DNA of 64,000 nucleotides from assembly GCF_024360925.2 (NCBI RefSeq), contig NZ_CP113517.1:2666001-2730000 (forward strand), in the 5' to 3' direction. The notes under the pieces were generated by a model. It worked only from the letters and a program-made list of their open reading frames with translations, was not told the DNA's origin and searched no databases. This document shows, one piece after another, positions 1-64,000 of this stretch. The stretch is from Methylomonas rapida. GTDB taxonomy: Bacteria > Pseudomonadota > Gammaproteobacteria > Methylococcales > Methylomonadaceae. Both the position numbers and the translations under genes were made by a program. How positions within the stretch are numbered: position 1 is the stretch's first letter; each line of letters opens with the position of its first letter.

Positions 1-2
1 AG

Positions 3-1181
3 CTGGCCAGGAAAGCACGCTGCCCTATCCTGCCGATACATATCAAAGGCAAAAACTCGGCGCTGTTCTACGGCGTCTCCACCATGTACAAGCCGATGGG
101 TACCTTGCTACTGGTCAAGGAAATGTTCAATAAAAAAGACCAGGAAATCCGCTTCAAGGTCGGCTCGCCAGTTCCGTTTGCCGCCATCGAACACAGCGAA
201 GACAGCAATAAACAATTGGCACAACGTTTTAGCAAGCATGTGTTGAATCTGGGTAAAAAGGATAAAGCGCCACTGTTCGAAACGATAGAAACCGTCGTTC
301 ATCCGGCGGATGCCAAGACCATCAAAAAGGCCTTGTTTCAATCCCGCTTGCTGGGCGAAACCCGCGACGGCAAAAAGATTTTTTTGTATCGTTTTCAGCA
401 CGATTGCCCGGTGATGCAGGAAATCGCCCGCTTGCGGGAACTGACATTCAGAACGGTGGAAGAAGGCACCGGTTTGGCGTTGGACCTGGACAAATTCGAT
501 GTCTATTACAGCCATATCGTGCTGTGGGACGACAACAATCTGGACATCGTCGGCGCGTACCGGGTTGGCGAAGGCCCCAAAATCATGGCCAGCCATGGCA
601 TCGAAGGTTTTTACACCAGTACCTTATTCGACTTGAACCAGGATTTTGCCGCGTTGCTGCCGCAAAGCATAGAACTAGGCCGCAGTTTCGTGCAGCCACG
701 TTACTGGGGGCAACACAGCCTGGATTATCTTTGGTACGGCATCGGCGCCTACTTGCGCGAGAAACCGGACATCAAATATTTGTTTGGCCCGGTCAGCATC
801 AGTAACGCTTATCCGCAAATGGCCAAGGAATTGATCATCGGTTTTTACCGGCAGCAATTCGGCTCGAATTTGCCAACGGCGCAGGCCAAACGGCCGTTTG
901 TGCTGTCAGAGCAAGGCCTGCAATTCGCCACCCAGGCATTCGACGGCGATTATTCGACCAGCTTTAAAGTCTTGAATAGCGAACTCAAAAAACTGGGGGT
1001 CAAAGTCCCGACCCTGTATAAACAATATGTAGAATTGTGCGTGGAAAAAGGTTGCCATTTCATCGATTTCAACGTTGACCCCGATTTCAATAACTGCATT
1101 GACGGCCTGATCATGGTCGAAATCGACAAGATCGCGCCGAAAAAACGTCTGCGCTACATTGAATCCGCGCTGACGCATTGA
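3..1181 (+). CDS. Bifunctional lipid acyltransferase (PlsC-like plus GNAT), OlsF-like, 5' end outside window
   Basis: The reading frame is open from the first bases of the window, so the start lies upstream. The first ~40 visible residues (ILPIHIKGKNSALFYG, then a TLLLVKE stretch) look like the end of a PlsC/LpxL-type lysophospholipid acyltransferase domain. The rest, from about residue 90, looks like the GNAT-fold N-acyltransferase of OlsB/hemolysin-like proteins (LRELTFRTVEEGTG, then DNLDIVGAYRVG, and ELGRSFVQPRYWG). Fusions of these two domains are known as OlsF, which makes ornithine lipids by N- and O-acylation. That function is inferred here; a related aminolipid or phospholipid acylation is possible. 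An ATG at 84 lies inside the acyltransferase domain and is not the likely start. The M14 peptidase gene follows on the same strand after 50 bp. Confidence 0.75.
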   Translation: MARKARCPILPIHIKGKNSALFYGVSTMYKPMGTLLLVKEMFNKKDQEIRFKVGSPVPFAAIEHSEDSNKQLAQRFSKHVLNLGKKDKAPLFETIETVVHPADAKTIKKALFQSRLLGETRDGKKIFLYRFQHDCPVMQEIARLRELTFRTVEEGTGLALDLDKFDVYYSHIVLWDDNNLDIVGAYRVGEGPKIMASHGIEGFYTSTLFDLNQDFAALLPQSIELGRSFVQPRYWGQHSLDYLWYGIGAYLREKPDIKYLFGPVSISNAYPQMAKELIIGFYRQQFGSNLPTAQAKRPFVLSEQGLQFATQAFDGDYSTSFKVLNSELKKLGVKVPTLYKQYVELCVEKGCHFIDFNVDPDFNNCIDGLIMVEIDKIAPKKRLRYIESALTH

Positions 1182-1231
1182 TTTTGTGTTTTTTCCATTA
1201 TCGCCATGTCGTGCGCTGATTACGAGGGAAG

Positions 1232-2257
1232 ATGCGTAGCTCAGCCAAAGCCGACTTTGTCGAATTGACGCAACTCGAGGAATTGATCGATCAGTTGGGC
1301 ACAAGGACCCAGGTCGAAGTGGTAGAGCGGATTCATCATCAAGGCCGAGAGTTTCCGATTTATAGCCTGGTTCTGGGGTCGATGCGCGACGATGTGCCGG
1401 TATTGGCCTTCTTCGGCGGCGTGCATGGACTGGAAAAAATTGGCTCGGAAGTGATTTTGTCGTATCTCAACACCCTGACCCAGTTATTGGATTGGGACGA
1501 GGAATTGAATGAGCGCCTGGAAAGATCGCGCCTGGTCTTCATGCCGATTGTGAATCCGGTCGGCGTTTTCCAGGGCACTCGCAGCAACGGCAATGGCGTC
1601 GATTTGATGCGCAACGCGCCGATAGACGGCACCGGAAACATCAAGCTCTATAGCGGCCACCGTCTCAGTCCCAAACTGCCCTGGTATCGCGGCGACGGCG
1701 CCGAAATGGAGACCGAAGCGCGCGCCTTGTGCCGCGTCGTCGAAAAACACTTGTTCAATGCGCCGTTGTCCATCGCGCTGGATTTGCATTCCGGATTTGG
1801 CATTCACGATCGCTTGTGGTTTCCTTATGCATCGATCAAACAAGCGTTTCCGGGTATCGCCGAGGCGCATGCGTTAAAGACATTATTTGACCGCTGCTAT
1901 CCCAATCATTTTTATAAGATCGAACCCATGAGTCAGGAATATGTGATCAACGGCGACTTGTGGGATTATCTGTACGACAGTTTCATGCAAGCGCGTTCCC
2001 CGCATCATCTGTTTATGCCGCTGACCTTGGAAATGGGCTCCTGGCTCTGGCTGCGCAAGAGCCCTTTGCATTTGTTCCAACGTCATGGCTTATTCCATCC
2101 CTTGTTACCGCATCGTCATCAACGCATTTTGAGAAGGCACTTTACCTTGTTCGATTTTCTTTATCGCAGCCTGCTTTCTCCGGGGCAATGGGCCAAATTA
2201 AATACCGACAGACTCGACCATCATCGGCAACAAGCGATGAAGCTCTGGTATGGTTGA
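1232..2257 (+). CDS. M14-family zinc carboxypeptidase-like protein
   Basis: This 341-residue protein has the M14 metallocarboxypeptidase pattern. An HGLE motif (in GGVHGLEKIG, near residue 68) supplies the first His and Glu zinc ligands. DLHSG near residue 185 supplies the third His, and LEMGSW near residue 270 carries the likely catalytic Glu. There is no signal peptide, so it should act in the cytoplasm on a peptide or amino-acid amide; the substrate cannot be told. The ATG at 1232 is preceded by GAGGGA at good spacing. Its end overlaps the start of the alpha/beta hydrolase by 8 bp, so the two are probably translationally coupled. Confidence 0.8.
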   Translation: MRSSAKADFVELTQLEELIDQLGTRTQVEVVERIHHQGREFPIYSLVLGSMRDDVPVLAFFGGVHGLEKIGSEVILSYLNTLTQLLDWDEELNERLERSRLVFMPIVNPVGVFQGTRSNGNGVDLMRNAPIDGTGNIKLYSGHRLSPKLPWYRGDGAEMETEARALCRVVEKHLFNAPLSIALDLHSGFGIHDRLWFPYASIKQAFPGIAEAHALKTLFDRCYPNHFYKIEPMSQEYVINGDLWDYLYDSFMQARSPHHLFMPLTLEMGSWLWLRKSPLHLFQRHGLFHPLLPHRHQRILRRHFTLFDFLYRSLLSPGQWAKLNTDRLDHHRQQAMKLWYG

Positions 2258-3038
2258 CATGATTGGACAAAACTGGCTGTTATTACGGGGGCTGTCGCGC
2301 GAGGCCGCGCATTGGGGAGATTTTGTCGGATTATTGCAAGCACGCTTTCCGTTGGCCCAAATCAGCACCCTGGACTTACCGGGTACTGGTCAGCGTTATC
2401 TCGAAACCAGTCCTTGCACCGTAGCCGAAATTACCGAATCGGTACGCCGGCAAACCCTGGAAAAAGGCTTGCTGAATCACCCCTTGACTTTGGTTGGCCT
2501 GTCGCTAGGCGGCATGGTCGCCTGGGAATGGATGCTCAGGTATCCCCAAGACATTGCCGGTGCCGTCCTGATCAATACCAGTCAGGCGAACCTAAGCCCT
2601 TTTTACCAACGTTTGCGCTGGCAAAGTTACCCTAACTTTTTCAAGTTGATGCTACGGCCTAGTCGATTTGAGAGGGAGTTATTGATCTTGCAATGGGTGG
2701 TCAATCGCAGAGAAGAAGACGAAGAACTTGCCTCGTCATGGGAAGCCATACAAGCCCAAAGGCCTGTCAGCCTTTGCAACACCATTCGCCAATTAACCGC
2801 GGCGGCCCGCTACCGTCCCCGCGAGCAACGGCCAGCTGTGCCTGTTTTGCTGCTGAATAGCCGGGGCGACCGCTTGGTGGCCCCGGCTTGCTCTGAAGCC
2901 ATACACAAGAAATGGCAACTTGCATTGGATACTCACCCTTGGGCCGGACATGACCTGCCACTGGACGACGGCGAATGGGTCACCTATCGCTTAAGCACCT
3001 GGCTCGAGCGGCTCAAGCATGAGTCGGAGATTATTTAA
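2250..3038 (+). CDS. Alpha/beta hydrolase
   Basis: The 262-residue protein has a clear alpha/beta-hydrolase layout. The nucleophile elbow is GLSLGG with Ser85, the acid is probably the Asp in NSRGDRLV, and the catalytic His is in WAGHDLPL near the C-terminus. The oxyanion side matches GLSREAAHWGDF near the N-terminus. It resembles BioH/MhpC-like cytosolic esterases, but the substrate is unknown. The start at 2250 overlaps the M14 peptidase stop; an ATG at 2259 is an alternative. The 3' end overlaps the convergent H-NS-like gene by 8 bp, and the two share a palindromic GAGATTATTTAATCTC around their stop codons. Confidence 0.8.
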   Translation: MVDMIGQNWLLLRGLSREAAHWGDFVGLLQARFPLAQISTLDLPGTGQRYLETSPCTVAEITESVRRQTLEKGLLNHPLTLVGLSLGGMVAWEWMLRYPQDIAGAVLINTSQANLSPFYQRLRWQSYPNFFKLMLRPSRFERELLILQWVVNRREEDEELASSWEAIQAQRPVSLCNTIRQLTAAARYRPREQRPAVPVLLLNSRGDRLVAPACSEAIHKKWQLALDTHPWAGHDLPLDDGEWVTYRLSTWLERLKHESEII

Positions 3039-3348
3039 TCTCGAATTCGGCTTTATCGCGGCCCGCGGCCAACAATTCCTGCATCCATTTAGGCGCCAGT
3101 CCACGTCCGGTCCAGGTTTGCGAGGCATCGGCGGGGTTACGGTATCTCGCGGCCACTTTACCGCCTTTTCTGTCGATTTTTTTATCGGCGTCGTGGATCT
3201 CAACTGTCACCCCTATAGAGGCCGCCAGCTCTTTAATTTGCGCAATGACTTCCTTGCGTTTGCTGCTTTGTTTTTCTTTCAAAGCCCTCTCGGCGTTATC
3301 GATCAGTGCTTGAATTTCCGCTTCAGAGAGATTGTTAAAATCGGTCAT
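3031..3348 (-). CDS. H-NS family nucleoid-associated protein
   Basis: A 105-residue protein with the H-NS architecture. It has an N-terminal coiled-coil oligomerisation region (LSEAEIQALIDNAERALKEK), a linker, and a C-terminal DNA-binding core (YRNPADASQTWTGRGLAPKW) with the family's TWTGRGxxPxW pattern. Proteins of this type bind AT-rich DNA in the minor groove and silence genes. The start at 3348 is chosen because AGGA lies 11 bases upstream. A longer form from 3366 would place that same sequence inside the coding region. It lies downstream of the DUF2914 gene and converges with the hydrolase. Confidence 0.88.
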   Translation of the reverse strand: MTDFNNLSEAEIQALIDNAERALKEKQSSKRKEVIAQIKELAASIGVTVEIHDADKKIDRKGGKVAARYRNPADASQTWTGRGLAPKWMQELLAAGRDKAEFEIK

Positions 3349-3423
3349 GGGTTTTCTATTCCTCATTAAATTAAAAACTCGGCCAATTGTAACATTTTGT
3401 TCAAATAATAATAAATAGTTATT

Positions 3424-4092
3424 TCATGGATTAATCAGGAAATTAACCTCACTGAACACTTTCCCTCGATTATCGATTAACACCACTTGCCATTCCCCTG
3501 CATCTTTCACAGTAACTTTTTTACTGGATATCAGCTTGTTTCTACCGGGTCCCAGGTCAAATTGCTTTTTATATACGAGGCGACCTCCCTTGAACCATCG
3601 ATGGAATAATAACAGGTCTTTCCTGTTTCTAATTTCACTGAAATAAAATAATTCAAGCGTTTCATTCGGCTGCATAACCACCGGGACCTTAATTGAATCA
3701 CCAGGCTCGCCGCTTTTGGGCACGGTCGTCAACGCGGCTCGAATGACGCGTTTATCGAAGATGATAGCGGCCGGACGTTTGACAATACCGGATTGCCTGG
3801 TTAAATCCTCTGAATTTACAGGAGAATCATTTACGTCAGGCTTAATTACACCGCTAGTTTGTATTGGCGCAGAGGATTCCGCCCCTCCCTGCTCACCGGC
3901 CTGCTGTATATTATTGGCAGTATCTTCGGCAGAAAACCATAAAACCATCAGCATCAGCATTAATACTAGAATCGCAATCGCGGCCAATATGCGCCGGGTA
4001 TGCCAAACCGTTACCATTTTCGGGTCGATGAGTGCCTTTCTGTGCTTATCTTTATCGTAATTTATCTTAATAACCACTCTATTTTCCGCCAT
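3424..4092 (-). CDS. DUF2914 domain membrane-anchored protein
   Basis: A 222-residue protein with a charged cytoplasmic N-terminus (about 35 residues), one strongly hydrophobic segment (ILAAIAILVLMLMLMVLWF, roughly residues 35-53), a low-complexity spacer, and a C-terminal beta-rich domain. That domain contains LFHRWFKGGRLVYKK and GEWQVVLIDNRGKVF, the usual signature of DUF2914. The topology suggests an inner-membrane anchor with a periplasmic domain. Function is unknown. It is divergent from sucA, with 137 bp between the starts. Confidence 0.75.
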   Translation of the reverse strand: MAENRVVIKINYDKDKHRKALIDPKMVTVWHTRRILAAIAILVLMLMLMVLWFSAEDTANNIQQAGEQGGAESSAPIQTSGVIKPDVNDSPVNSEDLTRQSGIVKRPAAIIFDKRVIRAALTTVPKSGEPGDSIKVPVVMQPNETLELFYFSEIRNRKDLLLFHRWFKGGRLVYKKQFDLGPGRNKLISSKKVTVKDAGEWQVVLIDNRGKVFSEVNFLINP

Positions 4093-4229
4093 GCCGATTC
4101 TCGTCAGATTGATTCACTATCGCCGCCGCCCTCGTCCCCGAACAGGCGTCTTTACTCGATTTTTCCTTGGTAATATATCATTTTAGCTCTACCATAATGA
4201 GCACCACTTGCTAAGAACCTGGATGTCGC

Positions 4230-7067
4230 ATGAGCAATTTGCTTGAACTATTTAAAGAGACCTCGGCGTTGTACGGCGGCAATGCCAGCTACATCGAATA
4301 CCTCTACGAGCAATATCTGAGCAACCCGGACTCCATTTCCGGCACCTGGCGTCAGCGTTTCGACGACATTCACCGCGGCTCCACCGAAGACACCCCGCAT
4401 AGCGTCATCGTCGAACGCTTCGAGAAACTGGCCATCTCGGAACCCGGCAAACTGGCCAAAATGCAGGGCTTTACCGAGCAGAGCGTCAAAAAACAATCGG
4501 CCGTGGCTCGCCTGATCAACCAATATAGGGTCAAGGGCCATCAAATTGCCGACAACAATCCCTTGGGCACGCGCAATACGATACCGGCCGACCTGGAGCC
4601 AATCTATTACGGCCTGACCCAGGCCGACATGGATACGCTGTTCGATACCGGCGGCTTATGCGGCATCGACCGCCTTCCACTGCACGCCATCATTCAAACC
4701 TTGAAGGAAATCTATTGCGGCAGCATCGGCAGCGAGTTCATGCATATCGTCGATGCCGAACCCAAGATGTGGATCAGGAAAAAACTGGAGGGCGCCAAAC
4801 CGGACTATGCCAGCCATCCGGAAAAACGCATCTGGCTGTTAAAACAGCTGACTGCCGCAGAGGGCCTGGAGAAATACCTGCATCGTAAATATGTCGGACA
4901 AAAGCGCTTTTCGCTGGAAGGCGGCGAATCCTTGATCGTGATTCTGGACGAATTGATCATGCGGGCCGGCGAATACAAGGTCAAGGAAATGGTGCTCGGC
5001 ATGGCCCATCGTGGCCGCTTGAACGTACTGATCAATATCCTCGGCAAGTGCCCCACCGTCTTGTTTGGCGAATTCGAAGGCACCCACACCTCGTCGCCCG
5101 GCGTATTGACCGGCGATGTGAAATATCACATGGGTTTTTCGTCGAATATCGCCACCGCCGCCGATCCGATTCACCTGACTCTGGCGTTCAACCCCTCTCA
5201 CCTAGAAATCATAAACCCGGTCGTGGAAGGTTCCGTCAAGGCCAGGCAAGACCGGCACGGCGTCGGCGGCATCGACGCCATCGTACCGGTCTTGATACAC
5301 GGCGATGCTGCATTCGCCGGCCAAGGCATCGTCATGGAAACCCTGAACATGTCGGAAACCCGTGCCTTCAACACCGGCGGCACGGTGCATATCGTCATCA
5401 ACAATCAGATTGGCTTTACCACCAGCAATCCGTTCGACGCCCGCTCTACGCTGTATTGCACCGATGTCGCCAACATGATTCAGGCGCCGGTATTCCACGT
5501 CAACGGCGATGACCCGGAAGCCGTGGCCTTCATCACGCAAGTGGCGCTGGATTACCGCATGACCTTCCATAAGGACGTGGTCATCGATTTGATTTGCTAT
5601 CGCCGGCTCGGCCACAACGAAGCCGACGAACCCGCCGCGACTCAACCGATGATGTATCAAAAGATTCGTAACCTTTTGCCGACTCGTCAGCTCTATGCGC
5701 AAAAATTGATCACCGAAGGCGTCATCACCGACGAAACCGTCGACGCGATCGAACAAGACTATTATCAGCGCTTGAGCGAAGGCCAAGTCGTTTCCCGGCC
5801 CATCGTGGAAAACCATAGCTATTCCTACTCTGCCCGCTGGGAAAAATACATCAGCCGCGAATGGGATCAGCACGCCGACACCTCGGTGACTTTAGAGCGC
5901 CTTCAATACTGCAATCAGCGACTGCACGATCTGCCGGCGGGATTCGAATTGCATCCCCGCGTCGCCAAGGTCATGGAGGATCGCAATAAAATGGCCAACG
6001 GCGAAATGCCGATGGACTGGGGCTTTGCCGAAAACATGGCTTATGCCACCTTGCTGGTGGAAGGCTATCACGTGCGCCTGACCGGGCAGGACATTGGCCG
6101 CGGCACCTTTTCACACCGACATGCGATCTTGCTGAACCAGCAAACCGGTGACAATTACATCCCTTTGCAACACCTGAGCGAAGATCAAGGTCGGGCGCAA
6201 ATTTTCAACTCCTTGTTGTCCGAAGCCGGTGTCTTGGGCTTCGAATACGGCTATAGCTCGACCGTGCCCGACAAACTGGTCATTTGGGAAGCCCAATTCG
6301 GCGACTTTGCCAACGGCGCCCAGGTGGTGATCGACCAATTCATTAGCTCGGGCGAAACCAAATGGGGCAAACTCAGCGGCTTGGTCATGCTGTTGCCGCA
6401 CGGCTTCGAAGGCCAAGGGCCGGAGCACTCGTCAGCGCGGCTCGAACGCTACCTGCAGCTCTGCGCCGACCAGAATATACAAGTCTGTTATCCGACCACG
6501 CCGGCGCAAATCTTTCATTTGTTACGCAGACAGTTGATCCGCCAATACCGTAAGCCGTTGATCGTGATGAGTCCCAAGAGCCTGCTCAGGCATAAACTGG
6601 CGGTTTCCAGCTTATCCGAATTGACCGATGGGGTCTTTTTGCCGATCATTGGCGAAATCGACGACATCGATCCGTTTCACGTCACGCGACTGATTCTATG
6701 CAGCGGCAAAGTCTATTACGATTTACTGGAAGCACGCCGGGAAGCCAATCTAAGACATATCGCGATCATCCGCATCGAACAGCTGTATCCATTCCCCAAT
6801 GAATACTTCAAAGCGGAAATCGAAAAATACCCCAACGTCGAATTGGTGGTCTGGTGTCAGGAAGAGCCCAAAAACCAGGGCGCTTGGTATCAAAGCAAAC
6901 ACCATTTTTATGAAATCATCGACGAGAATATCCCGATCATTTATGCTGGCCGCGTCCCATCGGCGGCTCCCGCCGTTGGAAGTTATAAAACCCATGTGAA
7001 CGAGCAAAAAGCCGTGGTGCAATCCGCCCTTTATGGCAACAAAGAAGGAAGAAAAAATGAGTTTTGA
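4230..7067 (+). CDS. sucA: 2-oxoglutarate dehydrogenase E1 component
   Basis: At 945 residues this has the normal length of SucA. It carries the E1 landmarks: an N-terminal E2-binding segment ([22 protein letters not shown]), the [12 protein letters not shown] helix, [12 protein letters not shown], the thiamine-diphosphate/Mg site NNQIGFTT and GDDPEAVAF, and a C-terminal transketolase-like half ([40 protein letters not shown]). It decarboxylates 2-oxoglutarate and passes the succinyl group to SucB in the TCA cycle. Its last 11 bases overlap the sucB start, so the two are coupled. Many type I methanotrophs were thought to have a weak or incomplete TCA cycle, so intact sucAB is worth noting; no lpd gene is in the window. 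Confidence 0.97.
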
Positions 7068-8241
7068 TATTCTGGTACCCAGTCTCCCCGAGTCCGTCGC
7101 CGATGCCACCTTGGTGGCCTGGCACAAACAACCGGGCGACAGGGTGGATGCCGGCGAAAATCTGGCCGACCTGGAAACGGACAAGGTCATCCTGGAAGTG
7201 CCCGCGCCCTTTGGCGGGGTCTTGACCGAAATCATCCGCACCGCCGGAGAAACCGTGGTCAGCGGTGAATTACTGGCCAGACTGGATATGCAAAAACAGG
7301 CAGCCGCGCAACCCGCAAAACCCGCCGTCCACGAAGAGTCTCCGCTGAGTCCTTCGGTGCGTAAACTGGTTGCGGAAAACGAACTCGACCCGGCGGCCAT
7401 CAGCGGCACGGGTAAGCATGGCCGCATCCTGAAAACCGATGTCCTGGAATATCTGCACGAGCAGCAAGCCAGCCCGGAAGAACCCACGCCTGCGCTGGAC
7501 ACCAGTCATGTACCGTTGTCAGCTACCGCGGTGGCCAGTTTGCGCCCAGAACAGCGGGTGCCGATGACCCGCTTGCGCGCCAAAATCGCCGAACGTTTGC
7601 TACAGGCCCAACAAAATGCGGCGATGCTGACCACCTTCAACGAAGTCAATCTGAAAGCCGTCATCGACCTACGCAACCAATATAAGGAACGTTTCGAAGC
7701 CAAACACAATGTCAAACTTGGCTTCATGTCATTTTTCGTCAAGGCCTCCATCGAAGCCCTGAAACGCTTCCCGGCCATCAACGCCTCGATCGATGGCAAC
7801 GACATCATTTATCACGGCTATTACGACATCGGCATCGCTGTCACCACGCCACGCGGCTTGATCGTGCCAATTTTGCGCGATGCCGATCAACTCGATTTTG
7901 CCGGCATCGAAAAAGGCATACAAGACTTCGGCAGCAAGGCCCGCAATGGCTCGATCAGCGTCGAAGACCTGAGCGGCGGCACCTTTACCATCACCAATGG
8001 CGGCATTTTCGGCTCCATGCTGTCCACGCCGATACTCAATCCGCCGCAATGCGCGATTCTGGGCATGCATGCCATCAAAGACCGGCCGGTCGTCGAAAAC
8101 GGCGAAATCGTGATTCGCCCCATCATGTATCTGGCCTTGTCTTATGACCATCGTCTGGTCGATGGCAAGGAAGCGGTGCAATTTCTCGGCATCATCAAGG
8201 AAAGCCTGGAAGCACCGGCTCACCTGCTGTTGAATATCTAA
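7057..8241 (+). CDS. sucB: Dihydrolipoamide succinyltransferase (2-oxoglutarate dehydrogenase E2)
   Basis: This 394-residue protein has three E2 parts: an N-terminal lipoyl domain with the lipoylated Lys43 (in [11 protein letters not shown]), a peripheral E3-binding domain around residues 99-135 ([14 protein letters not shown]), and a C-terminal acyltransferase domain ending in the catalytic SYDHRLVDG. It transfers the succinyl group from lipoate to CoA. The ATG at 7057 was chosen because GGAAG precedes it and the conserved [13 protein letters not shown] begins there; an in-frame upstream ATG at 7033 lies within sucA. A hairpin follows the stop. Confidence 0.97.
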
Positions 8242-8247
8242 CTCGCT

Positions 8248-8270
8248 GCGCGCCGTTGCAGGCGGCGCGC
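8248..8270 (+). terminator. Hairpin after sucB
   Basis: A perfect 8-bp stem (GCGCGCCG / CGGCGCGC) with a 7-base loop begins 7 bases after the sucB stop codon. No T-run follows, so it may be an mRNA-stabilising or Rho-assisted structure rather than a full intrinsic terminator. Confidence 0.4.
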
Positions 8271-8291
8271 TCCGCTCAATTTAACGACACC

Positions 8292-8927
8292 ATGCGCTAT
8301 ACCATCATCCCGGTCACTTCTTACCAACAAAACTGCACGCTGCTGGTGTGCGAACAAACCCATAAAGCGGCGCTGGTCGATCCCGGTGGCGACCTGGATG
8401 TATTACTGGAGGAAGTCGAAAAGCAAAAGGTCGAGCTGGAATCGATATTACTGACGCATGGACACATGGATCATATCGGGGGCGTGGCCGAACTTTCGAC
8501 ACAACTCAATTTACCGATCATCGGCCCGCACCAGGACGATGATTTCTGGATACAAAGCTTGCCGGAACAATGCCGGATGTTCGGTTTTCCAAGATGTGAA
8601 AGTTTTACCCCCAGTCGATGGTTAATCGATGGCGATAGCGTGAAGGTCGGTAATGAAAACCTGCAAGTCATCCATTGCCCAGGCCATACCCCAGGGCATG
8701 TAGTCTATTTCAGCGCCACGGACCGATTGACAATCGTCGGCGACGTGCTGTTCAAAGGCTCGATCGGTCGGACCGATTTTCCACGGGGCGATTATCAAAC
8801 CCTGATCGATTCCATTCAACTCAAATTATGGCCCCTCGGCGGCGACATCGCCTTCATTCCGGGACACGGACCGATGTCGACCTTCGGCGAAGAGATGCGC
8901 AGCAATCCTTTTGTGGGTATGCGTTAA
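8292..8927 (+). CDS. MBL-fold metallo-hydrolase (YcbL / glyoxalase II-like)
   Basis: A 211-residue metallo-beta-lactamase-fold enzyme with the metal-binding THGHMDHIGG motif. The downstream ligands are in CPGHTPGHVVY, VGDVLFKGSIGRTDF and IPGHGPMS. The short length and the GSIGRTDFPRGD stretch match the YcbL-type glyoxalase II family, which hydrolyses S-lactoylglutathione-like thioesters. The exact substrate is not proven. The ATG at 8292 gives the conserved RYTIIPVTSYQQNC start. It lies 50 bp after sucB and may be read through the intervening hairpin. Confidence 0.85.
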   Translation: MRYTIIPVTSYQQNCTLLVCEQTHKAALVDPGGDLDVLLEEVEKQKVELESILLTHGHMDHIGGVAELSTQLNLPIIGPHQDDDFWIQSLPEQCRMFGFPRCESFTPSRWLIDGDSVKVGNENLQVIHCPGHTPGHVVYFSATDRLTIVGDVLFKGSIGRTDFPRGDYQTLIDSIQLKLWPLGGDIAFIPGHGPMSTFGEEMRSNPFVGMR

Positions 8928-8959
8928 CGTCGAAACTGCAATACGCTCACCCTTGCGAG

Positions 8960-9091
8960 TTACCAGTCCTTAAATTTAAACTGCTTCAACCGTTGTTTAA
9001 ACTTTTCCTTGTCACTAAAGTAAAAAATCGCCAGAAAAACCCCAGGCCATAATAGAAACAAAAATATTTGACTCAAAGCGGCAAAACTCAT
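8960..9091 (-). CDS. Small single-span membrane protein, 43 residues, hypothetical
   Basis: A 43-residue frame starts at an ATG preceded by GAGG nine bases upstream. It contains one hydrophobic segment (FLFLLWPGVFLAIFYF, about residues 10-25) followed by a basic, Lys/Phe-rich tail ending in KFKDW. The positive tail predicts a C-terminus inside the cytoplasm. It fills an otherwise empty 220-bp gap between the MBL hydrolase and queA. No family is recognised. The composition, start signal and position support a real gene, but conservation would have to confirm it. Confidence 0.5.
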   Translation of the reverse strand: MSFAALSQIFLFLLWPGVFLAIFYFSDKEKFKQRLKQFKFKDW

Positions 9092-9150
9092 GTGTGCGAT
9101 CCTCTAAGACTAGGAATGGAAAATGACATTGATTGATCCACATTACCTGA

Positions 9151-10203
9151 TCAGAAAATGGCCATCGCATCGCCATAACTGAAAAAACGGTAACGCTGTT
9201 GAATGGCATGCTGGTAGGCGCTCATGACCGCGTCGTAGCCGGCAAAAGCCGAAATCAGCATCAATAAGGTCGATTCCGGCAAATGGAAATTGGTCAACAG
9301 CGCATCGACGGTTTTGAACGAGTAGCCGGGGGTGATGAACAAGTCGGTATCGCCGCAACCAGCCGCCAACTCGCCAGATGAGGAAGCGGATTCCAAGGCC
9401 CTGACCGCCGTGGTGCCGATGGCGACCACTCGGCCGCCGCGTTTTTTGGCGGCGCGCACGGCGTCGACGCAGGATTGCGACACCTCGAAAAATTCCTTGT
9501 GCATGACATGCTGACGCAAATCGTCCACCCGCACCGGCTGAAACGTGCCACTGCCGACATGCAAGGTAACGAAGGTCTTGGGGATGCCCTTTTGTTCCAG
9601 TGTCTGCATGATCTTTTGGTCGAAATGCAAACCCGCCGTGGGCGCCGCCACGGCGCCGGCCTGCTTGGCGAACACGGTCTGATAACGTTCCAGATCGTCC
9701 TGATCGTCCGCCCGTTCGATATACGGCGGCAGCGGCATGTGTCCGATTTGCGCCAATATTTCCAGCAAGGTCGAATCGGTTTCGAACTGCAAGCGAAACA
9801 AATCGTGCTCGCGGCCCAAAACCCGGCAAGTCGTCCCGTTTTGCAAGTGCAACAAGGTGTCGGGTTTGGGGGCTTTGCTGGCTCTGACATGAGCTAGGGC
9901 CAGATGCTGATCTTCGATACGCTCGATCAGGATTTCGACCTTGCCGCCGGTGGCTTTGCTGGCAAACAAGCGCGCCGGTATGACCTTGGTATCGTTGAAC
10001 ACCAAGACATCATCCGGCCGCAACAGCTCGATAAAATCTCGAAATCTGGCATCGACGATTTCCCCTGTCCTTCTATTGAGCTGAAGCAGACGACTGGCGC
10101 TCCGTTCCGGCAAGGGTTTTTGTGCTATCAGCTCGGGCGGCAGGTGGTAATTGAAATCGCTTTTTTTCATTTTGAAACAGGCGTTGTCAGTTGTAGTATT
10201 CAT
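9151..10203 (-). CDS. queA: S-adenosylmethionine:tRNA ribosyltransferase-isomerase
   Basis: QueA transfers and isomerises the ribosyl group of SAM onto 7-aminomethyl-deazaguanine in tRNA, forming epoxyqueuosine. The protein has the family hallmarks: [20 protein letters not shown] at the N-terminus, [34 protein letters not shown] [15 protein letters not shown], and a C-terminal [19 protein letters not shown]. The 350-residue form starts at 10203. The family core starts at an internal Met (10170), so an 11-residue shorter start is possible, but it has no visible ribosome site. No tgt gene is visible in the window. Confidence 0.95.
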
Positions 10204-10253
10204 CCACCTCTTAGAAAAAGAGGGTCGCGGTGAGATTTTTTCAACAAATTCCC

Positions 10254-10287
10254 GCTCACGTCCCCCTTTTCAAAGGGGGACGTGAGC
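10254..10287. terminator. Strong inverted repeat between Fe-ADH and queA
   Basis: A perfect 13-bp stem (GCTCACGTCCCCC / GGGGGACGTGAGC) with an 8-base loop lies between the end of the alcohol dehydrogenase gene and the start of queA, both on the minus strand. There is no T-run on either side. It may act as a Rho-type or attenuating hairpin, or be a copy of a dispersed palindrome. Confidence 0.4.
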
Positions 10288-10329
10288 ATTCAGGAATAGG
10301 CGAGAAATGAGCTGGGCAATGGCAGGCAC

Positions 10330-11523
10330 TCACAGCCGCTGCAGCAAAATCTCGCGAATCTCATCATCCGTCAGCACGATGGGATTGGTTTGCATGCTGC
10401 TGCCACGGCTATTGGCGATGATCAAGGTAAAATCCGCTTCGCCGATGCCGTAGCATTGCAGGCGCGGCAATTGCAGACGTTCGCTCCAATCCGCCAGTAT
10501 TTCGATCAGGGCATTACGCGCGCCATCGTCATCCAAGTCGTGCCTGTCGCTCAGCAAACGCCCGACTTGTGCATATTTAGCCAGCGCCGGATGGTTGGGT
10601 TCCCGCGCTCGCAAGGCTTGAATATTGACTGCCGTCGCGGCGGCCACCAGCGTGCCGCAAACGACACCGTGCGGGATCGGGAAATAGGCGCCCAATGGTG
10701 ACGCCAGACCATGGACCGAACCCAAGCCGACTTGCGCCAGGGTAATGCCGGACAATAAGGCGGCATACGCCATCGCCCCACGACCAGCGCTAGCTTCTGG
10801 CTCCCTGCCCCCCCACGCTGCAAAGAAACCTTCCTTGACCGCAGACATACCGCTCCAGGCCAGGGCGTCGATAAACGGATTGGCCTTTAACGAGACATAA
10901 GATTCCAATAACTGGGTGAAGGCATCCATGCCGTCGGCGGCGACCAATTCCGGCGGACAGCTGGCCAGTAAATCCGGGTCTATGACGGCGTATTCCGGGA
11001 TCAAGCATTCGTCGCGAAACGATTTTTTAAAACCTTCCGGACCTTGTACGCTCAACACCGCGTTTTTGGTGGCTTCGCTGCCGGTACCGGCTGTGGTGGG
11101 CACGGCGATGAACGGCGTGCTGGGGCCACGATAAGGCACGTTTTTGCCGACCCCTTCGAGATGATCCATCACCGAATTGCCATGTGGCAGCAAACCGGCA
11201 ATGGCCTTGGCCGCATCGAGTACACTGCCGCCGCCGATGGCGATGACCACGTCGATGGCTTCGGCGCGAAATTTGGCCACCACTTCGTCAACCAATTTCG
11301 GTGACGGTTCGCCGGAAACCGTGACGTGAAACCAGCGCACGCCCTTGGCATTCAGGGCCTTGGTAAACGCCGACCAGCGCGGCGTATGGCAAAAAGACTG
11401 TTTCCCCGTCACCAGCAAAGCGGTCTTGCCGTAGCTGGCGGCCAAGGCCGGCACTTCGTTGATGCGTCCGGCACCGTAACTGATGCGGGGTAATCGGGAT
11501 ATCGAAAATGGCGAGAATGGCAT
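10330..11523 (-). CDS. Iron-containing alcohol dehydrogenase
   Basis: A 397-residue group III (iron-dependent) alcohol dehydrogenase. The N-terminal half has the nucleotide-binding pattern IAIGGGSVLDAAKAIAG and VPTTAGTGSEATKNAV. The C-terminal half has the metal site region ADGMDAFTQLLESY and GSVHGLASPLGAYFPIPHG, with the conserved Asp and three His. The substrate alcohol or aldehyde is unknown; in a C1-using organism a formaldehyde or longer-chain role is possible but unproven. The gene begins 6 bp after the stop of the small ABM-fold gene, so they form an operon. Confidence 0.9.
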   Translation of the reverse strand: MPFSPFSISRLPRISYGAGRINEVPALAASYGKTALLVTGKQSFCHTPRWSAFTKALNAKGVRWFHVTVSGEPSPKLVDEVVAKFRAEAIDVVIAIGGGSVLDAAKAIAGLLPHGNSVMDHLEGVGKNVPYRGPSTPFIAVPTTAGTGSEATKNAVLSVQGPEGFKKSFRDECLIPEYAVIDPDLLASCPPELVAADGMDAFTQLLESYVSLKANPFIDALAWSGMSAVKEGFFAAWGGREPEASAGRGAMAYAALLSGITLAQVGLGSVHGLASPLGAYFPIPHGVVCGTLVAAATAVNIQALRAREPNHPALAKYAQVGRLLSDRHDLDDDGARNALIEILADWSERLQLPRLQCYGIGEADFTLIIANSRGSSMQTNPIVLTDDEIREILLQRL

Positions 11524-11529
11524 GATGTC

Positions 11530-11826
11530 TTATCCTTGTGGAAACAAGCCTTTGTACGAGATACCCTGGCGAGGCTCGGCCATCCAGTCGGACACGCTGT
11601 CGCGCCAGGCCAGATAATGGGCGGTTTGTTTATGCGCGGCGGCATCCTCGGCAGAAACGTAAGCTTCGTACAATACAAAACGCGCGGGGTCTTCCGGCGA
11701 TTGCAACACATCGAAGCGGCGATTGCCGGATTCCTGTACCGACGCCTCGTGATTGAGCCGCGTCGCGGCAATGAAATCGTCTATATGCTCGGGTTTGACA
11801 TGAACATGAACCAACGTAACGTGCAT
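11530..11826 (-). CDS. Antibiotic biosynthesis monooxygenase (ABM) fold protein
   Basis: A 98-residue ferredoxin-like ABM-domain protein (LVHVHVKPEHIDDFIAATRL at the start; RFVLYEAYVSAEDAAAHKQT with the typical YExY and H pattern). Such proteins include LsrG-like isomerases and small quinone-forming monooxygenases that clear reactive metabolites. The ATG at 11826 has GAGG seven bases upstream. It is the first gene of a two-gene operon with the iron alcohol dehydrogenase, so both may act on the same carbonyl compound. Confidence 0.8.
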   Translation of the reverse strand: MHVTLVHVHVKPEHIDDFIAATRLNHEASVQESGNRRFDVLQSPEDPARFVLYEAYVSAEDAAAHKQTAHYLAWRDSVSDWMAEPRQGISYKGLFPQG

Positions 11827-11941
11827 GGTGGCGCCTCGTGAACAATAAATGAAAGCCTCATTATACGCCAGCAAGCCTTGCCAACCATGCCCCACTGTCA
11901 TTAACACCCAGGAGAGTACTGTCGAAGAAGTCAGAGTGGAT

Positions 11942-11983
11942 AAGTTAAGCCGCTCGACAGGCTTATCACGAACGGCTTAACTT
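11942..11983. repeat. REP-like palindromic element upstream of the methyltransferase
   Basis: An 11-bp perfect inverted repeat (AAGTTAAGCCG / CGGCTTAACTT) encloses 20 bases reading CTCGACAGGCTTATCACGAA. The core resembles the TTCGACAGGCTCAGCACGAACGG palindrome that is scattered through many proteobacterial genomes. It sits just upstream of the methyltransferase coding region. Confidence 0.4.
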
Positions 11984-12041
11984 GGCTAACTGGCTTATAA
12001 TGCGCCCTTCTTCGACCACTCACCACTTCTTTCAAACCACG

Positions 12042-12962
12042 ATGTACACCATAGAACCGAACCAGGATTATCGCGACCAAAGCTTGCGTCAGGATCAGGC
12101 ACTTTCCACCGAAGAACTCAAGGCTGATGCCACCCAGCATTACGATGAATGTTATCGCGACTATTTGTTTGCCTGGTGTAACCGTGACAATCTGGCTTTG
12201 CATTACGGCTATTGGGACGATGACAAGCCTTACAATCAACATCAGGCCTTGCTGAACAAGAATCAGGTGCTGTACGACAAAGCCGCCATTCAAGCGGGCG
12301 ACAAGGTGCTTGACGCCGGTTGCGGCATTGGCGGCAGCACGATATGGATGGCCAGGGAACACGGCAACCGGGTTACCGGCATCACGATCAGCGCCAAGCA
12401 GGCCGACTACGCCCGGCAACACGCACGCCGCCACGGCGTGGCGGCATTGGTCGATTTCGAGGTGGCGGATTTTTGCGCGACGCCGTTTGCCGATGCCAGC
12501 TTCGATGTGGTGTGGGCCCTCGAAAGCTCTTGCCATGCCTTGAACAAAGGCGATTTTTTACGCGAGGCCTTCCGGGTCTTGAAACCCGGCGGCCGCGTGG
12601 TGGTTTGCGACGGCTTTTTATTGCAACGGCAATTCACCGAACAGCAATGGCAGGCCGTGGTGACCTGTCTCAATGGCTGGGCGGTGCCGAATTTGTGTTC
12701 TCGCGACGAAATGGAAGGTTTATTGGCACAACAAGGCTTCGCAAACGCTCAATGCCACGACATCACCGCGCAAACCCAGGCTTCGGTCGAGCACATGTAC
12801 AAGGTGGCCAAGCGCCTGCAGCCTGTGCAAAAAATCAGCCAATGGCTGGGACTGCGCACCAAGGCGCAAACCGCGAATTATCTGGTCGGCTTGGCGCAAT
12901 ACCAGCTATTCAATGAAAAACTGACAGAATACCTGATTTTCACCGCGCAAAAGCCGAGCTGA
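12042..12962 (+). CDS. SAM-dependent methyltransferase, sterol/tocopherol-methyltransferase-like
   Basis: A 306-residue class I methyltransferase. Motif I is VLDAGCGIGGS, followed by VTGITISAKQADYAR, the acidic motif VADFCATPFADASFDVVW, and RVLKPGGRVVVCDGF. The pre-core sequence NLALHYGYWDDD is typical of the sterol C-24 / gamma-tocopherol / small-lipid methyltransferase group. The start at 12042 begins the conserved region; an ATG at 12000 is also in frame. It converges with hpnN, only 9 bp separating the stops. A lipid or isoprenoid substrate is plausible from the family, but none can be assigned. Confidence 0.75.
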   Translation: MYTIEPNQDYRDQSLRQDQALSTEELKADATQHYDECYRDYLFAWCNRDNLALHYGYWDDDKPYNQHQALLNKNQVLYDKAAIQAGDKVLDAGCGIGGSTIWMAREHGNRVTGITISAKQADYARQHARRHGVAALVDFEVADFCATPFADASFDVVWALESSCHALNKGDFLREAFRVLKPGGRVVVCDGFLLQRQFTEQQWQAVVTCLNGWAVPNLCSRDEMEGLLAQQGFANAQCHDITAQTQASVEHMYKVAKRLQPVQKISQWLGLRTKAQTANYLVGLAQYQLFNEKLTEYLIFTAQKPS

Positions 12963-12971
12963 GGCCTTGAT

Positions 12972-15590
12972 TCATTTAACGCCGATTTTGCTGGCCATGG
13001 CTGGTAAAACCAGCATGCTGCAAATAATCATCAGCGAAATGCCAATCGCCAGCAGTAAACCCATGCTGGCGGTGCCGGCATGGGTGTTGAACGCCAGACT
13101 GGAAAAACTGCAGAAGGTGGTCAGGGCACTGTAAAACACGCCGCGGGCCGAGCTGGATTGCAATAACTCTTCGTGATTATCCTGATGTTGCAGTCTATGC
13201 ACGATATGAATCCCGCTATCGACGCCCATGCCCAGCAACAACGGCAGCACGATGATGTTGGCGAAATTGAAGGGGTTGTTCAGCAACACGTTAAAGGCGC
13301 CGGTCAACAAGGACGCCAACAGCAACGGCGTGACGATCAACACGGTGTCTTTCACACTGCGGGTCAATATCAGCAATAACAGCACTATCATCACCAGCGC
13401 GCTGGAAAAAGCCTGCACGAAGGCCGCCACCACGGCTTGACCCGATGTGACGTCGCCTATCGGCAAGCCGAACACATTGGTATACGTTGCCATGATCTCA
13501 TTGACGAAGGCTTTTAGGTTTTCCGCATCATTCAAGTCTTTTTTCGGCAGCACCACTACCCGGTACACCCCGTCGTTGCCGGCCCATTGCGAACGAACCT
13601 CATCGGGTATGTCATCCATGCCGAAAGGCTCCGCCGTCAAACCATCTCTGAGCATCAACATGGTATGCGGCAACAGTTTCAACACACTGTCTTCCAGGCG
13701 CGCATACACGTCCTGCGGATTTGGCTGACTATCGGCGTATCGAACGAAATCGGACACGTCCCGAGATAGCTTGTTCAGCACGTCGCTTGCGGACTGACCA
13801 TCTGGTTGGGCAAGTCTTTTTTGCAAGGTATCCTGCAATTTCAGCAAAGCCGCGCGGATGTCGGATGCTTCCGGCGGTTTGGCGAATCGGTTCAATTGCA
13901 CCGGCATGATCATGTTCAGGTTGTCGATGATCTCCAGTTTCTCGTCCTGTTGTTCCGCCACCAGGCTGCTCAGCGTAATGGCTTCATGGACGCCGGGCAG
14001 CTTAGCGAATTTGGCCGCCACTTCATCGGCCTGGGCCAAGCTCTCGGTCAATGCCGAGGTCGCAAAAGGGGAATCGGTCTGACTGCGGAGCAGCTTCCTG
14101 AAAGCCACCACCGATTGCGTGGTCGGATCGCGTAAGTTGATCGGGTTGGAATCGAACTTGAGATGGGTCAGGGTCCAGCCGGCCAAAATGGCCGCCAACA
14201 AAGCAACAAGCATCACAGCCTTGGCGTGGCGAAACGGAAACGTGTAGACCCAATCGGGTAGCCAACCGTTAGCCCCATCGGACAATGGCTTGATCGGCAA
14301 AAGTTTCAACAAGGCTGGTAATAGCGTTAGCGACACTAACAAACCGATGAAAATGCCGCCACCGGAAATTACACCCAACTCCGATACGCCTTTGAAATCG
14401 GTCGGAATGAACGCAAAAAAACCGATAGCCGTCGTGGCTGCACACAAAAACAGCGACTTGCCGACGGTATGCATGCTATTGCCAATGGCTTGTTCGGTAT
14501 CCATGCCTTGCCCCCGGCATTCTTGATGACGCATGCAAAGGTGGGTCGCAAAATCCACGCCCAAGCCGATATACAGCACCGCGAAGGCAATCGAAATCAA
14601 ATTGAGATGGCCGATGCTGACCGCGGCAAAACCCGCCGTCAGCACCAAACCGACGATCAAGGCCATGAAGGTCACGAACAACAAGCGCCAGGAGCGAAAA
14701 CCGACCAATAGCGCCGCGCAAACCAACAACAACGAGACAATACTGGAAACCACCATACCCTGGTTCACGGTTTCCATTTCCTCGTGTTCCAGCGCGATTT
14801 CACCGGTAAAGCTCAGGTTGACGCCCGGAAATTGCGGCGCCATGTCGTTGGCCAGATTGCGCAGATAATTCATGGGTCCAGCGGCCGGTAACAGCTGGTC
14901 GAAATCCAAATGCGCCCGCGCAATCACCAGACGGCGCGTTTGCTCCTGACCAAAGCTCTCCTCGGTCAATAACTGCTGCCACGATAAGTAATGCTGCTGA
15001 TCCGCCTTGATCGCCAAAATCGATTGGTCGATTGCATTCAACAACGGATCCAACGGCATCGTCAGATCCTGTTCCTGTCCATCCAGCGCCAGCCCGATGA
15101 TGTCCATCAATCCGGCGAAATGATAATGCGCCGACAAGTAACCTATGAAAGGCTGGGCATCGACCAGCTTGACGGACAAGTCTTCCAGCTCGCCCAAGCC
15201 CAGATACAAAAAACCTTGCTGGCGGAAAAAGGCGTTATCGACCGGAATATAGGCCGAATCGAAAAAACGCTTCTCGCCTTGTAAACGCTTTTTGATGTAA
15301 TCGGCGGCAATGGCGGTTTGCTCAGGCGTCGGCGATTCCACCATCACGATAATCGCGGAAGCATCCATCGGAAAGGCTTCGTCCAGCTTCGCACGTATCT
15401 TGATGAAGGGTAAATCCCTGGACAGTAAATCGGTGGTATTGGTGTTGATGCCAAGGTTACCCATCGTGTAATACCCACTAGCGACGGTGATGCTGAAAAA
15501 CAGCAACACGATGCTCCAGGGAAAGCGAATGGGGAGATTTACAAAGAATGACAAGAGTCTATTGGATATAGTGTTGACGACAGAAGACAT
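12972..15590 (-). CDS. hpnN: Hopanoid-associated RND transporter HpnN (MMPL family)
   Basis: An 872-residue RND/MMPL permease with about twelve membrane segments in two halves, each with a large periplasmic loop. The first loop begins NLGINTNTTDLLSRDLPF and continues with AFPMDASAIIVMVESPTPEQ and a LYLGLGELEDLSVKLVDAQP stretch, matching HpnN. The second half has LLLGMGVDSGIHIVHR. HpnN moves hopanoids from the inner to the outer membrane. Here it stands apart from other hpn genes, apart from hpnR 20 kb away. The ATG at 15590 is the natural start, before the first membrane segment. Generic MMPL transport is the alternative. Confidence 0.82.
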   Translation of the reverse strand: MSSVVNTISNRLLSFFVNLPIRFPWSIVLLFFSITVASGYYTMGNLGINTNTTDLLSRDLPFIKIRAKLDEAFPMDASAIIVMVESPTPEQTAIAADYIKKRLQGEKRFFDSAYIPVDNAFFRQQGFLYLGLGELEDLSVKLVDAQPFIGYLSAHYHFAGLMDIIGLALDGQEQDLTMPLDPLLNAIDQSILAIKADQQHYLSWQQLLTEESFGQEQTRRLVIARAHLDFDQLLPAAGPMNYLRNLANDMAPQFPGVNLSFTGEIALEHEEMETVNQGMVVSSIVSLLLVCAALLVGFRSWRLLFVTFMALIVGLVLTAGFAAVSIGHLNLISIAFAVLYIGLGVDFATHLCMRHQECRGQGMDTEQAIGNSMHTVGKSLFLCAATTAIGFFAFIPTDFKGVSELGVISGGGIFIGLLVSLTLLPALLKLLPIKPLSDGANGWLPDWVYTFPFRHAKAVMLVALLAAILAGWTLTHLKFDSNPINLRDPTTQSVVAFRKLLRSQTDSPFATSALTESLAQADEVAAKFAKLPGVHEAITLSSLVAEQQDEKLEIIDNLNMIMPVQLNRFAKPPEASDIRAALLKLQDTLQKRLAQPDGQSASDVLNKLSRDVSDFVRYADSQPNPQDVYARLEDSVLKLLPHTMLMLRDGLTAEPFGMDDIPDEVRSQWAGNDGVYRVVVLPKKDLNDAENLKAFVNEIMATYTNVFGLPIGDVTSGQAVVAAFVQAFSSALVMIVLLLLILTRSVKDTVLIVTPLLLASLLTGAFNVLLNNPFNFANIIVLPLLLGMGVDSGIHIVHRLQHQDNHEELLQSSSARGVFYSALTTFCSFSSLAFNTHAGTASMGLLLAIGISLMIICSMLVLPAMASKIGVK

Positions 15591-16025
15591 AAGACTGTAG
15601 ATATGGAAACCCAGGAAAACTCACCGAGGCAAGTTTGAACACGATCGCCGCGCCATTCATCATGGCAGGGACACGAAAAAGCCGCCAGAGCAGATAACGG
15701 CACGGGTACTGATGAAGCCGATAGGAAACGCGGGATAGAAACCAAAGGCTGAATTATAGGCCAAAGCACTGATTTGGCACAGTAGCAGAGTATTCTGCTA
15801 AGCCGCGCGAATAAACTTATCCTTGATTCGAGCGGGCAAGGCAATAATTCGCCTCGCTGGCCGGCTGCAGAGCTAACGAAAAAACCGTTAAAAAACAGCC
15901 GCAACGCTGTTTGCATACTGCAGAAATCAATGCAATTTTCCATTCGACACGGACCCTCTTCCATTTCCCCAACAATGTCGCTAGGCTCTATGCATGGTCC
16001 ATCTCCACTAACCCAAGGCTCAACG
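15591..16025. other. Divergent intergenic region, no gene seen
   Basis: This 435-bp stretch separates the divergent hpnN and DUF389 genes. It has several in-frame stops in all frames I inspected and no convincing start signal. A minus-strand open frame here overlaps the hpnN 5' end out of frame and looks random. It should hold promoters for both neighbours, but I cannot point to one. Confidence 0.5.
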
Positions 16026-17096
16026 ATGTTTGGATTCGAGAATCGCTCAGAAACCGACCTAGAAAAAATTCAAGCCGCGCGGGCGGATATCGCGCTCAAC
16101 GCCCAGTTCGACAAGGCCTTCATCATCATGAACGCGCTGGCGGCGGTTATTGCGTCCTACGCGCTGCTGGCGGACAGCGGCTCCGGCGTAATCGGCGCGA
16201 TGCTGGTGGCGATGCTGCTAAGCCCTATTGCCGGCATTTCCTTGGCATTGGTAGATGGCGAATCGGACTTGTTCAAACAGTCCCTGCTATCGCTGGGCGG
16301 CGGTATCGGCATCGTCCTGCTATGCTCGCTGGTGGTCGGCTTGCTGCATACCGATATTCCGGCCGGCAAGGAATTGTTGGCGCGTACCCGGCCGAATTAC
16401 ATGGACCTGATGATTGCGTTGGCGGGCGGCGCGGTCGGTGCCTATGCGGTCATTTCGCCGCGCATCGTCAATGCCGTGGTCGGCGTGGCGATTGCGACAG
16501 CCTTGGTGCCTCCCTTGTGTTCGGGCACCATTTTTGCCGCGCGCGGCGAATGGGAAAACGCCGGCGGTGCTTATCTGCTGGCGTTTGCCAACATCGTTGC
16601 GATTCAATTTTCCTCGTCGGTGGTGTTGTGGCTGGCGGGCTTTCATAAGGCCATCGACTATTTCTATCGCAACGACAGAGTCATCTGGCTCAATGTGATC
16701 AGCCTGTCATTGCTTGCCATACTGTTCACGTCCCTAGGCGCCAACACGCAAAAGGTCGTCGTCAAAATGCTGTTCGAAACCAATACCCGCAAGATAATGC
16801 AGCAGGAACTGGAGCATTATCCCGGCGCGCGCATGAGCGAACTGACGATCGCCGAGGAAGACGACAAAAACATCGTGCGCGTCGTGGTCCGCAGCCCGTT
16901 CGGTTTCTCGGCGAAGGACGTCGAATTGCTGGAGGCAAAATTACCCGATGCTCCCAACAAACTACCCCTGGAATTGCGCCTGCGCCATGTCAAAGTCGTA
17001 GTGATGACCAAACGGGGGCCCAAATACGATTTAACCCTGAGCGAGGCCGAACCTTTGGCGCAAGACAGCGAAAACGCCGGCGCGACCGAAGAGTAA
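16026..17096 (+). CDS. DUF389 / TIGR00341 family membrane protein
   Basis: A 356-residue protein with about six hydrophobic segments in its N-terminal two thirds, including SGSGVIGAMLVAMLLSPIAG, ALVPPLCSGTIFAARGEW and AYLLAFANIVAIQFSSSVVL, which are typical of DUF389. A soluble alpha/beta C-terminal domain follows from about residue 255. Function is unknown; transport or sensing in the inner membrane has been suggested for the family. I chose the ATG at 16026 (AAGG eight bases upstream). An in-frame ATG at 15930 would add 32 residues of unlikely sequence. tamA follows 37 bp later. Confidence 0.8.
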   Translation: MFGFENRSETDLEKIQAARADIALNAQFDKAFIIMNALAAVIASYALLADSGSGVIGAMLVAMLLSPIAGISLALVDGESDLFKQSLLSLGGGIGIVLLCSLVVGLLHTDIPAGKELLARTRPNYMDLMIALAGGAVGAYAVISPRIVNAVVGVAIATALVPPLCSGTIFAARGEWENAGGAYLLAFANIVAIQFSSSVVLWLAGFHKAIDYFYRNDRVIWLNVISLSLLAILFTSLGANTQKVVVKMLFETNTRKIMQQELEHYPGARMSELTIAEEDDKNIVRVVVRSPFGFSAKDVELLEAKLPDAPNKLPLELRLRHVKVVVMTKRGPKYDLTLSEAEPLAQDSENAGATEE

Positions 17097-17133
17097 TCCT
17101 ATCCGCCAAGGCCACCCAACAATCGGCGAGACC

Positions 17134-18864
17134 ATGCGGCCGACCCTGCGAAAATTTCTAGCCATCGGGCTGGGCGCTTTGTTGATTGTGCCGTGCGCGG
17201 CTGTTTGCGAGGTCACGATTAGCGGCCTGGACGAGGAAGCGGAAAACAACGTCAGGCTGCTGTTGTCGCTATCCAAGGAGGACTGCGCCAGCGCGGAATG
17301 GAAAATTCGACAGTTACACGCCAAATCCGGCCAGGAAATCGATCAGGCCATGCGCGCCTTGGGCTATTACCACGCCAAAACCGACAGCACACTGACATTC
17401 AGTGGTGACTGCTGGCAAGCGCACTATAACGTGGACGCCGGCGAACCGGTGCTGATCGACTCCATGGACATCGTGTTTCACGGCGAAGCCGCCACCGACG
17501 ACGCCTTTCAAAAGCTCGCGGACAAGCTCAAAGCCGATACCAGTCCCGTCCTGCACCACGGACAATACGAAAAAATGAAAAGTCGAATCGAAAATCTCGC
17601 CAGGGAACGCGGCTATTTCAACGCCCGCTTCAGCGAGAAAAAATTGCTGATCGATAAAGACAACAACAGTGCCGAGATCAAGCTGGTGTTCGATTCGGGC
17701 CAGCGCCTGGTATTCGGCGACATCAACGTCACTCAGGACATACTCACCCCAGACTTCGTCGATAAGTTCATTTCCGTCAAACCCGGCGACTATTACAGCA
17801 GTGAAACGCTGGCCAATACCCATAACGCCCTAGCCAAAAGCGGCTATTTTGACAGCGTGGATATTCACCCCGATCTGGAGCAAATCCAGCAGCGCAGCGT
17901 GCCCATCAACTTGCAGCTGTATCCCAAAAAAGTTCATCATTACAGCATCGGCGCCGGCTACGACACCGACAAGGGACCCTTGGTCGCGGCCAGTTACGAC
18001 AACCGCCGACTGAATCGAGAGGGTCACTTTCTGACGGCCGACATCGACCTGTCGCCGGTATTATCCACGGCCAGCGCCGAATACAGCGTGCCGCTGGAAC
18101 GCCCGACCAGCGATTTTTTCAGCTTTGGCGCCGGTCTCAAACGCGAAGATACCGACAGCTATGATTCCTTATCCGGCAAGCTCTCGGGGCGCCTAAAACA
18201 CACGTTCGACAACGATTGGCGGCAGACGCTGTTTTTGGATCAGGTTTACGAAAGCTTCAATGCCGATGATGAAGATAGAGACGCCCTGCTCTTGCTCGCA
18301 GGCGGAAGCTGGCTGCGTTCGGTCGCCGACGATCCGCTGCGGCCCAAGCGCGGTTATCGGCTGGAGTTCAATGTCGCCGGCACTTACAAAAATCCGCTGT
18401 CGGACGTCAGCCTGCTGCAAGGTTCATTGGCTGCGGTCTGGACCCACCCCGTGCCATGGGATGGGCGTTTGATTTTGCGCGCCGAACAAGGCGCCACCTG
18501 GGTAGACGACTTCGACAAACTGCCGACGACCTACCGCTATTATGCCGGCGGCATGAACAGCATTCGCGGCTACGACTACAAGGAACTGGGCTCCAAAAAC
18601 GCCAAGGGCGATGTGATTGGCGGACGCTTTCTCAGCGTGGTCAGCGTCGAATACGAGCAGGCCATCCTGGAAAACTGGGGGGTGGCCGCCTTCATAGACA
18701 GCGGTAATGCCTACAATCTGGACGACATCCGCATGAAAACCGGCGCCGGCCTGGGTCTGCGCTGGTACTCGCCGATAGGGCTGGTGCGGGTGGATTTTGC
18801 GGTGCCATTGGATGAAGCCGATTCCTCCTTTCAATTCCATTTTGCCGCCGGCACCCGCTTATGA
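17134..18864 (+). CDS. tamA: Translocation and assembly module outer-membrane protein TamA
   Basis: A 576-residue Omp85-family protein. It has a signal peptide (hydrophobic FLAIGLGALLIVPCAAVC, cleavage near residue 25), about three POTRA-like repeats (for example VLIDSMDIVFHG and QRLVFGDINVTQD), and a C-terminal beta-barrel from about residue 270. The loop-6 motif MNSIRGYDY and a terminal aromatic beta-strand (FQFHFAAGTRL) complete the family pattern. With TamB it helps insert or transport material to the outer membrane. The stop overlaps the tamB start by 4 bp (ATGA). Confidence 0.92.
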   Translation: MRPTLRKFLAIGLGALLIVPCAAVCEVTISGLDEEAENNVRLLLSLSKEDCASAEWKIRQLHAKSGQEIDQAMRALGYYHAKTDSTLTFSGDCWQAHYNVDAGEPVLIDSMDIVFHGEAATDDAFQKLADKLKADTSPVLHHGQYEKMKSRIENLARERGYFNARFSEKKLLIDKDNNSAEIKLVFDSGQRLVFGDINVTQDILTPDFVDKFISVKPGDYYSSETLANTHNALAKSGYFDSVDIHPDLEQIQQRSVPINLQLYPKKVHHYSIGAGYDTDKGPLVAASYDNRRLNREGHFLTADIDLSPVLSTASAEYSVPLERPTSDFFSFGAGLKREDTDSYDSLSGKLSGRLKHTFDNDWRQTLFLDQVYESFNADDEDRDALLLLAGGSWLRSVADDPLRPKRGYRLEFNVAGTYKNPLSDVSLLQGSLAAVWTHPVPWDGRLILRAEQGATWVDDFDKLPTTYRYYAGGMNSIRGYDYKELGSKNAKGDVIGGRFLSVVSVEYEQAILENWGVAAFIDSGNAYNLDDIRMKTGAGLGLRWYSPIGLVRVDFAVPLDEADSSFQFHFAAGTRL

Positions 18865-21800
18865 AAAAGCGCATCGCCTTGCTGATCCTGTTGCTGCCCG
18901 GCTTGATCTTGCTCGGCACGCTGGGTTTGCTGAACAGCGAATCCGGTAGTCGCTGGCTGCTGGAGCGCTTGCTGTCCACGCTGCCGGCACAGACTACTTT
19001 CGCGCGCATGGAAGGCTCGTTGCTGCGGCAGGTCAGTCTCTCCGAGTTGCAATACCAAAGCCCGAACCAGTCCATCCGCATCGCGCGCCTGAACTTTTCC
19101 TGGCAACCCCGACAATTGCTGGCGGGCCGCTTGAAAATCGTCGAGATCAGCCTGGATGACGTCGACATCGTCATCAAACAGCCCAGCAAGACCTCCGAGG
19201 ATGGCAGCTTCGACTGGAACGCGGAATTTCCGCTCCCGCTGCAATTGATCCTGGAAAAGCTATCTGTCACCAACCTGCGCTATCAAGCGGGCGATACCCA
19301 GATAGAGTTGCAACACTTGAATATTTCGGCGCTGACCCAAAAGGATCGGCTGGAATTGACTGCGTTGACCCTGGCGGCCAAGCCCTTCAGCGCACAAGCC
19401 CATGGCGTCATGCAGATAGGCAAGCGGTTTCCGTTCAAGCTGCAAACTAACTGGCGACTGGATACCGAGGAATATGGACAGTGGCAAACCAACACCCATA
19501 TTGAAGGCGATGCCGAGCGACTGCTTATCACCAGTCACCAATCCTCGCCTTTTGTTCTGGATGTGCAGGGTGAACTCGAACAGCTGCAAAGCCTGCCGCA
19601 GTTTCAGCTGCGTGGGGACTGGCGGCAATTGAACTGGCCGCCCGTGGCCACTCCGGCCCAAATCAGTAGCGAACAAGGTTATTTTGCAGTCAGTGGAACA
19701 ACGGATGATTATCGGCTGACGTTATCCGCGCCATTGACGCAGCCTTATCTGCCACAAGCGCAATTGCAGTTTTCCGGCCAGGGTAGCCGCACGGGCATCC
19801 GCATCGAGGACTTGCGTATCGACTCCGAAGCCGGCGCCTTTCAATTGCATGGCCAGGTCAATTGGCAGGATGACACCAGTTTTGCGCTGAACGCCAGCGG
19901 TAAAAACTTCAATCCCGCCCTCTTGGCGCCGCAGCTGCCGGGCAACTTGACGTTTCAGGCGCGGCTGAATGGCAAAATCGGCGAAAGCATCAAACAGTTG
20001 CACGCCGAAATCGACAGACTCGATGGCCAGTTACGCGGCAATCCAGTGCAGGCTCACGGCCGCCTGAGCCTGACCAACGACGATATAACCCTGGACAAGC
20101 TGACGCTCAAATCTGGCCGAAACCGTATCGATATCGACGGCACTTGGGGACCCGAGGACTCCAATCTTGAATTCAGCATGGACGCTCCGGCTTTGGTCGG
20201 TTTATGGCCCGGCCTGCAGGGTAGCTTCAAAGGCGACGGCCAAGTGCGAGGAAGCCGGCAAAATCTTGTAGCCCGTTTCAAAGCCCGCGGAAATGGCTTG
20301 CGATTCGATCAGTATCGGATCGGCAAGCTAGGCCTGGACTTGGACTACGCTGCCGCGCTCAACGCAAGATCAAACCTTCAATTAAACGCCAGCGCCATCG
20401 AAATAGGCTCGCAGGCTATCCAGTCACTGCGGATGTCGGGAAGCGGCAATGCAAAACGGCATCAGCTGGAGCTGACGTTACGCAGCCCTCTCGCCGCGCT
20501 TTCCAGCCACGTGAGCGGCGAACTGCGGGAGAATCGCTGGCAGGCAAACTTGAGCAAGCTGACAATCGAACATCCCCAGACCGGCCCCTGGCAATTGCGC
20601 GCACCGGTCAAGATTGCGGTCGAGCAACAGGGCGCAGGTTTGACGGCCAATCTGGGCGAAATCTGCCTGATTCGACAGGCGGCATCGTTATGCGGCCAAG
20701 GCAATTATCACGCTGCGGGTGATTTCGACCTGCTGCTGCGCGCCGCCGCGCTACCCACCGAATTGCTGCAACCCTATCTCGCCGATGATTGGCGACTGGT
20801 TGGCGTCCTGAATGCCGAGGCCGAGCTGAAGCGGCAACAAGGACGGCTCAGCGGCGGCTATCGCCTGGAGATGCCGGCCGAGGCCAAACTGATCGCAAAA
20901 GAGGCAGACAAGGCAACAGAACTTAACCTGGGCAAATTGACGATAAACGGCCAGTTAAAGGATACGCTACTGGCCAGCGATGTCGATCTGGCATTGATTG
21001 GCGACGATTATCTGCGTGCACAATTGCAGCTCGACACGCGTCCTTCGGGCGCCTTGTCCGGCTACATCGCCGCCGCGGTCGACGACTGGGCCCTGGTTCA
21101 ACCCTTCATACCCGGCGAGGCCGAAATCAAGGGGCAATTGCTCGCCGATATACACTTGCGTGGCAGCGCGCCATCGCCCCGGATCAGCGGCAACGTCAGG
21201 CTGCAAGACGGCGCGATAAGTCTGCCCAACCTTGGTATGGCATTGCATGCCATCAATTTGCGCGCGCAGGCGGCGGAAGACGGCGGCGATCGTATCCAGC
21301 TCGACGGCAATTTTATCCCGGCCTGGCTAGCCACCGCCGACAGCCCAGGCCGGCCAGAATTCAACGGGCGTATCGAGGTTACGGCCGCCTTGCAGCAAAC
21401 ACAAAAACAATGGCGGGGTGATTATCGCCTCGACCTGCCTGCCAACAGCCGCATCAGCCTCGAAACAGCCGAAACCCGTCTCAAGGTTCCGTTCGCGGCT
21501 TCGTCGCTGAGCGGCAGCTTCGAGCCTGACCATGTTTCGGCACGGCTCGATGTGCGCATGAACCAGCAGGATTTTTTACTGAGCCAATTGCAAATCGACA
21601 ACGGCCAGACTATTTCGGGCCAGGTCAATGCCTCGATACGGGACCTCGGCTTGTTCGACGCGCTGCTGCCGGATTTGAACGCCATACGCGGCCTCATCAA
21701 GGCCGACCTGTTAATCCAGGGCACTATCGAGCAGCCGACCGCCATCGGCTCGATCGGATTGACGCAAGGCGCGGCCGAGGTATCCGCTGTGGGAATCGCT

Positions 21801-22862
21801 CTGCGTGAACTCGAGTTGCAGTTGGATGCAACCCAGGGACAGACGGAAAATCTGAAAATTTCCGGTAGAGCCCTATCGGGCAAAGGCATGCTGACCATTC
21901 AGGGCCTGGCCGATCTGAAAGGCAACGCCGATATTTCATTGCGCGGCACTGATTTTGAACTGGTCAAGCTGACCGAGGCTCAAGTCGAGGTCAGTCCAGC
22001 CCTGCATTTGAAGGCCACGCCTACCCATGCCAAGGTCGATGGCCGGCTGGACATACCCAAGGCGATCATCACGCTGACGGAATTACCGGAAAATGCGGTG
22101 ACGGTCAGCGAGGACGAAACCATTCTGGGGCAGACCGAAACGGCAAAAAAACCAGCCTCGGCGCCGGATCTGGATGCCAACATCGACATAGAGCTTGGCA
22201 AACAGGTCAGTTTCTCCGGCCAGGGTCTGAACACCGATTTGGCCGGCCGGCTGAAACTGATTAAAACCGGGCAACAAACCGATCTGCACGGCAGCATAGA
22301 CATGAAAAACGGCCATTACAAAAGTTACGGCCAGGACTTGACGATACGCAAGGGCCGTTTCCTGTTCAATGGCCCGGCCGACTCGCCGTGGCTGGATGTG
22401 GAAGCCACTCGCCTGTCCAAAAGCAAGGAAGTCACGGCGATACTGAATTTGAGCGGGCCACTGAAGTCGCCAAAAACCCGGATTTATTCCGAGCCCTCGC
22501 TACCCGAGTCCGACGCGTTGGCCTATCTGATTACCGGTTCGCCATTGAATCAGGTGGGTAAATCGGATGGCAACATGGTCGCCAGCGCCGCGATCGCCTA
22601 TGGCATGGGGCAGTTATCCTGGCTCACGACTCATCTGGGCGTGGACGAATTCGACGTGGAACAAGGCAGCGCGCTGCAAGACACACTGGTAACGATGGGC
22701 AAGTACCTAACGCCCGATTTTTACGTCGGCACCCGATTAAACATTTTCAATAAACAGGCTGTTTTGGTGCTGAAACATAAATTGACCAACACCTTGAATG
22801 TCGAAACCCAATCCGGAACCTCGCAACGCATCAAGCTGAATTACGAAGTCGAAACCGATTGA
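18861..22862 (+). CDS. tamB: Translocation and assembly module inner-membrane protein TamB
   Basis: A 1333-residue protein with one N-terminal membrane anchor (IALLILLLPGLILLGTLGLL) and a very long periplasmic region of repeated beta-strands that would form the lipid-carrying groove of the AsmA/TamB family. The C-terminal DUF490 region is clear: KNGHYKSYGQDLTIRKGRF, then FNGPADSPWLDVEATR, and a final FYVGTRLNIFNKQAVLVL block. It bridges the periplasm to TamA and is thought to take part in phospholipid transport or outer-membrane protein assembly. It is translationally coupled to tamA. Confidence 0.92.
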   Translation: MKKRIALLILLLPGLILLGTLGLLNSESGSRWLLERLLSTLPAQTTFARMEGSLLRQVSLSELQYQSPNQSIRIARLNFSWQPRQLLAGRLKIVEISLDDVDIVIKQPSKTSEDGSFDWNAEFPLPLQLILEKLSVTNLRYQAGDTQIELQHLNISALTQKDRLELTALTLAAKPFSAQAHGVMQIGKRFPFKLQTNWRLDTEEYGQWQTNTHIEGDAERLLITSHQSSPFVLDVQGELEQLQSLPQFQLRGDWRQLNWPPVATPAQISSEQGYFAVSGTTDDYRLTLSAPLTQPYLPQAQLQFSGQGSRTGIRIEDLRIDSEAGAFQLHGQVNWQDDTSFALNASGKNFNPALLAPQLPGNLTFQARLNGKIGESIKQLHAEIDRLDGQLRGNPVQAHGRLSLTNDDITLDKLTLKSGRNRIDIDGTWGPEDSNLEFSMDAPALVGLWPGLQGSFKGDGQVRGSRQNLVARFKARGNGLRFDQYRIGKLGLDLDYAAALNARSNLQLNASAIEIGSQAIQSLRMSGSGNAKRHQLELTLRSPLAALSSHVSGELRENRWQANLSKLTIEHPQTGPWQLRAPVKIAVEQQGAGLTANLGEICLIRQAASLCGQGNYHAAGDFDLLLRAAALPTELLQPYLADDWRLVGVLNAEAELKRQQGRLSGGYRLEMPAEAKLIAKEADKATELNLGKLTINGQLKDTLLASDVDLALIGDDYLRAQLQLDTRPSGALSGYIAAAVDDWALVQPFIPGEAEIKGQLLADIHLRGSAPSPRISGNVRLQDGAISLPNLGMALHAINLRAQAAEDGGDRIQLDGNFIPAWLATADSPGRPEFNGRIEVTAALQQTQKQWRGDYRLDLPANSRISLETAETRLKVPFAASSLSGSFEPDHVSARLDVRMNQQDFLLSQLQIDNGQTISGQVNASIRDLGLFDALLPDLNAIRGLIKADLLIQGTIEQPTAIGSIGLTQGAAEVSAVGIALRELELQLDATQGQTENLKISGRALSGKGMLTIQGLADLKGNADISLRGTDFELVKLTEAQVEVSPALHLKATPTHAKVDGRLDIPKAIITLTELPENAVTVSEDETILGQTETAKKPASAPDLDANIDIELGKQVSFSGQGLNTDLAGRLKLIKTGQQTDLHGSIDMKNGHYKSYGQDLTIRKGRFLFNGPADSPWLDVEATRLSKSKEVTAILNLSGPLKSPKTRIYSEPSLPESDALAYLITGSPLNQVGKSDGNMVASAAIAYGMGQLSWLTTHLGVDEFDVEQGSALQDTLVTMGKYLTPDFYVGTRLNIFNKQAVLVLKHKLTNTLNVETQSGTSQRIKLNYEVETD

Positions 22863-22863
22863 A

Positions 22864-22885
22864 GCCAGGCCCCGAAATGCCTGGC
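22864..22885. terminator. Hairpin between convergent tamB and GNAT genes
   Basis: A 7-bp stem (GCCAGGC / GCCTGGC) with an 8-base loop begins two bases after the tamB stop codon and lies before the convergent GNAT stop. It lacks a clear T-run, so it is terminator-like only. Confidence 0.4.
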
Positions 22886-22904
22886 CTGTCTAGTAAACGC
22901 CGAT

Positions 22905-23390
22905 TCATCGTTCCTGAACCGGATGCGAGCGCAAGCAAATCTGCATCACGTTCACCCTGCAAGTCCGATAGTCTTCCTCGCCAAGCAGGCGCCAGCCCAA
23001 CTTGTGATAGAACGCCGCCCGATCCGGCGTGAATAGATACAAATTCTCGATCCCGGCATTTTGCGCCCGCAGCATCAGATACCGCACCAATTCAGAACCC
23101 AAGCCACGTCTTCTAAAGGCCGGTGCCACGAACACGCTGGCCAGCCAAGGCGTCCATTCAGGATGCGTATCCATATCGCAATCGACGATTGCCGCAGAAC
23201 CCGCCAACTGGCCGTCGCATTTACAAATGAAGGTGCTAGGCACCAAGCCATCATCCAGATAATGCTGCATCGATTCGACACGGTCGCGCAGACTACGCCC
23301 TGGATTCAGATGCGCCCATTCCGCATGATGCCAGGCCGCCAATGCGGGGATATGTTGTGGTTCTTGCGTCAGATCGAGGATGTGCTTCAT
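22905..23390 (-). CDS. GNAT family N-acetyltransferase
   Basis: A 161-residue GNAT enzyme with the acetyl-CoA binding motif LASVFVAPAFRRRGLGSELV (motif A, RRRGLG) and a C-terminal FYHKLGWR motif B-like end. It lies at the end of the minus-strand operon, 37 bp after kdsB. The substrate is unknown, and its place after kdsB does not by itself assign it to lipopolysaccharide synthesis. Confidence 0.85.
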   Translation of the reverse strand: MKHILDLTQEPQHIPALAAWHHAEWAHLNPGRSLRDRVESMQHYLDDGLVPSTFICKCDGQLAGSAAIVDCDMDTHPEWTPWLASVFVAPAFRRRGLGSELVRYLMLRAQNAGIENLYLFTPDRAAFYHKLGWRLLGEEDYRTCRVNVMQICLRSHPVQER

Positions 23391-23427
23391 GAACTGGCCA
23401 GCGGTTTCAAATCCAGGCAGCCATCCG

Positions 23428-24192
23428 TCACGCCTGCCCCAATCGTAACGCCACCCGCCACAAATCTTCTTCGGTATCCACGCCTGCTTCCGGGGTTTGG
23501 TCGACGATTTTCACCAGCACTTTTTCGCCGTGCCACAGAATTCGCAGTTGCTCCAGGGACTCGACGCTTTCCAGCGGCGATGCCTCCCAACCACAATAAC
23601 GCCGCAAGAAACCGACCGTGTACGCATACATGCCGATATGGCGTAAATACGGCAGTTTGGCCTTGTCTGGCGTATGGTGATCCGGGAAATTAGCCCTATC
23701 CCAGGGAATCGACGCCCGGCTGAAATATAAGGCATAGCCGTTTTTATCCAGCACCACTTTGACAGCATTGGGATTGAAGATTTCATCGGCCTCTTCGATC
23801 TTCGCCGCCAGCGTCGCGATACCGGCCTGATTTTGTCCGGCCAGGGCCAAAGCCGCATCCCGAATGTAGGCCGGCGGAATCAAGGGCTCATCGCCTTGTA
23901 GATTGACGACGATGTCGGCCGCTGACCATCCGAGTTTATCCGCGACTTCCGCGATGCGTTCGGTGCCGGATTGATGTTGCGGGTCGGTCATCACCACCTG
24001 TAGCCCCAACGCCGACACGGTGTCAAAGATGCGCTGATCATCGGTCGCAACGACCACTTGCTCCGCTTCGGCCTCCAGCGCGCGTTCGCAGACGTGGGCT
24101 ATCATCGGCTTGCCGGCGATGTCCAGCAAGGGCTTGCCGGGCAGGCGCGTCGACGCGTAGCGCGCCGGAATCACGACTTTGAAGGCTGTCAT
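23428..24192 (-). CDS. kdsB: 3-deoxy-manno-octulosonate cytidylyltransferase
   Basis: A 254-residue CMP-Kdo synthetase. It has the nucleotide-binding start [17 protein letters not shown], the conserved [31 protein letters not shown], and the C-terminal [13 protein letters not shown] motif. It activates Kdo with CTP for transfer to lipid A. It overlaps the preceding ycaR gene by 4 bp and follows lpxK, forming a lipopolysaccharide block. Confidence 0.96.
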
Positions 24193-24380
24193 TTGCGCAA
24201 GGCTTCCGCTTCTTCGAAACTCAGTTCGCGTGCTTCGTCTTCCAGCATCACCGGAATATCGTCGCGAATCGGGAAAGCCAGATTATCGGCCTTACAGATC
24301 AGTTCCTGTTTGTCTTTATCGTAAAGCAGCGAGCTTTTGCAGATCGGGCAAGCCAGGATATCAAGCAGTTTTTTGTCCAT
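24189..24380 (-). CDS. ycaR: Trm112/UPF0434 family small protein
   Basis: A 63-residue protein starting [20 protein letters not shown] with a CPxC-type metal-binding pair, and containing the family's [18 protein letters not shown] stretch. In E. coli and relatives ycaR sits between lpxK and kdsB, and the same order occurs here. It overlaps lpxK upstream by 20 bp and kdsB downstream by 4 bp. The function is not established; eukaryotic Trm112 proteins activate methyltransferases. Confidence 0.92.
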
Positions 24381-25377
24381 GAGTTTTGTCTTTGAGTAAT
24401 GAGAGTAATTGTTCGGAAAAGGCTTCGGGCAACGAGGCATCGACCGGCAAATACCAGTGATGAGATTGGGCGAAACCGCTACATTTGACCGCGTCCTTCT
24501 CGGTCATGATCAGGGGCAATGCGTCCTTGAAGCGCAAATCCGCGGCACTGAAGGCATGGTGATCAGGAAAAGGGTGGGTTTGACAATCCAGGCCGGCCGC
24601 GGCCAATTGCTTGAAAAAACGGTTTGGATTGCCGATACCGGCCAGCGCATGGCATGACGTTCCTGCAAATGCCGCCAAGGGCTTGGCTGCGCCGGTTTGC
24701 AGATTGAGCAGACGCTCGCCCTGACATTGCATCGCAAATTCGCCGTCCAGCAATTCTTCGCCGCCATTGACCACGACCAAATCCGCTTCCTTGACCCGCT
24801 CCGGCGGCTCGCGCAACGGCCCTACCGGCAGGCAATAGCCGTTACCGAAACGACGCTCGCCGTCGATGACGACGATTTCGATGTCGCGCTGCAAGGCATA
24901 ATGCTGCAAACCGTCGTCGGAAATGATCACGTCGCAAGCGTTGCTTGCCAACAACTGCCTGGCCGCCGCCGGCCGGTCCGCGCCGATCACGACCGGACAG
25001 CTGCAACGTCGCGCCAATACCAAGGGTTCGTCACCCACCAAGGCAGGGTCGCTATTGGCCATAACGGCTTGTGGCTTCTGATTCGCCGTGCCAGCATAGC
25101 CCCGACTGATCACGCCCGGCTTGTAGCCCTGGCGTTGCAACAGCTCGACCAGCCAGATCACCAGCGGCGTCTTGCCGGTGCCGCCCACGGTCAGATTGCC
25201 GACTATGATGACCGGCACCGGTAATCGCGTGCTGGACAAGCGTCCGGTCTTGTAAAGCCAACGCCGCAAACGCATCACATCAACATACAGCAATGACAAT
25301 GGCATAAACCATGCCGAGATATACATCTCTTTGTACCAGGCATCTTCAAACCAGCGCACCAGTGTTTTTTTCATCAT
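24361..25377 (-). CDS. lpxK: Tetraacyldisaccharide 4'-kinase
   Basis: A 338-residue LpxK. It has an N-terminal membrane-associated helix ([18 protein letters not shown]), the P-loop [26 protein letters not shown], and the catalytic region [20 protein letters not shown]. It phosphorylates the 4'-position of the lipid A disaccharide using ATP. The start codon overlaps the exbD stop in an ATGA arrangement. The exbB-exbD-lpxK-ycaR-kdsB order is a known arrangement in gammaproteobacteria. Confidence 0.95.
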
Positions 25378-25805
25378 TTCTCCGGCGGATTGATCGCAAA
25401 AGTGACATGGTTAAAGCCCAATTGATTGGCGACGTCCAAGGCGCCGACCACCGCTTGATGCGGGGTTTTGCCGTCGGCGCTGATGATGAACGGCAATTGT
25501 TTGGCATCGCCGGAAAACGCGGCCAGAGCGTCTTTCAAACTTTGCAGGCTTTGCTCGGCCAGTGGCTGCGCTTTGCCATCCTCACCGGCAATCGCGTATT
25601 TACCGTCGGCATCGATGAACAGATTGATCGCCTTGCTGGCTTGTTCGCGTTCTTCGCCACTGGCTTCCGGCAGGTTGATTTTCAGGTTGGTGTGATGGCG
25701 AAAGGTCGTCGCCACCATGAAGAAAAACAGCAGCACCAACAACACGTCTATCATAGGAATCAGGCCTATCTCGACGGGCGCGCGTTTTTTGCGGCGGAAC
25801 TCCAT
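25374..25805 (-). CDS. exbD: ExbD/TolR family proton-channel component
   Basis: A 143-residue protein with a basic N-terminus, one membrane segment carrying the proton-relay Asp (IGLIPMIDVLLVLLFFFMVA), and a periplasmic domain with the usual LPFIISADGKTPHQAVV strand-helix. With ExbB it forms an inner-membrane motor driven by proton flow; its partner here could be a TonB-like protein or lipid export. The start overlaps the exbB stop by one base. Confidence 0.9.
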   Translation of the reverse strand: MEFRRKKRAPVEIGLIPMIDVLLVLLFFFMVATTFRHHTNLKINLPEASGEEREQASKAINLFIDADGKYAIAGEDGKAQPLAEQSLQSLKDALAAFSGDAKQLPFIISADGKTPHQAVVGALDVANQLGFNHVTFAINPPEK

Positions 25806-26419
25806 CAGGCGTCCTCTCGATTACCCTGCATGATGTCGACCAGACGCAGGGACTCTTCTTCCATGCGCACCACGTGATCGTCCACCACGCGCTCGAAATA
25901 GCGGTGAAAAAATAGACTCGGAATCGCCACCGCCAGACCGGAGGCGGTACAAATCAAGGCTTCCGAAATACCCGCGCTCAATATGGCCGGATCGCCCATG
26001 CCGCCTACGGCGATGTCGGAAAACACGCGGATGATGCCGCCGACGGTACCCAGCAAACCCAACAATGGCGTCACAGTGGCCAGACTGCCGAGCGCGTTCA
26101 GATAGCGCTCCAATTCGTGCGCAACCTGGCGACCGACTTCTTCTATACTGGTTTTCATGATTTCGCGGCCGTGTTTGCGGTTGAGCAAGCCTGCGGCCAA
26201 TATCCGCCCCAACGGCGAACTCATGCGGATCCGGCGTATCGTGGCATCGTCCAGTTTATTGTCGCGATGCAGCTGCCAGATATATGGCACCAAATCGGTC
26301 GGTATGATGCGCTTACGCTGCAACGTCCAGAAACGTTCACCGATGATCGCCATCGCCGCAATCGAACATAAAATGATCGGCAGCATCATCCAGCCGCCGC
26401 TTTTAATGATTTCAAACAC
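25805..26419 (-). CDS. exbB: ExbB/TolQ/MotA family proton-channel protein
   Basis: A 204-residue MotA/TolQ/ExbB family protein with three membrane segments: residues about 10-27 (MMLPIILCSIAAMAIIGERF), about 110-135 (ATVTPLLGLLGTVGGIIRVF) and about 150-172 (GISEALICTASGLAVAIPSL). The last two are the family's signature pore helices. It forms the pentameric stator around ExbD. It is the first of a tight lipid A/Kdo gene group and lies 35 bp after the MFS gene. Confidence 0.9.
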   Translation of the reverse strand: MFEIIKSGGWMMLPIILCSIAAMAIIGERFWTLQRKRIIPTDLVPYIWQLHRDNKLDDATIRRIRMSSPLGRILAAGLLNRKHGREIMKTSIEEVGRQVAHELERYLNALGSLATVTPLLGLLGTVGGIIRVFSDIAVGGMGDPAILSAGISEALICTASGLAVAIPSLFFHRYFERVVDDHVVRMEEESLRLVDIMQGNREDA

Positions 26420-26454
26420 CTAACAAATTCCTCATGGTTGAATGAGCGATGATT

Positions 26455-27609
26455 TTAACTCAATGCCGGCGACTTTTGCCGAGCAACGCCGACATAGGCG
26501 ATCAACAGCGCCAGGCCAGATAGCCAGGCCGCCATCACGAATACCGGTCCGCCGCCGAGTACATCCCAAAAGTAGCCGCTATAAACACTGCCCAGCATGC
26601 CACCCAAACCGAAACTGATGCTGCTGTAAAAAGCCTGCCCCTTGCCTTGGTGCCGCTCGCCAAAATAGCGATGCAACAACTGTATCGCCACGACATGCGC
26701 CACGCCAAAGCTGGCGGCATGCAACAGCTGCGCGGCCAGGATGACCGGCAACGACGCCACGCCGTACGCAATCATCAGCCAGCGCAACACGCTGAGCGCC
26801 AGGCTGCCGAGCAACAGGCCGCGCAAGTCGATACGCTGCAACAAACCGTACATCCAGATGAACACCAGGATTTCCGCCAAAACCCCCAGCGCCCATAGCA
26901 AGCCGGTGAATGTGGCGCTGTACTGATGCTGTTGCAAATAGACCGAATAAAATACGTAGTACGGCCCATGCGCAACTTGCAGCAGCATGTACACGGCCAA
27001 AAAAGCCAACAATTCCGGCTGCAAGATCAAGCGTAAAACACTTTCGCCGGCCTTGCCTTCATGCAGCGCATGTGCTTCGGGCGTAATCAAGGCCATCAGC
27101 CAATTGCTCATGAGCAGACAGCTAATGATCCAGGGCAAATGGGCAATGCTGACATAATCCAGCAAACGCCCGATACCCAGTACGGCAGCGATGAAACCGA
27201 CCGAACCCCACAAGCGGATTCGGCTGTAACGCTGAGGGTTGGTTTTCAGATGCCGCAAGGTGGCCGCTTCGAACTGCGGCAGGGTTGCGTTCCAGAAAAA
27301 ACTGAAGGTAATGGTGACCGCCGCCACCCACAAATAATCATGCCGATACAAAAATCCGGCAAACGTCAGCAAGGCCAGCAACGAAGTGACACGTATCACC
27401 CCCATGCAGCGCCCAGTTTTGTCCGCCAGCCAACTCCACAGATAAGGCGCGACGATCTTGGTCGCCACCAGCATCGCGGTCAGTTCGCCGATTTCGACGG
27501 CGGCAAAGCCGATTTGTTTCAGATACAGACTCCAGAACGGCAAAAATGCCCCTAGAGTGGCGAAGTAACAGAAATAAAAGCCGGATAAGCGCCAGTACGG
27601 CAGAGCCAT
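26455..27609 (-). CDS. MFS transporter, phenylpropionate permease (HcaT)-like
   Basis: A 384-residue protein with about twelve hydrophobic segments. The N-terminal YWRLSGFYFCYFATLGAFLP and the SRIRLWGSVGFIAAVLGIG loop are characteristic of the small PPP/HcaT branch of the major facilitator superfamily. The substrate is unknown. The start codon directly abuts the aroC stop codon with no gap, showing a common transcript. Confidence 0.82.
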   Translation of the reverse strand: MALPYWRLSGFYFCYFATLGAFLPFWSLYLKQIGFAAVEIGELTAMLVATKIVAPYLWSWLADKTGRCMGVIRVTSLLALLTFAGFLYRHDYLWVAAVTITFSFFWNATLPQFEAATLRHLKTNPQRYSRIRLWGSVGFIAAVLGIGRLLDYVSIAHLPWIISCLLMSNWLMALITPEAHALHEGKAGESVLRLILQPELLAFLAVYMLLQVAHGPYYVFYSVYLQQHQYSATFTGLLWALGVLAEILVFIWMYGLLQRIDLRGLLLGSLALSVLRWLMIAYGVASLPVILAAQLLHAASFGVAHVVAIQLLHRYFGERHQGKGQAFYSSISFGLGGMLGSVYSGYFWDVLGGGPVFVMAAWLSGLALLIAYVGVARQKSPALS

Positions 27610-28698
27610 TTAACGCAGCACGGGCAAACCGCTATCGACTTTCAGATTTTGCGCCCTATGCCGCAACAAGTGATCCATCAAGACGATGGCCACCATGGCT
27701 TCGGCAATCGGCGTGGCACGTATGCCGACGCAGGGATCGTGACGGCCTTCCGTAACGACTTCGATAGACTCGCCCTTGCCGTTGATGCTGCGGCCCGGCA
27801 GGCGCAGACTGGAGGTAGGTTTGAGCGCGATACGCGCGACGATGTCCTGACCGCTGGAGATGCCGCCCAAAATGCCGCCGGCGTGATTGCTCAAAAAGCC
27901 TTCCGGACTGATTTCGTCGCGGAATTGCGTACCCTTGGTATTGATGCAATCGAAGCCGTCGCCGATTTCGACGCCCTTGACCGCGTTGATGCTCATCAAG
28001 GCGTGAGCCAGATCCGCATCCAAACGATCGAAAATAGGCTCGCCCAATCCAGGCGGCACCTGGCTGGCGATGACTTCGATCTTGGCACCGATGGATTCGC
28101 CTTCCTTGCGCAGCGCATCCATGTATTGTTCCATTTCCGTCACCTTCGTGACATCGGGACAAAAAAACGGATTGTTATGAATTTCGTTCCAGTCGAACAG
28201 TTCGATCTTGATCGGCCCCAATTGCGACAAATAGCCACGTACTTGGATGCCGTGCTGCTCGGACAAATATTTTTTCGCAATCGCCCCGGCCGCGACCCGC
28301 ATCGCCGTTTCCCGCGCCGAGGAGCGGCCGCCACCGCGGTAATCACGGAAACCGTATTTTTGCTGGTAGGTGTAATCGGCATGGCCTGGGCGAAAGCTAT
28401 CGGCGATTTTGGAATAATCCTTGGAGCGTTGATCGGTGTTTTCGATCAGCAATCCAATCGGCGTGCCGGTGGTTTTGCCTTCGAATACGCCGGATAAAAT
28501 TTTGACCTCATCGGCCTCGCGACGCTGGGTGGTGTGCCGGGATGTGCCGGGCTTGCGTCTATCCAGATCCACCTGCAAATCGGCCTCGCTCAGTTCCATG
28601 CCGGGCGGACAGCCATCGACGATGGCGCCCAATGCGTGGCCGTGACTTTCACCGAAGGTGGTCACCGTGAATAATTTTCCTATGCTGTTTCCTGACAT
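27610..28698 (-). CDS. aroC: Chorismate synthase
   Basis: A 362-residue AroC. It starts [19 protein letters not shown] with the family's first signature, continues with [17 protein letters not shown] and [20 protein letters not shown], and ends with the [19 protein letters not shown] block. It makes chorismate from EPSP with reduced FMN. The frame stays open for about 170 codons upstream of 28698, but that part overlaps prmB out of frame and is not coding. The start lies 2 bp after the prmB stop. Confidence 0.97.
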
Positions 28699-28700
28699 GC

Positions 28701-29630
28701 TTATACCGCGCTTGCAAAGAGAGAGTGATAATCGTTGACTTGTTGGGCCGTCAGCAAGAATACGCCGTCGCCGCCGCGTTCGAATTCCAGCCAATGGAAC
28801 GGCACGGTTGGGAACATGTCCTGCAGCGTTTGCGCGCTGCTGCCGACCTCGACGATCAAGATGCCCTGCTCGGCCAGATAATGTTTGGCATCGACCAAAA
28901 TTCGAATCACCAAATCCAGGCCCGTTTCGCCGCCGGTGAATCCCATGGCCGGCTCGGCATGAAACTCTCGCGGCAGTGCTTCCCATTCGCTGATGGCGAC
29001 GTAAGGCGGATTGCTGACGATGATGTCGTAAGGTTTGGTCGGCAAGTCGGCGAACAAATCCGAGCGATAGAGATCCAATTGCTCTCCCATGTCGTGTTTG
29101 TCCACATTGATTTGCGCTACCGCCAGCGCATCCGCCGACAAGTCCACCGCGTCGACTTGCGCGTCCGGGAAGGCGTAGGCACAAGCGATCGCGATGCAGG
29201 CGCTGCCGGTACATAAATCCAAGATATTAAAAACTTGATCTTCTTCCACCCAGGGTTCGAAGCGATCTTCGATCAATTCCGCGATCGGCGAACGCGGCAC
29301 CAACACCCGCTCATCGACATAAAACGACAAGCCGGCAAAAATGGCTTCATGCGTTAAATAAGCCGACGGAATGCGTTCGCGGATGCGGCGCTCGATCAAC
29401 CTGACCACCGCCTCTCTTTCCGGTAGCGTCAGCACGCTATCCAGGTAGCTGTCAGCCAGATCGTAGGGTTGATGCAGGGTATGCAACACGATCGCAGCCG
29501 ACTCGTCCAACGGCGTGACGGTACCGTGCCCGAAAAAGAGTTCATGTTCGGCGAACAGGCTGGCCCCCCAGCGAATATAGTCTCTGATGCGAGTCAGGGT
29601 TGTGGTAACATCCGGCGAAATCGTAATCAT
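28701..29630 (-). CDS. prmB: Ribosomal protein uL3 N5-glutamine methyltransferase
   Basis: A 309-residue methyltransferase with the HemK/PrmB layout: a helical N-terminal domain (about residues 1-110), SAM motif [20 protein letters not shown], and the glutamine-binding VSNPPYV. The EMEL-like [19 protein letters not shown] region and total length favour PrmB (L3 Gln methylation) over PrmC, which is shorter and usually sits by prfA. It is the first gene of the nine-gene minus-strand operon running to the GNAT gene. Confidence 0.92.
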
Positions 29631-29703
29631 GGCTTGCCTACAGAAAAAAGGCTTTAAATTTTAAACCAAACCCCGCTTGCTTGTCCGAATTAAGCACACG
29701 CCA

Positions 29704-30582
29704 ATGACCGAGGCCGCCGCCGACACCAAAACCACCACGCTGGCAAAAAACCGTCTGTACCTGGATTGCTACAAATACATGCAATCGGACAAACTGGCCT
29801 TACCCACCATCCCGGACGTTTCGGTGAAGATTCGCCGGGCCATCAACGAACCCAGCGCCAATAGCAGCAAAATCGCGCGTGTGGTACAGATCGATCCCAG
29901 CATCACCGCCAGACTGATCAAGATTTCCAACAGCCCGCTGTATCGTGGCCGCCGGAAAATCGAAAGCTGCCCGGAAGCCATCACCCGCTTGGGCTTGAAA
30001 GCGGCGCAGGACATCATCACCGTGTTTGCACTGAAAGCCGTGTTCAACGCCCGCTCGGGATTGATTCGACGCAAAATGCAGGAATTATGGTCGCACAGCA
30101 GCCATGTCGCCGCCATCAGCGCGGTGCTGGCGCATAAAACGCCCGGTTTCGACCCGGATCGCGCCATGCTGGCAGGCTTGATCCACGACATCGGCATCGT
30201 ACCGATATTGGCCTATGCCGACCGCCAACCCGAAATTCTCGCCTCCCCCGGCGATCTGGCCGAGACGGTGCGTGAATTACGCAGCGAAATCGGCGTGCAA
30301 ATCATCCGCAAATGGGATTTTCCCGCCGACTTCGAAGACGTGGTGGTTCATGCCGAAAACTGGTATCGCGACAGCGGGCCGCAGGCCACATACAGCGACA
30401 TCGTGATGATTTCGCAGTTGCACAGCTTTATTGGCAAGGTCGACATCAAGAAAATGCCAAAAATGAATGAATTGCCGGCCTACAAAAAACTCGCGGCAGG
30501 CAATTTGGACGCGGATTTAAGCATCAACATCCTGGATCAAGTCAAGGATGAAATCGATAACATTCGTGCCATGTTGAGCTGA
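29704..30582 (+). CDS. HDOD domain protein
   Basis: A 292-residue protein with an HDOD domain across most of its length: LPTIPDVSVKIRRAINEP, VVQIDPSITARLIKISNSPL, LGLKAAQDIITVFALKAVF, and AGLIHDIGIVPILAYA. HDOD proteins lack the full metal-binding HD set and usually work in signalling or stress regulation. No other output domain is present. The ATG at 29704 is preferred over upstream non-ATG codons. It is divergent from prmB, with 73 bp between. Confidence 0.85.
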   Translation: MTEAAADTKTTTLAKNRLYLDCYKYMQSDKLALPTIPDVSVKIRRAINEPSANSSKIARVVQIDPSITARLIKISNSPLYRGRRKIESCPEAITRLGLKAAQDIITVFALKAVFNARSGLIRRKMQELWSHSSHVAAISAVLAHKTPGFDPDRAMLAGLIHDIGIVPILAYADRQPEILASPGDLAETVRELRSEIGVQIIRKWDFPADFEDVVVHAENWYRDSGPQATYSDIVMISQLHSFIGKVDIKKMPKMNELPAYKKLAAGNLDADLSINILDQVKDEIDNIRAMLS

Positions 30583-30606
30583 CGACCTCGACCTCGGTGG
30601 AGCAGG

Positions 30607-31851
30607 TTATCCTTGGTCTGCCACGGTCGCCAATGCCGTCTCTACCAGTCTTATCCAATACATCGCGCCCAGCGCCAAAATATCATCGTTAAAGTCGTAA
30701 CTGGCATTATGCAAGGTACAAGGGCCCAGGCCATGCCCAGCAAGCCGATGATCCCCTTCGCCGTTTCCGATGAAACAGTAACTGCCGGGTAGCCGTTGCA
30801 ACATGAACGCAAAATCTTCCGCGCCCATGACCGGCGGCTGGCGGATCACGTTGTCTTCTCCCACAATCTCCGCCAATATCCGGCGGGTAAGGTCGGCTGC
30901 TTCCGGGTCATTCACGGTCGCGGGATACCCTTTGCTGAACTCGATATCACAGCTCATGCCGTGTGCCAGACAGGTATGTTCGGCAATTTCGCGCATTCTT
31001 TGCTGCATTAGTTCCATCAGCTCGCTGGAAAAAGTCCGCAGGGTTCCGGTCAATTCGCAGCAATCGGCAATCACGTTTTTCGCCTGGCCGACATGCACTG
31101 TGGTAACCGACAACACGCCAGCATCCAACGGGTTGGCGTTACGCGTCAAAATCGTCTGAAACGCCAGAATCAGTTGCGCCGCGACCGGCACCGGGTCCAA
31201 ACCCAGATGCGGCAATGCGGCATGGCACCCCTTGCCCTTGATGAGGATTCTGAAGGTATCGTAGGCCGCCATCACTGGTCCTGGGCTCACCGCAAATTGC
31301 CCCACCGGCATGCCTGGCCAATTGTGCATGCCGTAAACCGCCTGCATCGGAAACCGTTCGAACAAACCATCCTTGATCATAGCCTCGGCGCCGGCACCGC
31401 CCTCTTCCGCCGGTTGAAAAACCAAATAAACGGTGCCGTCGAAATTGCGCCGCTTGGCCAAATATTGGGCCGCGCCCAATAACATCGCGACATGACCATC
31501 ATGGCCACAAGCATGCATTCTGCCGGCATGTTTGGACGCATGCGCGAAGGTATTTTGTTCCTGTATCGGCAAGGCATCCATGTCCGCGCGCAAGCCAATT
31601 GCACGCTTTGAATCACCGGCTTTGAGGATGCCGACAATGCCTGTTTTACCCAAGCCGGCATGAAAGGGAATGCCCCAATCGTTCAGCTTTGCCGCGATAC
31701 GCTCGGCGGTACGGACTTCTTCGTATCCCAATTCCGGATGAGCATGAATATCGCGGCGAAAACCGATTATCTGATCCAGTTGCACCGCAACCTCCGGCAA
31801 CACACCCGGTTGCGCAGAGGACAAAACCGAATCGTGAGCCTTTACTTTCAT
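30607..31851 (-). CDS. M20 family amidohydrolase (hippurate/IAA-amino acid hydrolase-like)
   Basis: A 414-residue M20D metallo-amidohydrolase. It shows FRRDIHAHPELGYEEVRTA, the metal-binding LRADMDALPI and HACGHDGHVAMLLGAA, FQPAEEGGAGAEAMI, and the C-terminal GAEDFAFMLQRLPG with the final His in TLHNASYDFNDD. Relatives remove acyl groups from amino acids or split small amides. The physiological substrate is unknown. The ATG at 31851 has a G-rich run (GGGGGG) just upstream. Confidence 0.9.
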   Translation of the reverse strand: MKVKAHDSVLSSAQPGVLPEVAVQLDQIIGFRRDIHAHPELGYEEVRTAERIAAKLNDWGIPFHAGLGKTGIVGILKAGDSKRAIGLRADMDALPIQEQNTFAHASKHAGRMHACGHDGHVAMLLGAAQYLAKRRNFDGTVYLVFQPAEEGGAGAEAMIKDGLFERFPMQAVYGMHNWPGMPVGQFAVSPGPVMAAYDTFRILIKGKGCHAALPHLGLDPVPVAAQLILAFQTILTRNANPLDAGVLSVTTVHVGQAKNVIADCCELTGTLRTFSSELMELMQQRMREIAEHTCLAHGMSCDIEFSKGYPATVNDPEAADLTRRILAEIVGEDNVIRQPPVMGAEDFAFMLQRLPGSYCFIGNGEGDHRLAGHGLGPCTLHNASYDFNDDILALGAMYWIRLVETALATVADQG

Positions 31852-32224
31852 TATCCCCCCCTTGTAAAACATCAATGACAGCCTGCAAGCCAACAGTAAC
31901 ACCAGTCCGCCGAAGCGATACCTATGAATAGTGAGTGCTTGGCATGGGTTTGAGCATTTTTTTAATTGTACAACGCTAGAATTTGCTTGCCGTGGAAGCG
32001 GCTCGGCAACAGGCGCCAGGGAGTTGGCGCATACGGCTTCAGAGTTGGAAAGAGGCGGGGATTAGGGCGGTTAGACAATCCGGCATCCCCATCAAAACGC
32101 TGAGCAAGCAAGACTGCGCAACGCCAAACTAAGATATAATGCCGCATAAGCTCAAAGGATATGTGCTTTGCAAATTTAGTACAGATTCTAGTACAAATTT
32201 TTAAAAATCCAGTCTTATAACTCA
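31852..32224. promoter_or_regulatory. Divergent intergenic region with a TATAAT box before prfC
   Basis: These 373 bp separate the divergent amidohydrolase and prfC genes. A perfect TATAAT lies at 32135-32140, about 85 bp before prfC, with only a weak match to a -35 box upstream. No credible small gene was seen. Confidence 0.35.
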
Positions 32225-33799
32225 ATGTACCCCACTGAATACAAGCGTAGACGCACTTTTGCCATCATTTCCCATCCTGACGCCGGTAAAACCACGATCA
32301 CAGAAAAATTGCTGCTGTTCGGCGGCGCGATACAGCTGGCCGGTTCGGTCAAAGGCCGCAAGGCCGCGCGCCATGCCACGTCCGACTGGATGGAAATGGA
32401 AAAGGAACGGGGTATTTCGGTCACCACCTCGGTGATGCAATTCGAGCACAATGGCGCCATCATCAACCTGCTGGACACGCCCGGCCATGAAGACTTTTCC
32501 GAGGACACCTACCGCACGTTGACCGCCGTCGATTCCGCGCTGATGGTGATCGACGTGGCCAAGGGCGTCGAGGATAGGACCATCAAGTTGATGGAAGTCT
32601 GCCGCCTGCGCGATACCCCTATCCTGACCTTCATCAACAAACTGGACCGCGAAGGCCGCGAGCCAATAGAGCTGTTGGACGAAGTCGAAAGCGTGCTGAA
32701 AATCGAATGCGCGCCGATGACCTGGCCTATCGGCATGGGTAAGCGCTTCAAGGGCGTCTATCAGATGTACAAGGATGAAATCCTGCTGTTCAATCCCCAG
32801 CACGGCGGCAAAATCGCCGACTCCGAACTGATCAAGGGCCTGAACAATCCGCACCTGGACGAATTGCTCGGTTTGCAGGCCGACGAATTGCGCGAGGAAA
32901 TAGAGCTGGTCAAGGGGGCCAGCCACGAGTTCGACCTGGACAAATATCTGCGCGGCGAACAAACTCCGGTGTTTTTCGGCTCGGCGATCAATAACTTCGG
33001 CATCGTCGAACTGCTGGACGCGTTCGCGGAGTATGCGCCTTCTCCTCGCCCGCGTCAGGCCGAACAACGCCTGGTGCAAGCCGGCGAAGACAAATTCACC
33101 GGCTTTGTTTTCAAGATCCAGGCCAACATGGACCCGGCGCACCGCGACCGCGTTGCGTTCATGCGCATCTGTTCCGGCAAATTCGACAAGGGCATGAAAT
33201 TGCATCACGTCCGCATCGGCAAAAGCATACAAGTCGCCAACGCCATCACCTTCCAGGCCGACAGCCGCAAGAACGTCGAGGAAGCCTATCCCGGCGACAT
33301 CATTGGCTTGCATAACCACGGCACGATTCAAGTCGGCGACACCTTCACTCAAGGTGAAAACCTGAAGTTCGGCGGCATCCCTTACTTCGCGCCAGAGCTG
33401 TTCCGCCGCGTGGTGTTGAAAGACCCCTTGCGCGCCAAGGCTCTGCAAAAAGGCTTGGTGCAATTGACCGAGGAAGGAGCGACCCAGCTGTTCAAGCCAC
33501 TGAAAAACAATGACTTGATCCTGGGCGCGGTCGGCATATTGCAGTTTGACGTCACCGCCCATCGCTTGAAGCATGAGTATAACGTCGAATGCGTATACGA
33601 CGCCTCGCCGATCAACACCGTGCGCTGGGTCAGCTCCAGCAATCCGGCCAAACTCGAAGAATTCAAAAACAAGGCTTTTGAGAATCTGGCCGAGGATGGC
33701 GGCGGCTACCTGGTTTATCTGGCCAGTAGCCGGGTCAATCTGCAACTGACCGAGGAGCGTTGGCCGGACATAACCTTCAGCGCGACGCGGGAGCTTTGA
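32225..33799 (+). CDS. prfC: Peptide chain release factor 3
   Basis: A 524-residue translational GTPase, with G1 [16 protein letters not shown], the family insert [21 protein letters not shown]2/switch [14 protein letters not shown]3 [14 protein letters not shown], and G4 [10 protein letters not shown]. It recycles RF1/RF2 from the ribosome after termination. The long frame on the opposite strand across this gene (about 550 codons) is a codon-bias shadow. Confidence 0.97.
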
Positions 33800-33860
33800 T
33801 CCCGCAGGCCTCTTTTTAAAAAATTCTGTGGAAGACCCCAAAACTTGACGTGGAGGGAAC

Positions 33861-35063
33861 ATGCGGCAAAGCACGATTCACAACCCGCCACAAACTCTGC
33901 TGGCACTGGGTTTGACCGGGATATTAACGATCACCTTCTCACCCAGCTGCCGCGCCGCCACCTGGCTAGTCGGCCCGCAACATGCGCTGAAATCGCCTAG
34001 CCAGGCTGCCAAAGTCGCTAAAGATGACGACATCATTCTGATTGCCGCCGCCACCTATCAGGGCGACGTAGCCAGCTGGCCGCAAAACCGCCTGATACTG
34101 CGAGGCATCGGTGGACGCGCCCATTTGAAAGCTCAGGATCAATCCGCGGAAGGCAAGGCCATCTGGGTTCTCAAAGGCAATGATATTCGCGTCGAAAATC
34201 TTGAATTTTCCGGCGCCACCGTTCCCGCCCTGAATGGCGCCGGCATACGTTTCGAAGGCACCAACCTGACCTTGCGCAATTGTCATTTTCACGACAACCA
34301 AATGGGTATCTTGACCGGCGCCAACCCGGCTAGCGAGATCCTGATTGAAGGCTCGGAATTCAACGACAACACCGTCGATTACCGGCGTTACGGCAAGCTA
34401 GGCCATAACATATACATCGGCAATATTCGCCGCTTTACGTTACGCCATTCCTATATCCACGATGCTCAAACCGGCCACAACGTCAAATCCAGAGCACAAG
34501 AAAATTATCTGCTTTACAACCGGATTGACGACGAGCATAACGCATCCAGTTACCTGGTTGATTTTCCAGACGGTGGACAAGCATTCATGGTCGGCAATTT
34601 ACTGCGTCAAAGCCCAGATTCGGCAAATACCACGATGCTGTCATTTGCCGCGGAACATAACCAAAATCAACCGTTACAAGCGCTTTATCTCGTCAATAAC
34701 ACCTTTGTCAACGATAGATCCAGCGGTATTTTCCTTAATAATCACAGCAATACCCCGGCAAACTTGATCAACAATTTGTGGGTGGGTCGAGACAGTCGCG
34801 TGGAGGGTCCCGCGGAACTGCAACACAACATTTCATCCTCAAACACCGTATTTGCAAATCCCGCGAACCATGACTACCGCCTATCGGTCAATGCCGAGGC
34901 AATTGACCAAGGCACGCAGCCCGGACAAGCAAGCAACGGCTTTCAGCTACAGCCGGATTACCAATACCGCCATCCCCTGGACATCGAACCGCGCCCGCAA
35001 CAAGGCCCTATCGATGTCGGCGCTTATGAATTCATTCCGGATTCGCCGACTAACCATAAGTAA
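33861..35063 (+). CDS. Secreted right-handed beta-helix repeat protein
   Basis: A 400-residue protein with a signal peptide (LLALGLTGILTITFSPSCRA, cleavage near residue 32) and a body of short beta-helix coils of the pectate-lyase/NosD type. Examples are NDIRVENLEFSGATVPALNG, TNLTLRNCHFHDNQMGI and NILIEGSEFNDNTVDY-like repeats up to about residue 330. The C-terminal IDVGAYEF motif is common in right-handed beta-helix proteins. It is probably a periplasmic or extracellular carbohydrate-active or binding protein; no catalytic residues can be named. A strong GGAGGGA ribosome site precedes the ATG. Confidence 0.8.
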   Translation: MRQSTIHNPPQTLLALGLTGILTITFSPSCRAATWLVGPQHALKSPSQAAKVAKDDDIILIAAATYQGDVASWPQNRLILRGIGGRAHLKAQDQSAEGKAIWVLKGNDIRVENLEFSGATVPALNGAGIRFEGTNLTLRNCHFHDNQMGILTGANPASEILIEGSEFNDNTVDYRRYGKLGHNIYIGNIRRFTLRHSYIHDAQTGHNVKSRAQENYLLYNRIDDEHNASSYLVDFPDGGQAFMVGNLLRQSPDSANTTMLSFAAEHNQNQPLQALYLVNNTFVNDRSSGIFLNNHSNTPANLINNLWVGRDSRVEGPAELQHNISSSNTVFANPANHDYRLSVNAEAIDQGTQPGQASNGFQLQPDYQYRHPLDIEPRPQQGPIDVGAYEFIPDSPTNHK

Positions 35064-35401
35064 CTCAACTAGCGCGAATTTTTTAGGGAAACCGAGAGTA
35101 CCCGTTTAACAGGCTTGACCGTTAAGGCTGGGTTTTCCTATAGTAAATTTGGAACGATAGTTTATGCTTGCTATGAATAGCATCAACCAAGAAAATGTTT
35201 TTGATCCACGATAGGCTGATAAAACACGAATAATATCAATAAGTCATAATCATAAATTGCGGCACCCTATCGGTGAATGCATCATGTTAATGACTCACTG
35301 ATAATTTTCGTGTAGTTCGTGCTTTTCGTGGACCGCTGCTATTTTTAGGATCAATCGAGCTTGACAAGCCAACGCGTCATTACCCAACAGGAGTCGATGC
35401 C
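35064..35401. other. Intergenic region upstream of hpnR
   Basis: This 338-bp AT-rich stretch has no gene. Near 35305-35332 it contains TTCGTGTAGTTCGTGCTTTT followed by CGTGGAC, a run of TTCGTG units that resembles short dispersed repeats seen in several proteobacteria. An AGGAG ribosome site precedes hpnR. Confidence 0.4.
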
Positions 35402-36952
35402 ATGAAGTTTCTAGCCGTTCATCCCAGTCCGTTGATGTATACCAAGGTGTTTTTACGCCTGGAGCCCTTGGGGCTGGAACTGGTTGCCGATACGGCTCGC
35501 AAATCAGGCTGCGAGACGCGTCTGATCGATTTGCAAGTGGAATCGCATCAGGACTTGTATCGACTGCTGGATGACTGGCAACCCGACATCGTCGCTTTTT
35601 CGTTGAATTATCTGGCCAACGTTCCGGAAGTCATCGACCTGGCCAAGGCCAGCAAGGAACGCCTGCCGCAAGGCTTCGTCTTCATCGGCGGCCATAGTGC
35701 CTCATTTACCGCCGAAGAGATATTGGAGCACGGCGAAGGGAAAATAGACGCCATTCTAAGAGGCGAAGGCGAGTCAGGCTTGCCCTTGTTGCTGCAGGCA
35801 CTCAGGGAAGACCCCGCCAATGCGCATACGGTACCGGGCGTGGTCACGATGAAAGGCCAAGGCGGCCAACCGACCTTCATCCCCCATCTCGATGACGTAT
35901 CGCCGGCGAGGGATTTGATCAAACATCGCAAGAAATATTTCTTGGGCATGCTCGATCCTTGTGCTTCGATAGAATTTTCCCGCGGCTGTCCTTGGGATTG
36001 TTCGTTCTGCAGTGCCTGGACTTTTTACGGACGCAGCTATCGGGTCATGAGCCCGGAAAAAGTGGTTGAAGAAATCGAGCGCATTCGCGAACCAGGGCTT
36101 TTCATCGTCGACGACGTAGCCTTCATTCAAGAAAAAATGGGCTTCGAAATAGGCGAAGCCTTGCTGCGCAGAGGCATACGCAAGAACTATTACCTGGAAA
36201 CCCGCGGCGACGTGCTGTTACGCAACAAGGATGTGTTCCGGCTATGGAAAAAACTCGGCATGAGTTATCTGTTCCTGGGCATAGAATCGATCGACGAAGG
36301 CGGTCTGGAAAAATACCGCAAACGCATCGATCTGAGCCGTAACTTCGAAGCGCTGGAATTTGCCCGCTCTTTGGGCATTCAAGTCGCCATCAACATCATC
36401 GCCGACACCGACTGGGACCGTGAGCGTTTCAAAGTCGTCAGGGAATGGTGCAAGGAGGTTCCGGAGATCGTCAACATCAGCATCAACACGCCTTATCCTG
36501 GCACCGAGAGTTGGCTGACCGAATCACGCAACCTGACCACCCGCGATTACCGCTTGTTTGACATTCAGCATGCCGTGTTGCCGACGCGGATGTCGCTGGA
36601 AGAATTTTATGCCGAACTGATAGAAACCCAACGCGTGATGTTTACCAAGCACATGGGCTGGGCTGCGGTACGCGATCTCGGCAAGGTCATCGGCGGCAAC
36701 TTGCTGCGCGGGCAAACCAATTTCGTCAGAAACCTATGGAAATTCGACAAGGTCTATGATCCCAAGCTTCAACTCGCCGACCATAAGCTGCCGGTCAAAT
36801 ACGAAATGAAACCGCCGGTCCGTGACACGAAATTCGCCACGGCCAAGGCGCTATCGCAGTCGCTTTACATCCACCAACCACTCGGCAGAGCTAGTCGGCA
36901 ATTAGACGACGCCACTGAAAAATTTGTCGATGAAAGCCGAGGCGTGGCTTGA
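35402..36952 (+). CDS. hpnR: Hopanoid C-3 methylase HpnR (B12-binding radical SAM)
   Basis: A 516-residue B12-binding radical SAM enzyme. The N-terminus MKFLAVHPSPLMYTKVFLRL matches the distinctive start of HpnR. A cobalamin-binding-like Rossmann domain covers residues about 1-150 (IVAFSLNYLANVPEVI, FIGGHSASFTAEEILEHGEG). The radical SAM cluster motif CPWDCSFC lies near residue 198. HpnR methylates bacteriohopanepolyols at C-3 of the A-ring, a trait of aerobic methanotrophs and acetic acid bacteria. Another class B methylase acting on a different lipid is the alternative. Confidence 0.87.
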   Translation: MKFLAVHPSPLMYTKVFLRLEPLGLELVADTARKSGCETRLIDLQVESHQDLYRLLDDWQPDIVAFSLNYLANVPEVIDLAKASKERLPQGFVFIGGHSASFTAEEILEHGEGKIDAILRGEGESGLPLLLQALREDPANAHTVPGVVTMKGQGGQPTFIPHLDDVSPARDLIKHRKKYFLGMLDPCASIEFSRGCPWDCSFCSAWTFYGRSYRVMSPEKVVEEIERIREPGLFIVDDVAFIQEKMGFEIGEALLRRGIRKNYYLETRGDVLLRNKDVFRLWKKLGMSYLFLGIESIDEGGLEKYRKRIDLSRNFEALEFARSLGIQVAINIIADTDWDRERFKVVREWCKEVPEIVNISINTPYPGTESWLTESRNLTTRDYRLFDIQHAVLPTRMSLEEFYAELIETQRVMFTKHMGWAAVRDLGKVIGGNLLRGQTNFVRNLWKFDKVYDPKLQLADHKLPVKYEMKPPVRDTKFATAKALSQSLYIHQPLGRASRQLDDATEKFVDESRGVA

Positions 36953-36961
36953 AATCCCGAA

Positions 36962-36996
36962 CGGCATGAACGATCGAACCCCGAGCGCTCATGCCG
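36962..36996. terminator. Weak hairpin between hpnR and CBS gene
   Basis: An 8-bp inverted repeat (CGGCATGA / TCATGCCG) with a 19-base loop lies 9 bp after the hpnR stop, between two convergent genes. The loop is long and there is no T-run. Confidence 0.25.
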
Positions 36997-37016
36997 CGGG
37001 CGACATCAAAGAATTT

Positions 37017-37412
37017 TTAACTCGGCGAAACCAGGGCTCGCAACACATCGACCCGACTGATCATACCGACCATCTCACCCTCCCGCATCACCGGAAAACT
37101 TCTGATCGGAGTGTTTTGAAACTTGGCCGCGACATCGACCAAGCTTTCATCGGCATCGACGACTACGAGCTCTTTGGACATGAATTCAGAGACTTTTCCG
37201 GCCATACTCTGGTTATAGGCCGACTCAACGACTATTTTCATGCCATCTTTCTCGGAAAATATGCCTACCAGTTTGCCATGGCTATCGACCACCGGCACGC
37301 TGGTCACTCGGTGATCCAGCATTTTTTTCAGTGCCTGGGCGACGTCGGTTTCTGGTGCCACTGTCGTCACGTGTGTTGACATGTAATCGGCTACTGCAAT
37401 TTTAGCTAGCAT
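37017..37412 (-). CDS. CBS-domain pair protein
   Basis: A 131-residue protein made of two CBS motifs: residues about 8-60 (VADYMSTHVTTVAPETDVAQ, SVPVVDSHGKLVGIFSEKD) and about 74-128 (VSEFMSKELVVVDADESLVD, SFPVMREGEMVGMISRVDVL). Such stand-alone Bateman modules bind adenine nucleotides and report energy state. Its partner is unknown. It is the last clearly core gene before the accessory region. Confidence 0.88.
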   Translation of the reverse strand: MLAKIAVADYMSTHVTTVAPETDVAQALKKMLDHRVTSVPVVDSHGKLVGIFSEKDGMKIVVESAYNQSMAGKVSEFMSKELVVVDADESLVDVAAKFQNTPIRSFPVMREGEMVGMISRVDVLRALVSPS

Positions 37413-37496
37413 GTTGTTACCCTCATTGTGATTATTATCGTCCCACAGAAAGCCGCAGTGAAAACCTGATCTTGCCCGAGTTTCACAGACAGATAG

Positions 37497-37640
37497 CTAA
37501 GAGACATGTTTAAGTTCAAAGGCTTCCGGGGATAGATAGCCTAATTTGGAATGAAGCCGTTTGCGATTGTAATACACTTCGATGTATTCGAAGACATGTT
37601 GCTTGGCATCGGCTCGTGTTCTCGATTCGATCCAGTTCTT
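37497..37640 (-). pseudogene. IS3-family transposase (OrfB) C-terminal fragment
   Basis: The minus strand encodes about 45 residues ending at a stop at 37497. They include [20 protein letters not shown] and [15 protein letters not shown], the typical end of IS3-family integrase-core transposases. Upstream sequence breaks down (stops, unrelated frames), so only the tail survives. Confidence 0.8.
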
Positions 37641-37683
37641 CCGACATCAGCTGGTGCTTTACTGTTTCACCTGATCAGTCCAT

Positions 37684-37881
37684 CTCTATGAGAAAACCTC
37701 ATTGATCATTATCACCAATCTCAACTTTGCTTAATGCGTGCAGGTATTCGGTGATGACAAGATACCGTCGGCGCTCCTTGACCGGATAGCCCATCATTGC
37801 AAAATCTTCGAAACCGGCAACGATTCTTATCACTTTAAACAACGGAAAAGGCGGTGGAAAACCAATAACCATTCAGGTTGA
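37684..37881 (+). pseudogene. IS21-family IstB C-terminal relic
   Basis: The plus strand reads SLIIITNLNFA, then an in-frame TAA at 37732, then [20 protein letters not shown] and [17 protein letters not shown]. This is the conserved C-terminal half of the IS21 helper ATPase IstB. The 5' part is missing. Its strand is opposite to the istA gene next door, so they are not parts of one intact element. Confidence 0.8.
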
Positions 37882-38025
37882 CTGGAAACTTTTGAAAGCC
37901 GTTTGACACACCATGGGGACAACATTCCATATATGCAACAAAACCCTCCTCGCTACCCCCCAACGTTTGTCACTTTTGCTACAAACTCCTTGCAAAGAAA
38001 ATTTCTTTTATTCAAATAAAAACAA
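37882..38025. other. Non-coding debris between IS relics
   Basis: This short AT-rich stretch has no gene. Its first part (GGTTGACTGGAAACTTTTGA, near 37876-37895) faintly resembles a decayed IS21-type terminal repeat. Confidence 0.3.
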
Positions 38026-39318
38026 TTACTTACCGAAATAAAAAGATTGGTACGTTCTGTGCTGCCGCTTGTTTAACACGAGCCGCAAAGAAGACAACGG
38101 TTTCGGCATCTCAACAAAGGGCGCACCATTGCGTAACGCGCCGGGTTTACGCGCCAATAACGGCAGATAGTGTTGCCAATCGTAGCTGACCTGATCGCGA
38201 TCCAACAGTCGCACATGGCTGGCAATCCAGGCATCGTCGGCATAGAGTTCAAGCTGTTCCGGATACAAGCGCACACTGATCCGTCGATTAGCAAAACGGC
38301 AAGGCACCGAATAGCGGTTTCGTTTCACCGTCACCAAGCAGGTGCTGGATACACGAGCCACAAACTCAATGTAACCATCGAACACGCCAGGCATGGGCAT
38401 CAACTCCGGTTGTTCCAGTTCCAGCGCCTCTTGTAGCGTTAACCCTTGGCGTTCCGGCCAAGATAGTTCCGTCCACAAGGCTCGGCAACGGGCTTCCAGC
38501 CACTCATTCAACTCGGCAAAGCTGGCAAAACATTGTTGACTGGCATCCAGCCAAATGCGCCGCCGGCTATCCTGCACATTCTTCTCAACGATGCCTTTTT
38601 CCCAGCCGGATGCGACATTGCAGAAGTCAGGATCGAACAAGTAATACGCCGTCATTGCCGCAAAACGCGTATTGACGATGCGTTCTTTGCCTTTCTGTAC
38701 CTTGTCGACCGCCGTCTTCATGTTGTCGTATATCCCCCGCAACGGCACGCCGCCAAAAGCCTGAAATGCGCGGCGATGGGCGTCGAACAGCATCTCATGG
38801 CTTTGGCTTGGATAAGCGGAAAGCAAAAAGGCACGGCTGGCACACAGCTTGGTATGGGCAATCTGCAAACGCCTATAAACGCCACCGACCACCAGAGACT
38901 CTTCGCTCCAGTCGAATTGAAAGGCTTCCCCCCAACGGAATTTCAATGGGACAAAGGCGTGTTTGCCAGCCTGGCTACCGGCACCCTGACGCCAGGCACG
39001 GATGTAATCGGTAAGCTGCGTGTAGCCGCCGTCATAGCCGGCTTTCTGTAACTCTTCCAATAACTTCAAGGCGGTTCGTCGCTCCCGCTTGGGGCGATAG
39101 CTGTCAGCGATCAGCGCTTGTTTGAGTTGATCCTCAAACGGGGAAAGCTTGGTTGAGCCGGGCTGGCGTTTATATTTCGGGTCGGTCCCATTGGGCATAC
39201 GCAACCACTTTTTAACGGTATTGCGAGACAGACTCGTCCGTTTGGCAATCTCGTTGATGGAGAGTTTGTCACGGAAATACATCCGCCGAATTTTTGAAAA
39301 TAAGATCATGGTTATCAC
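38026..39318 (-). CDS. istA: IS21-family transposase IstA, C-terminally truncated
   Basis: A 430-residue IstA with an N-terminal helix-turn-helix (KLSINEIAKRTSLSRNTVKK) and the DDE catalytic core: Asp in FQFDWSEE, Asp in GIYDNMKTAV, Glu in GIVEKNVQDS. Full IstA proteins are about 500 residues; here the usual C-terminus is replaced by a short odd tail (HRTYQSFYFGK), so the gene is truncated by rearrangement. The start could be GTG at 39318 or ATG at 39309. With no istB attached it is probably immobile. Confidence 0.82.
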   Translation of the reverse strand: MITMILFSKIRRMYFRDKLSINEIAKRTSLSRNTVKKWLRMPNGTDPKYKRQPGSTKLSPFEDQLKQALIADSYRPKRERRTALKLLEELQKAGYDGGYTQLTDYIRAWRQGAGSQAGKHAFVPLKFRWGEAFQFDWSEESLVVGGVYRRLQIAHTKLCASRAFLLSAYPSQSHEMLFDAHRRAFQAFGGVPLRGIYDNMKTAVDKVQKGKERIVNTRFAAMTAYYLFDPDFCNVASGWEKGIVEKNVQDSRRRIWLDASQQCFASFAELNEWLEARCRALWTELSWPERQGLTLQEALELEQPELMPMPGVFDGYIEFVARVSSTCLVTVKRNRYSVPCRFANRRISVRLYPEQLELYADDAWIASHVRLLDRDQVSYDWQHYLPLLARKPGALRNGAPFVEMPKPLSSLRLVLNKRQHRTYQSFYFGK

Positions 39319-39421
39319 CTTCTAAGCTCCTGTCTAATTTTTGGACAGGACAGGTTAATAACCCTGGTCAATTTTCGGCCGGAATTCGGCCTCTTACTTG
39401 GTCAATTTTCAACCGGCGTCA
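38026..39421 (-). mobile_element. Partial IS21-family element (istA end only)
   Basis: The element keeps its istA side and outer end but has lost istB and the other end. The outer end carries multiple terminal repeats: TGGTCAATTTTCGGCCGG at 39365-39382 and TGGTCAATTTTCAACCGG at 39399-39416, typical of IS21. The right edge runs directly into a broken integrase gene near 39421. Confidence 0.75.
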
Positions 39422-39846
39422 ACACGCAAGTCGATTTGAGGCGAGAATGTGCATGGATAGATGCCGCGCAAGCTAAAGCTAAAAAGCCGATTTCTGTACC
39501 GCTCAATGCTGATGCAATGACGGTACTTAGAAACCAACATGGGCAACACAATATCTTTGTATTTACTTATGAAGGTGGTCCTATCAAAAAAGCCGGCGGA
39601 AAAGCCTGGAAAAAGGCGCTAAAACGCGCTGCTATTGAGGATTTCCGATGGCATGACTTACGCCATACTTGGGCAAGTTGGCACGTTCAAGCAGGAACGC
39701 CATTAAACGTTCTGCAAGTACTAGGAGGATGGGCAAGTTACGACATGGTTTTAAGGTATGCGCATCTATCAAGTGAGCACCTTAAAGCCCATGCTGGCAA
39801 CTCTAATCTTATTGTGACAAAAATACTACCTGAATCCGTGACTTAA
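39422..39846 (+). pseudogene. Tyrosine recombinase (integrase) 3' fragment
   Basis: This frame encodes the C-terminal catalytic domain of a phage-type integrase: VDLRRECAWIDAAQAKAKKP, WHDLRHTWASWHVQAG with the catalytic His/Arg, and VLRYAHLSSEHL with the nucleophile Tyr. The N-terminal part is cut off by the IS21 relic at about 39421. The last 18 bases lie inside the IS1380 element, which supplies the present stop. Removing that element and one TSD copy restores the original ending KILHFEKRA and a TAG. Confidence 0.85.
39824..39828 (+). repeat. Target-site duplication TACTA, left copy
   Basis: The pentamer TACTA abuts the left inverted repeat of the IS1380 element at 39829 and is repeated at 41497-41501 after its right end. 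This shows a simple insertion. Confidence 0.8.
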
Positions 39847-41496
39847 AAGGCCATCCACGGCCGCAACGCAATGATTTAAAACGCTTATTCTGGGATAATA
39901 CCGCTATTCTTCCATTCACCCGGCGAGTGATTCATGAAGCGGTTTATCCTGGAGCAATCTGAAACTGAATTTTATACCAGCCATTCTGGATTAGCCTTGG
40001 TCGGTTTATGTTTGAATCAATATGGCCAGCTCAATCAGGCGCTGGAAAAAGGTATTCCGCTACGGCACGGTATTGCTCACGCCGATATTATCAAAAGCTA
40101 TATAGGCACCCTTAGCCTGGGCAAAAGCGACTTCGAAGCCATCGAAAACCATCGCGACGACGACTATTTCAAAGCCGCGCTCGCCATTCATCAAGTACCC
40201 TCCAGCGCTCGCCTCAGACAGCGGCTGGATGAACACGCTGACGCCTTATTACCGATCATTTATCAAAGCAACCTCGATTTTCTGGCTCACGCCCAGGTGC
40301 CGGTAACGCCGTTAGCCACAGGCCATGTCGCGTTGGATATCGATGTTTACCCCATGAACAACGAAAAAACCTGCAAAGAAGGCGTCTCCCGAACCTACAA
40401 AGGTTTTGACGGCTACGCCCCGATTGCCCTCTATCTGGGTAAAGAGGGCTGGTGTATTGGTAATGAACTGCGCGAAGGCAAGCAGCATTGCCAATACGAA
40501 TTCCGCTATGCGCTGGAGCGCGGACTCGCCGCCGCGAAACGTTTGACGACTTTGCCTTTGTTGGTCCGGCTGGATGGCGGTCACGACGCGCTCGACAATC
40601 GCATCGACTTACACGAAGCCGATCAGGTCGATTTCATCATCAAATGGAACCCGCGTAAACAAGATGCCGACGCCTGGCTGGCCTACGCCGAACAACACGG
40701 CCAGTGGACCACACCGCGCGAAGGCAAACGCGTGGCCTTGTTCAGTGTCATGGAGCAACACACTCGCAACGGTAAAACCTATACCTGTCGCAGGGTCATG
40801 CAAATCACCGAGCGCACCATCACGGCTCAAGGCCAAGCCCTCGTGCTACCGGATATCGAAATCGAAGGCTGGTGGACCAGTCTGCCGGTGGCCGATTACG
40901 ACGATGCCATGGTTATTGCCCTCTATCGCGACCATGCCACCGCTGAACAATTCCACAGCGAATTCAAGACCGATCTGGATATCGAGCGCCTGCCATCCGG
41001 CAAGTTTGCCACCAACGACCTGATCATGAGCCTCAGCGCCTATAGCTACAACATCCTGCGCTGGATAGGCCTGATCGGCTTGCTGGGCGAACAAAGCCCG
41101 GTCAGGCATCCTGCCAAGCGGCGGCGTATCAAAACCGTGATCCAGGAACTGATGTATCTGGCCGCGCGACTCATCCGTAGCGGGCACCGGCTGAAGCTGC
41201 GCTTTTCACAGAGCTGTCCCGGTTTCATCGCTTTTGAATCCACCTACGCCAAACTCGCCGCCGGCTAGCGACTGATCGCTCTGCCATCGATAGCACAACG
41301 CCGCAAATTCACAGTGGCTTGGGAATCCTGCGCCTAAAGTCCATCAAATTGAATCATGCAGGGAAAATATTCCAGATAATACGCTGCATTTCTAGCCGTT
41401 AAACTCGATTGCCTGGACCACACTTTTAAATTCAGCGAATTTTGGAAGAGTATGACGAATAAAAGGTCTGGCAATATGTGGAGTCACGGATTCAGG
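39829..41496 (+). mobile_element. Complete IS1380-family insertion sequence
   Basis: The 1668-bp element has matching ends: CCTGAATCCGTGACT at the left and its reverse complement AGTCACGGATTCAGG at the right, a 15-bp perfect terminal inverted repeat. It carries one transposase gene and a 5-bp target duplication, TACTA. It interrupts the last codons of an integrase gene. A second copy starts at 63793 in the same orientation and differs at one base in the first 30. Confidence 0.92.
39934..41268 (+). CDS. IS1380-family transposase
   Basis: A 444-residue DDE transposase with the IS1380 pattern: first Asp in HVALDIDVYPMNNEKTCKEG, second Asp in LLVRLDGGHDALDN, and Glu in AEQFHSEFKTDLDIERLPSG. The gene is intact, spans most of the element and starts 105 bp inside the left end, so the element may still be active. 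Confidence 0.93.
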   Translation: MKRFILEQSETEFYTSHSGLALVGLCLNQYGQLNQALEKGIPLRHGIAHADIIKSYIGTLSLGKSDFEAIENHRDDDYFKAALAIHQVPSSARLRQRLDEHADALLPIIYQSNLDFLAHAQVPVTPLATGHVALDIDVYPMNNEKTCKEGVSRTYKGFDGYAPIALYLGKEGWCIGNELREGKQHCQYEFRYALERGLAAAKRLTTLPLLVRLDGGHDALDNRIDLHEADQVDFIIKWNPRKQDADAWLAYAEQHGQWTTPREGKRVALFSVMEQHTRNGKTYTCRRVMQITERTITAQGQALVLPDIEIEGWWTSLPVADYDDAMVIALYRDHATAEQFHSEFKTDLDIERLPSGKFATNDLIMSLSAYSYNILRWIGLIGLLGEQSPVRHPAKRRRIKTVIQELMYLAARLIRSGHRLKLRFSQSCPGFIAFESTYAKLAAG

Positions 41497-41501
41497 TACT
41501 A
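41497..41501 (+). repeat. Target-site duplication TACTA, right copy
   Basis: Right-hand copy of the 5-bp duplication flanking the IS1380 element; see the left copy at 39824. Confidence 0.8.
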
Positions 41502-41551
41502 CACTTCGAAAAAAGAGCATAGTTAAAAATAACGTAAGTCATTGAAATATT

Positions 41552-41596
41552 TGGTCGGAACGACAGGATTTGAACCTGCTACCCCTTGTCCCCCAG
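41552..41596 (-). other. 3' half of a tRNA-Pro(GGG) gene: integration (att) site
   Basis: Read on the minus strand, this 45-bp piece runs from the anticodon loop (CTGGGGG, anticodon GGG) through the variable loop, the T arm (GCAGG TTCAAAT CCTGT) and the acceptor strand to the CCA end. The 5' half is absent: the sequence expected to pair with the anticodon stem is not there. Such fragments arise when an integrase recombines at a tRNA gene. It lies 178 bp before an intact integrase, so it is probably one end of an island; the intact tRNA is outside the window. Confidence 0.75.
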
Positions 41597-41773
41597 AAAG
41601 GTAAATCCATATCCAATACCATCCATCCCCATCTAGATTAATCAGTATTTATCTATATATATCAACATATTATATTATTTTGTTGTCCAAGGCCGTTTAT
41701 AGTGATTTAATCAAATCCAAGAAAAAATGTATCCCGGAATGTATCCCGGAAATTGATGTAGGCGGAATAAATC

Positions 41774-43075
41774 ATGGCTAACAACAAACTAACCGACTTG
41801 GCATTTCGCAAGCTCAAACCTCTGGAAAAAGAGCAACTCATTCCGGATGGTGGCGGTCTTTATGTCAGGGTTCGACCAGTCACTGAAGGGGGTGCCATTT
41901 CTTTTCGCTTCCGTTATCTGAATCAAGGTAAACAAATCTGGATGACCTTAAAGGCGAAATCATTGGCTGATGCGAGAAAGGAACGGGACAACTACAAATC
42001 CATGGCGAAACAAGGGATCGACCCTGTCACTGAGCAAAAATTATCCGCAGAACGAGCGAGAGCTACCCAGCTCGCCGAGGAAGCAGAGATTGCCAGACTA
42101 CAAGCATTGACTAGCGTTGATGGATTATTTGAACGCTGGGCCGCGACAGATCTTCAACAACGCAAAGATTTTGCTGAAGTTCAGCGTATGTTTACCAAAG
42201 ATGTATTGCCGGTAATTGGCTCGTTTAACGTGCAGGACATTCGCAAAGGCCACGTGACTGACGTCATTGATCGCATCAAACGACGCGGCTCGGTTCATAC
42301 CGCACGCAATCTGCTTAAATTGATGAGACAGATGTTCAAATTCGCAGTTGATCGAGACATCATTGAATTTGACCCGACGGCAAGTTTAAGTGTTAGCAAG
42401 ATTACGACCAAAAACACCGAGCGCGATCGCGTGTTGTCACAAGATGAAATCAAACTTCTAACCCAGCAATTGCCTGCAGCAGGCCTGATGCCGTCAACCG
42501 AATGCGCACTCTGGATCATGTTATCCACGCTTTGCCGAGTTGGCGAATTAAGTAAAGCGCAATGGAAGCATGTCGATTTCGATGCCCGGACCTTTTTCAT
42601 TCCCATTGAAAACAGTAAAAACGACAAGGCCCACACCATTTTTCTTTCTGACTTTGCTTATGCTCAGTTTCAACGATTGTTCACTTTCAAACAGTCGGAA
42701 ACCTGGTTGTTTCCCAATAGCAAAAACACATCCCATGTTTGCGAAAAGTCCATCACCAAACAAATCGATGGCCGCCAGAATTCAACGGTTTACAGCAATA
42801 GAAGCAAGGCTAATCAGGCCTTGGTCATGCCCGGCGGCAAATGGACACCGCACGACTTGCGCAGGACCGGCGCCACCATGATGGGCAATCTTGGCGTACA
42901 CGGCGACGTTATCGAGAAGTGCCTGAACCACACTCAGGAAAACACGCTGAAGCGCGTTTATCAACATCAAGCGTTGAAAACCGAGCAAGCAGAGGCATGG
43001 CGTGTGTTGGGTGAACGACTAGAACTATTGACCAGTGGTAACCCAAATGTCATTCCAATCAAACGGGTAATCTGA
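41774..43075 (+). CDS. Tyrosine-type site-specific integrase (P4-like)
   Basis: A 433-residue integrase with an N-terminal DUF4102-type arm-binding domain (FRKLKPLEKEQLIPDGGGLY), a core-binding domain (about residues 115-205), and the catalytic domain. The catalytic residues are Arg in STLCRVGELSKAQW, the HDLRRTGATM box, and Tyr in LKRVYQHQ. Proteins of this type insert islands into tRNA genes, which fits the tRNA-Pro fragment just upstream. The start ATG at 41774 is preceded by a GTAGGCGGA region. Confidence 0.93.
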   Translation: MANNKLTDLAFRKLKPLEKEQLIPDGGGLYVRVRPVTEGGAISFRFRYLNQGKQIWMTLKAKSLADARKERDNYKSMAKQGIDPVTEQKLSAERARATQLAEEAEIARLQALTSVDGLFERWAATDLQQRKDFAEVQRMFTKDVLPVIGSFNVQDIRKGHVTDVIDRIKRRGSVHTARNLLKLMRQMFKFAVDRDIIEFDPTASLSVSKITTKNTERDRVLSQDEIKLLTQQLPAAGLMPSTECALWIMLSTLCRVGELSKAQWKHVDFDARTFFIPIENSKNDKAHTIFLSDFAYAQFQRLFTFKQSETWLFPNSKNTSHVCEKSITKQIDGRQNSTVYSNRSKANQALVMPGGKWTPHDLRRTGATMMGNLGVHGDVIEKCLNHTQENTLKRVYQHQALKTEQAEAWRVLGERLELLTSGNPNVIPIKRVI

Positions 43076-43141
43076 AGCAATGCTGAATCAAGATGCACAA
43101 TTGGCGTACAATTGCATTCAAGCAATTGGAGGATCTTAGTT

Positions 43142-43914
<773 letters not shown>

Positions 43915-43930
43915 ACAGAAATTATTCGGG

Positions 43931-44095
43931 TTAGGCCAGAAGTTTGGTTTGATCTTGGGCGTTGAGCTTGTTGACGTTGTTTTGTTCGTATTCGTTATTT
44001 TGAGGTATTACCGGTGTTACGGCCAGTTCTGGCGCGGGTTGTGGCGGTTTTACCGATGCAGTATCGGGTAACACCGGTGTTATCGCTGGAACATT
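43931..44095 (-). pseudogene. Possible decayed gene tail, Pro-rich
   Basis: On the minus strand an open frame of 54 codons ends at 43931. It encodes VPAITPVLPDTASVKPPQPA, then PELAVTPVIPQNNEYEQNN, and ends NAQDQTKLLA. It has no start codon and is preceded by stops. A second frame just upstream (STDELFPPDDQHLETQSE) may be its earlier part after a frameshift. The Pro/Gln-rich composition suggests the C-terminal end of a larger lost protein. No family is recognised. Confidence 0.3.
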
Positions 44096-44173
44096 TCACT
44101 TTGCGTTTCGAGGTGTTGATCGTCTGGCGGAAACAGCTCGTCGGTCGACTATGCCAGATAATGGCGAATCACG

Positions 44174-46329
44174 TTAGCGAGCATGATCGTCATCATCAAA
44201 TTGAATCACGTAAAACCAAGCCGAGCCGCCGTGGACTTTGACCTGGGTGACATGCTTTTTTGGATTGGGGCCGGATTTCAGGATCCCCTGACCGATCAGC
44301 AATTTGACCGCCAGGGCCAGATCGGCATGACCAATGGCCTTTTTGAAACCGGCTGTGCTGAACAACCATTGCCGGCCGCGTTCGGTTTGGCGCCAATAGC
44401 CGGAACGCTCGCCATGCAGGCGGTTGGGGTCGTCGGTTTTGGTAAAGCGGCTGTCGCCATAGAGTTCAAGGTACTGCCGCAACGCATTGGCTAATTGCCG
44501 GGGTTCTAGTTCGCAGGGTCCACGCTGTTGACGCCAATGTTTGAAGCAGATCAATGCCGCTTCCATGGCGATGCATTCCGGCCAGCCCGTGACGCCATAT
44601 TCGCTGGCCAACTCACCCACCATGCCGATCAAGGCAAAGCTGCCGGCTGCCCTGCCCTCCTCTGCTGATAAAGGGCCGTAGTGCTGTTCGAAAATACGCA
44701 GGCATTGCTCTAGATAGCCGGCAAAATCGCGTCGGTCGCGGGTCAATCGCTCCAGAAAAGCAATACCGGCGGTGCCATATTGCTGCGACGTGCGCTGATG
44801 CAGTGCCATGGCAAAGGCTCGTCTACTGCCATAGTCATGCAGATGGTCAAAGGCACCGTGTTGACCAAACACCGACAACTGCAGAAAGCGCACCAATTCA
44901 CCGGCGTTGACCGGTATACCGGCTTTACTCAGATGGGCTTCAATCGAGTCTTCACCGTTGGACAAAATCGCTACCCGCCAATGCTGATGCAGCATGGCTT
45001 TGCCATGGATCGTGGCCCGTTGTTTGCCCACGCCATTGGCCAGCAGATACAGCGACTTGCTGACATCCTGGGCATCGGCCTTACTCATTTCATCCAGACA
45101 CTGGCGGCGACTTGCATGCCGCTGGTCTTGCCCTGACTGGAGGGGCCATAAATATGAATGGCCAAGCTGTCCAGATGGCATTTAGCCAGCAAAGGGCCGC
45201 AAAAGGCGAGCGAGACCATTAACAGCAAAAAAGGATTGCCGGGACATAAACCCGCCACCTGTTGTTGCCAGGCGGACAAGGTACCGGCTTGCCGATACAA
45301 GTTACTGTTTGTATTCCCCTCGGACTGCAGCAAAACGGCATCCGTCGAATCGCCGATACTACGATCCGGCAGCACATAAACATTATCAAACCAACCGGGC
45401 GTCGATGTGATCCAGATCGTTCGATCAGGCTGTTGCTGACTCAAATACTCCGCCAACCGATTGCGTTGCGGGTAGTGAATATCCAGGCCTTGGTCGAACA
45501 AGGCTTTCTGTAGCTCATCGCCACGGCCAGCCAGAAATCGCAATGGCATGTGCCGCTGTTTGAGTACGCCCAGACGATCGCGAAAGTTCAGCAATAAGCC
45601 AAACTCGCCACCCTGCCGGTTGCGAACAATCGCCACGGCCTTCAACACACAACAGATTCTGACATCGCGTAGCGCCGGCGGCTCCTTGGCAGACGATTTG
45701 CCGAGAAAATGGTAATACACACCGGCGGGCCAGCTATGATCTGGACCACAAGTGTGTTCATACACGCGATAACAGGGGCGACTGTCGGCGCTGGGAAGTG
45801 AGGATGCCACATCCAAATCGAATTTGGCAGTACCGGTTGCCTGACTCGCTGTCCGGATCTCGGCCAAATCGGCGGACGACAACTGTGCGAGCAAAATTCG
45901 CTCTATGCTGGATACCAAAGCAAAACCGTCATCGACCGTTTCCTCCAGAATGAGTTCAGAATCAGTATTTACGTTAGTCACCCTACCCTCCTCCAGTCGA
46001 TACACCACAATCTCGTCACGTACCTGCGCCCATCGCTGGCCCACGAGCCGACCAGAATCGTAATCAAACGCGGGTTGACTGAAATCCACATCGCTTGGCC
46101 AGACGACAACCCGTTCTGCGCCATCACCAAGCAGCAGCTTGATCAGTGCCATCACGTCATCATGACCGGCGGCCTGATCAGGTTGCCAGTCGACGATTAA
46201 CATCAGGCCCAGCACAGGCCAACGATACTGGATCTGTGCCGAGTTAGAAGGACATATCAGTGCCCATAAGGTGGGATTGCCTTGCCACTGCCGGGCTCTA
46301 TGCCAAACGGCGGCAACGGCAATCGTTGA
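44174..46329 (-). pseudogene. DUF927-type ATPase gene, broken by an internal deletion and frameshift
   Basis: The 5' part (to 45085) encodes the N-terminal region and Walker A loop (IHIYGPSSQGKTSGMQVAAS), then stops at VWMK. The 3' part, in another frame, resumes at CLDEMSKADAQDVSKSLYLL and continues to 44174. In intact DUF927 proteins about 30 residues lie between these points, so a deletion has removed them and shifted the frame; a CTGG microhomology marks the joint near 45095. The true start is also unclear. The main frame is open from the AlpA stop but has no ATG before 46203, and an ATG at 46337 opens another frame that ends after 26 codons. DUF927 proteins are helicase/primase-like enzymes of mobile elements. 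Confidence 0.75.
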
Positions 46330-46572
46330 TCAGGCATCAGCGTTGCCGGTGCATTGAGCGCCTAAACGCGCAATGAGCTGGGCAATATCCTCGACCCGCC
46401 AGGCGGTCATATTGGGGCCCATTTTGATCGGCTTAGGAAAGATGCCTTTTTTGATGCCATCCCACCAAGATGATTTACTCATGGGCAGCAATCCATAAAT
46501 GGGCGGATTGGCCTTTGGATCACCAATAATTTGTTTCAAACGCAGAAAACCAGTTTCGGGCAATTTACTCAT
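46330..46572 (-). CDS. AlpA-family transcriptional regulator / excisionase-like
   Basis: An 80-residue protein of the AlpA type. It has a MerR-like winged-helix core (ETGFLRLKQIIGD, LLPMSKSSWWDGIKKGIFPK) ending in PNMTAWRVEDIAQLIARL. Such proteins activate integrase genes or help excision of P4-like islands. The ATG at 46572 follows GAGG. Its stop codon is in the same reading frame as the DUF927 gene that follows at once. Confidence 0.88.
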   Translation of the reverse strand: MSKLPETGFLRLKQIIGDPKANPPIYGLLPMSKSSWWDGIKKGIFPKPIKMGPNMTAWRVEDIAQLIARLGAQCTGNADA

Positions 46573-46712
46573 GTTTATTAACCTCATAATCATTGGAAAA
46601 ATGGGGCGATAGTCCTTATTTCAAGTCAGCCAGCCGACCAATTCTTTATTTTAAAAAGGTGATTGACAGGTGATTGGTCGACTCTGAACATAGAATGTTA
46701 TAAATACAGAAT

Positions 46713-47210
46713 CTAAGGATCGGTTTTCAAACTGGTCTTACAGACACAACACCGCTCTAATGATTTTTCACTGCCCACGATTATCAACACGGGCGAACTG
46801 CACTGATGGCATGAAATCAACCGCAACTGCTTATTCCTCAAGTCTCGCGCCACCAACCACGCTGTGGTGAAATCCAGGCTGCTATTGGGCAAGGAGATTT
46901 TGAAAAAGTCGAATGCCTGAATGACGTTATCGATGCCACCCTGAACATTTTCGGTTTCAATCGATTGAAATAGTTTGGCGAAGAGCGTGGCCTCCTTGTA
47001 CCGCCTCACGTTGTGTGTCAGTCCACGAATCGACTCCTTGATCGGACCGGGACTGCCAGAACGGCCAAGTAGCTCTTTGTAAGTCGCTTTTATCAAGTCT
47101 TTAGGAACAGTGGTTTCCCTAATAATGACTGCAATTCTGGCTTGGCGCTGAATCAATTGAACAGTCAATTCATACTGTTTTAGTCTTTTGATCATCCTTT
47201 TGGCCTCCAT
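46713..47210 (-). CDS. FlhC-like transcriptional activator (pair 2)
   Basis: A 165-residue protein resembling FlhC, the DNA-binding half of the FlhDC activator. The N-terminus has RQARIAVIIRETTVPKDLI, similar to the FlhC helical region. The middle has LDFTTAWLVARDLRN, matching the conserved xAWxLxR segment. The C-terminus has a four-Cys zinc site, CHQC at 134-137 and CVC with Cys154/Cys157. It overlaps the STAS-FlhD gene by one base (TAATG), so the two are surely co-translated. SetC and AcaC of conjugative elements are related; the target promoters are unknown. Confidence 0.78.
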   Translation of the reverse strand: MEAKRMIKRLKQYELTVQLIQRQARIAVIIRETTVPKDLIKATYKELLGRSGSPGPIKESIRGLTHNVRRYKEATLFAKLFQSIETENVQGGIDNVIQAFDFFKISLPNSSLDFTTAWLVARDLRNKQLRLISCHQCSSPVLIIVGSEKSLERCCVCKTSLKTDP

Positions 47211-47803
47211 TACTCGCCACCACCGCTTAATGTCAGCAAAACATCAATACCGTTACGCTGTTTGGTATTGATCTGCGTAAACAAATGATTCGGCATCCTG
47301 GGCGCAAAGCATAACCAGCCAGACTGGGCAATATGCTCAATATCTTCCAGCGACAAGCGTCCGATGGCTTGGCGCAAATCCTGATCAGTAATGCCCAAAA
47401 TGTATCTGGCGCAAAACGGCTTATCGCGGCAAAGCTCGCGGGCTTTGATTAGCCATAGACTGTTCAATGACACGATTTCCTGATCAGTGGTCTGAGCCTG
47501 AAAGCGAGCCAAGCCATCGAAATAGTCATCCAACTCGCTGAGGGCAGACTGCATGACGCCACTGACTTCGGCGGACAGGTTTTTTAGCTGCAGCCATTGA
47601 TTCAAAAAATCGGCGCCGAATTCGTTGGTCAAGGGGCACAATAGCGCCTGGCAAAATGCCTGTGACACTTGCCCAACATTCAAAAAGTCGAGGGTTAAGG
47701 GTTGATGATTGAAAAAGCATTCTCGCGCCAGATGGGCTAAATTTTTTCCTTCCGCCGCATCCAGTCTTGTTCGAGCATTGATAGATTGAACGAATAAGTA
47801 CAT
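47210..47803 (-). CDS. STAS-like (DUF4325) domain fused to an FlhD-like domain
   Basis: A 197-residue two-domain protein. Residues about 1-95 read like a STAS-like DUF4325 module: an initial strand, ARTRLDAAEGKNLAHLAREC, the central strand PLTLDFLNVGQVSQAFCQAL, then QWLQLKNLSAEV. Residues about 110-185 read like FlhD: LNSLWLIKARELCRDKPFCA, RYILGITDQDLRQAIGRLSL, EDIEHIAQSGWLCFAPRM. I know of no such fusion described. It lies between two FlhC-like genes with an AAGGAGAG ribosome site and would pair with the downstream FlhC. The STAS part may sense a ligand or partner; this is inference. Confidence 0.7.
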   Translation of the reverse strand: MYLFVQSINARTRLDAAEGKNLAHLARECFFNHQPLTLDFLNVGQVSQAFCQALLCPLTNEFGADFLNQWLQLKNLSAEVSGVMQSALSELDDYFDGLARFQAQTTDQEIVSLNSLWLIKARELCRDKPFCARYILGITDQDLRQAIGRLSLEDIEHIAQSGWLCFAPRMPNHLFTQINTKQRNGIDVLLTLSGGGE

Positions 47804-47821
47804 AAAGACTCTCCTTGGTCG

Positions 47822-48448
47822 TTAGTAGCGGCCGAGACATATCGCCGAATTTTTTCGCTCATGTTGTGAAAAAGTCCGCGAAACACGAGATTGTCGACTC
47901 ATAATCCCTGTTTGGGTTTGACACACTGGACAATGGATTGGCCCTTGAATACCCAGGTGAAGGCTCAGGTGCCGGGCATGACACGTCAGGCAAGTCACAA
48001 AACCCAAGGTGGAGGCACGGAATTGTTGGGTCAGTTGCCATGCCCGATTGATATCCAGCACTCTATGGAGTTTGAATTCTGCCTCTCGATGGCTGGGCTT
48101 TGGATTATGGGCGACGATACGGCAGTACAAATCGTATGCCGTGCAAAACCGCTGGCCAAACTCGATGCCATTACCATGCCCAGGCACATAATCCTGAATC
48201 AGCCCCAAGAAAATCGAAGCATGCAGATTGTTGACAGTCGCTCGCTCAATCCACTGCGGATCCCATGGCAGCATGCCTTTAATAGGCGCTTGTTTTTGCG
48301 CGAGCCAGTAAATGCGGTTCGCCGTTTTCCGTTTGATACCGCAGAGAGAGCAAACGATTGGCGTTCGGGCGCCCAGCTTGAACAACGTTTTAGCCAACAT
48401 TAGTTCGGCACCAAAATGCGACAAGTCGACGAAGCCACCGTTATTCAT
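47822..48448 (-). CDS. FlhC-like transcriptional activator (pair 1)
   Basis: A 208-residue FlhC-like protein. It has an N-terminal helical part (LMLAKTLFKLGARTPIVCSL), KGMLPWDPQWI, similar to the FlhC KGMLPFSxxWF segment, LDINRAWQLTQQFRAS, and a four-Cys zinc site with CLTC at 153-156 and CPVC at 173-176. A Ser/Arg-rich tail of about 30 residues follows. A second Cys pair (CSLC, 33-36) is an extra feature. The start overlaps the upstream FlhD-like gene by 8 bp. Confidence 0.8.
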   Translation of the reverse strand: MNNGGFVDLSHFGAELMLAKTLFKLGARTPIVCSLCGIKRKTANRIYWLAQKQAPIKGMLPWDPQWIERATVNNLHASIFLGLIQDYVPGHGNGIEFGQRFCTAYDLYCRIVAHNPKPSHREAEFKLHRVLDINRAWQLTQQFRASTLGFVTCLTCHARHLSLHLGIQGPIHCPVCQTQTGIMSRQSRVSRTFSQHERKNSAICLGRY

Positions 48449-48725
48449 GTTGGCCAGCCTGATTCAGTGAATCGTGGACGAGCAAGGCAGCATAAGCGGC
48501 GGCAGATATCGGGTGGTTGCCCAGTGGCAGCAAACTGATGACGGCGCGGTTGATCGCGGCCTGTTCTTTGATGATCTCCAGTGATAGGTCTGCCACTTGG
48601 CTGACCACCTCTGGATCAACACCAAACCGCCAAGCGGCTTCCATGGCGTTGCTGCGGGCACATTCTCTGAATAGCATCAAATACTGAAAATTCAGATGGG
48701 TCAGATCTTCTTCTAGCGTAGCCAT
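48441..48725 (-). CDS. FlhD-like co-activator (pair 1)
   Basis: A 94-residue all-helical protein resembling FlhD: LTHLNFQYLMLFRECARSNA, AWRFGVDPEVVSQVADLSLE and IIKEQAAINRAVISLLPLG align in order with the FlhD helices. FlhD itself does not bind DNA alone; it forms a ring with FlhC. The start at 48725 has AGGGAG six bases upstream; an ATG at 48752 would add nine residues. It is the first gene of the minus-strand regulator operon. Confidence 0.78.
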   Translation of the reverse strand: MATLEEDLTHLNFQYLMLFRECARSNAMEAAWRFGVDPEVVSQVADLSLEIIKEQAAINRAVISLLPLGNHPISAAAYAALLVHDSLNQAGQHE

Positions 48726-49035
48726 GCAATGCTCCCTGGTTGATAACGACATGGGCTCATGCTACGAGGTTAGTTTTGTAAGCGTCACGCGCGCAAAGTG
48801 GGTGTTTTTGGGGCATTTTCCGCGCAAAGCCTTGCGGGACTTGGCTTGGCGAGGCTACGCCTTATGATTGAGGAGCAAAAAGCAATTGACAATTCGTAAC
48901 CGTTTGTATTTTCGGTGAATTATTTTGCTGGATAGCTTTAGGTAGCGTAATTAGGTCAAAAGCGGGCCTTTTTTGCACGCTTGCAAGATTGAATTTTTCA
49001 GTAGACTCGGCTCAACCTTACGAGTCAACGCTGCC
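48726..49035. promoter_or_regulatory. Divergent control region between the two FlhDC-like operons
   Basis: The 310 bp between FlhD-like 1 and the transglycosylase hold no gene. TTGACA occurs at 48886-48891 and TATTTT at 48907-48912, a short (15-base) spacing pointing toward the transglycosylase operon. A GCGGGCCTTTTTTG stretch near 48962 could be a weak stop signal. This is the natural place for autoregulation by the FlhDC-like proteins. Confidence 0.35.
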
Positions 49036-49665
49036 ATGCACAATGTCGATTTGAAATCCGGTTTCCGATGGCGATGCGCCGCTAAACAGCATCGTCCCTG
49101 TCAGCGGCTCACTTTGCTGAGCCTTCTCTTCGTCTGTACCGCTTGTTTAGCCAATGACGGCAGCAAGCAGGTACATGTCGCTGTGCCCGTGCAGAAACTA
49201 CAAAACACCCTTTGGTGGCGGATTGCCAAACAGCACCAACTGGACCCCTACATACTGTATGCGGTGGCATTAAAAGAATCCGCCAACGATGCCGATCCCG
49301 CATCGGTTAAACCTTGGCCCTGGGCATTGAATAAATCGGGAAAAGCCTTGATGGCCACATCGCGGCGAGAGGCCCAGGCCTTGCTCAAACAATCGCTCGA
49401 CGAAGGCAATCGACTGATCGATGTGGGGTTGATGCAAATCAATCTGCGCTGGCATGGCCACAGAGTGAGCACACCGGCACAATTACTGGATCCGATGACC
49501 AATGTGCAAATCGGTGCCGAACTGTTAGCCGCAGCAATTCGATCGGCTCCACACGATTTGGCCTTAGGCATTGGCCGCTACTACAGTTGGAACAATGCGG
49601 AAGCCGCTGTCGCCTACGGACAAAGCGTCATGGCGATCGCCGACCACGTCAGGCAGGTGATTTGA
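49036..49665 (+). CDS. Lytic transglycosylase (SLT domain), conjugation-type
   Basis: A 209-residue protein with a signal sequence (LTLLSLLFVCTACLAND) and an SLT domain: LDPYILYAVALKESANDADP with the catalytic Glu, then IDVGLMQINLRWHG and ALGIGRYYSWN. Small transglycosylases of this kind open the peptidoglycan for conjugation or secretion machines. The gene ends one base before an FlhD-like gene, an order also found in SXT/R391 and IncC elements next to their FlhDC-like activators. The ATG at 49036 was chosen because it opens onto the signal peptide. Confidence 0.82.
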   Translation: MHNVDLKSGFRWRCAAKQHRPCQRLTLLSLLFVCTACLANDGSKQVHVAVPVQKLQNTLWWRIAKQHQLDPYILYAVALKESANDADPASVKPWPWALNKSGKALMATSRREAQALLKQSLDEGNRLIDVGLMQINLRWHGHRVSTPAQLLDPMTNVQIGAELLAAAIRSAPHDLALGIGRYYSWNNAEAAVAYGQSVMAIADHVRQVI

Positions 49666-49666
49666 T

Positions 49667-49981
49667 ATGGAGGAAAGTCTCTATCAACTGCAATTGGATT
49701 ATTTGATGTTGGCACGGGAAATGGTATTGGCCGGCCAGGAACAAAAAGCCCTGTTTAGTTTGGGCTTGACGCCAGAAGCCGTGGCCATCCTGAAAAAATT
49801 ACCCGTTCAGAAGATCCGAGAAATCGCTCGGCGCGAATGCGTGGCTTTTACCCCGCGTTTCAATGCCAGCTATTGGAGTCGCTATCTGCTCAGCGAACCA
49901 CCGGCGGATGACAAACTGGCTTGTGAATACCAGGCGCGTGACTTGCTCATGTTAATCAGTGGCTCCGGTAATACCGCATGA
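49667..49981 (+). CDS. FlhD-like co-activator (pair 3)
   Basis: A 104-residue FlhD-like protein: LYQLQLDYLMLAREMVLAGQ, ALFSLGLTPEAVAILKKLPV and QKIREIARRECVAFTPRFNA match the FlhD helices in order, and the last part also resembles the end of the STAS-fused FlhD domain (CFAPRM). The C-terminus overlaps the next FlhC-like gene by 4 bp (ATGA). Confidence 0.78.
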   Translation: MEESLYQLQLDYLMLAREMVLAGQEQKALFSLGLTPEAVAILKKLPVQKIREIARRECVAFTPRFNASYWSRYLLSEPPADDKLACEYQARDLLMLISGSGNTA

Positions 49982-50544
49982 GCACTTGGTATACCTACGA
50001 AGACCGGCTCAGGGATCATTATCTTGCCTATCAATTGCTGAAACGCAATCTGAGAACGTCGTTCGTCAAGGAGCAGATCAAAACCATTAGCCAGCACGAA
50101 CTCAAGAATATCCACTATGCTATCCATCTGCATCGACCACCGTCCGGGCAATTACCGATCGTCTCAACCATTCCTTCATCCCGCGAATCGTTTCTATACC
50201 TGACTGTATTCCTGTCAATTTACCAGGCCGCCAGTCAAGTCAACACCCAATCGCAATTTGATGTGCCGGCCATCCTATTTGCCTGGGACTATTTCCAGAA
50301 AACCTTCAAAGAGCATATCGCTGTCGAAAGACCCTATGGCAAAATCCGGCCGGCCAATTTCAATGAAGCCTGGATATTGGCGCAAGGCCTGCGTAAGTGT
50401 GAGGTTGCCTTGAAATATTGCCCCCGTTGTCGGCATAACTATCTGATTATCTATCAGAGCAAATTTCTGCCCGTTTGCCAGTTATGCGACTTAGAAGAAG
50501 CAAAAAACCATGGCTTCACTAACACGCTAACTACTTCGAAGTAA
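49978..50544 (+). CDS. FlhC-like transcriptional activator (pair 3)
   Basis: A 188-residue FlhC-like protein with a helical N-terminus, FDVPAILFAWDYFQKTF, the conserved RPANFNEAWILAQGLR, and a four-Cys zinc site with CPRC at 148-151 and CQLC at 167-170. The Cys spacing equals that of the other two copies to within a residue. It ends about 200 bp before the convergent secretion operon. It is too different from the other two FlhC-like proteins to be a recent duplicate. Confidence 0.8.
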   Translation: MSTWYTYEDRLRDHYLAYQLLKRNLRTSFVKEQIKTISQHELKNIHYAIHLHRPPSGQLPIVSTIPSSRESFLYLTVFLSIYQAASQVNTQSQFDVPAILFAWDYFQKTFKEHIAVERPYGKIRPANFNEAWILAQGLRKCEVALKYCPRCRHNYLIIYQSKFLPVCQLCDLEEAKNHGFTNTLTTSK

Positions 50545-50750
50545 ATCGAGCTTTGGAATTGCATTTCAGCAAATCAGTCTGTATGGATCTGGTGATCTCA
50601 AGGACTATCATCAATAGGGTCGTCTCCATACCAGACATTCAAAATGTTGTAATTCAACAAAGGGATTTTTGTCGCTAACGACCCTAACCGGCCACCCAAC
50701 ACCTTCTAGTTAATCGGTCTGCTCTCACCCATATAGCAGACGTTCAATAT
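50545..50750. other. Convergent intergenic region with an imperfect direct repeat
   Basis: No gene is seen in these 206 bp. CCAGACATTCAAAATGTT (near 50631) and GCAGACGTTCAATATTC (near 50728) form an imperfect direct repeat about 100 bp apart. It could be a protein-binding or recombination site; nothing else supports this. Confidence 0.3.
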
Positions 50751-52184
50751 TCACCGTTCCCGTAAACTCTCCCCTACATGTTCGATCAAGGGGCTGAGGA
50801 AGTATTCAATAACCCGGCGTTTACCAGTCTTGATTTCCACTGTTACAGCCATGCCCGGCGTCAGATTGACGGTCTTGTTTTCGATTTGCATCGTCGTGCG
50901 GGGCAGAGTTACCCTAGACGAATAAATCAAGCCTTTCGTTTCGTCGCTAATCGCATCGCGCGAGACGTGAGCGACTTCGCCGTGCAAAGTTCCGTATTTG
51001 GTGTAGGGAAAGGTTTCAATCTTGATTTCGGCTTCTTGGCCGGGATCGACAAAACCGATGTCCTTATTTTCGATAAAGGCTTCGATCTCCAGAGCTTGCC
51101 CAGCCGGTACGACGATCAACAATGGCTGAGCAGGCGTCACGACGCCGCCAACAGTGTGTACCGCCAATTGCTGAACGACGCCGTCGACCGGGGCAGTCAG
51201 CGTCAGCAATTGGCCACGCTGCCGCGCTTTGATGCTAGCCTGGGTATAGGTTTCTATTTTTTGCTCGCTGTCGTGCAAACGGTCCAGCGCATTACGTTGA
51301 GCGCCGGCCAACAGTTCGTTCCGTTGCTTGACTGCTTCCAAGATCGCCGCTTGCAGCTCTTGTTGTTTCTCCCTTTGTGCTGCCAGTTCGCCTTCCTGTT
51401 CGATCCTCGCCTGTTCCCGGTCCAGATAATCGTGATTGGAGACGTAGTGGCTGCCGTGCAACTTCTGGTAGTCTTCGGCCAGTTGCCGTACGATGGGCAC
51501 CGCTTTTTCCAATTTGCTCACGGTGGCAGCGACCGAGCGCAAGGCCGCCTGCCGACTGTTTTTTTCGGCCTCCAGTCGGTCCAATTTGCTGGTCAGTTCT
51601 TGCCATTCGCCGTCCAGCAAGCGTTGTTCGTGTTCGAACTGCCAAGACGGTATCTCGATAGTCACGGCCAGCCGCGGCTGTCGGACTTTGCCTTCCTGTA
51701 GGGCTTTTAGACTGTCGAGAAAGGCCGAATCGCGCGCCGCGGTCAATTGCGCGGTACGCAGGTCGTTGGCGATGCTGGCTGTATCGGCATCCGCTACGGT
51801 CGTATCGAGTTCGATCAAGACATCGCCGGCTTTGACAGTTTGGCCGTCGCTAACGTGGATCGCTTTGACCGTCGCAGTTTCCAACGGTTGTATGGTCTTG
51901 ACTCTGCCGCCGGGCACCAGTTTGCCTTGGGCGCTGGCAACAATGTCGACACGGCCAAAGCAAGCCCACAGCACCGCAATCAAGGCAAACGCGATCAATA
52001 GCCACATGGCGACACGCGGGGCCGGCGAAACCGGCGTTTCCTGTAAGGCCAAGGCCGCCGGCAAGAAAGCGGCTTCGTGGTTCAGTCTGGGCGAGCTGTC
52101 CAGTTCGGTCCGCCTAGCCCATACGTGGCGAAACACGTGGACATAGCGTTGAATCAAATCGAAAGTAGCTTGTAGTTTCAGCAT
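50751..52184 (-). CDS. Type I secretion periplasmic adaptor (HlyD family)
   Basis: A 477-residue membrane-fusion protein. After a cytoplasmic N-terminus of about 57 residues, one membrane segment (VAMWLLIAFALIAVLWACF) leads to a biotinyl-lipoyl-like half (LVPGGRVKTIQPLETATVKA), a long coiled coil (about residues 195-330, rich in Glu, Gln and Arg), and a second lipoyl half with beta-barrel (LTLTAPVDGVVQQLAVHTVG, GMAVTVEIKTGKRRVIEYF). The terminal RRVIEYFLSPL is the HlyD signature. It links the ABC transporter to a TolC-type channel. It lies 31 bp after the transporter gene. Confidence 0.93.
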   Translation of the reverse strand: MLKLQATFDLIQRYVHVFRHVWARRTELDSSPRLNHEAAFLPAALALQETPVSPAPRVAMWLLIAFALIAVLWACFGRVDIVASAQGKLVPGGRVKTIQPLETATVKAIHVSDGQTVKAGDVLIELDTTVADADTASIANDLRTAQLTAARDSAFLDSLKALQEGKVRQPRLAVTIEIPSWQFEHEQRLLDGEWQELTSKLDRLEAEKNSRQAALRSVAATVSKLEKAVPIVRQLAEDYQKLHGSHYVSNHDYLDREQARIEQEGELAAQREKQQELQAAILEAVKQRNELLAGAQRNALDRLHDSEQKIETYTQASIKARQRGQLLTLTAPVDGVVQQLAVHTVGGVVTPAQPLLIVVPAGQALEIEAFIENKDIGFVDPGQEAEIKIETFPYTKYGTLHGEVAHVSRDAISDETKGLIYSSRVTLPRTTMQIENKTVNLTPGMAVTVEIKTGKRRVIEYFLSPLIEHVGESLRER

Positions 52185-52215
52185 GGGACGTGTTTGAATC
52201 GAGATAAAAACCGCT

Positions 52216-54357
52216 TCATTCCTGTTGCAAACGGTACAAATAAGCATAATGGCCGTCTTGCCGCTGGAGCAGTTCGGCGTGGCTGCCCTGCTCAACGATC
52301 CGGCCTTTATCCACCACGATAATGCGATTGGCGTCGCGCACGGCACTGAGTCTATGGGCGATGACGATAACAGTCCGTCCTCGGCAGATGGCTTTCATGT
52401 TGTGTTGAATGACGCGTTCGGATTCGTAGTCTAAAGCACTGGTGGCTTCGTCGAAAATCAGGATGCGTGGGTTGGCCAATAAGGCTCTGGCGATAGCGAT
52501 GCGTTGGCGCTGCCCGCCGGACAGGGTCGATCCGTGTTCGCCGACCATGGTGTCGTAGGCTTCCGGTAGTTCCAGGATAAAGTCGTGGGCACCGGCCAGT
52601 TTGGCGGCGGCGATGACTTGCGGCAGCGGCGCACCGGGGTCAGTCAAGGCGATGTTGTCGCGTATGCTGCGGTTGAACAAGACATTTTCCTGCAATACTA
52701 CGCCGATTTGGCGCCGGAGCGACGAGACGTCGGCCAAAGCCAAGTCCATGCCGTCGACCAATACCCGCCCTCGCTCGGGCACGTAGAGGCGTTGCACCAG
52801 CTTGGTCAAGGTGCTTTTGCCGGAACCGGAACGGCCGACGATGCCGATCACTTCGCCGGGTCGAATGTCTAGATTAATCCCACGCAATACTTCCGAACCG
52901 TCCGGCTGATAGCGAAACACGACTTGGTCGAAGGTTATTCGGCCTTGTAGCGGCGGCAAGCTGCTCTTGTTGGTAGCCATTTCGTTACGGGCGTTCAAGA
53001 TATCACCCAAACGCTGCATCGAAATACCGGTCTGCTGAAAGTCGGTCCATAGTTGCGACAGCCGCATGACCGGTTGGGCCACGTGGCCGGCCAGCATATT
53101 GAAAGCGATCAGTTGGCCGACGGTGATTTCGCTCTCTATGACCAGATGTGCACCCAGCCACATCGTTGCCACGGTGACCAGCTTGCCGATCAAAGTGACG
53201 CCGCCGTTGGCAAAAATACCAATGGTGGCGGTACGGAAGCCGGCGGAGATATAGGCCGCCAATTGTTGATCCCAATGTCGGGTCAATTGCGGTTCTACCG
53301 CCATGGCCTTGACAGTGTTAATGCCGGCAATGGCTTCCACAAGAAAAGCCTGATTTTCGGCGCCGCGGTTGAATTTTTCGTGCAGGCGGCCGCGCAGCAA
53401 AGGCGTGTACAGCAGAGACAACAATACATAACAAGGTAGGGACATCAATACGATCAGAGTCAAGTCCCAACTGTAGTAAGTCATTACCGCCAAAAACACC
53501 ACCGAAAACAACAAATCCAGCACAACGGTAACGGCGTTGCCGGTTAAAAAGGCCCGGATATTTTCCAGTTCCCGCACTCTGGCGACCGAATCGCCGACCC
53601 GCCGCGCTTCGAAATAAGCCATCGGCAAGTTCAGCAAATGCCTAAACAGCCTCGCACCGAGTTCGACATCGATGCGGCTGGTGGTATGCGCGAATACGTA
53701 ACTGCGCAAGCCGGTCAACACCACTTCGAACAAGGTCACCACCAATAGGCCGACCGCGATGACATTCAGCGTGGTAAAGCCTCTATGTACTAAGACCTTA
53801 TCCATCACCACTTGGAAGAACAGTGGCGTAACCAAGGCGAACAACTGCAACACGAAGCTGACCAGCAGCACTTCCAATAATAGTTTGCGGTATTTGACCA
53901 CTGCCGGAATAAACCAGGTAAAGTCGAATTTACCGAGTTCTGCGGTCAGAGAGGCGCGGGAGGCGAAAAGCATCAACTCGCCGTTCCAGCGTTGTGCAAA
54001 ATCGGTCAAGCTCAAACGCTCCGGCCGCCCGATGGTAGGTGATTGAATCAGCACCTGATCGGCTTCGACCTTAGCCAAGATGAAATACTCGCCGCTAACA
54101 GATTTGGCCAGCGCTGGCAGCGGCGTAGTGTTTAAACGTTCCAGTTTGACCCTGACAGCTTTGACCTTAAGGCCCAGTTGTTTACCAGCCAGCAAAATCT
54201 CGCCGTCACCAAAAGGACGACTGCCATCGCGGTATTGGTGTGCCAGCTGATCTGGATCGGCCGCAACCCCGTATAGCCTGGCCATCATTACCAAACCGAT
54301 CAATCCGGTATCGGTAGACGCTGACGAATCGGTGTCCGAAGCAGGGGAAATAGTCAT
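52216..54357 (-). CDS. Type I secretion ABC transporter (HlyB family)
   Basis: A 713-residue permease-ATPase. The N-terminal ~130 residues form a C39-like domain in which the catalytic Cys position is occupied by Thr (STDTGLIGLVMMARLYG), so it binds rather than cleaves its substrate. About six membrane segments follow (FTWFIPAVVKYRKLLLEVLL onward). The ATPase has Walker A GRSGSGKST, signature LSGGQRQRIAIARAL and Walker B ILIFDEATSAL. It exports the RTX protein encoded just upstream. The ATG at 54357 gives the normal HlyB length; the open frame upstream lies in a hairpin. Confidence 0.95.
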   Translation of the reverse strand: MTISPASDTDSSASTDTGLIGLVMMARLYGVAADPDQLAHQYRDGSRPFGDGEILLAGKQLGLKVKAVRVKLERLNTTPLPALAKSVSGEYFILAKVEADQVLIQSPTIGRPERLSLTDFAQRWNGELMLFASRASLTAELGKFDFTWFIPAVVKYRKLLLEVLLVSFVLQLFALVTPLFFQVVMDKVLVHRGFTTLNVIAVGLLVVTLFEVVLTGLRSYVFAHTTSRIDVELGARLFRHLLNLPMAYFEARRVGDSVARVRELENIRAFLTGNAVTVVLDLLFSVVFLAVMTYYSWDLTLIVLMSLPCYVLLSLLYTPLLRGRLHEKFNRGAENQAFLVEAIAGINTVKAMAVEPQLTRHWDQQLAAYISAGFRTATIGIFANGGVTLIGKLVTVATMWLGAHLVIESEITVGQLIAFNMLAGHVAQPVMRLSQLWTDFQQTGISMQRLGDILNARNEMATNKSSLPPLQGRITFDQVVFRYQPDGSEVLRGINLDIRPGEVIGIVGRSGSGKSTLTKLVQRLYVPERGRVLVDGMDLALADVSSLRRQIGVVLQENVLFNRSIRDNIALTDPGAPLPQVIAAAKLAGAHDFILELPEAYDTMVGEHGSTLSGGQRQRIAIARALLANPRILIFDEATSALDYESERVIQHNMKAICRGRTVIVIAHRLSAVRDANRIIVVDKGRIVEQGSHAELLQRQDGHYAYLYRLQQE

Positions 54358-54402
54358 GGAAATAATTGTTAATGAAAGTGTGTTTGAAAAGCGAAAGGCA
54401 GG

Positions 54403-54438
54403 GGAAACTAACCGGAGCAACAGGCCCGGTTAGTTTCC
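54403..54438 (-). terminator. Intercistronic hairpin between RTX gene and transporter gene
   Basis: A perfect 13-bp inverted repeat (GGAAACTAACCGG / CCGGTTAGTTTCC) with a 10-base loop lies 22 bp beyond the RTX stop. On the transcribed strand a pyrimidine-rich stretch follows. It could end part of the transcripts so that far more RTX message than transporter message is made, or stabilise the RTX mRNA. Confidence 0.6.
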
Positions 54439-54460
54439 GAATTTGGTTGCCGGCTTTAGA

Positions 54461-57400
54461 CTACTGCCAGTTTGCCGCCAAGACCGGTGCCAAGGCATCT
54501 TGATAATCCTGTGGCAGCGTGGTCTGGCCTGCTGCAGGTGGAGCGAAATCCGCCATCGCGTTAACCAAGTTTTCGACCTGACTATCCAACAAAGTTAAAC
54601 CATCTGTAGTTGTGAACTGTTCGATATGATAGGCCGATCCGGTATACCAATTGCTTATCGTCGTTTTATCATCAGTTCCAATAATACTGAGCTCCAGGTC
54701 AGAGCCGACGTGACGAAACCAAAGTTGCTCTGCAGCGATGCCGCTTTCGAACGAAATTTTATCGACATTACCAGCAGTTGCATCATATTCGTACACGATA
54801 TCCTGCCCATCTCCCAAACCGAGCAGGTAAACGTCGGAGCCAGCACCGCCAACCAGATAGTCGTTTCCACCGCCCCCGTTCAGAATGTCATTGCCTGTTT
54901 CACCGTTGAGTGTGTCATTACCCGCCTGACCATTCAAGACATCATTACCGACACCGCCATTTAGGTAATCATCACCTAAATCCGCAGTAATGTTATCGTC
55001 ACCCAGGCCGCCATAAAGATAATTTGTTTCAGCACCTCCCGTAATCACATCATTCGCATCGGTCCCTCCCATATTCACGCCTTTGGTGTTTAGCAAGGCG
55101 GTCGCGCTCAGTACCGTGCCGTCGGCAAACTGGAAGTTTTCGACTTGATAGCCCCAGTTGCCGTAGCTGTTGTTATAAACATACCAGTTCTTGAAGGTCA
55201 GCCGGTCGCCTTGACCCAGATCCATCACTAGGTCGGAACCCACTTGGGTAAAGACCATGTCCGCCGCCGCTATGCCAGCCCCGAACACGATCTTGTCGCC
55301 GTTGCCGCCCAAGTAAGACGTATCGTATCCGTCGCCACTTTCGATGACGGTATCCTCGCCGTCGCCTCGGTTGATGTAGTAGACGTCGGCGTTTCTGCCG
55401 CCTTGCAGTACGTCGTTGCCCAAGCCGCCGGTCAGGTTGTCGTTGCCGTCGCCGCCGATCAGGCTGTCGTTGCCGCCGTTCGCCAGTAGGGTGTCGTTGC
55501 CGCTGCCGCCGTTCAGGCTGTCGATACCGTCGCCGCTTTCCAGTCGATCGTTACCCGCATCGCCATTCAGCGTATTGTTACCACTGCCGCCCAGTAACAC
55601 GTCATTACCGTTGCCGCCACTGATCGTATCATCGCCCAAGCCGCCGTCCAGTTGGTCGTTGCCGTCTTGACCGTTCAATACGTCGTTGCCGTCGTCGCCG
55701 CTGACGATGTCGTCACCCGCACCGGCATTGATGGTATCGTTACCCAGGCCGCCAATGATCCGATCAATCTCAGCGCCGCTCAGTATACTGTCGTTGCCGT
55801 CCGTGCCGACCGTATCGACGCCTTTGGTGTTTAGCAAGGCGGTCGCGCTCAGTACCGTGCCGTCGGCAAACTGGAAGTTTTCGACTTGATAGCCCCAGTT
55901 GCCGTAGCTGTTGTTATAAACATACCAGTTCTTGAAGGTCAGCCGGTCGCCTTGACCCAGATCCATCACTAGGTCGGAACCCACTTGGGTAAAGACCATG
56001 TCCGCCGCTTCGATGCCGGCCCCGAACACGATCTTGTCGCCGTTGCCGCCCAAGTAAGACGTATCGTATCCGTCGCCACTTTCGATGACGGTATCCTCGC
56101 CGTCGCCTCGGTTGATGTAGTAGACGTCGGCGTTTCTGCCGCCTTGCAGTACGTCGTTGCCCAAGCCGCCGGTCAGGTTGTCGTTGCCGTCGCCGCCGAT
56201 CAGGCTGTCGTTGCCGCCGTTCGCCAGTAGGGTGTCGTTGCCGCTGCCGCCGTTCAGGCTGTCGATACCGTCGCCGCTTTCCAGTCGATCGTTACCCGCA
56301 TCGCCATTCAGCGTATTGTTACCACTGCCGCCCAGTAACACGTCATTACCGTTGCCGCCACTGATCGTATCATCGCCCAAGCCGCCGTCCAGTTGGTCGT
56401 TGCCGTCTTGACCGTTCAATACGTCGTTGCCGTCGTCGCCGCTGACGATGTCGTCACCCGCACCGGCATTGATGGTATCGTTACCCAGGCCGCCAATGAT
56501 CCGATCAATCTCAGCGCCGCTCAGTATACTGTCGTTGCCGTCCGTGCCGACCGTATCGACGCCTTTGGTGTTTAGCAAGGCGGTCGCGCTCAGTACCGTG
56601 CCGTCGGCAAACTGGAAGTTTTCGACTTGATAGCCCCAGTTGCCGTAGCTGTTGTTATAAACATACCAGTTCTTGAAGGTCAGCCGGTCGCCTTGACCCA
56701 GATCCATCACTAGGTCGGAACCCACTTGGGTAAAGACCATGTCCGCCGCTTCGATGCCGGCCCCGAACACGATCTTGTCGCCGTTGCCGCCCAAGTAAGA
56801 CGTATCGTATCCGTCGCCACTTTCGATGACGGTATCCTCGCCGTCGCCTCGGTTGATGTAGTAGACGTCGGCGTTTCTGCCGCCTTGCAGTACGTCGTTG
56901 CCCAAGCCGCCGGTCAGGTTGTCGTTGCCGTCGCCGCCGATCAGGCTGTCGTTGCCGCCGTTCGCCAGTAGGGTGTCGTTGCCGCTGCCGCCGTTCAGGC
57001 TGTCGATACCGTCGCCGCTTTCCAGTCGATCGTTACCCGCATCGCCATTCAGCGTATTGTTACCACTGCCGCCCAGTAACACGTCATTACCGTTGCCGCC
57101 ACTGATCGTATCATCGCCCAAGCCGCCGTCCAGTTGGTCGTTGCCGTCTTGACCGTTCAATACGTCGTTGCCGTCGTCGCCGCTGACGATGTCGTCACCC
57201 GCACCGGCATTGATGGTATCGTTACCCAGGCCGCCAATGATCCGATCAATCTCAGCGCCGCTCAGTATACTGTCGTTGCCGTCCGTGCCGACCGTATCGA
57301 CGCCTTTGGTGTTTAGCAAGGCGGTCGCGCTCAGTACCGTGCCGTCGGCAAACTGGAAGTTTTCGACTTGATAGCCCCAGTTGCCGTAGCTGTTGTTATA

Positions 57401-60400
57401 AACATACCAGTTCTTGAAGGTCAGCCGGTCGCCTTGACCCAGATCCATCACTAGGTCGGAACCCACTTGGGTAAAGACCATGTCCGCCGCTTCGATGCCG
57501 GCCCCGAACACGATCTTGTCGCCGTTGCCGCCCAAGTAAGACGTATCGTATCCGTCGCCACTTTCGATGACGGTATCCTCGCCGTCGCCTCGGTTGATGT
57601 AGTAGACGTCGGCGTTTCTGCCGCCTTGCAGTACGTCGTTGCCCAAGCCGCCGGTCAGGTTGTCGTTGCCGTCGCCGCCGATCAGGCTGTCGTTGCCGCC
57701 GTTCGCCAGTAGGGTGTCGTTGCCGCTGCCGCCGTTCAGGCTGTCGATACCGTCGCCGCTTTCCAGTCGATCGTTACCCGCATCGCCATTCAGCGTATTG
57801 TTACCACTGCCGCCCAGTAACACGTCATTACCGTTGCCGCCACTGATCGTATCATCGCCCAAGCCGCCGTCCAGTTGGTCGTTGCCGTCTTGACCGTTCA
57901 ATACGTCGTTGCCGTCGTCGCCGCTGACGATGTCGTCACCCGCACCGGCATTGATGGTATCGTTACCCAGGCCGCCAATGATCCGATCAATCTCAGCGCC
58001 GCTCAGTATACTGTCGTTGCCGTCCGTGCCGACCGTATCGACGCCTTTGGTGTTTAGCAAGGCGGTCGCGCTCAGTACCGTGCCGTCGGCAAACTGGAAG
58101 TTTTCGACTTGATAGCCCCAGTTGCCGTAGCTGTTGTTATAAACATACCAGTTCTTGAAGGTCAGCCGGTCGCCTTGACCCAGATCCATCACTAGGTCGG
58201 AACCCACTTGGGTAAAGACCATGTCCGCCGCTTCGATGCCGGCCCCGAACACGATCTTGTCGCCGTTGCCGCCCAAGTAAGACGTATCGTATCCGTCGCC
58301 ACTTTCGATGACGGTATCCTCGCCGTCGCCTCGGTTGATGTAGTAGACGTCGGCGTTTCTGCCGCCTTGCAGTACGTCGTTGCCCAAGCCGCCGGTCAGG
58401 TTGTCGTTGCCGTCGCCGCCGATCAGGCTGTCGTTGCCGCCGTTCGCCAGTAGGGTGTCGTTGCCGCTGCCGCCGTTCAGGCTGTCGATACCGTCGCCGC
58501 TTTCCAGTCGATCGTTACCCGCATCGCCATTCAGCGTATTGTTACCACTGCCGCCCAGTAACACGTCATTACCGTTGCCGCCACTGATCGTATCATCGCC
58601 CAAGCCGCCGTCCAGTTGGTCGTTGCCGTCTTGACCGTTCAACACGTCGTTGCCGTCGTCGCCGCTGACGATGTCGTCACCCGCACCGGCATTGATGGTA
58701 TCGTCACCCAGGCCACCATAAAGATAATTTGTTTCAGCACCTCCCGTAATCACATCATTCGCATCGGTCCCTCCCATATTCACGCCTTTGGTGTTTAGCA
58801 AGGCGGTCGCGCTCAGTACCGTGCCGTCGGCAAACTGGAAGTTTTCGACTTGATAGCCCCAGTTGCCGTAGCTGTTGTTATAAACATACCAGTTCTTGAA
58901 GGTCAGCCGGTCGCCTTGACCCAGATCCATCACTAGGTCGGAACCCACTTGGGTAAAGACCATGTCCGCCGCCGCTATGCCAGCCCCGAACACGATCTTG
59001 TCGCCGTTGCCGCCCAAGTAAGACGTATCGTATCCGTCGCCACTTTCGATGACGGTATCCTCGCCGTCGCCTCGGTTGATGTAGTAGACGTCGGCGTTTC
59101 TGCCGCCTTGCAGTACGTCGTTGCCCAAGCCGCCGGTCAGGTTGTCGTTGCCGTCGCCGCCGATCAGGCTGTCGTTGCCGCCGTTCGCCAGTAGGGTGTC
59201 GTTGCCGCTGCCGCCGTTCAGGCTGTCGATACCGTCGCCGCTTTCCAGTCGATCGTTACCCGCATCGCCATTCAGCGTATTGTTACCACTGCCGCCCAGT
59301 AACACGTCATTACCGTTGCCGCCACTGATCGTATCATCGCCCAAGCCGCCGTCCAGTTGGTCGTTGCCGTCTTGACCGTTCAATACGTCGTTGCCGTCGT
59401 CGCCGCTGACGATGTCGTCACCCGCACCGGCATTGATGGTATCGTTACCCAGGCCGCCAATGATCCGATCAATCTCAGCGCCGCTCAGTATACTGTCGTT
59501 GCCGTCCGTGCCGACCGTATCGACGCCTTTGGTGTTTAGCAAGGCGGTCGCGCTCAGTACCGTGCCGTCGGCAAACTGGAAGTTTTCGACTTGATAGCCC
59601 CAGTTGCCGTAGCTGTTGTTATAAACATACCAGTTCTTGAAGGTCAGCCGGTCGCCTTGACCCAGATCCATCACTAGGTCGGAACCCACTTGGGTAAAGA
59701 CCATGTCCGCCGCTTCGATGCCGGCCCCGAACACGATCTTGTCGCCGTTGCCGCCCAAGTAAGACGTATCGTATCCGTCGCCACTTTCGATGACGGTATC
59801 CTCGCCGTCGCCTCGGTTGATGTAGTAGACGTCGGCGTTTCTGCCGCCTTGCAGTACGTCGTTGCCCAAGCCGCCGGTCAGGTTGTCGTTGCCGTCGCCG
59901 CCGATCAGGCTGTCGTTGCCGCCGTTCGCCAGTAGGGTGTCGTTGCCGCTGCCGCCGTTCAGGCTGTCGATACCGTCGCCGCTTTCCAGTCGATCGTTAC
60001 CCGCATCGCCATTCAGCGTATTGTTACCACTGCCGCCCAGTAACACGTCATTACCGTTGCCGCCACTGATCGTATCATCGCCCAAGCCGCCGTCCAGTTG
60101 GTCGTTGCCGTCTTGACCGTTCAATACGTCGTTGCCGTCGTCGCCGCTGACGATGTCGTCACCCGCACCGGCATTGATGGTATCGTTACCCAGGCCGCCA
60201 ATGATCCGATCAATCTCAGCGCCGCTCAGTATACTGTCGTTGCCGTCCGTGCCGACCGTATCGACGCCTTTGGTGTTTAGCAAGGCGGTCGCGCTCAGTA
60301 CCGTGCCGTCGGCAAACTGGAAGTTTTCGACTTGATAGCCCCAGTTGCCGTAGCTGTTGTTATAAACATACCAGTTCTTGAAGGTCAGCCGGTCGCCTTG

Positions 60401-63271
60401 ACCCAGATCCATCACTAGGTCGGAACCCACTTGGGTAAAGACCATGTCCGCCGCTTCGATGCCGGCCCCGAACACGATCTTGTCGCCGTTGCCGCCCAAG
60501 TAAGACGTATCGTATCCGTCGCCACTTTCGATGACGGTATCCTCGCCGTCGCCTCGGTTGATGTAGTAGACGTCGGCGTTTCTGCCGCCTTGCAGTACGT
60601 CGTTGCCCAAGCCGCCGGTCAGGTTGTCGTTGCCGTCGCCGCCGATCAGGCTGTCGTTGCCTGCATTTCCCAACAGTAGATCATTTCCGTTGCCGGTTGA
60701 AAAATTGTCTACACCGTTTGAACCCAGAAAAGTATCGTTTCCGTTGGTAGCATGGTTGTAACCGGTGTCTTGCAGCAAGCCGATCACGTTGACGGTATTG
60801 GGTAGCAAATCGATCCAATCGGCAATGGTTTCTATGCCATTCCAGCCATTCTGATTCAGATTGTCGCCGGCATATTTTTGCAGGTCCAGCAAATTGGCAA
60901 AAGCCATAGTCGGATCAGAGGATCTGTCGGCTTCTAGTCGTGACGCCATATCGGTAAAGTCCAACCGTATTCCACTATCATCGACTGTTAGTGTGATTGC
61001 GTCCAGATAAGGCTTCAATCGTGTCTGCATCACCAGACTGCTATACACTGATTCTTTCAAGCTGTCGTAACTGCGTTGCAGCAAGTCCTGGGTGGTGGTC
61101 CACAGGTTGACGGTGGCAGCGGTCGTGCCGTCGGGCACGGAGTTGAAGGTGCGGCCGTTGAAGTGTTCCAGGATGGTTAGCTTGTCGGCCAAGGCGTTGT
61201 AGGCTGCGCTGCCGGCGGCCAGGTTCTGCATGTTGACGGTCAGGTTGTGTCCGTCGTAGGCGCCGGTGAAGGTAGTCGCCAGAGTGCTGGTGTCGCTCCA
61301 GGCTTTTATAATCGAGTCCAGTAGAGCTTGTTGGCCTGTGCGGTCGGCAGCGGCAAAGTCGGTCAAAAGTTGTGCCAATGCGGAAGATAAAGTGGCAGCT
61401 TCCCGCAGGCTGCGCACTTGGCCGGCGCCTTGCATATCGGGTAAATCGGCTACAGCACTGGTATCCAGTCTATCGGCAAATTGGCTGTGGAAGGTGTCCT
61501 GCGCCAGGTTGATGTCGCCTAGGTTGCCAGTCACTTCGCCCAACGTGCCGCTGCTACCGTCGGTTTTGATAAAAGTACCGGTATCAGCCAGCTGGTTGCC
61601 GTTAGCGAGGATTTGGCTGTGCTCGCTGCTGCCGACATTGATGGCGGCGACGTTTTGGCTACTTAGCGTGAACAGTTCATTGGCCTGGCTGACGCCGTCC
61701 TGGTTCAGGTCGCGCCATAGGCGCAAGTTGACGAATTGGGCGTCGGACGCGTCCACCACGCCGTCGCCGTTGCCGTCTAGGTCGCGCAAGGCGTCGAAGC
61801 CGTCTGCCGCCAGCTGGCCGTTACTTTTGATATAGGCGTCGCCGAACAGTTCGCGGCCGTTGTCTATGCTGCCGTTGGCGTTTTTGTCCAACACCAAAAA
61901 CGCGTCGTCGGCGGAGATCCAGCCGGTAGCGGTTTTGACGCCGTCGGCATTGTGGTCGAAGTAGATGGGGTTGGCGCTGTCGATGCCGGTGGTTTCCAGG
62001 CCGTCGTTGTCCAGGTCGAAGGTTAACGGGTCGCGGCGAACTGGGGCGGTGGCGACGGTGGCGGAGGTAAATAGATCAGAAATCTGTTGTCCCAGATGCT
62101 GCCCAACCCCATGCCCCCAATATGCAGTGTAAATACTCACACCGACCACTGACACCACACCTGCTGCAATGCCTAATGGCCCAAGCAAAGCCAAAGGTTC
62201 CAGTAGAAAAGCTAATCCTTGATACGTTACTCCACCAGCCAGAAAAGCACCCGAAGTACCTAAACTCCAATCTCGGACCATTTGGAGTGCTTGATCTTGA
62301 TGTCCTGCTTGCCAAGCCTCATTAGCTTGATAAGCGGTTTTGACCAAATCGGCCACAGCAAGTACCCCGCCTACTGTACCCAAAACTTTGCCAGCCTGTT
62401 CTACACTCGTCCAGTATCTGTCGATATTGGCGGTTTGCTTCAACTGAGTGACGAAATCACTCAGTGTTGAAATGTATTCCGGCGATGGTGGACCCGCTAA
62501 TTCACCAAGGGTCATTCTTGTGGCATCTTGCGGAAATTCGGGTACGTCAACCCCGACCGCCCACTTGGAGGTATCCATCCACGTAATACGCTGTTGCATG
62601 GTGCCATTTTCACCAGGGACCCATTCCACACCGACCGCGGTATTCTGTATTTCAAGTGAGGATTTAAATGAAATTAATTGCCGCACAGCATCGGTGGCGG
62701 CATCATTTGTCATTCCACTGTCTACCAAACCCGCACGAAAGCCGTCCCAAGCTGAATTCGGTATTTCGTCGATATAATTGATACCGGGAGTATTGAGTGC
62801 TGTCGGCACTTCTACTAATGCCAAGGTACGCATTGCATCGGCAAAAGTGCTGAACGGTTGAATAGGGCCGTTGGTTGCAGCGATGAATTTGTCCGAGGCG
62901 ACCGCCCATGGACCGGTTTTAGCTTCGTAAAGCCAATTCTCGAATGCAATTTTATCGCCGTTAAAAGCCTGAAGCCCTGCTTCTTTGAACTCATTACTAC
63001 CTAAAAATTCTGCAATCTGTGATGAATTGATAACACGGATATTTTGATTCAGAACACTATTTCCACTTATGAAATCAGCGATATCCCCCATTCTGGGGCC
63101 AGTATTGTTAGGTCCCGTGCTTCCGCTATAAGCGAAGGTATAAGTGATTACACCCGGTCGATCGGCAGGCGTTGCCACGGAAACCTGGCGAATCAGATCA
63201 AGCAGTCCATATTGGCCTTGATATTCTGGGTTATTTAACAGCGCAATTGCTTCTCCGGCGGTATAATTCAT
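54461..63271 (-). CDS. Giant RTX (hemolysin-type Ca-binding repeat) secreted protein
   Basis: A 2936-residue protein. Residues 1-410 are a unique region with hydrophobic segments near 290-310 and 355-385 (LGPLGIAAGVVSVVGVSIYT). Residues about 410-560 hold RTX-associated and EF-hand-like motifs (DPLTFDLDNDGLETTG, DLDGNGDGVVDASD). Residues about 865-2730 are tandem 247-residue units, each with nonapeptide GGxGxDxLx repeats and one hemolysin-related domain (VENFQFADGTVLSATALL). The end (LAPVLAANWQ) should be the uncleaved type I secretion signal. It may be an adhesin, surface-layer or toxin protein; no catalytic domain was recognised. GGAG precedes the start. Confidence 0.93.
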   Translation of the reverse strand: MNYTAGEAIALLNNPEYQGQYGLLDLIRQVSVATPADRPGVITYTFAYSGSTGPNNTGPRMGDIADFISGNSVLNQNIRVINSSQIAEFLGSNEFKEAGLQAFNGDKIAFENWLYEAKTGPWAVASDKFIAATNGPIQPFSTFADAMRTLALVEVPTALNTPGINYIDEIPNSAWDGFRAGLVDSGMTNDAATDAVRQLISFKSSLEIQNTAVGVEWVPGENGTMQQRITWMDTSKWAVGVDVPEFPQDATRMTLGELAGPPSPEYISTLSDFVTQLKQTANIDRYWTSVEQAGKVLGTVGGVLAVADLVKTAYQANEAWQAGHQDQALQMVRDWSLGTSGAFLAGGVTYQGLAFLLEPLALLGPLGIAAGVVSVVGVSIYTAYWGHGVGQHLGQQISDLFTSATVATAPVRRDPLTFDLDNDGLETTGIDSANPIYFDHNADGVKTATGWISADDAFLVLDKNANGSIDNGRELFGDAYIKSNGQLAADGFDALRDLDGNGDGVVDASDAQFVNLRLWRDLNQDGVSQANELFTLSSQNVAAINVGSSEHSQILANGNQLADTGTFIKTDGSSGTLGEVTGNLGDINLAQDTFHSQFADRLDTSAVADLPDMQGAGQVRSLREAATLSSALAQLLTDFAAADRTGQQALLDSIIKAWSDTSTLATTFTGAYDGHNLTVNMQNLAAGSAAYNALADKLTILEHFNGRTFNSVPDGTTAATVNLWTTTQDLLQRSYDSLKESVYSSLVMQTRLKPYLDAITLTVDDSGIRLDFTDMASRLEADRSSDPTMAFANLLDLQKYAGDNLNQNGWNGIETIADWIDLLPNTVNVIGLLQDTGYNHATNGNDTFLGSNGVDNFSTGNGNDLLLGNAGNDSLIGGDGNDNLTGGLGNDVLQGGRNADVYYINRGDGEDTVIESGDGYDTSYLGGNGDKIVFGAGIEAADMVFTQVGSDLVMDLGQGDRLTFKNWYVYNNSYGNWGYQVENFQFADGTVLSATALLNTKGVDTVGTDGNDSILSGAEIDRIIGGLGNDTINAGAGDDIVSGDDGNDVLNGQDGNDQLDGGLGDDTISGGNGNDVLLGGSGNNTLNGDAGNDRLESGDGIDSLNGGSGNDTLLANGGNDSLIGGDGNDNLTGGLGNDVLQGGRNADVYYINRGDGEDTVIESGDGYDTSYLGGNGDKIVFGAGIEAADMVFTQVGSDLVMDLGQGDRLTFKNWYVYNNSYGNWGYQVENFQFADGTVLSATALLNTKGVDTVGTDGNDSILSGAEIDRIIGGLGNDTINAGAGDDIVSGDDGNDVLNGQDGNDQLDGGLGDDTISGGNGNDVLLGGSGNNTLNGDAGNDRLESGDGIDSLNGGSGNDTLLANGGNDSLIGGDGNDNLTGGLGNDVLQGGRNADVYYINRGDGEDTVIESGDGYDTSYLGGNGDKIVFGAGIAAADMVFTQVGSDLVMDLGQGDRLTFKNWYVYNNSYGNWGYQVENFQFADGTVLSATALLNTKGVNMGGTDANDVITGGAETNYLYGGLGDDTINAGAGDDIVSGDDGNDVLNGQDGNDQLDGGLGDDTISGGNGNDVLLGGSGNNTLNGDAGNDRLESGDGIDSLNGGSGNDTLLANGGNDSLIGGDGNDNLTGGLGNDVLQGGRNADVYYINRGDGEDTVIESGDGYDTSYLGGNGDKIVFGAGIEAADMVFTQVGSDLVMDLGQGDRLTFKNWYVYNNSYGNWGYQVENFQFADGTVLSATALLNTKGVDTVGTDGNDSILSGAEIDRIIGGLGNDTINAGAGDDIVSGDDGNDVLNGQDGNDQLDGGLGDDTISGGNGNDVLLGGSGNNTLNGDAGNDRLESGDGIDSLNGGSGNDTLLANGGNDSLIGGDGNDNLTGGLGNDVLQGGRNADVYYINRGDGEDTVIESGDGYDTSYLGGNGDKIVFGAGIEAADMVFTQVGSDLVMDLGQGDRLTFKNWYVYNNSYGNWGYQVENFQFADGTVLSATALLNTKGVDTVGTDGNDSILSGAEIDRIIGGLGNDTINAGAGDDIVSGDDGNDVLNGQDGNDQLDGGLGDDTISGGNGNDVLLGGSGNNTLNGDAGNDRLESGDGIDSLNGGSGNDTLLANGGNDSLIGGDGNDNLTGGLGNDVLQGGRNADVYYINRGDGEDTVIESGDGYDTSYLGGNGDKIVFGAGIEAADMVFTQVGSDLVMDLGQGDRLTFKNWYVYNNSYGNWGYQVENFQFADGTVLSATALLNTKGVDTVGTDGNDSILSGAEIDRIIGGLGNDTINAGAGDDIVSGDDGNDVLNGQDGNDQLDGGLGDDTISGGNGNDVLLGGSGNNTLNGDAGNDRLESGDGIDSLNGGSGNDTLLANGGNDSLIGGDGNDNLTGGLGNDVLQGGRNADVYYINRGDGEDTVIESGDGYDTSYLGGNGDKIVFGAGIEAADMVFTQVGSDLVMDLGQGDRLTFKNWYVYNNSYGNWGYQVENFQFADGTVLSATALLNTKGVDTVGTDGNDSILSGAEIDRIIGGLGNDTINAGAGDDIVSGDDGNDVLNGQDGNDQLDGGLGDDTISGGNGNDVLLGGSGNNTLNGDAGNDRLESGDGIDSLNGGSGNDTLLANGGNDSLIGGDGNDNLTGGLGNDVLQGGRNADVYYINRGDGEDTVIESGDGYDTSYLGGNGDKIVFGAGIAAADMVFTQVGSDLVMDLGQGDRLTFKNWYVYNNSYGNWGYQVENFQFADGTVLSATALLNTKGVNMGGTDANDVITGGAETNYLYGGLGDDNITADLGDDYLNGGVGNDVLNGQAGNDTLNGETGNDILNGGGGNDYLVGGAGSDVYLLGLGDGQDIVYEYDATAGNVDKISFESGIAAEQLWFRHVGSDLELSIIGTDDKTTISNWYTGSAYHIEQFTTTDGLTLLDSQVENLVNAMADFAPPAAGQTTLPQDYQDALAPVLAANWQ
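55077..60660 (-). repeat. Tandem array of 741-bp repeats inside the RTX gene (about 7.5 units)
   Basis: Identical landmarks recur every 741 bp, for example the GGTAAAGACCATGTCCGCCG site at 55241, 55982, 56723, 57464, 58205, 58946, 59687 and 60428. Units are nearly identical even at third codon positions. In coding order the units carry GIEAADM (E) or GIAAADM (A) as E-E-A-E-E-E-E-A. Both A units are followed by a linker with VNMGGTDANDVITGG instead of VDTVGTDGNDSILSG. The copy number may be affected by assembly. Confidence 0.95.
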
Positions 63272-63708
63272 TACTGTACTCCTTGTTTAAGCGGATTTTC
63301 TATTCGAATTTCTTCAACATTGTCGAATTGTTGAAATTCTGCAGTTTTTTCTACTAACAATGCTTCTTCAAGTGCGGCTCGCATCTCGTCGTGATCTTTA
63401 TTGAGCAGAGGAAAATTTTTTGGAAGATAAACATTGTCGATCGTCCAGATATGAATCCATTTGCCGTTGGTTGATTTTTCCCCTTTATAAAGAAGCCATG
63501 GTTCAAACCGAAGTCCTTTCCAGATGAACGCGTAAATCTCGTGATGCGGCGGCTCGCGAACTTGCCTTACCCAGATCAAAAAAGCATTCCTTTCGCGGTC
63601 AATAGTCCATTTATATAAACGTGGCCGTGGTTGGTAAGGCAACTCTATGATTGAAAAATCAAAAGTATTTTTCTCTTCTTCAGAAATCAATTCGTTAACA
63701 AAAGTCAT
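63271..63708 (-). CDS. Hypothetical protein, first gene of the RTX secretion operon
   Basis: A 145-residue, acidic, soluble protein with no signal peptide. Recognisable features are a Trp-rich middle (LYKWTIDRERNAFLIWVRQV, AFIWKGLRFEPWLLYKGE, WIHIWTIDNVYLPKNFPL) and an acidic helical C-terminus. Its stop overlaps the RTX start by one base (TAATG), so the RTX protein depends on its translation. It does not resemble the HlyC acyltransferase. A chaperone, immunity or modifying role for the RTX protein is only a guess. A GGAG site precedes the ATG. Confidence 0.7.
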   Translation of the reverse strand: MTFVNELISEEEKNTFDFSIIELPYQPRPRLYKWTIDRERNAFLIWVRQVREPPHHEIYAFIWKGLRFEPWLLYKGEKSTNGKWIHIWTIDNVYLPKNFPLLNKDHDEMRAALEEALLVEKTAEFQQFDNVEEIRIENPLKQGVQ

Positions 63709-63744
63709 GTTTACTTCTCCAAATTACAATTAACCGTGATACGT

Positions 63745-63777
63745 GCCCCGTACTTAGTTCAGCATGTTGTATGGGGC
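63745..63777. promoter_or_regulatory. Imperfect inverted repeat upstream of the RTX operon
   Basis: GCCCCGTAC at 63745-63753 and GTATGGGGC at 63769-63777 form a 9-bp inverted repeat with one mismatch in the 84 bp between the operon start and the IS1380 end. It could be an operator or a transcript hairpin. No clear -35/-10 pair was found. Confidence 0.3.
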
Positions 63778-63792
63778 TGAATATGAATATAT

Positions 63793-64000
63793 CCTGAATC
63801 CGTGACTTAAAAGGTCATCCACGGCCGCAACGCAATGATTTAAAACGCTTATTCTGGGATAATACCGCTATTCTTCCATTCACCCGGCGAGTGATTCATG
63901 AAGCGGTTTATCCTGGAGCAATCTGAAACTGAATTTTATACCAGCCATTCTGGATTAGCCTTGGTCGGTTTATGTTTGAATCAATATGGCCAGCTCAATC
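63793..64000 (+). mobile_element. Second IS1380-family copy, cut by window end
   Basis: The 208 visible bases match the left end of the element at 39829, starting with the same CCTGAATCCGTGACT inverted repeat, with one C-to-T change 26 bases in. It is in the same orientation as the first copy and begins 85 bp upstream of the first gene of the RTX operon. It points away from that operon. Confidence 0.92.
63898..64000 (+). CDS. IS1380-family transposase, 5' part only
   Basis: The first 34 codons are identical to the transposase at 39934 (MKRFILEQSETEFYTSHSGL and on). The rest lies beyond the window. The start is at the same 105-bp distance from the element's end as in the first copy. Confidence 0.9.
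   Translation, partial: MKRFILEQSETEFYTSHSGLALVGLCLNQYGQLN

Follow-up and report, generated by a model that had tools for sequence, protein, structure and literature searches.

Three FlhD-like and three FlhC-like regulators at one end of a Methylomonas ICE form a probable control block

Introduction

Among the closest described counterparts of the system reported here is the AcaDC activator of IncA and IncC plasmids (PMC4207636, PMC4605294). Its genes stand in the order slt-D-C near F-type transfer genes (on plasmid pRA1), the activator site is positioned just upstream of the promoter, and the signal is used by genomic islands. On SGI1, AcaCD covers a footprint of ~40 bp, placed 31 bp ahead of the start (PMC4605294), a layout similar to that of the palindromes and -10-like boxes of the Methylomonas ICE described below. 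This ICE differs from the plasmids in its two additional D/C pairs, one member of which fuses STAS to FlhD, and in that its close relatives fall into several operator classes; the likeness is one of gene order and layout.

Induction of SXT/R391 runs through SetR, and we know of no second or third FlhDC-type pair in SXT/R391. Both it and the Methylomonas ICE carry genes of the ssb-bet-exo-cobS-radC type, and SetC is likened to our proteins by description. As in our case, the SetCD literature (PMC4344509) presents an integrated element with an FlhDC-family activator, whose motif lies immediately upstream of the -35 element.

SGI1 has its own flhDC-like genes, S006-S007 or SgaDC (PMC4605294, PMC9035990), and offers two further parallels: more than one FlhDC-type pair acts on one mobile system, and an island excision gene is under the control of the helper's activator. 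However, the SGI1 pairs reside on two separate elements, whereas the methanotroph ICE has three on one, and in methanotroph islands the operators belong to two helper classes. A STAS domain attached to a transcription factor or antitoxin is described for the CapS/VapS regulators (PMC13373217). The protein reported here instead joins STAS to FlhD rather than to a winged helix, and the phospho-serine is not conserved. Our literature searches found no paper joining DUF4325 with FlhD or SetCD with Methylomonas; for Methylomonas, FlhC and conjugation they returned just a Methylococcus paper that names FlhC in passing.

Results

The window analysed here is a 64,000-nucleotide stretch of Methylomonas rapida contig NZ_CP113517.1, and coordinates refer to it unless a genome is named. 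At its right-hand side begins an ICE of the SXT/R391-IncA/C kind. This element is 140 kb long and has a 26-bp attachment repeat at both ends, the left copy at 41723..41748 and the right copy at G000:C1:2848028-2848053 (G000 being the genome of the window), with the end of tRNA-Pro(ggg) ~57 bp away. The 23-bp core of the repeat, with at most one mismatch allowed, occurs exactly twice in this genome. As judged by homology among these ICEs, the element has an integrase, F-type transfer genes (names partly from annotated plasmid records), a relaxase and an ssb/bet/exo block. A sequence-only reading of the locus had reported no tra genes nearby, which holds for the window only: traG starts at G000:C1:2734267, 4.3 kb beyond the window end. 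The view that the locus is an orphan, or a remnant or satellite island, was dropped when type A palindromes were found downstream of the window and the complete ICE was then delimited.

The left end of the ICE opens with a plus-strand tyrosine recombinase, its integrase (41774..43075; Pfam Phage_integrase, 1.4e-22), followed on the same strand by a toxin-antitoxin-like pair (43112..43914) that consists of a small, presumably antidote-like protein and a GNAT acetyltransferase (Acetyltransf_1, 7e-10). On the minus strand are a DUF927 gene in two overlapping frames (44174..46215), whose pieces were searched separately, and an AlpA-like, excisionase-type regulator (46330..46593; Phage_AlpA, 5.4e-5).

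The six regulator genes occupy two divergent operons at 46713..50544. On the minus strand, in order of transcription, are Da (FlhD-like, 48441..48752; Pfam FlhD, 3.5e-6), Ca (FlhC-like, 47822..48448; FlhC, 1e-16), [STAS]Db (47210..47803; N-terminal DUF4325/STAS, 2e-5, and C-terminal FlhD-like part, 0.0012) and Cb (FlhC-like, 46713..47210; FlhC, 9e-15). An imperfect inverted repeat with 8/9 pairs (48789..48825) precedes Da and is kept in type A and A' ICEs. The plus-strand operon consists of slt, for a lytic transglycosylase (49033..49665; SLT, 5e-9; start codon uncertain, 48973-49036), Dx (FlhD-like, 49667..49981; FlhD, 1.4e-8) and Cx (FlhC-like, 49978..50544; FlhC, 1.4e-5). Dx, a partner in the putative transfer activator, holds the place of acaD in pRA1.

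The sequence-only reading had claimed three FlhD-like and three FlhC-like genes of the kind found in SetCD and AcaCD. Pfam, profile-to-PDB and Foldseek comparisons support this, with all six genes where it placed them and with several such regulators on one element. Ca, Cb, Da and Dx pass the Pfam cut-off (27 bits), and Cx (25.4) and [STAS]Db (19.5) miss it. For [STAS]Db, a profile of 36 family sequences matches solved FlhD structures with its C-terminal part (2e-7) and the STAS protein VapS, its best solved match there, with its N-terminal part (7e-4). The proposed Foldseek check gave FlhD and STAS proteins as best matches of the AF2 model of [STAS]Db (pLDDT 75.6), none reaching an E of 0.001. 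FlhC chains from both solved FlhDC complexes make up the top three matches of the Cx model (E 5e-5 to 9e-5), a fold assignment made from a low-confidence model (pLDDT 56.6). The two CxxC pairs noted in each FlhC-like protein recur as a zinc motif in 115/118 collected sequences (50/50 for Ca, 52/55 for Cb and 13/13 for Cx, so that all three misses are in Cb), with duplicates kept and fragments of less than 75% coverage removed. The STAS (DUF4325) domain of [STAS]Db had been overlooked in the sequence-only reading.

The three pairs are not equivalent, because Dx-Cx belongs to an acaDC-like cassette, whereas the remaining genes make up a conserved quartet of their own that includes the STAS-FlhD fusion. 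The counterpart of the slt-Dx-Cx operon on IncA plasmid pRA1 is the slt-acaDC cassette, and slt-D-C cassettes lie close to transfer genes on pRA1, Rts1, pTs417 and pUP202. The cassette is present on pQBR55 and pGSUB1 as well, where the stretch inspected holds no transfer gene. The quartet, Da-Ca-[STAS]Db-Cb, is almost confined to methanotrophs among named hosts. Its four-gene order is intact in 18 of 20 loci from relatives and in 22 of 31 loci on named contigs. Of the other nine on named contigs, five are truncated where a contig or scaffold ends and four are damaged (by our own sorting, some of these loci sharing genomes with the other relatives). Absence from other genomes combined with decay is thereby excluded. 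The third FlhC was not detected in one Methylobacter plasmid that carries the quartet. The least probable of the alternatives that we weighed, and a very unlikely one, is that the quartet has no present role and represents a flagellar or ICE regulator kept as a spare or in decay: Ca does cluster with flagellar FlhC (support 99/95, long branches), so the quartet could be a captured host regulator, and the four damaged loci fit decay, but the intact order in most loci and the zinc motif in nearly all FlhC-like sequences argue against it.

The proposed scan for shared promoter motifs revealed predicted sites in the form of near-perfect palindromes of 30-38 bp, near annotated start codons, which precede traF, traI, traE and ssb in the ICEs scanned whole. 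The same four operons carry palindromes in four ICEs of two classes and in A' and D ICEs. At 16 sites from four classes, a -10-like hexamer lies 24 nt past the 30-bp core; none of 2000 shuffles was as good, a result that is overstated because the sites include orthologues. At least four palindrome sequences exist, and perhaps a fifth. In the D-class ICE of G005 traE is duplicated and accompanied by a fifth site, and near traF there is a second, weaker one. The palindromes of class C (G032) are weaker, and this class was defined on just two sites.

A search of 15 genomes gave 53 type B sites, spread over 10 of them, and we sorted 45 of the sites to type B ICEs. The reversed-pattern control yielded one, and the B site is absent from G035 (D class). 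The strict type B pattern finds 2-4 sites per ICE, not always four. Of 21 forward matches to the type A pattern, 11 fall in type A elements (five in G000, three in G009 and three in G026); the remaining 10 differ in their centre and exceed the uniform-base expectation of 0.011 per genome. The scan of four ICEs was controlled by five shuffles of one ICE each, and its type B weight matrix is diluted by weak sites. With this matrix, ICE1, a type B element, shows six lower matches (17.9-23.7) beyond its four tra/ssb sites that beat the best shuffle (17.4), two overlapping or adjoining the ssb and traF sites and four intragenic. Enriched ICE1 dyads such as GGGT-n7-ACCC were dropped, as they lie in transposon repeats or within genes.

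When type A and type B ICEs are compared, TraG and TraH are as similar as between two type B ICEs, and TraF is 80-84% identical, yet the six regulators all differ (33-54% identity), as do the four palindromes. The predicted palindrome sequence is wholly different between closely related elements. The relaxase is ~49-52% identical between type A and ICE1. Over 253 pairs of the 23 ICEs with both ends and a class (G006, G008, G018, G025, G028, G034 and others, with one end missing, are omitted), Dx and Cx separate same-class from different-class pairs with an AUC of 1.000. Values for the quartet proteins, matched in type B to Dx-Cx by position, are 0.89-0.93, and that for slt is 0.987. Controls in 21 ICEs give 0.716 for TraG, 0.696 for TraH and 0.986 for TraF. 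The link between class and Dx-Cx is a correlation over linked genes, because slt and TraF track class almost equally, as neighbours may.

These data bear on two further alternatives. In the first, the quartet rather than Dx-Cx binds the transfer palindromes, or the three pairs are interchangeable and combine into mixed rings of differing specificity. The quartet proteins likewise diverge strongly between types A and B, and so changed with the operators at that depth. However, type D quartet proteins are up to 92-93% identical (sDb, Cb) to those of type B, yet the palindrome differs, and type B ICEs whose Ca is only 55% identical have one palindrome in common. The D and B palindromes are related, both starting GCAGC, and only two D ICEs were compared. 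We consider this alternative unlikely. We regard as quite improbable the second, in which the palindromes serve an unrelated repressor as operators, or act as RNA hairpins, and differ between classes by chance. Such sequences near start codons would indeed fold as RNA, but the -10-like box at a fixed distance downstream places the palindrome probably outside the transcript. Moreover, class follows Dx-Cx while TraG and TraH do not, and islands carry the same palindromes ahead of AlpA/DUF927 genes.

Discussion

We favour the reading, at a probability of about 0.72, that the ICE is controlled by these six genes as a block, with Dx-Cx switching on the transfer operons and the quartet acting as a second, STAS-controlled layer. 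Most likely, Dx-Cx is the transfer activator. Dx and Cx would assemble into an FlhD4C2-like complex and, by binding the palindrome immediately ahead of the promoter, turn on four transfer and recombination operons, as AcaCD and SetCD do. More tentatively, Da, Ca, [STAS]Db and Cb may act jointly as a second FlhDC-like complex whose activity a partner protein or kinase could set through the STAS domain.

A phospho-switch of the CapK/VapK type was considered and dropped, since the CapS/VapS phospho-serine is unconserved and no dedicated kinase stands out. The column of VapS S48 (Q48 in the window), equated with chain residue 66 by our own count from the tag length, holds S or T in 5 of 36 [STAS]Db sequences, and the adjacent column 47 in 31 of 36. 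Among six genomes searched for HATPase_c_2, the ICE intervals of G000, G002, G009 and G026 contain, by our placement, one weak match (G026:632588).

The quartet might stand above Dx-Cx and govern an earlier step, namely slt-Dx-Cx expression, excision or both, and not the transfer operators. In the scanned ICEs, neither slt nor the quartet, int or AlpA is preceded by any of the four palindromes, and therefore no auto-regulation or hierarchy is visible through this site. Words common to the quartet and slt promoters are short (9-10 bases).

Islands in three genomes carry tandem palindromes of two ICE classes ahead of an AlpA/DUF927 module. They are candidates for mobilizable islands like SGI1: AlpA is recognised at two of the four places and DUF927 at all four, an integrase at the G018 pair, and DISARM genes were scored in one of the three genomes. 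No ICE transfer protein is among the matches listed for these islands, and FlhC was not recognised within 11 kb of them. Of the combinatorial or cross-element scheme suggested by the sequence-only reading, the cross-element half is likely because these islands carry operators of two ICE classes; its mixed rings belong to the alternative judged unlikely above. We know of no earlier island wired to two helper classes, so that these would be the first.

If Dx-Cx acts as we propose, ICEs of different classes would not cross-activate within one cell, and some defence islands with operators of two classes could respond to either. A more elaborate scheme, possible but on balance doubtful, is that an asymmetric ring, (Da)2(Db)2CaCb, with two STAS sensors times ICE exit; that Dx-Cx reads a class-specific operator code; that about five codes, each swapped at all four promoters together, insulate the classes; and that some defence islands are bilingual parasites reading two codes. 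Five genomes (G000, G011, G026, G031 and G036) carry two class B ICEs each, where cross-activation is therefore expected, which counts against insulation as the benefit.

If true, the favoured reading would provide an FlhDC-family regulator that contains its own signalling domain, as well as naturally occurring sets of activators with their matching operators on largely common conjugation machinery. An FlhC-type DNA-recognition code and the regulatory insulation of mobile elements would become directly testable.

The interval between Cx and traG holds, on the minus strand inside the ICE (50751..63271), what we take from the sequence to be type I secretion genes, together with a 2936-aa protein whose RTX repeats were found by search; these genes are probably ICE cargo.

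Six FlhD/FlhC-like genes in an integrative conjugative element

The sequence-only reading assigned to window positions 46713-50544 three proteins of the FlhD type and three of the FlhC type, and the follow-up analysis bears this out. Four of the genes form a minus-strand quartet, composed of the FlhD-like gene Da (48441-48752), the FlhC-like gene Ca (47822-48448), the STAS-FlhD fusion gene [STAS]Db (47210-47803), and the FlhC-like gene Cb (46713-47210), which are closely spaced (an 8-bp overlap, an 18-bp gap, and one shared base, in gene order). On the plus strand, the FlhD-like gene Dx (49667-49981) follows the lytic transglycosylase gene slt and precedes the FlhC-like gene Cx (49978-50544). 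Pfam, profile comparison with PDB entries, and AF2/Foldseek together mark the middle FlhD as a fusion, with an N-terminal DUF4325/STAS domain and a C-terminal FlhD domain. The window covers G000:C1:2666001-2730000. Nine FlhC matches (six above the cut-off) occur in the 4.59-Mb host genome (G000), which also has eight FlhD matches with E values no greater than 1; its three above-cut-off DUF4325 matches each lie in a STAS-FlhD-type fusion. FlhC matches occur in 8 of 114 genomes sampled from the class, with one each in the seven others.

The window copy is part of a complete integrative conjugative element (ICE). A 26-bp repeat is present at window positions 41723-41748 and again at G000:C1:2848028-2848053, near tRNA-Pro(ggg); among 10 genomes searched, G000 has exactly two copies of the repeat's 23-bp core and one other genome has a single copy. 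Between the ends lie what we take, from homology, to be int, traG-H-F (from contig position 2734267), relaxase, traD, traE to traN, ssb-bet-exo-cobS, and radC. The RTX and secretion genes (50751-63271) look like ICE cargo because both ends enclose them. In this Cx-traG interval of the ICE interior, a 2936-aa protein (54461-63271) has 54 RTX repeat matches and adjoins the secretion genes. The window's DUF927 gene (44174-46215) is split into two overlapping frames; in the islands of other genomes it is one frame of 607-739 aa. In the window, as in some of the other copies, an AlpA gene follows the quartet. The Cb-AlpA gap (46593-46713) contains an inverted repeat, GTCGACCAAT...ATTGGTCG, found in near-perfect form, AGTCGACCAATC...GATTGGTCGACT, in the ICE of genome G009, and this is possibly an AlpA site.

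Conservation of the quartet

A search of other genomes, which the same reading had proposed, recovers, by our own reading, the Da-Ca-[STAS]Db-Cb order whole in 22 of 31 loci from named genomes; five of the remainder are cut at contig or scaffold ends and four are damaged. These loci include Methylomonas, Methylobacter, Methylomicrobium, Methylovulum, Crenothrix, and unplaced Methylococcaceae, and two come from one unplaced gammaproteobacterial MAG. Of the first 20 loci retrieved from relatives, 18 likewise have the quartet whole (the exceptions being one with a broken Cb and one with only Db-Cb recognized), and a Methylobacter plasmid carries it as well. A profile of the fusion finds 130 relatives and, among the 120 listed, the named hosts are Methylomonas, Methylobacter, and unplaced Methylococcaceae/Methylococcales. 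Of 61 genomes searched, 18 contain full-length matches, and by our own reading every one of these belongs to the source's genus, which contributed 37 of the genomes searched. A tree of 63 FlhC-type proteins resolves Ca, Cb, and Cx into one supported group each. It places Ca with flagellar FlhC at support of 99/95, but we are unsure of this join because the outside branches are long.

The ICEs come in two layouts. In the window's (type A), the quartet and slt-Dx-Cx are divergent. In type B, about 80-250 kb separate them, the quartet being at the other end of the integrated element, and in the circular form the two would adjoin across the attachment site. Most type B loci also carry, divergent from the quartet, a protein of about 331-356 aa that lacks a Pfam match (L021:11672-12667 and relatives), and several have an Hsp90-like ATPase (HATPase_c_3) gene of 531-551 aa a few kb away (L022:588-2183).

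Palindromes before the transfer operons

Long palindromes were found through dyad counts in upstream regions and then by direct search, with the site threshold set 3 bits below the best score from five shuffles. Three type A ICEs have four sites each above this threshold and no others, at traF, traI, traE, and ssb, and the four best sites of a type B ICE, which also has weaker hits, are at the same places. The palindrome centers are 53-54 nt (traI) and 283-284 nt (traE) ahead of the annotated start. The palindrome is GCGAAAnCTCGATAATTATCGAGnTTTCGC in type A, GCAGCTGACGnCGAATTCGnCGTCAGCTGC in type B, and CGAAATCGC...GCGATTTCG in class A'. In genome G026, with as many as two mismatches allowed, there are four A' sites and no further ones, all in the A' block. 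Class D (GCAGCnAATG...CATTnGCTGC, in two ICEs) is related to B, and class C has two sites as its sole basis.

With up to three mismatches, 15 whole genomes contain 53 type B sites, of which 45 are in or near type B ICEs by our own sorting, one is 33 kb from a quartet, four are in islands, and three are elsewhere. The reversed pattern matches once, and chance predicts about 0.15 sites per genome for uniform bases. Among 16 aligned sites from four classes, the best -10 box match begins 24 nt past the core, a match equaled in 0 of 2000 shuffles, although orthologous sites are not independent. An activator site beside a promoter would have this layout. Conserved inverted repeats also precede Da (types A and A') and slt (types B and D). 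A partial second copy of the ICE (G000:C1:3039840-3092718), 88-96% identical where aligned and 95-96% identical in its traE-traN and ssb-cobS blocks, has two type A sites; a Pfam search of the genome gave no FlhC match within it.

The pair behind slt tracks palindrome class

For 23 ICEs with both ends and a palindrome class, we set the protein identity of same-class pairs against that of different-class pairs, 253 pairs in all (Cb has 231, one ICE with a broken gene being dropped). Dx and Cx split the classes completely, such that Cx is at least 76% identical within a class and at most 69% between classes, whereas the quartet proteins split them incompletely (AUC 0.89-0.93), those of types D and B being up to 92-93% identical. 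For 21 of these ICEs, control AUCs are 0.716 for TraG (210 pairs) and 0.696 for TraH (190 pairs). The values for slt (0.994) and TraF (0.986, 171 pairs) approach those of Dx and Cx, which may reflect linkage between neighboring genes.

Identity between types A and B is 88-92% for TraG and 95-99% for TraH, matching the range within type B, but 33-54% for Dx, Cx, and every quartet protein. TraF is 80-84% identical between the types and 86-100% among type B ICEs, and the type A relaxase is 49-52% identical to that of ICE1, a type B element. These comparisons indicate that control block and predicted operators were exchanged together, with most of the transfer machinery shared.

A model for control of transfer

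Three publications already describe FlhDC-family control of conjugation, the unrelated motifs of AcaCD and SetCD, and islands that read the sites of either activator (PMC4207636, PMC4344509, PMC4605294). New, as far as one literature collection shows, are the three D/C pairs on one element, the fusion of STAS to FlhD, the coherent exchange of operators between ICEs whose transfer genes are largely common, and the islands that combine operators from two classes. At the acaD place of plasmid pRA1 (L119:44679-45287), a 202-aa protein appears by eye to consist of two tandem FlhD-like halves.

We propose that Dx-Cx would switch on the transfer operons through the palindromes, and synteny, site layout, and covariation make this predicted activator role well supported. 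A role for the quartet is suggested by the joint presence of two D and two C genes in intact copies, the STAS domain, and the place at the attachment end. The STAS relatives CapS and VapS are reported to be kinase-switched after DNA damage (PMC13373217). The CapS/VapS serine is not conserved in the STAS domains of these fusions, so partner binding is likelier than such a phospho-switch. Insulation between ICEs would hold between classes only, since five genomes of the 23-ICE table have two type B ICEs.

Candidate islands with two operators

A DUF927 gene lies behind tandem A' and B palindromes at four places, two in G018 and one each in G011 and G036 (G018:C1:2318118-2337560; G011:C1:5143773-5156000; G036:C1:2160580-2170901). 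The paired sites are 158-255 bp apart, and at all four places each has a -10-like sequence toward DUF927. AlpA is recognized at two of the four, and no FlhC was recognized within 11 kb. These islands are candidate satellites that would read two ICE families. The same pair of large genes flanks the other side at three places; in G018, the one genome where they were scored, they are DISARM DrmD and DrmMI. At the second G018 place, a type I restriction gene takes their position.
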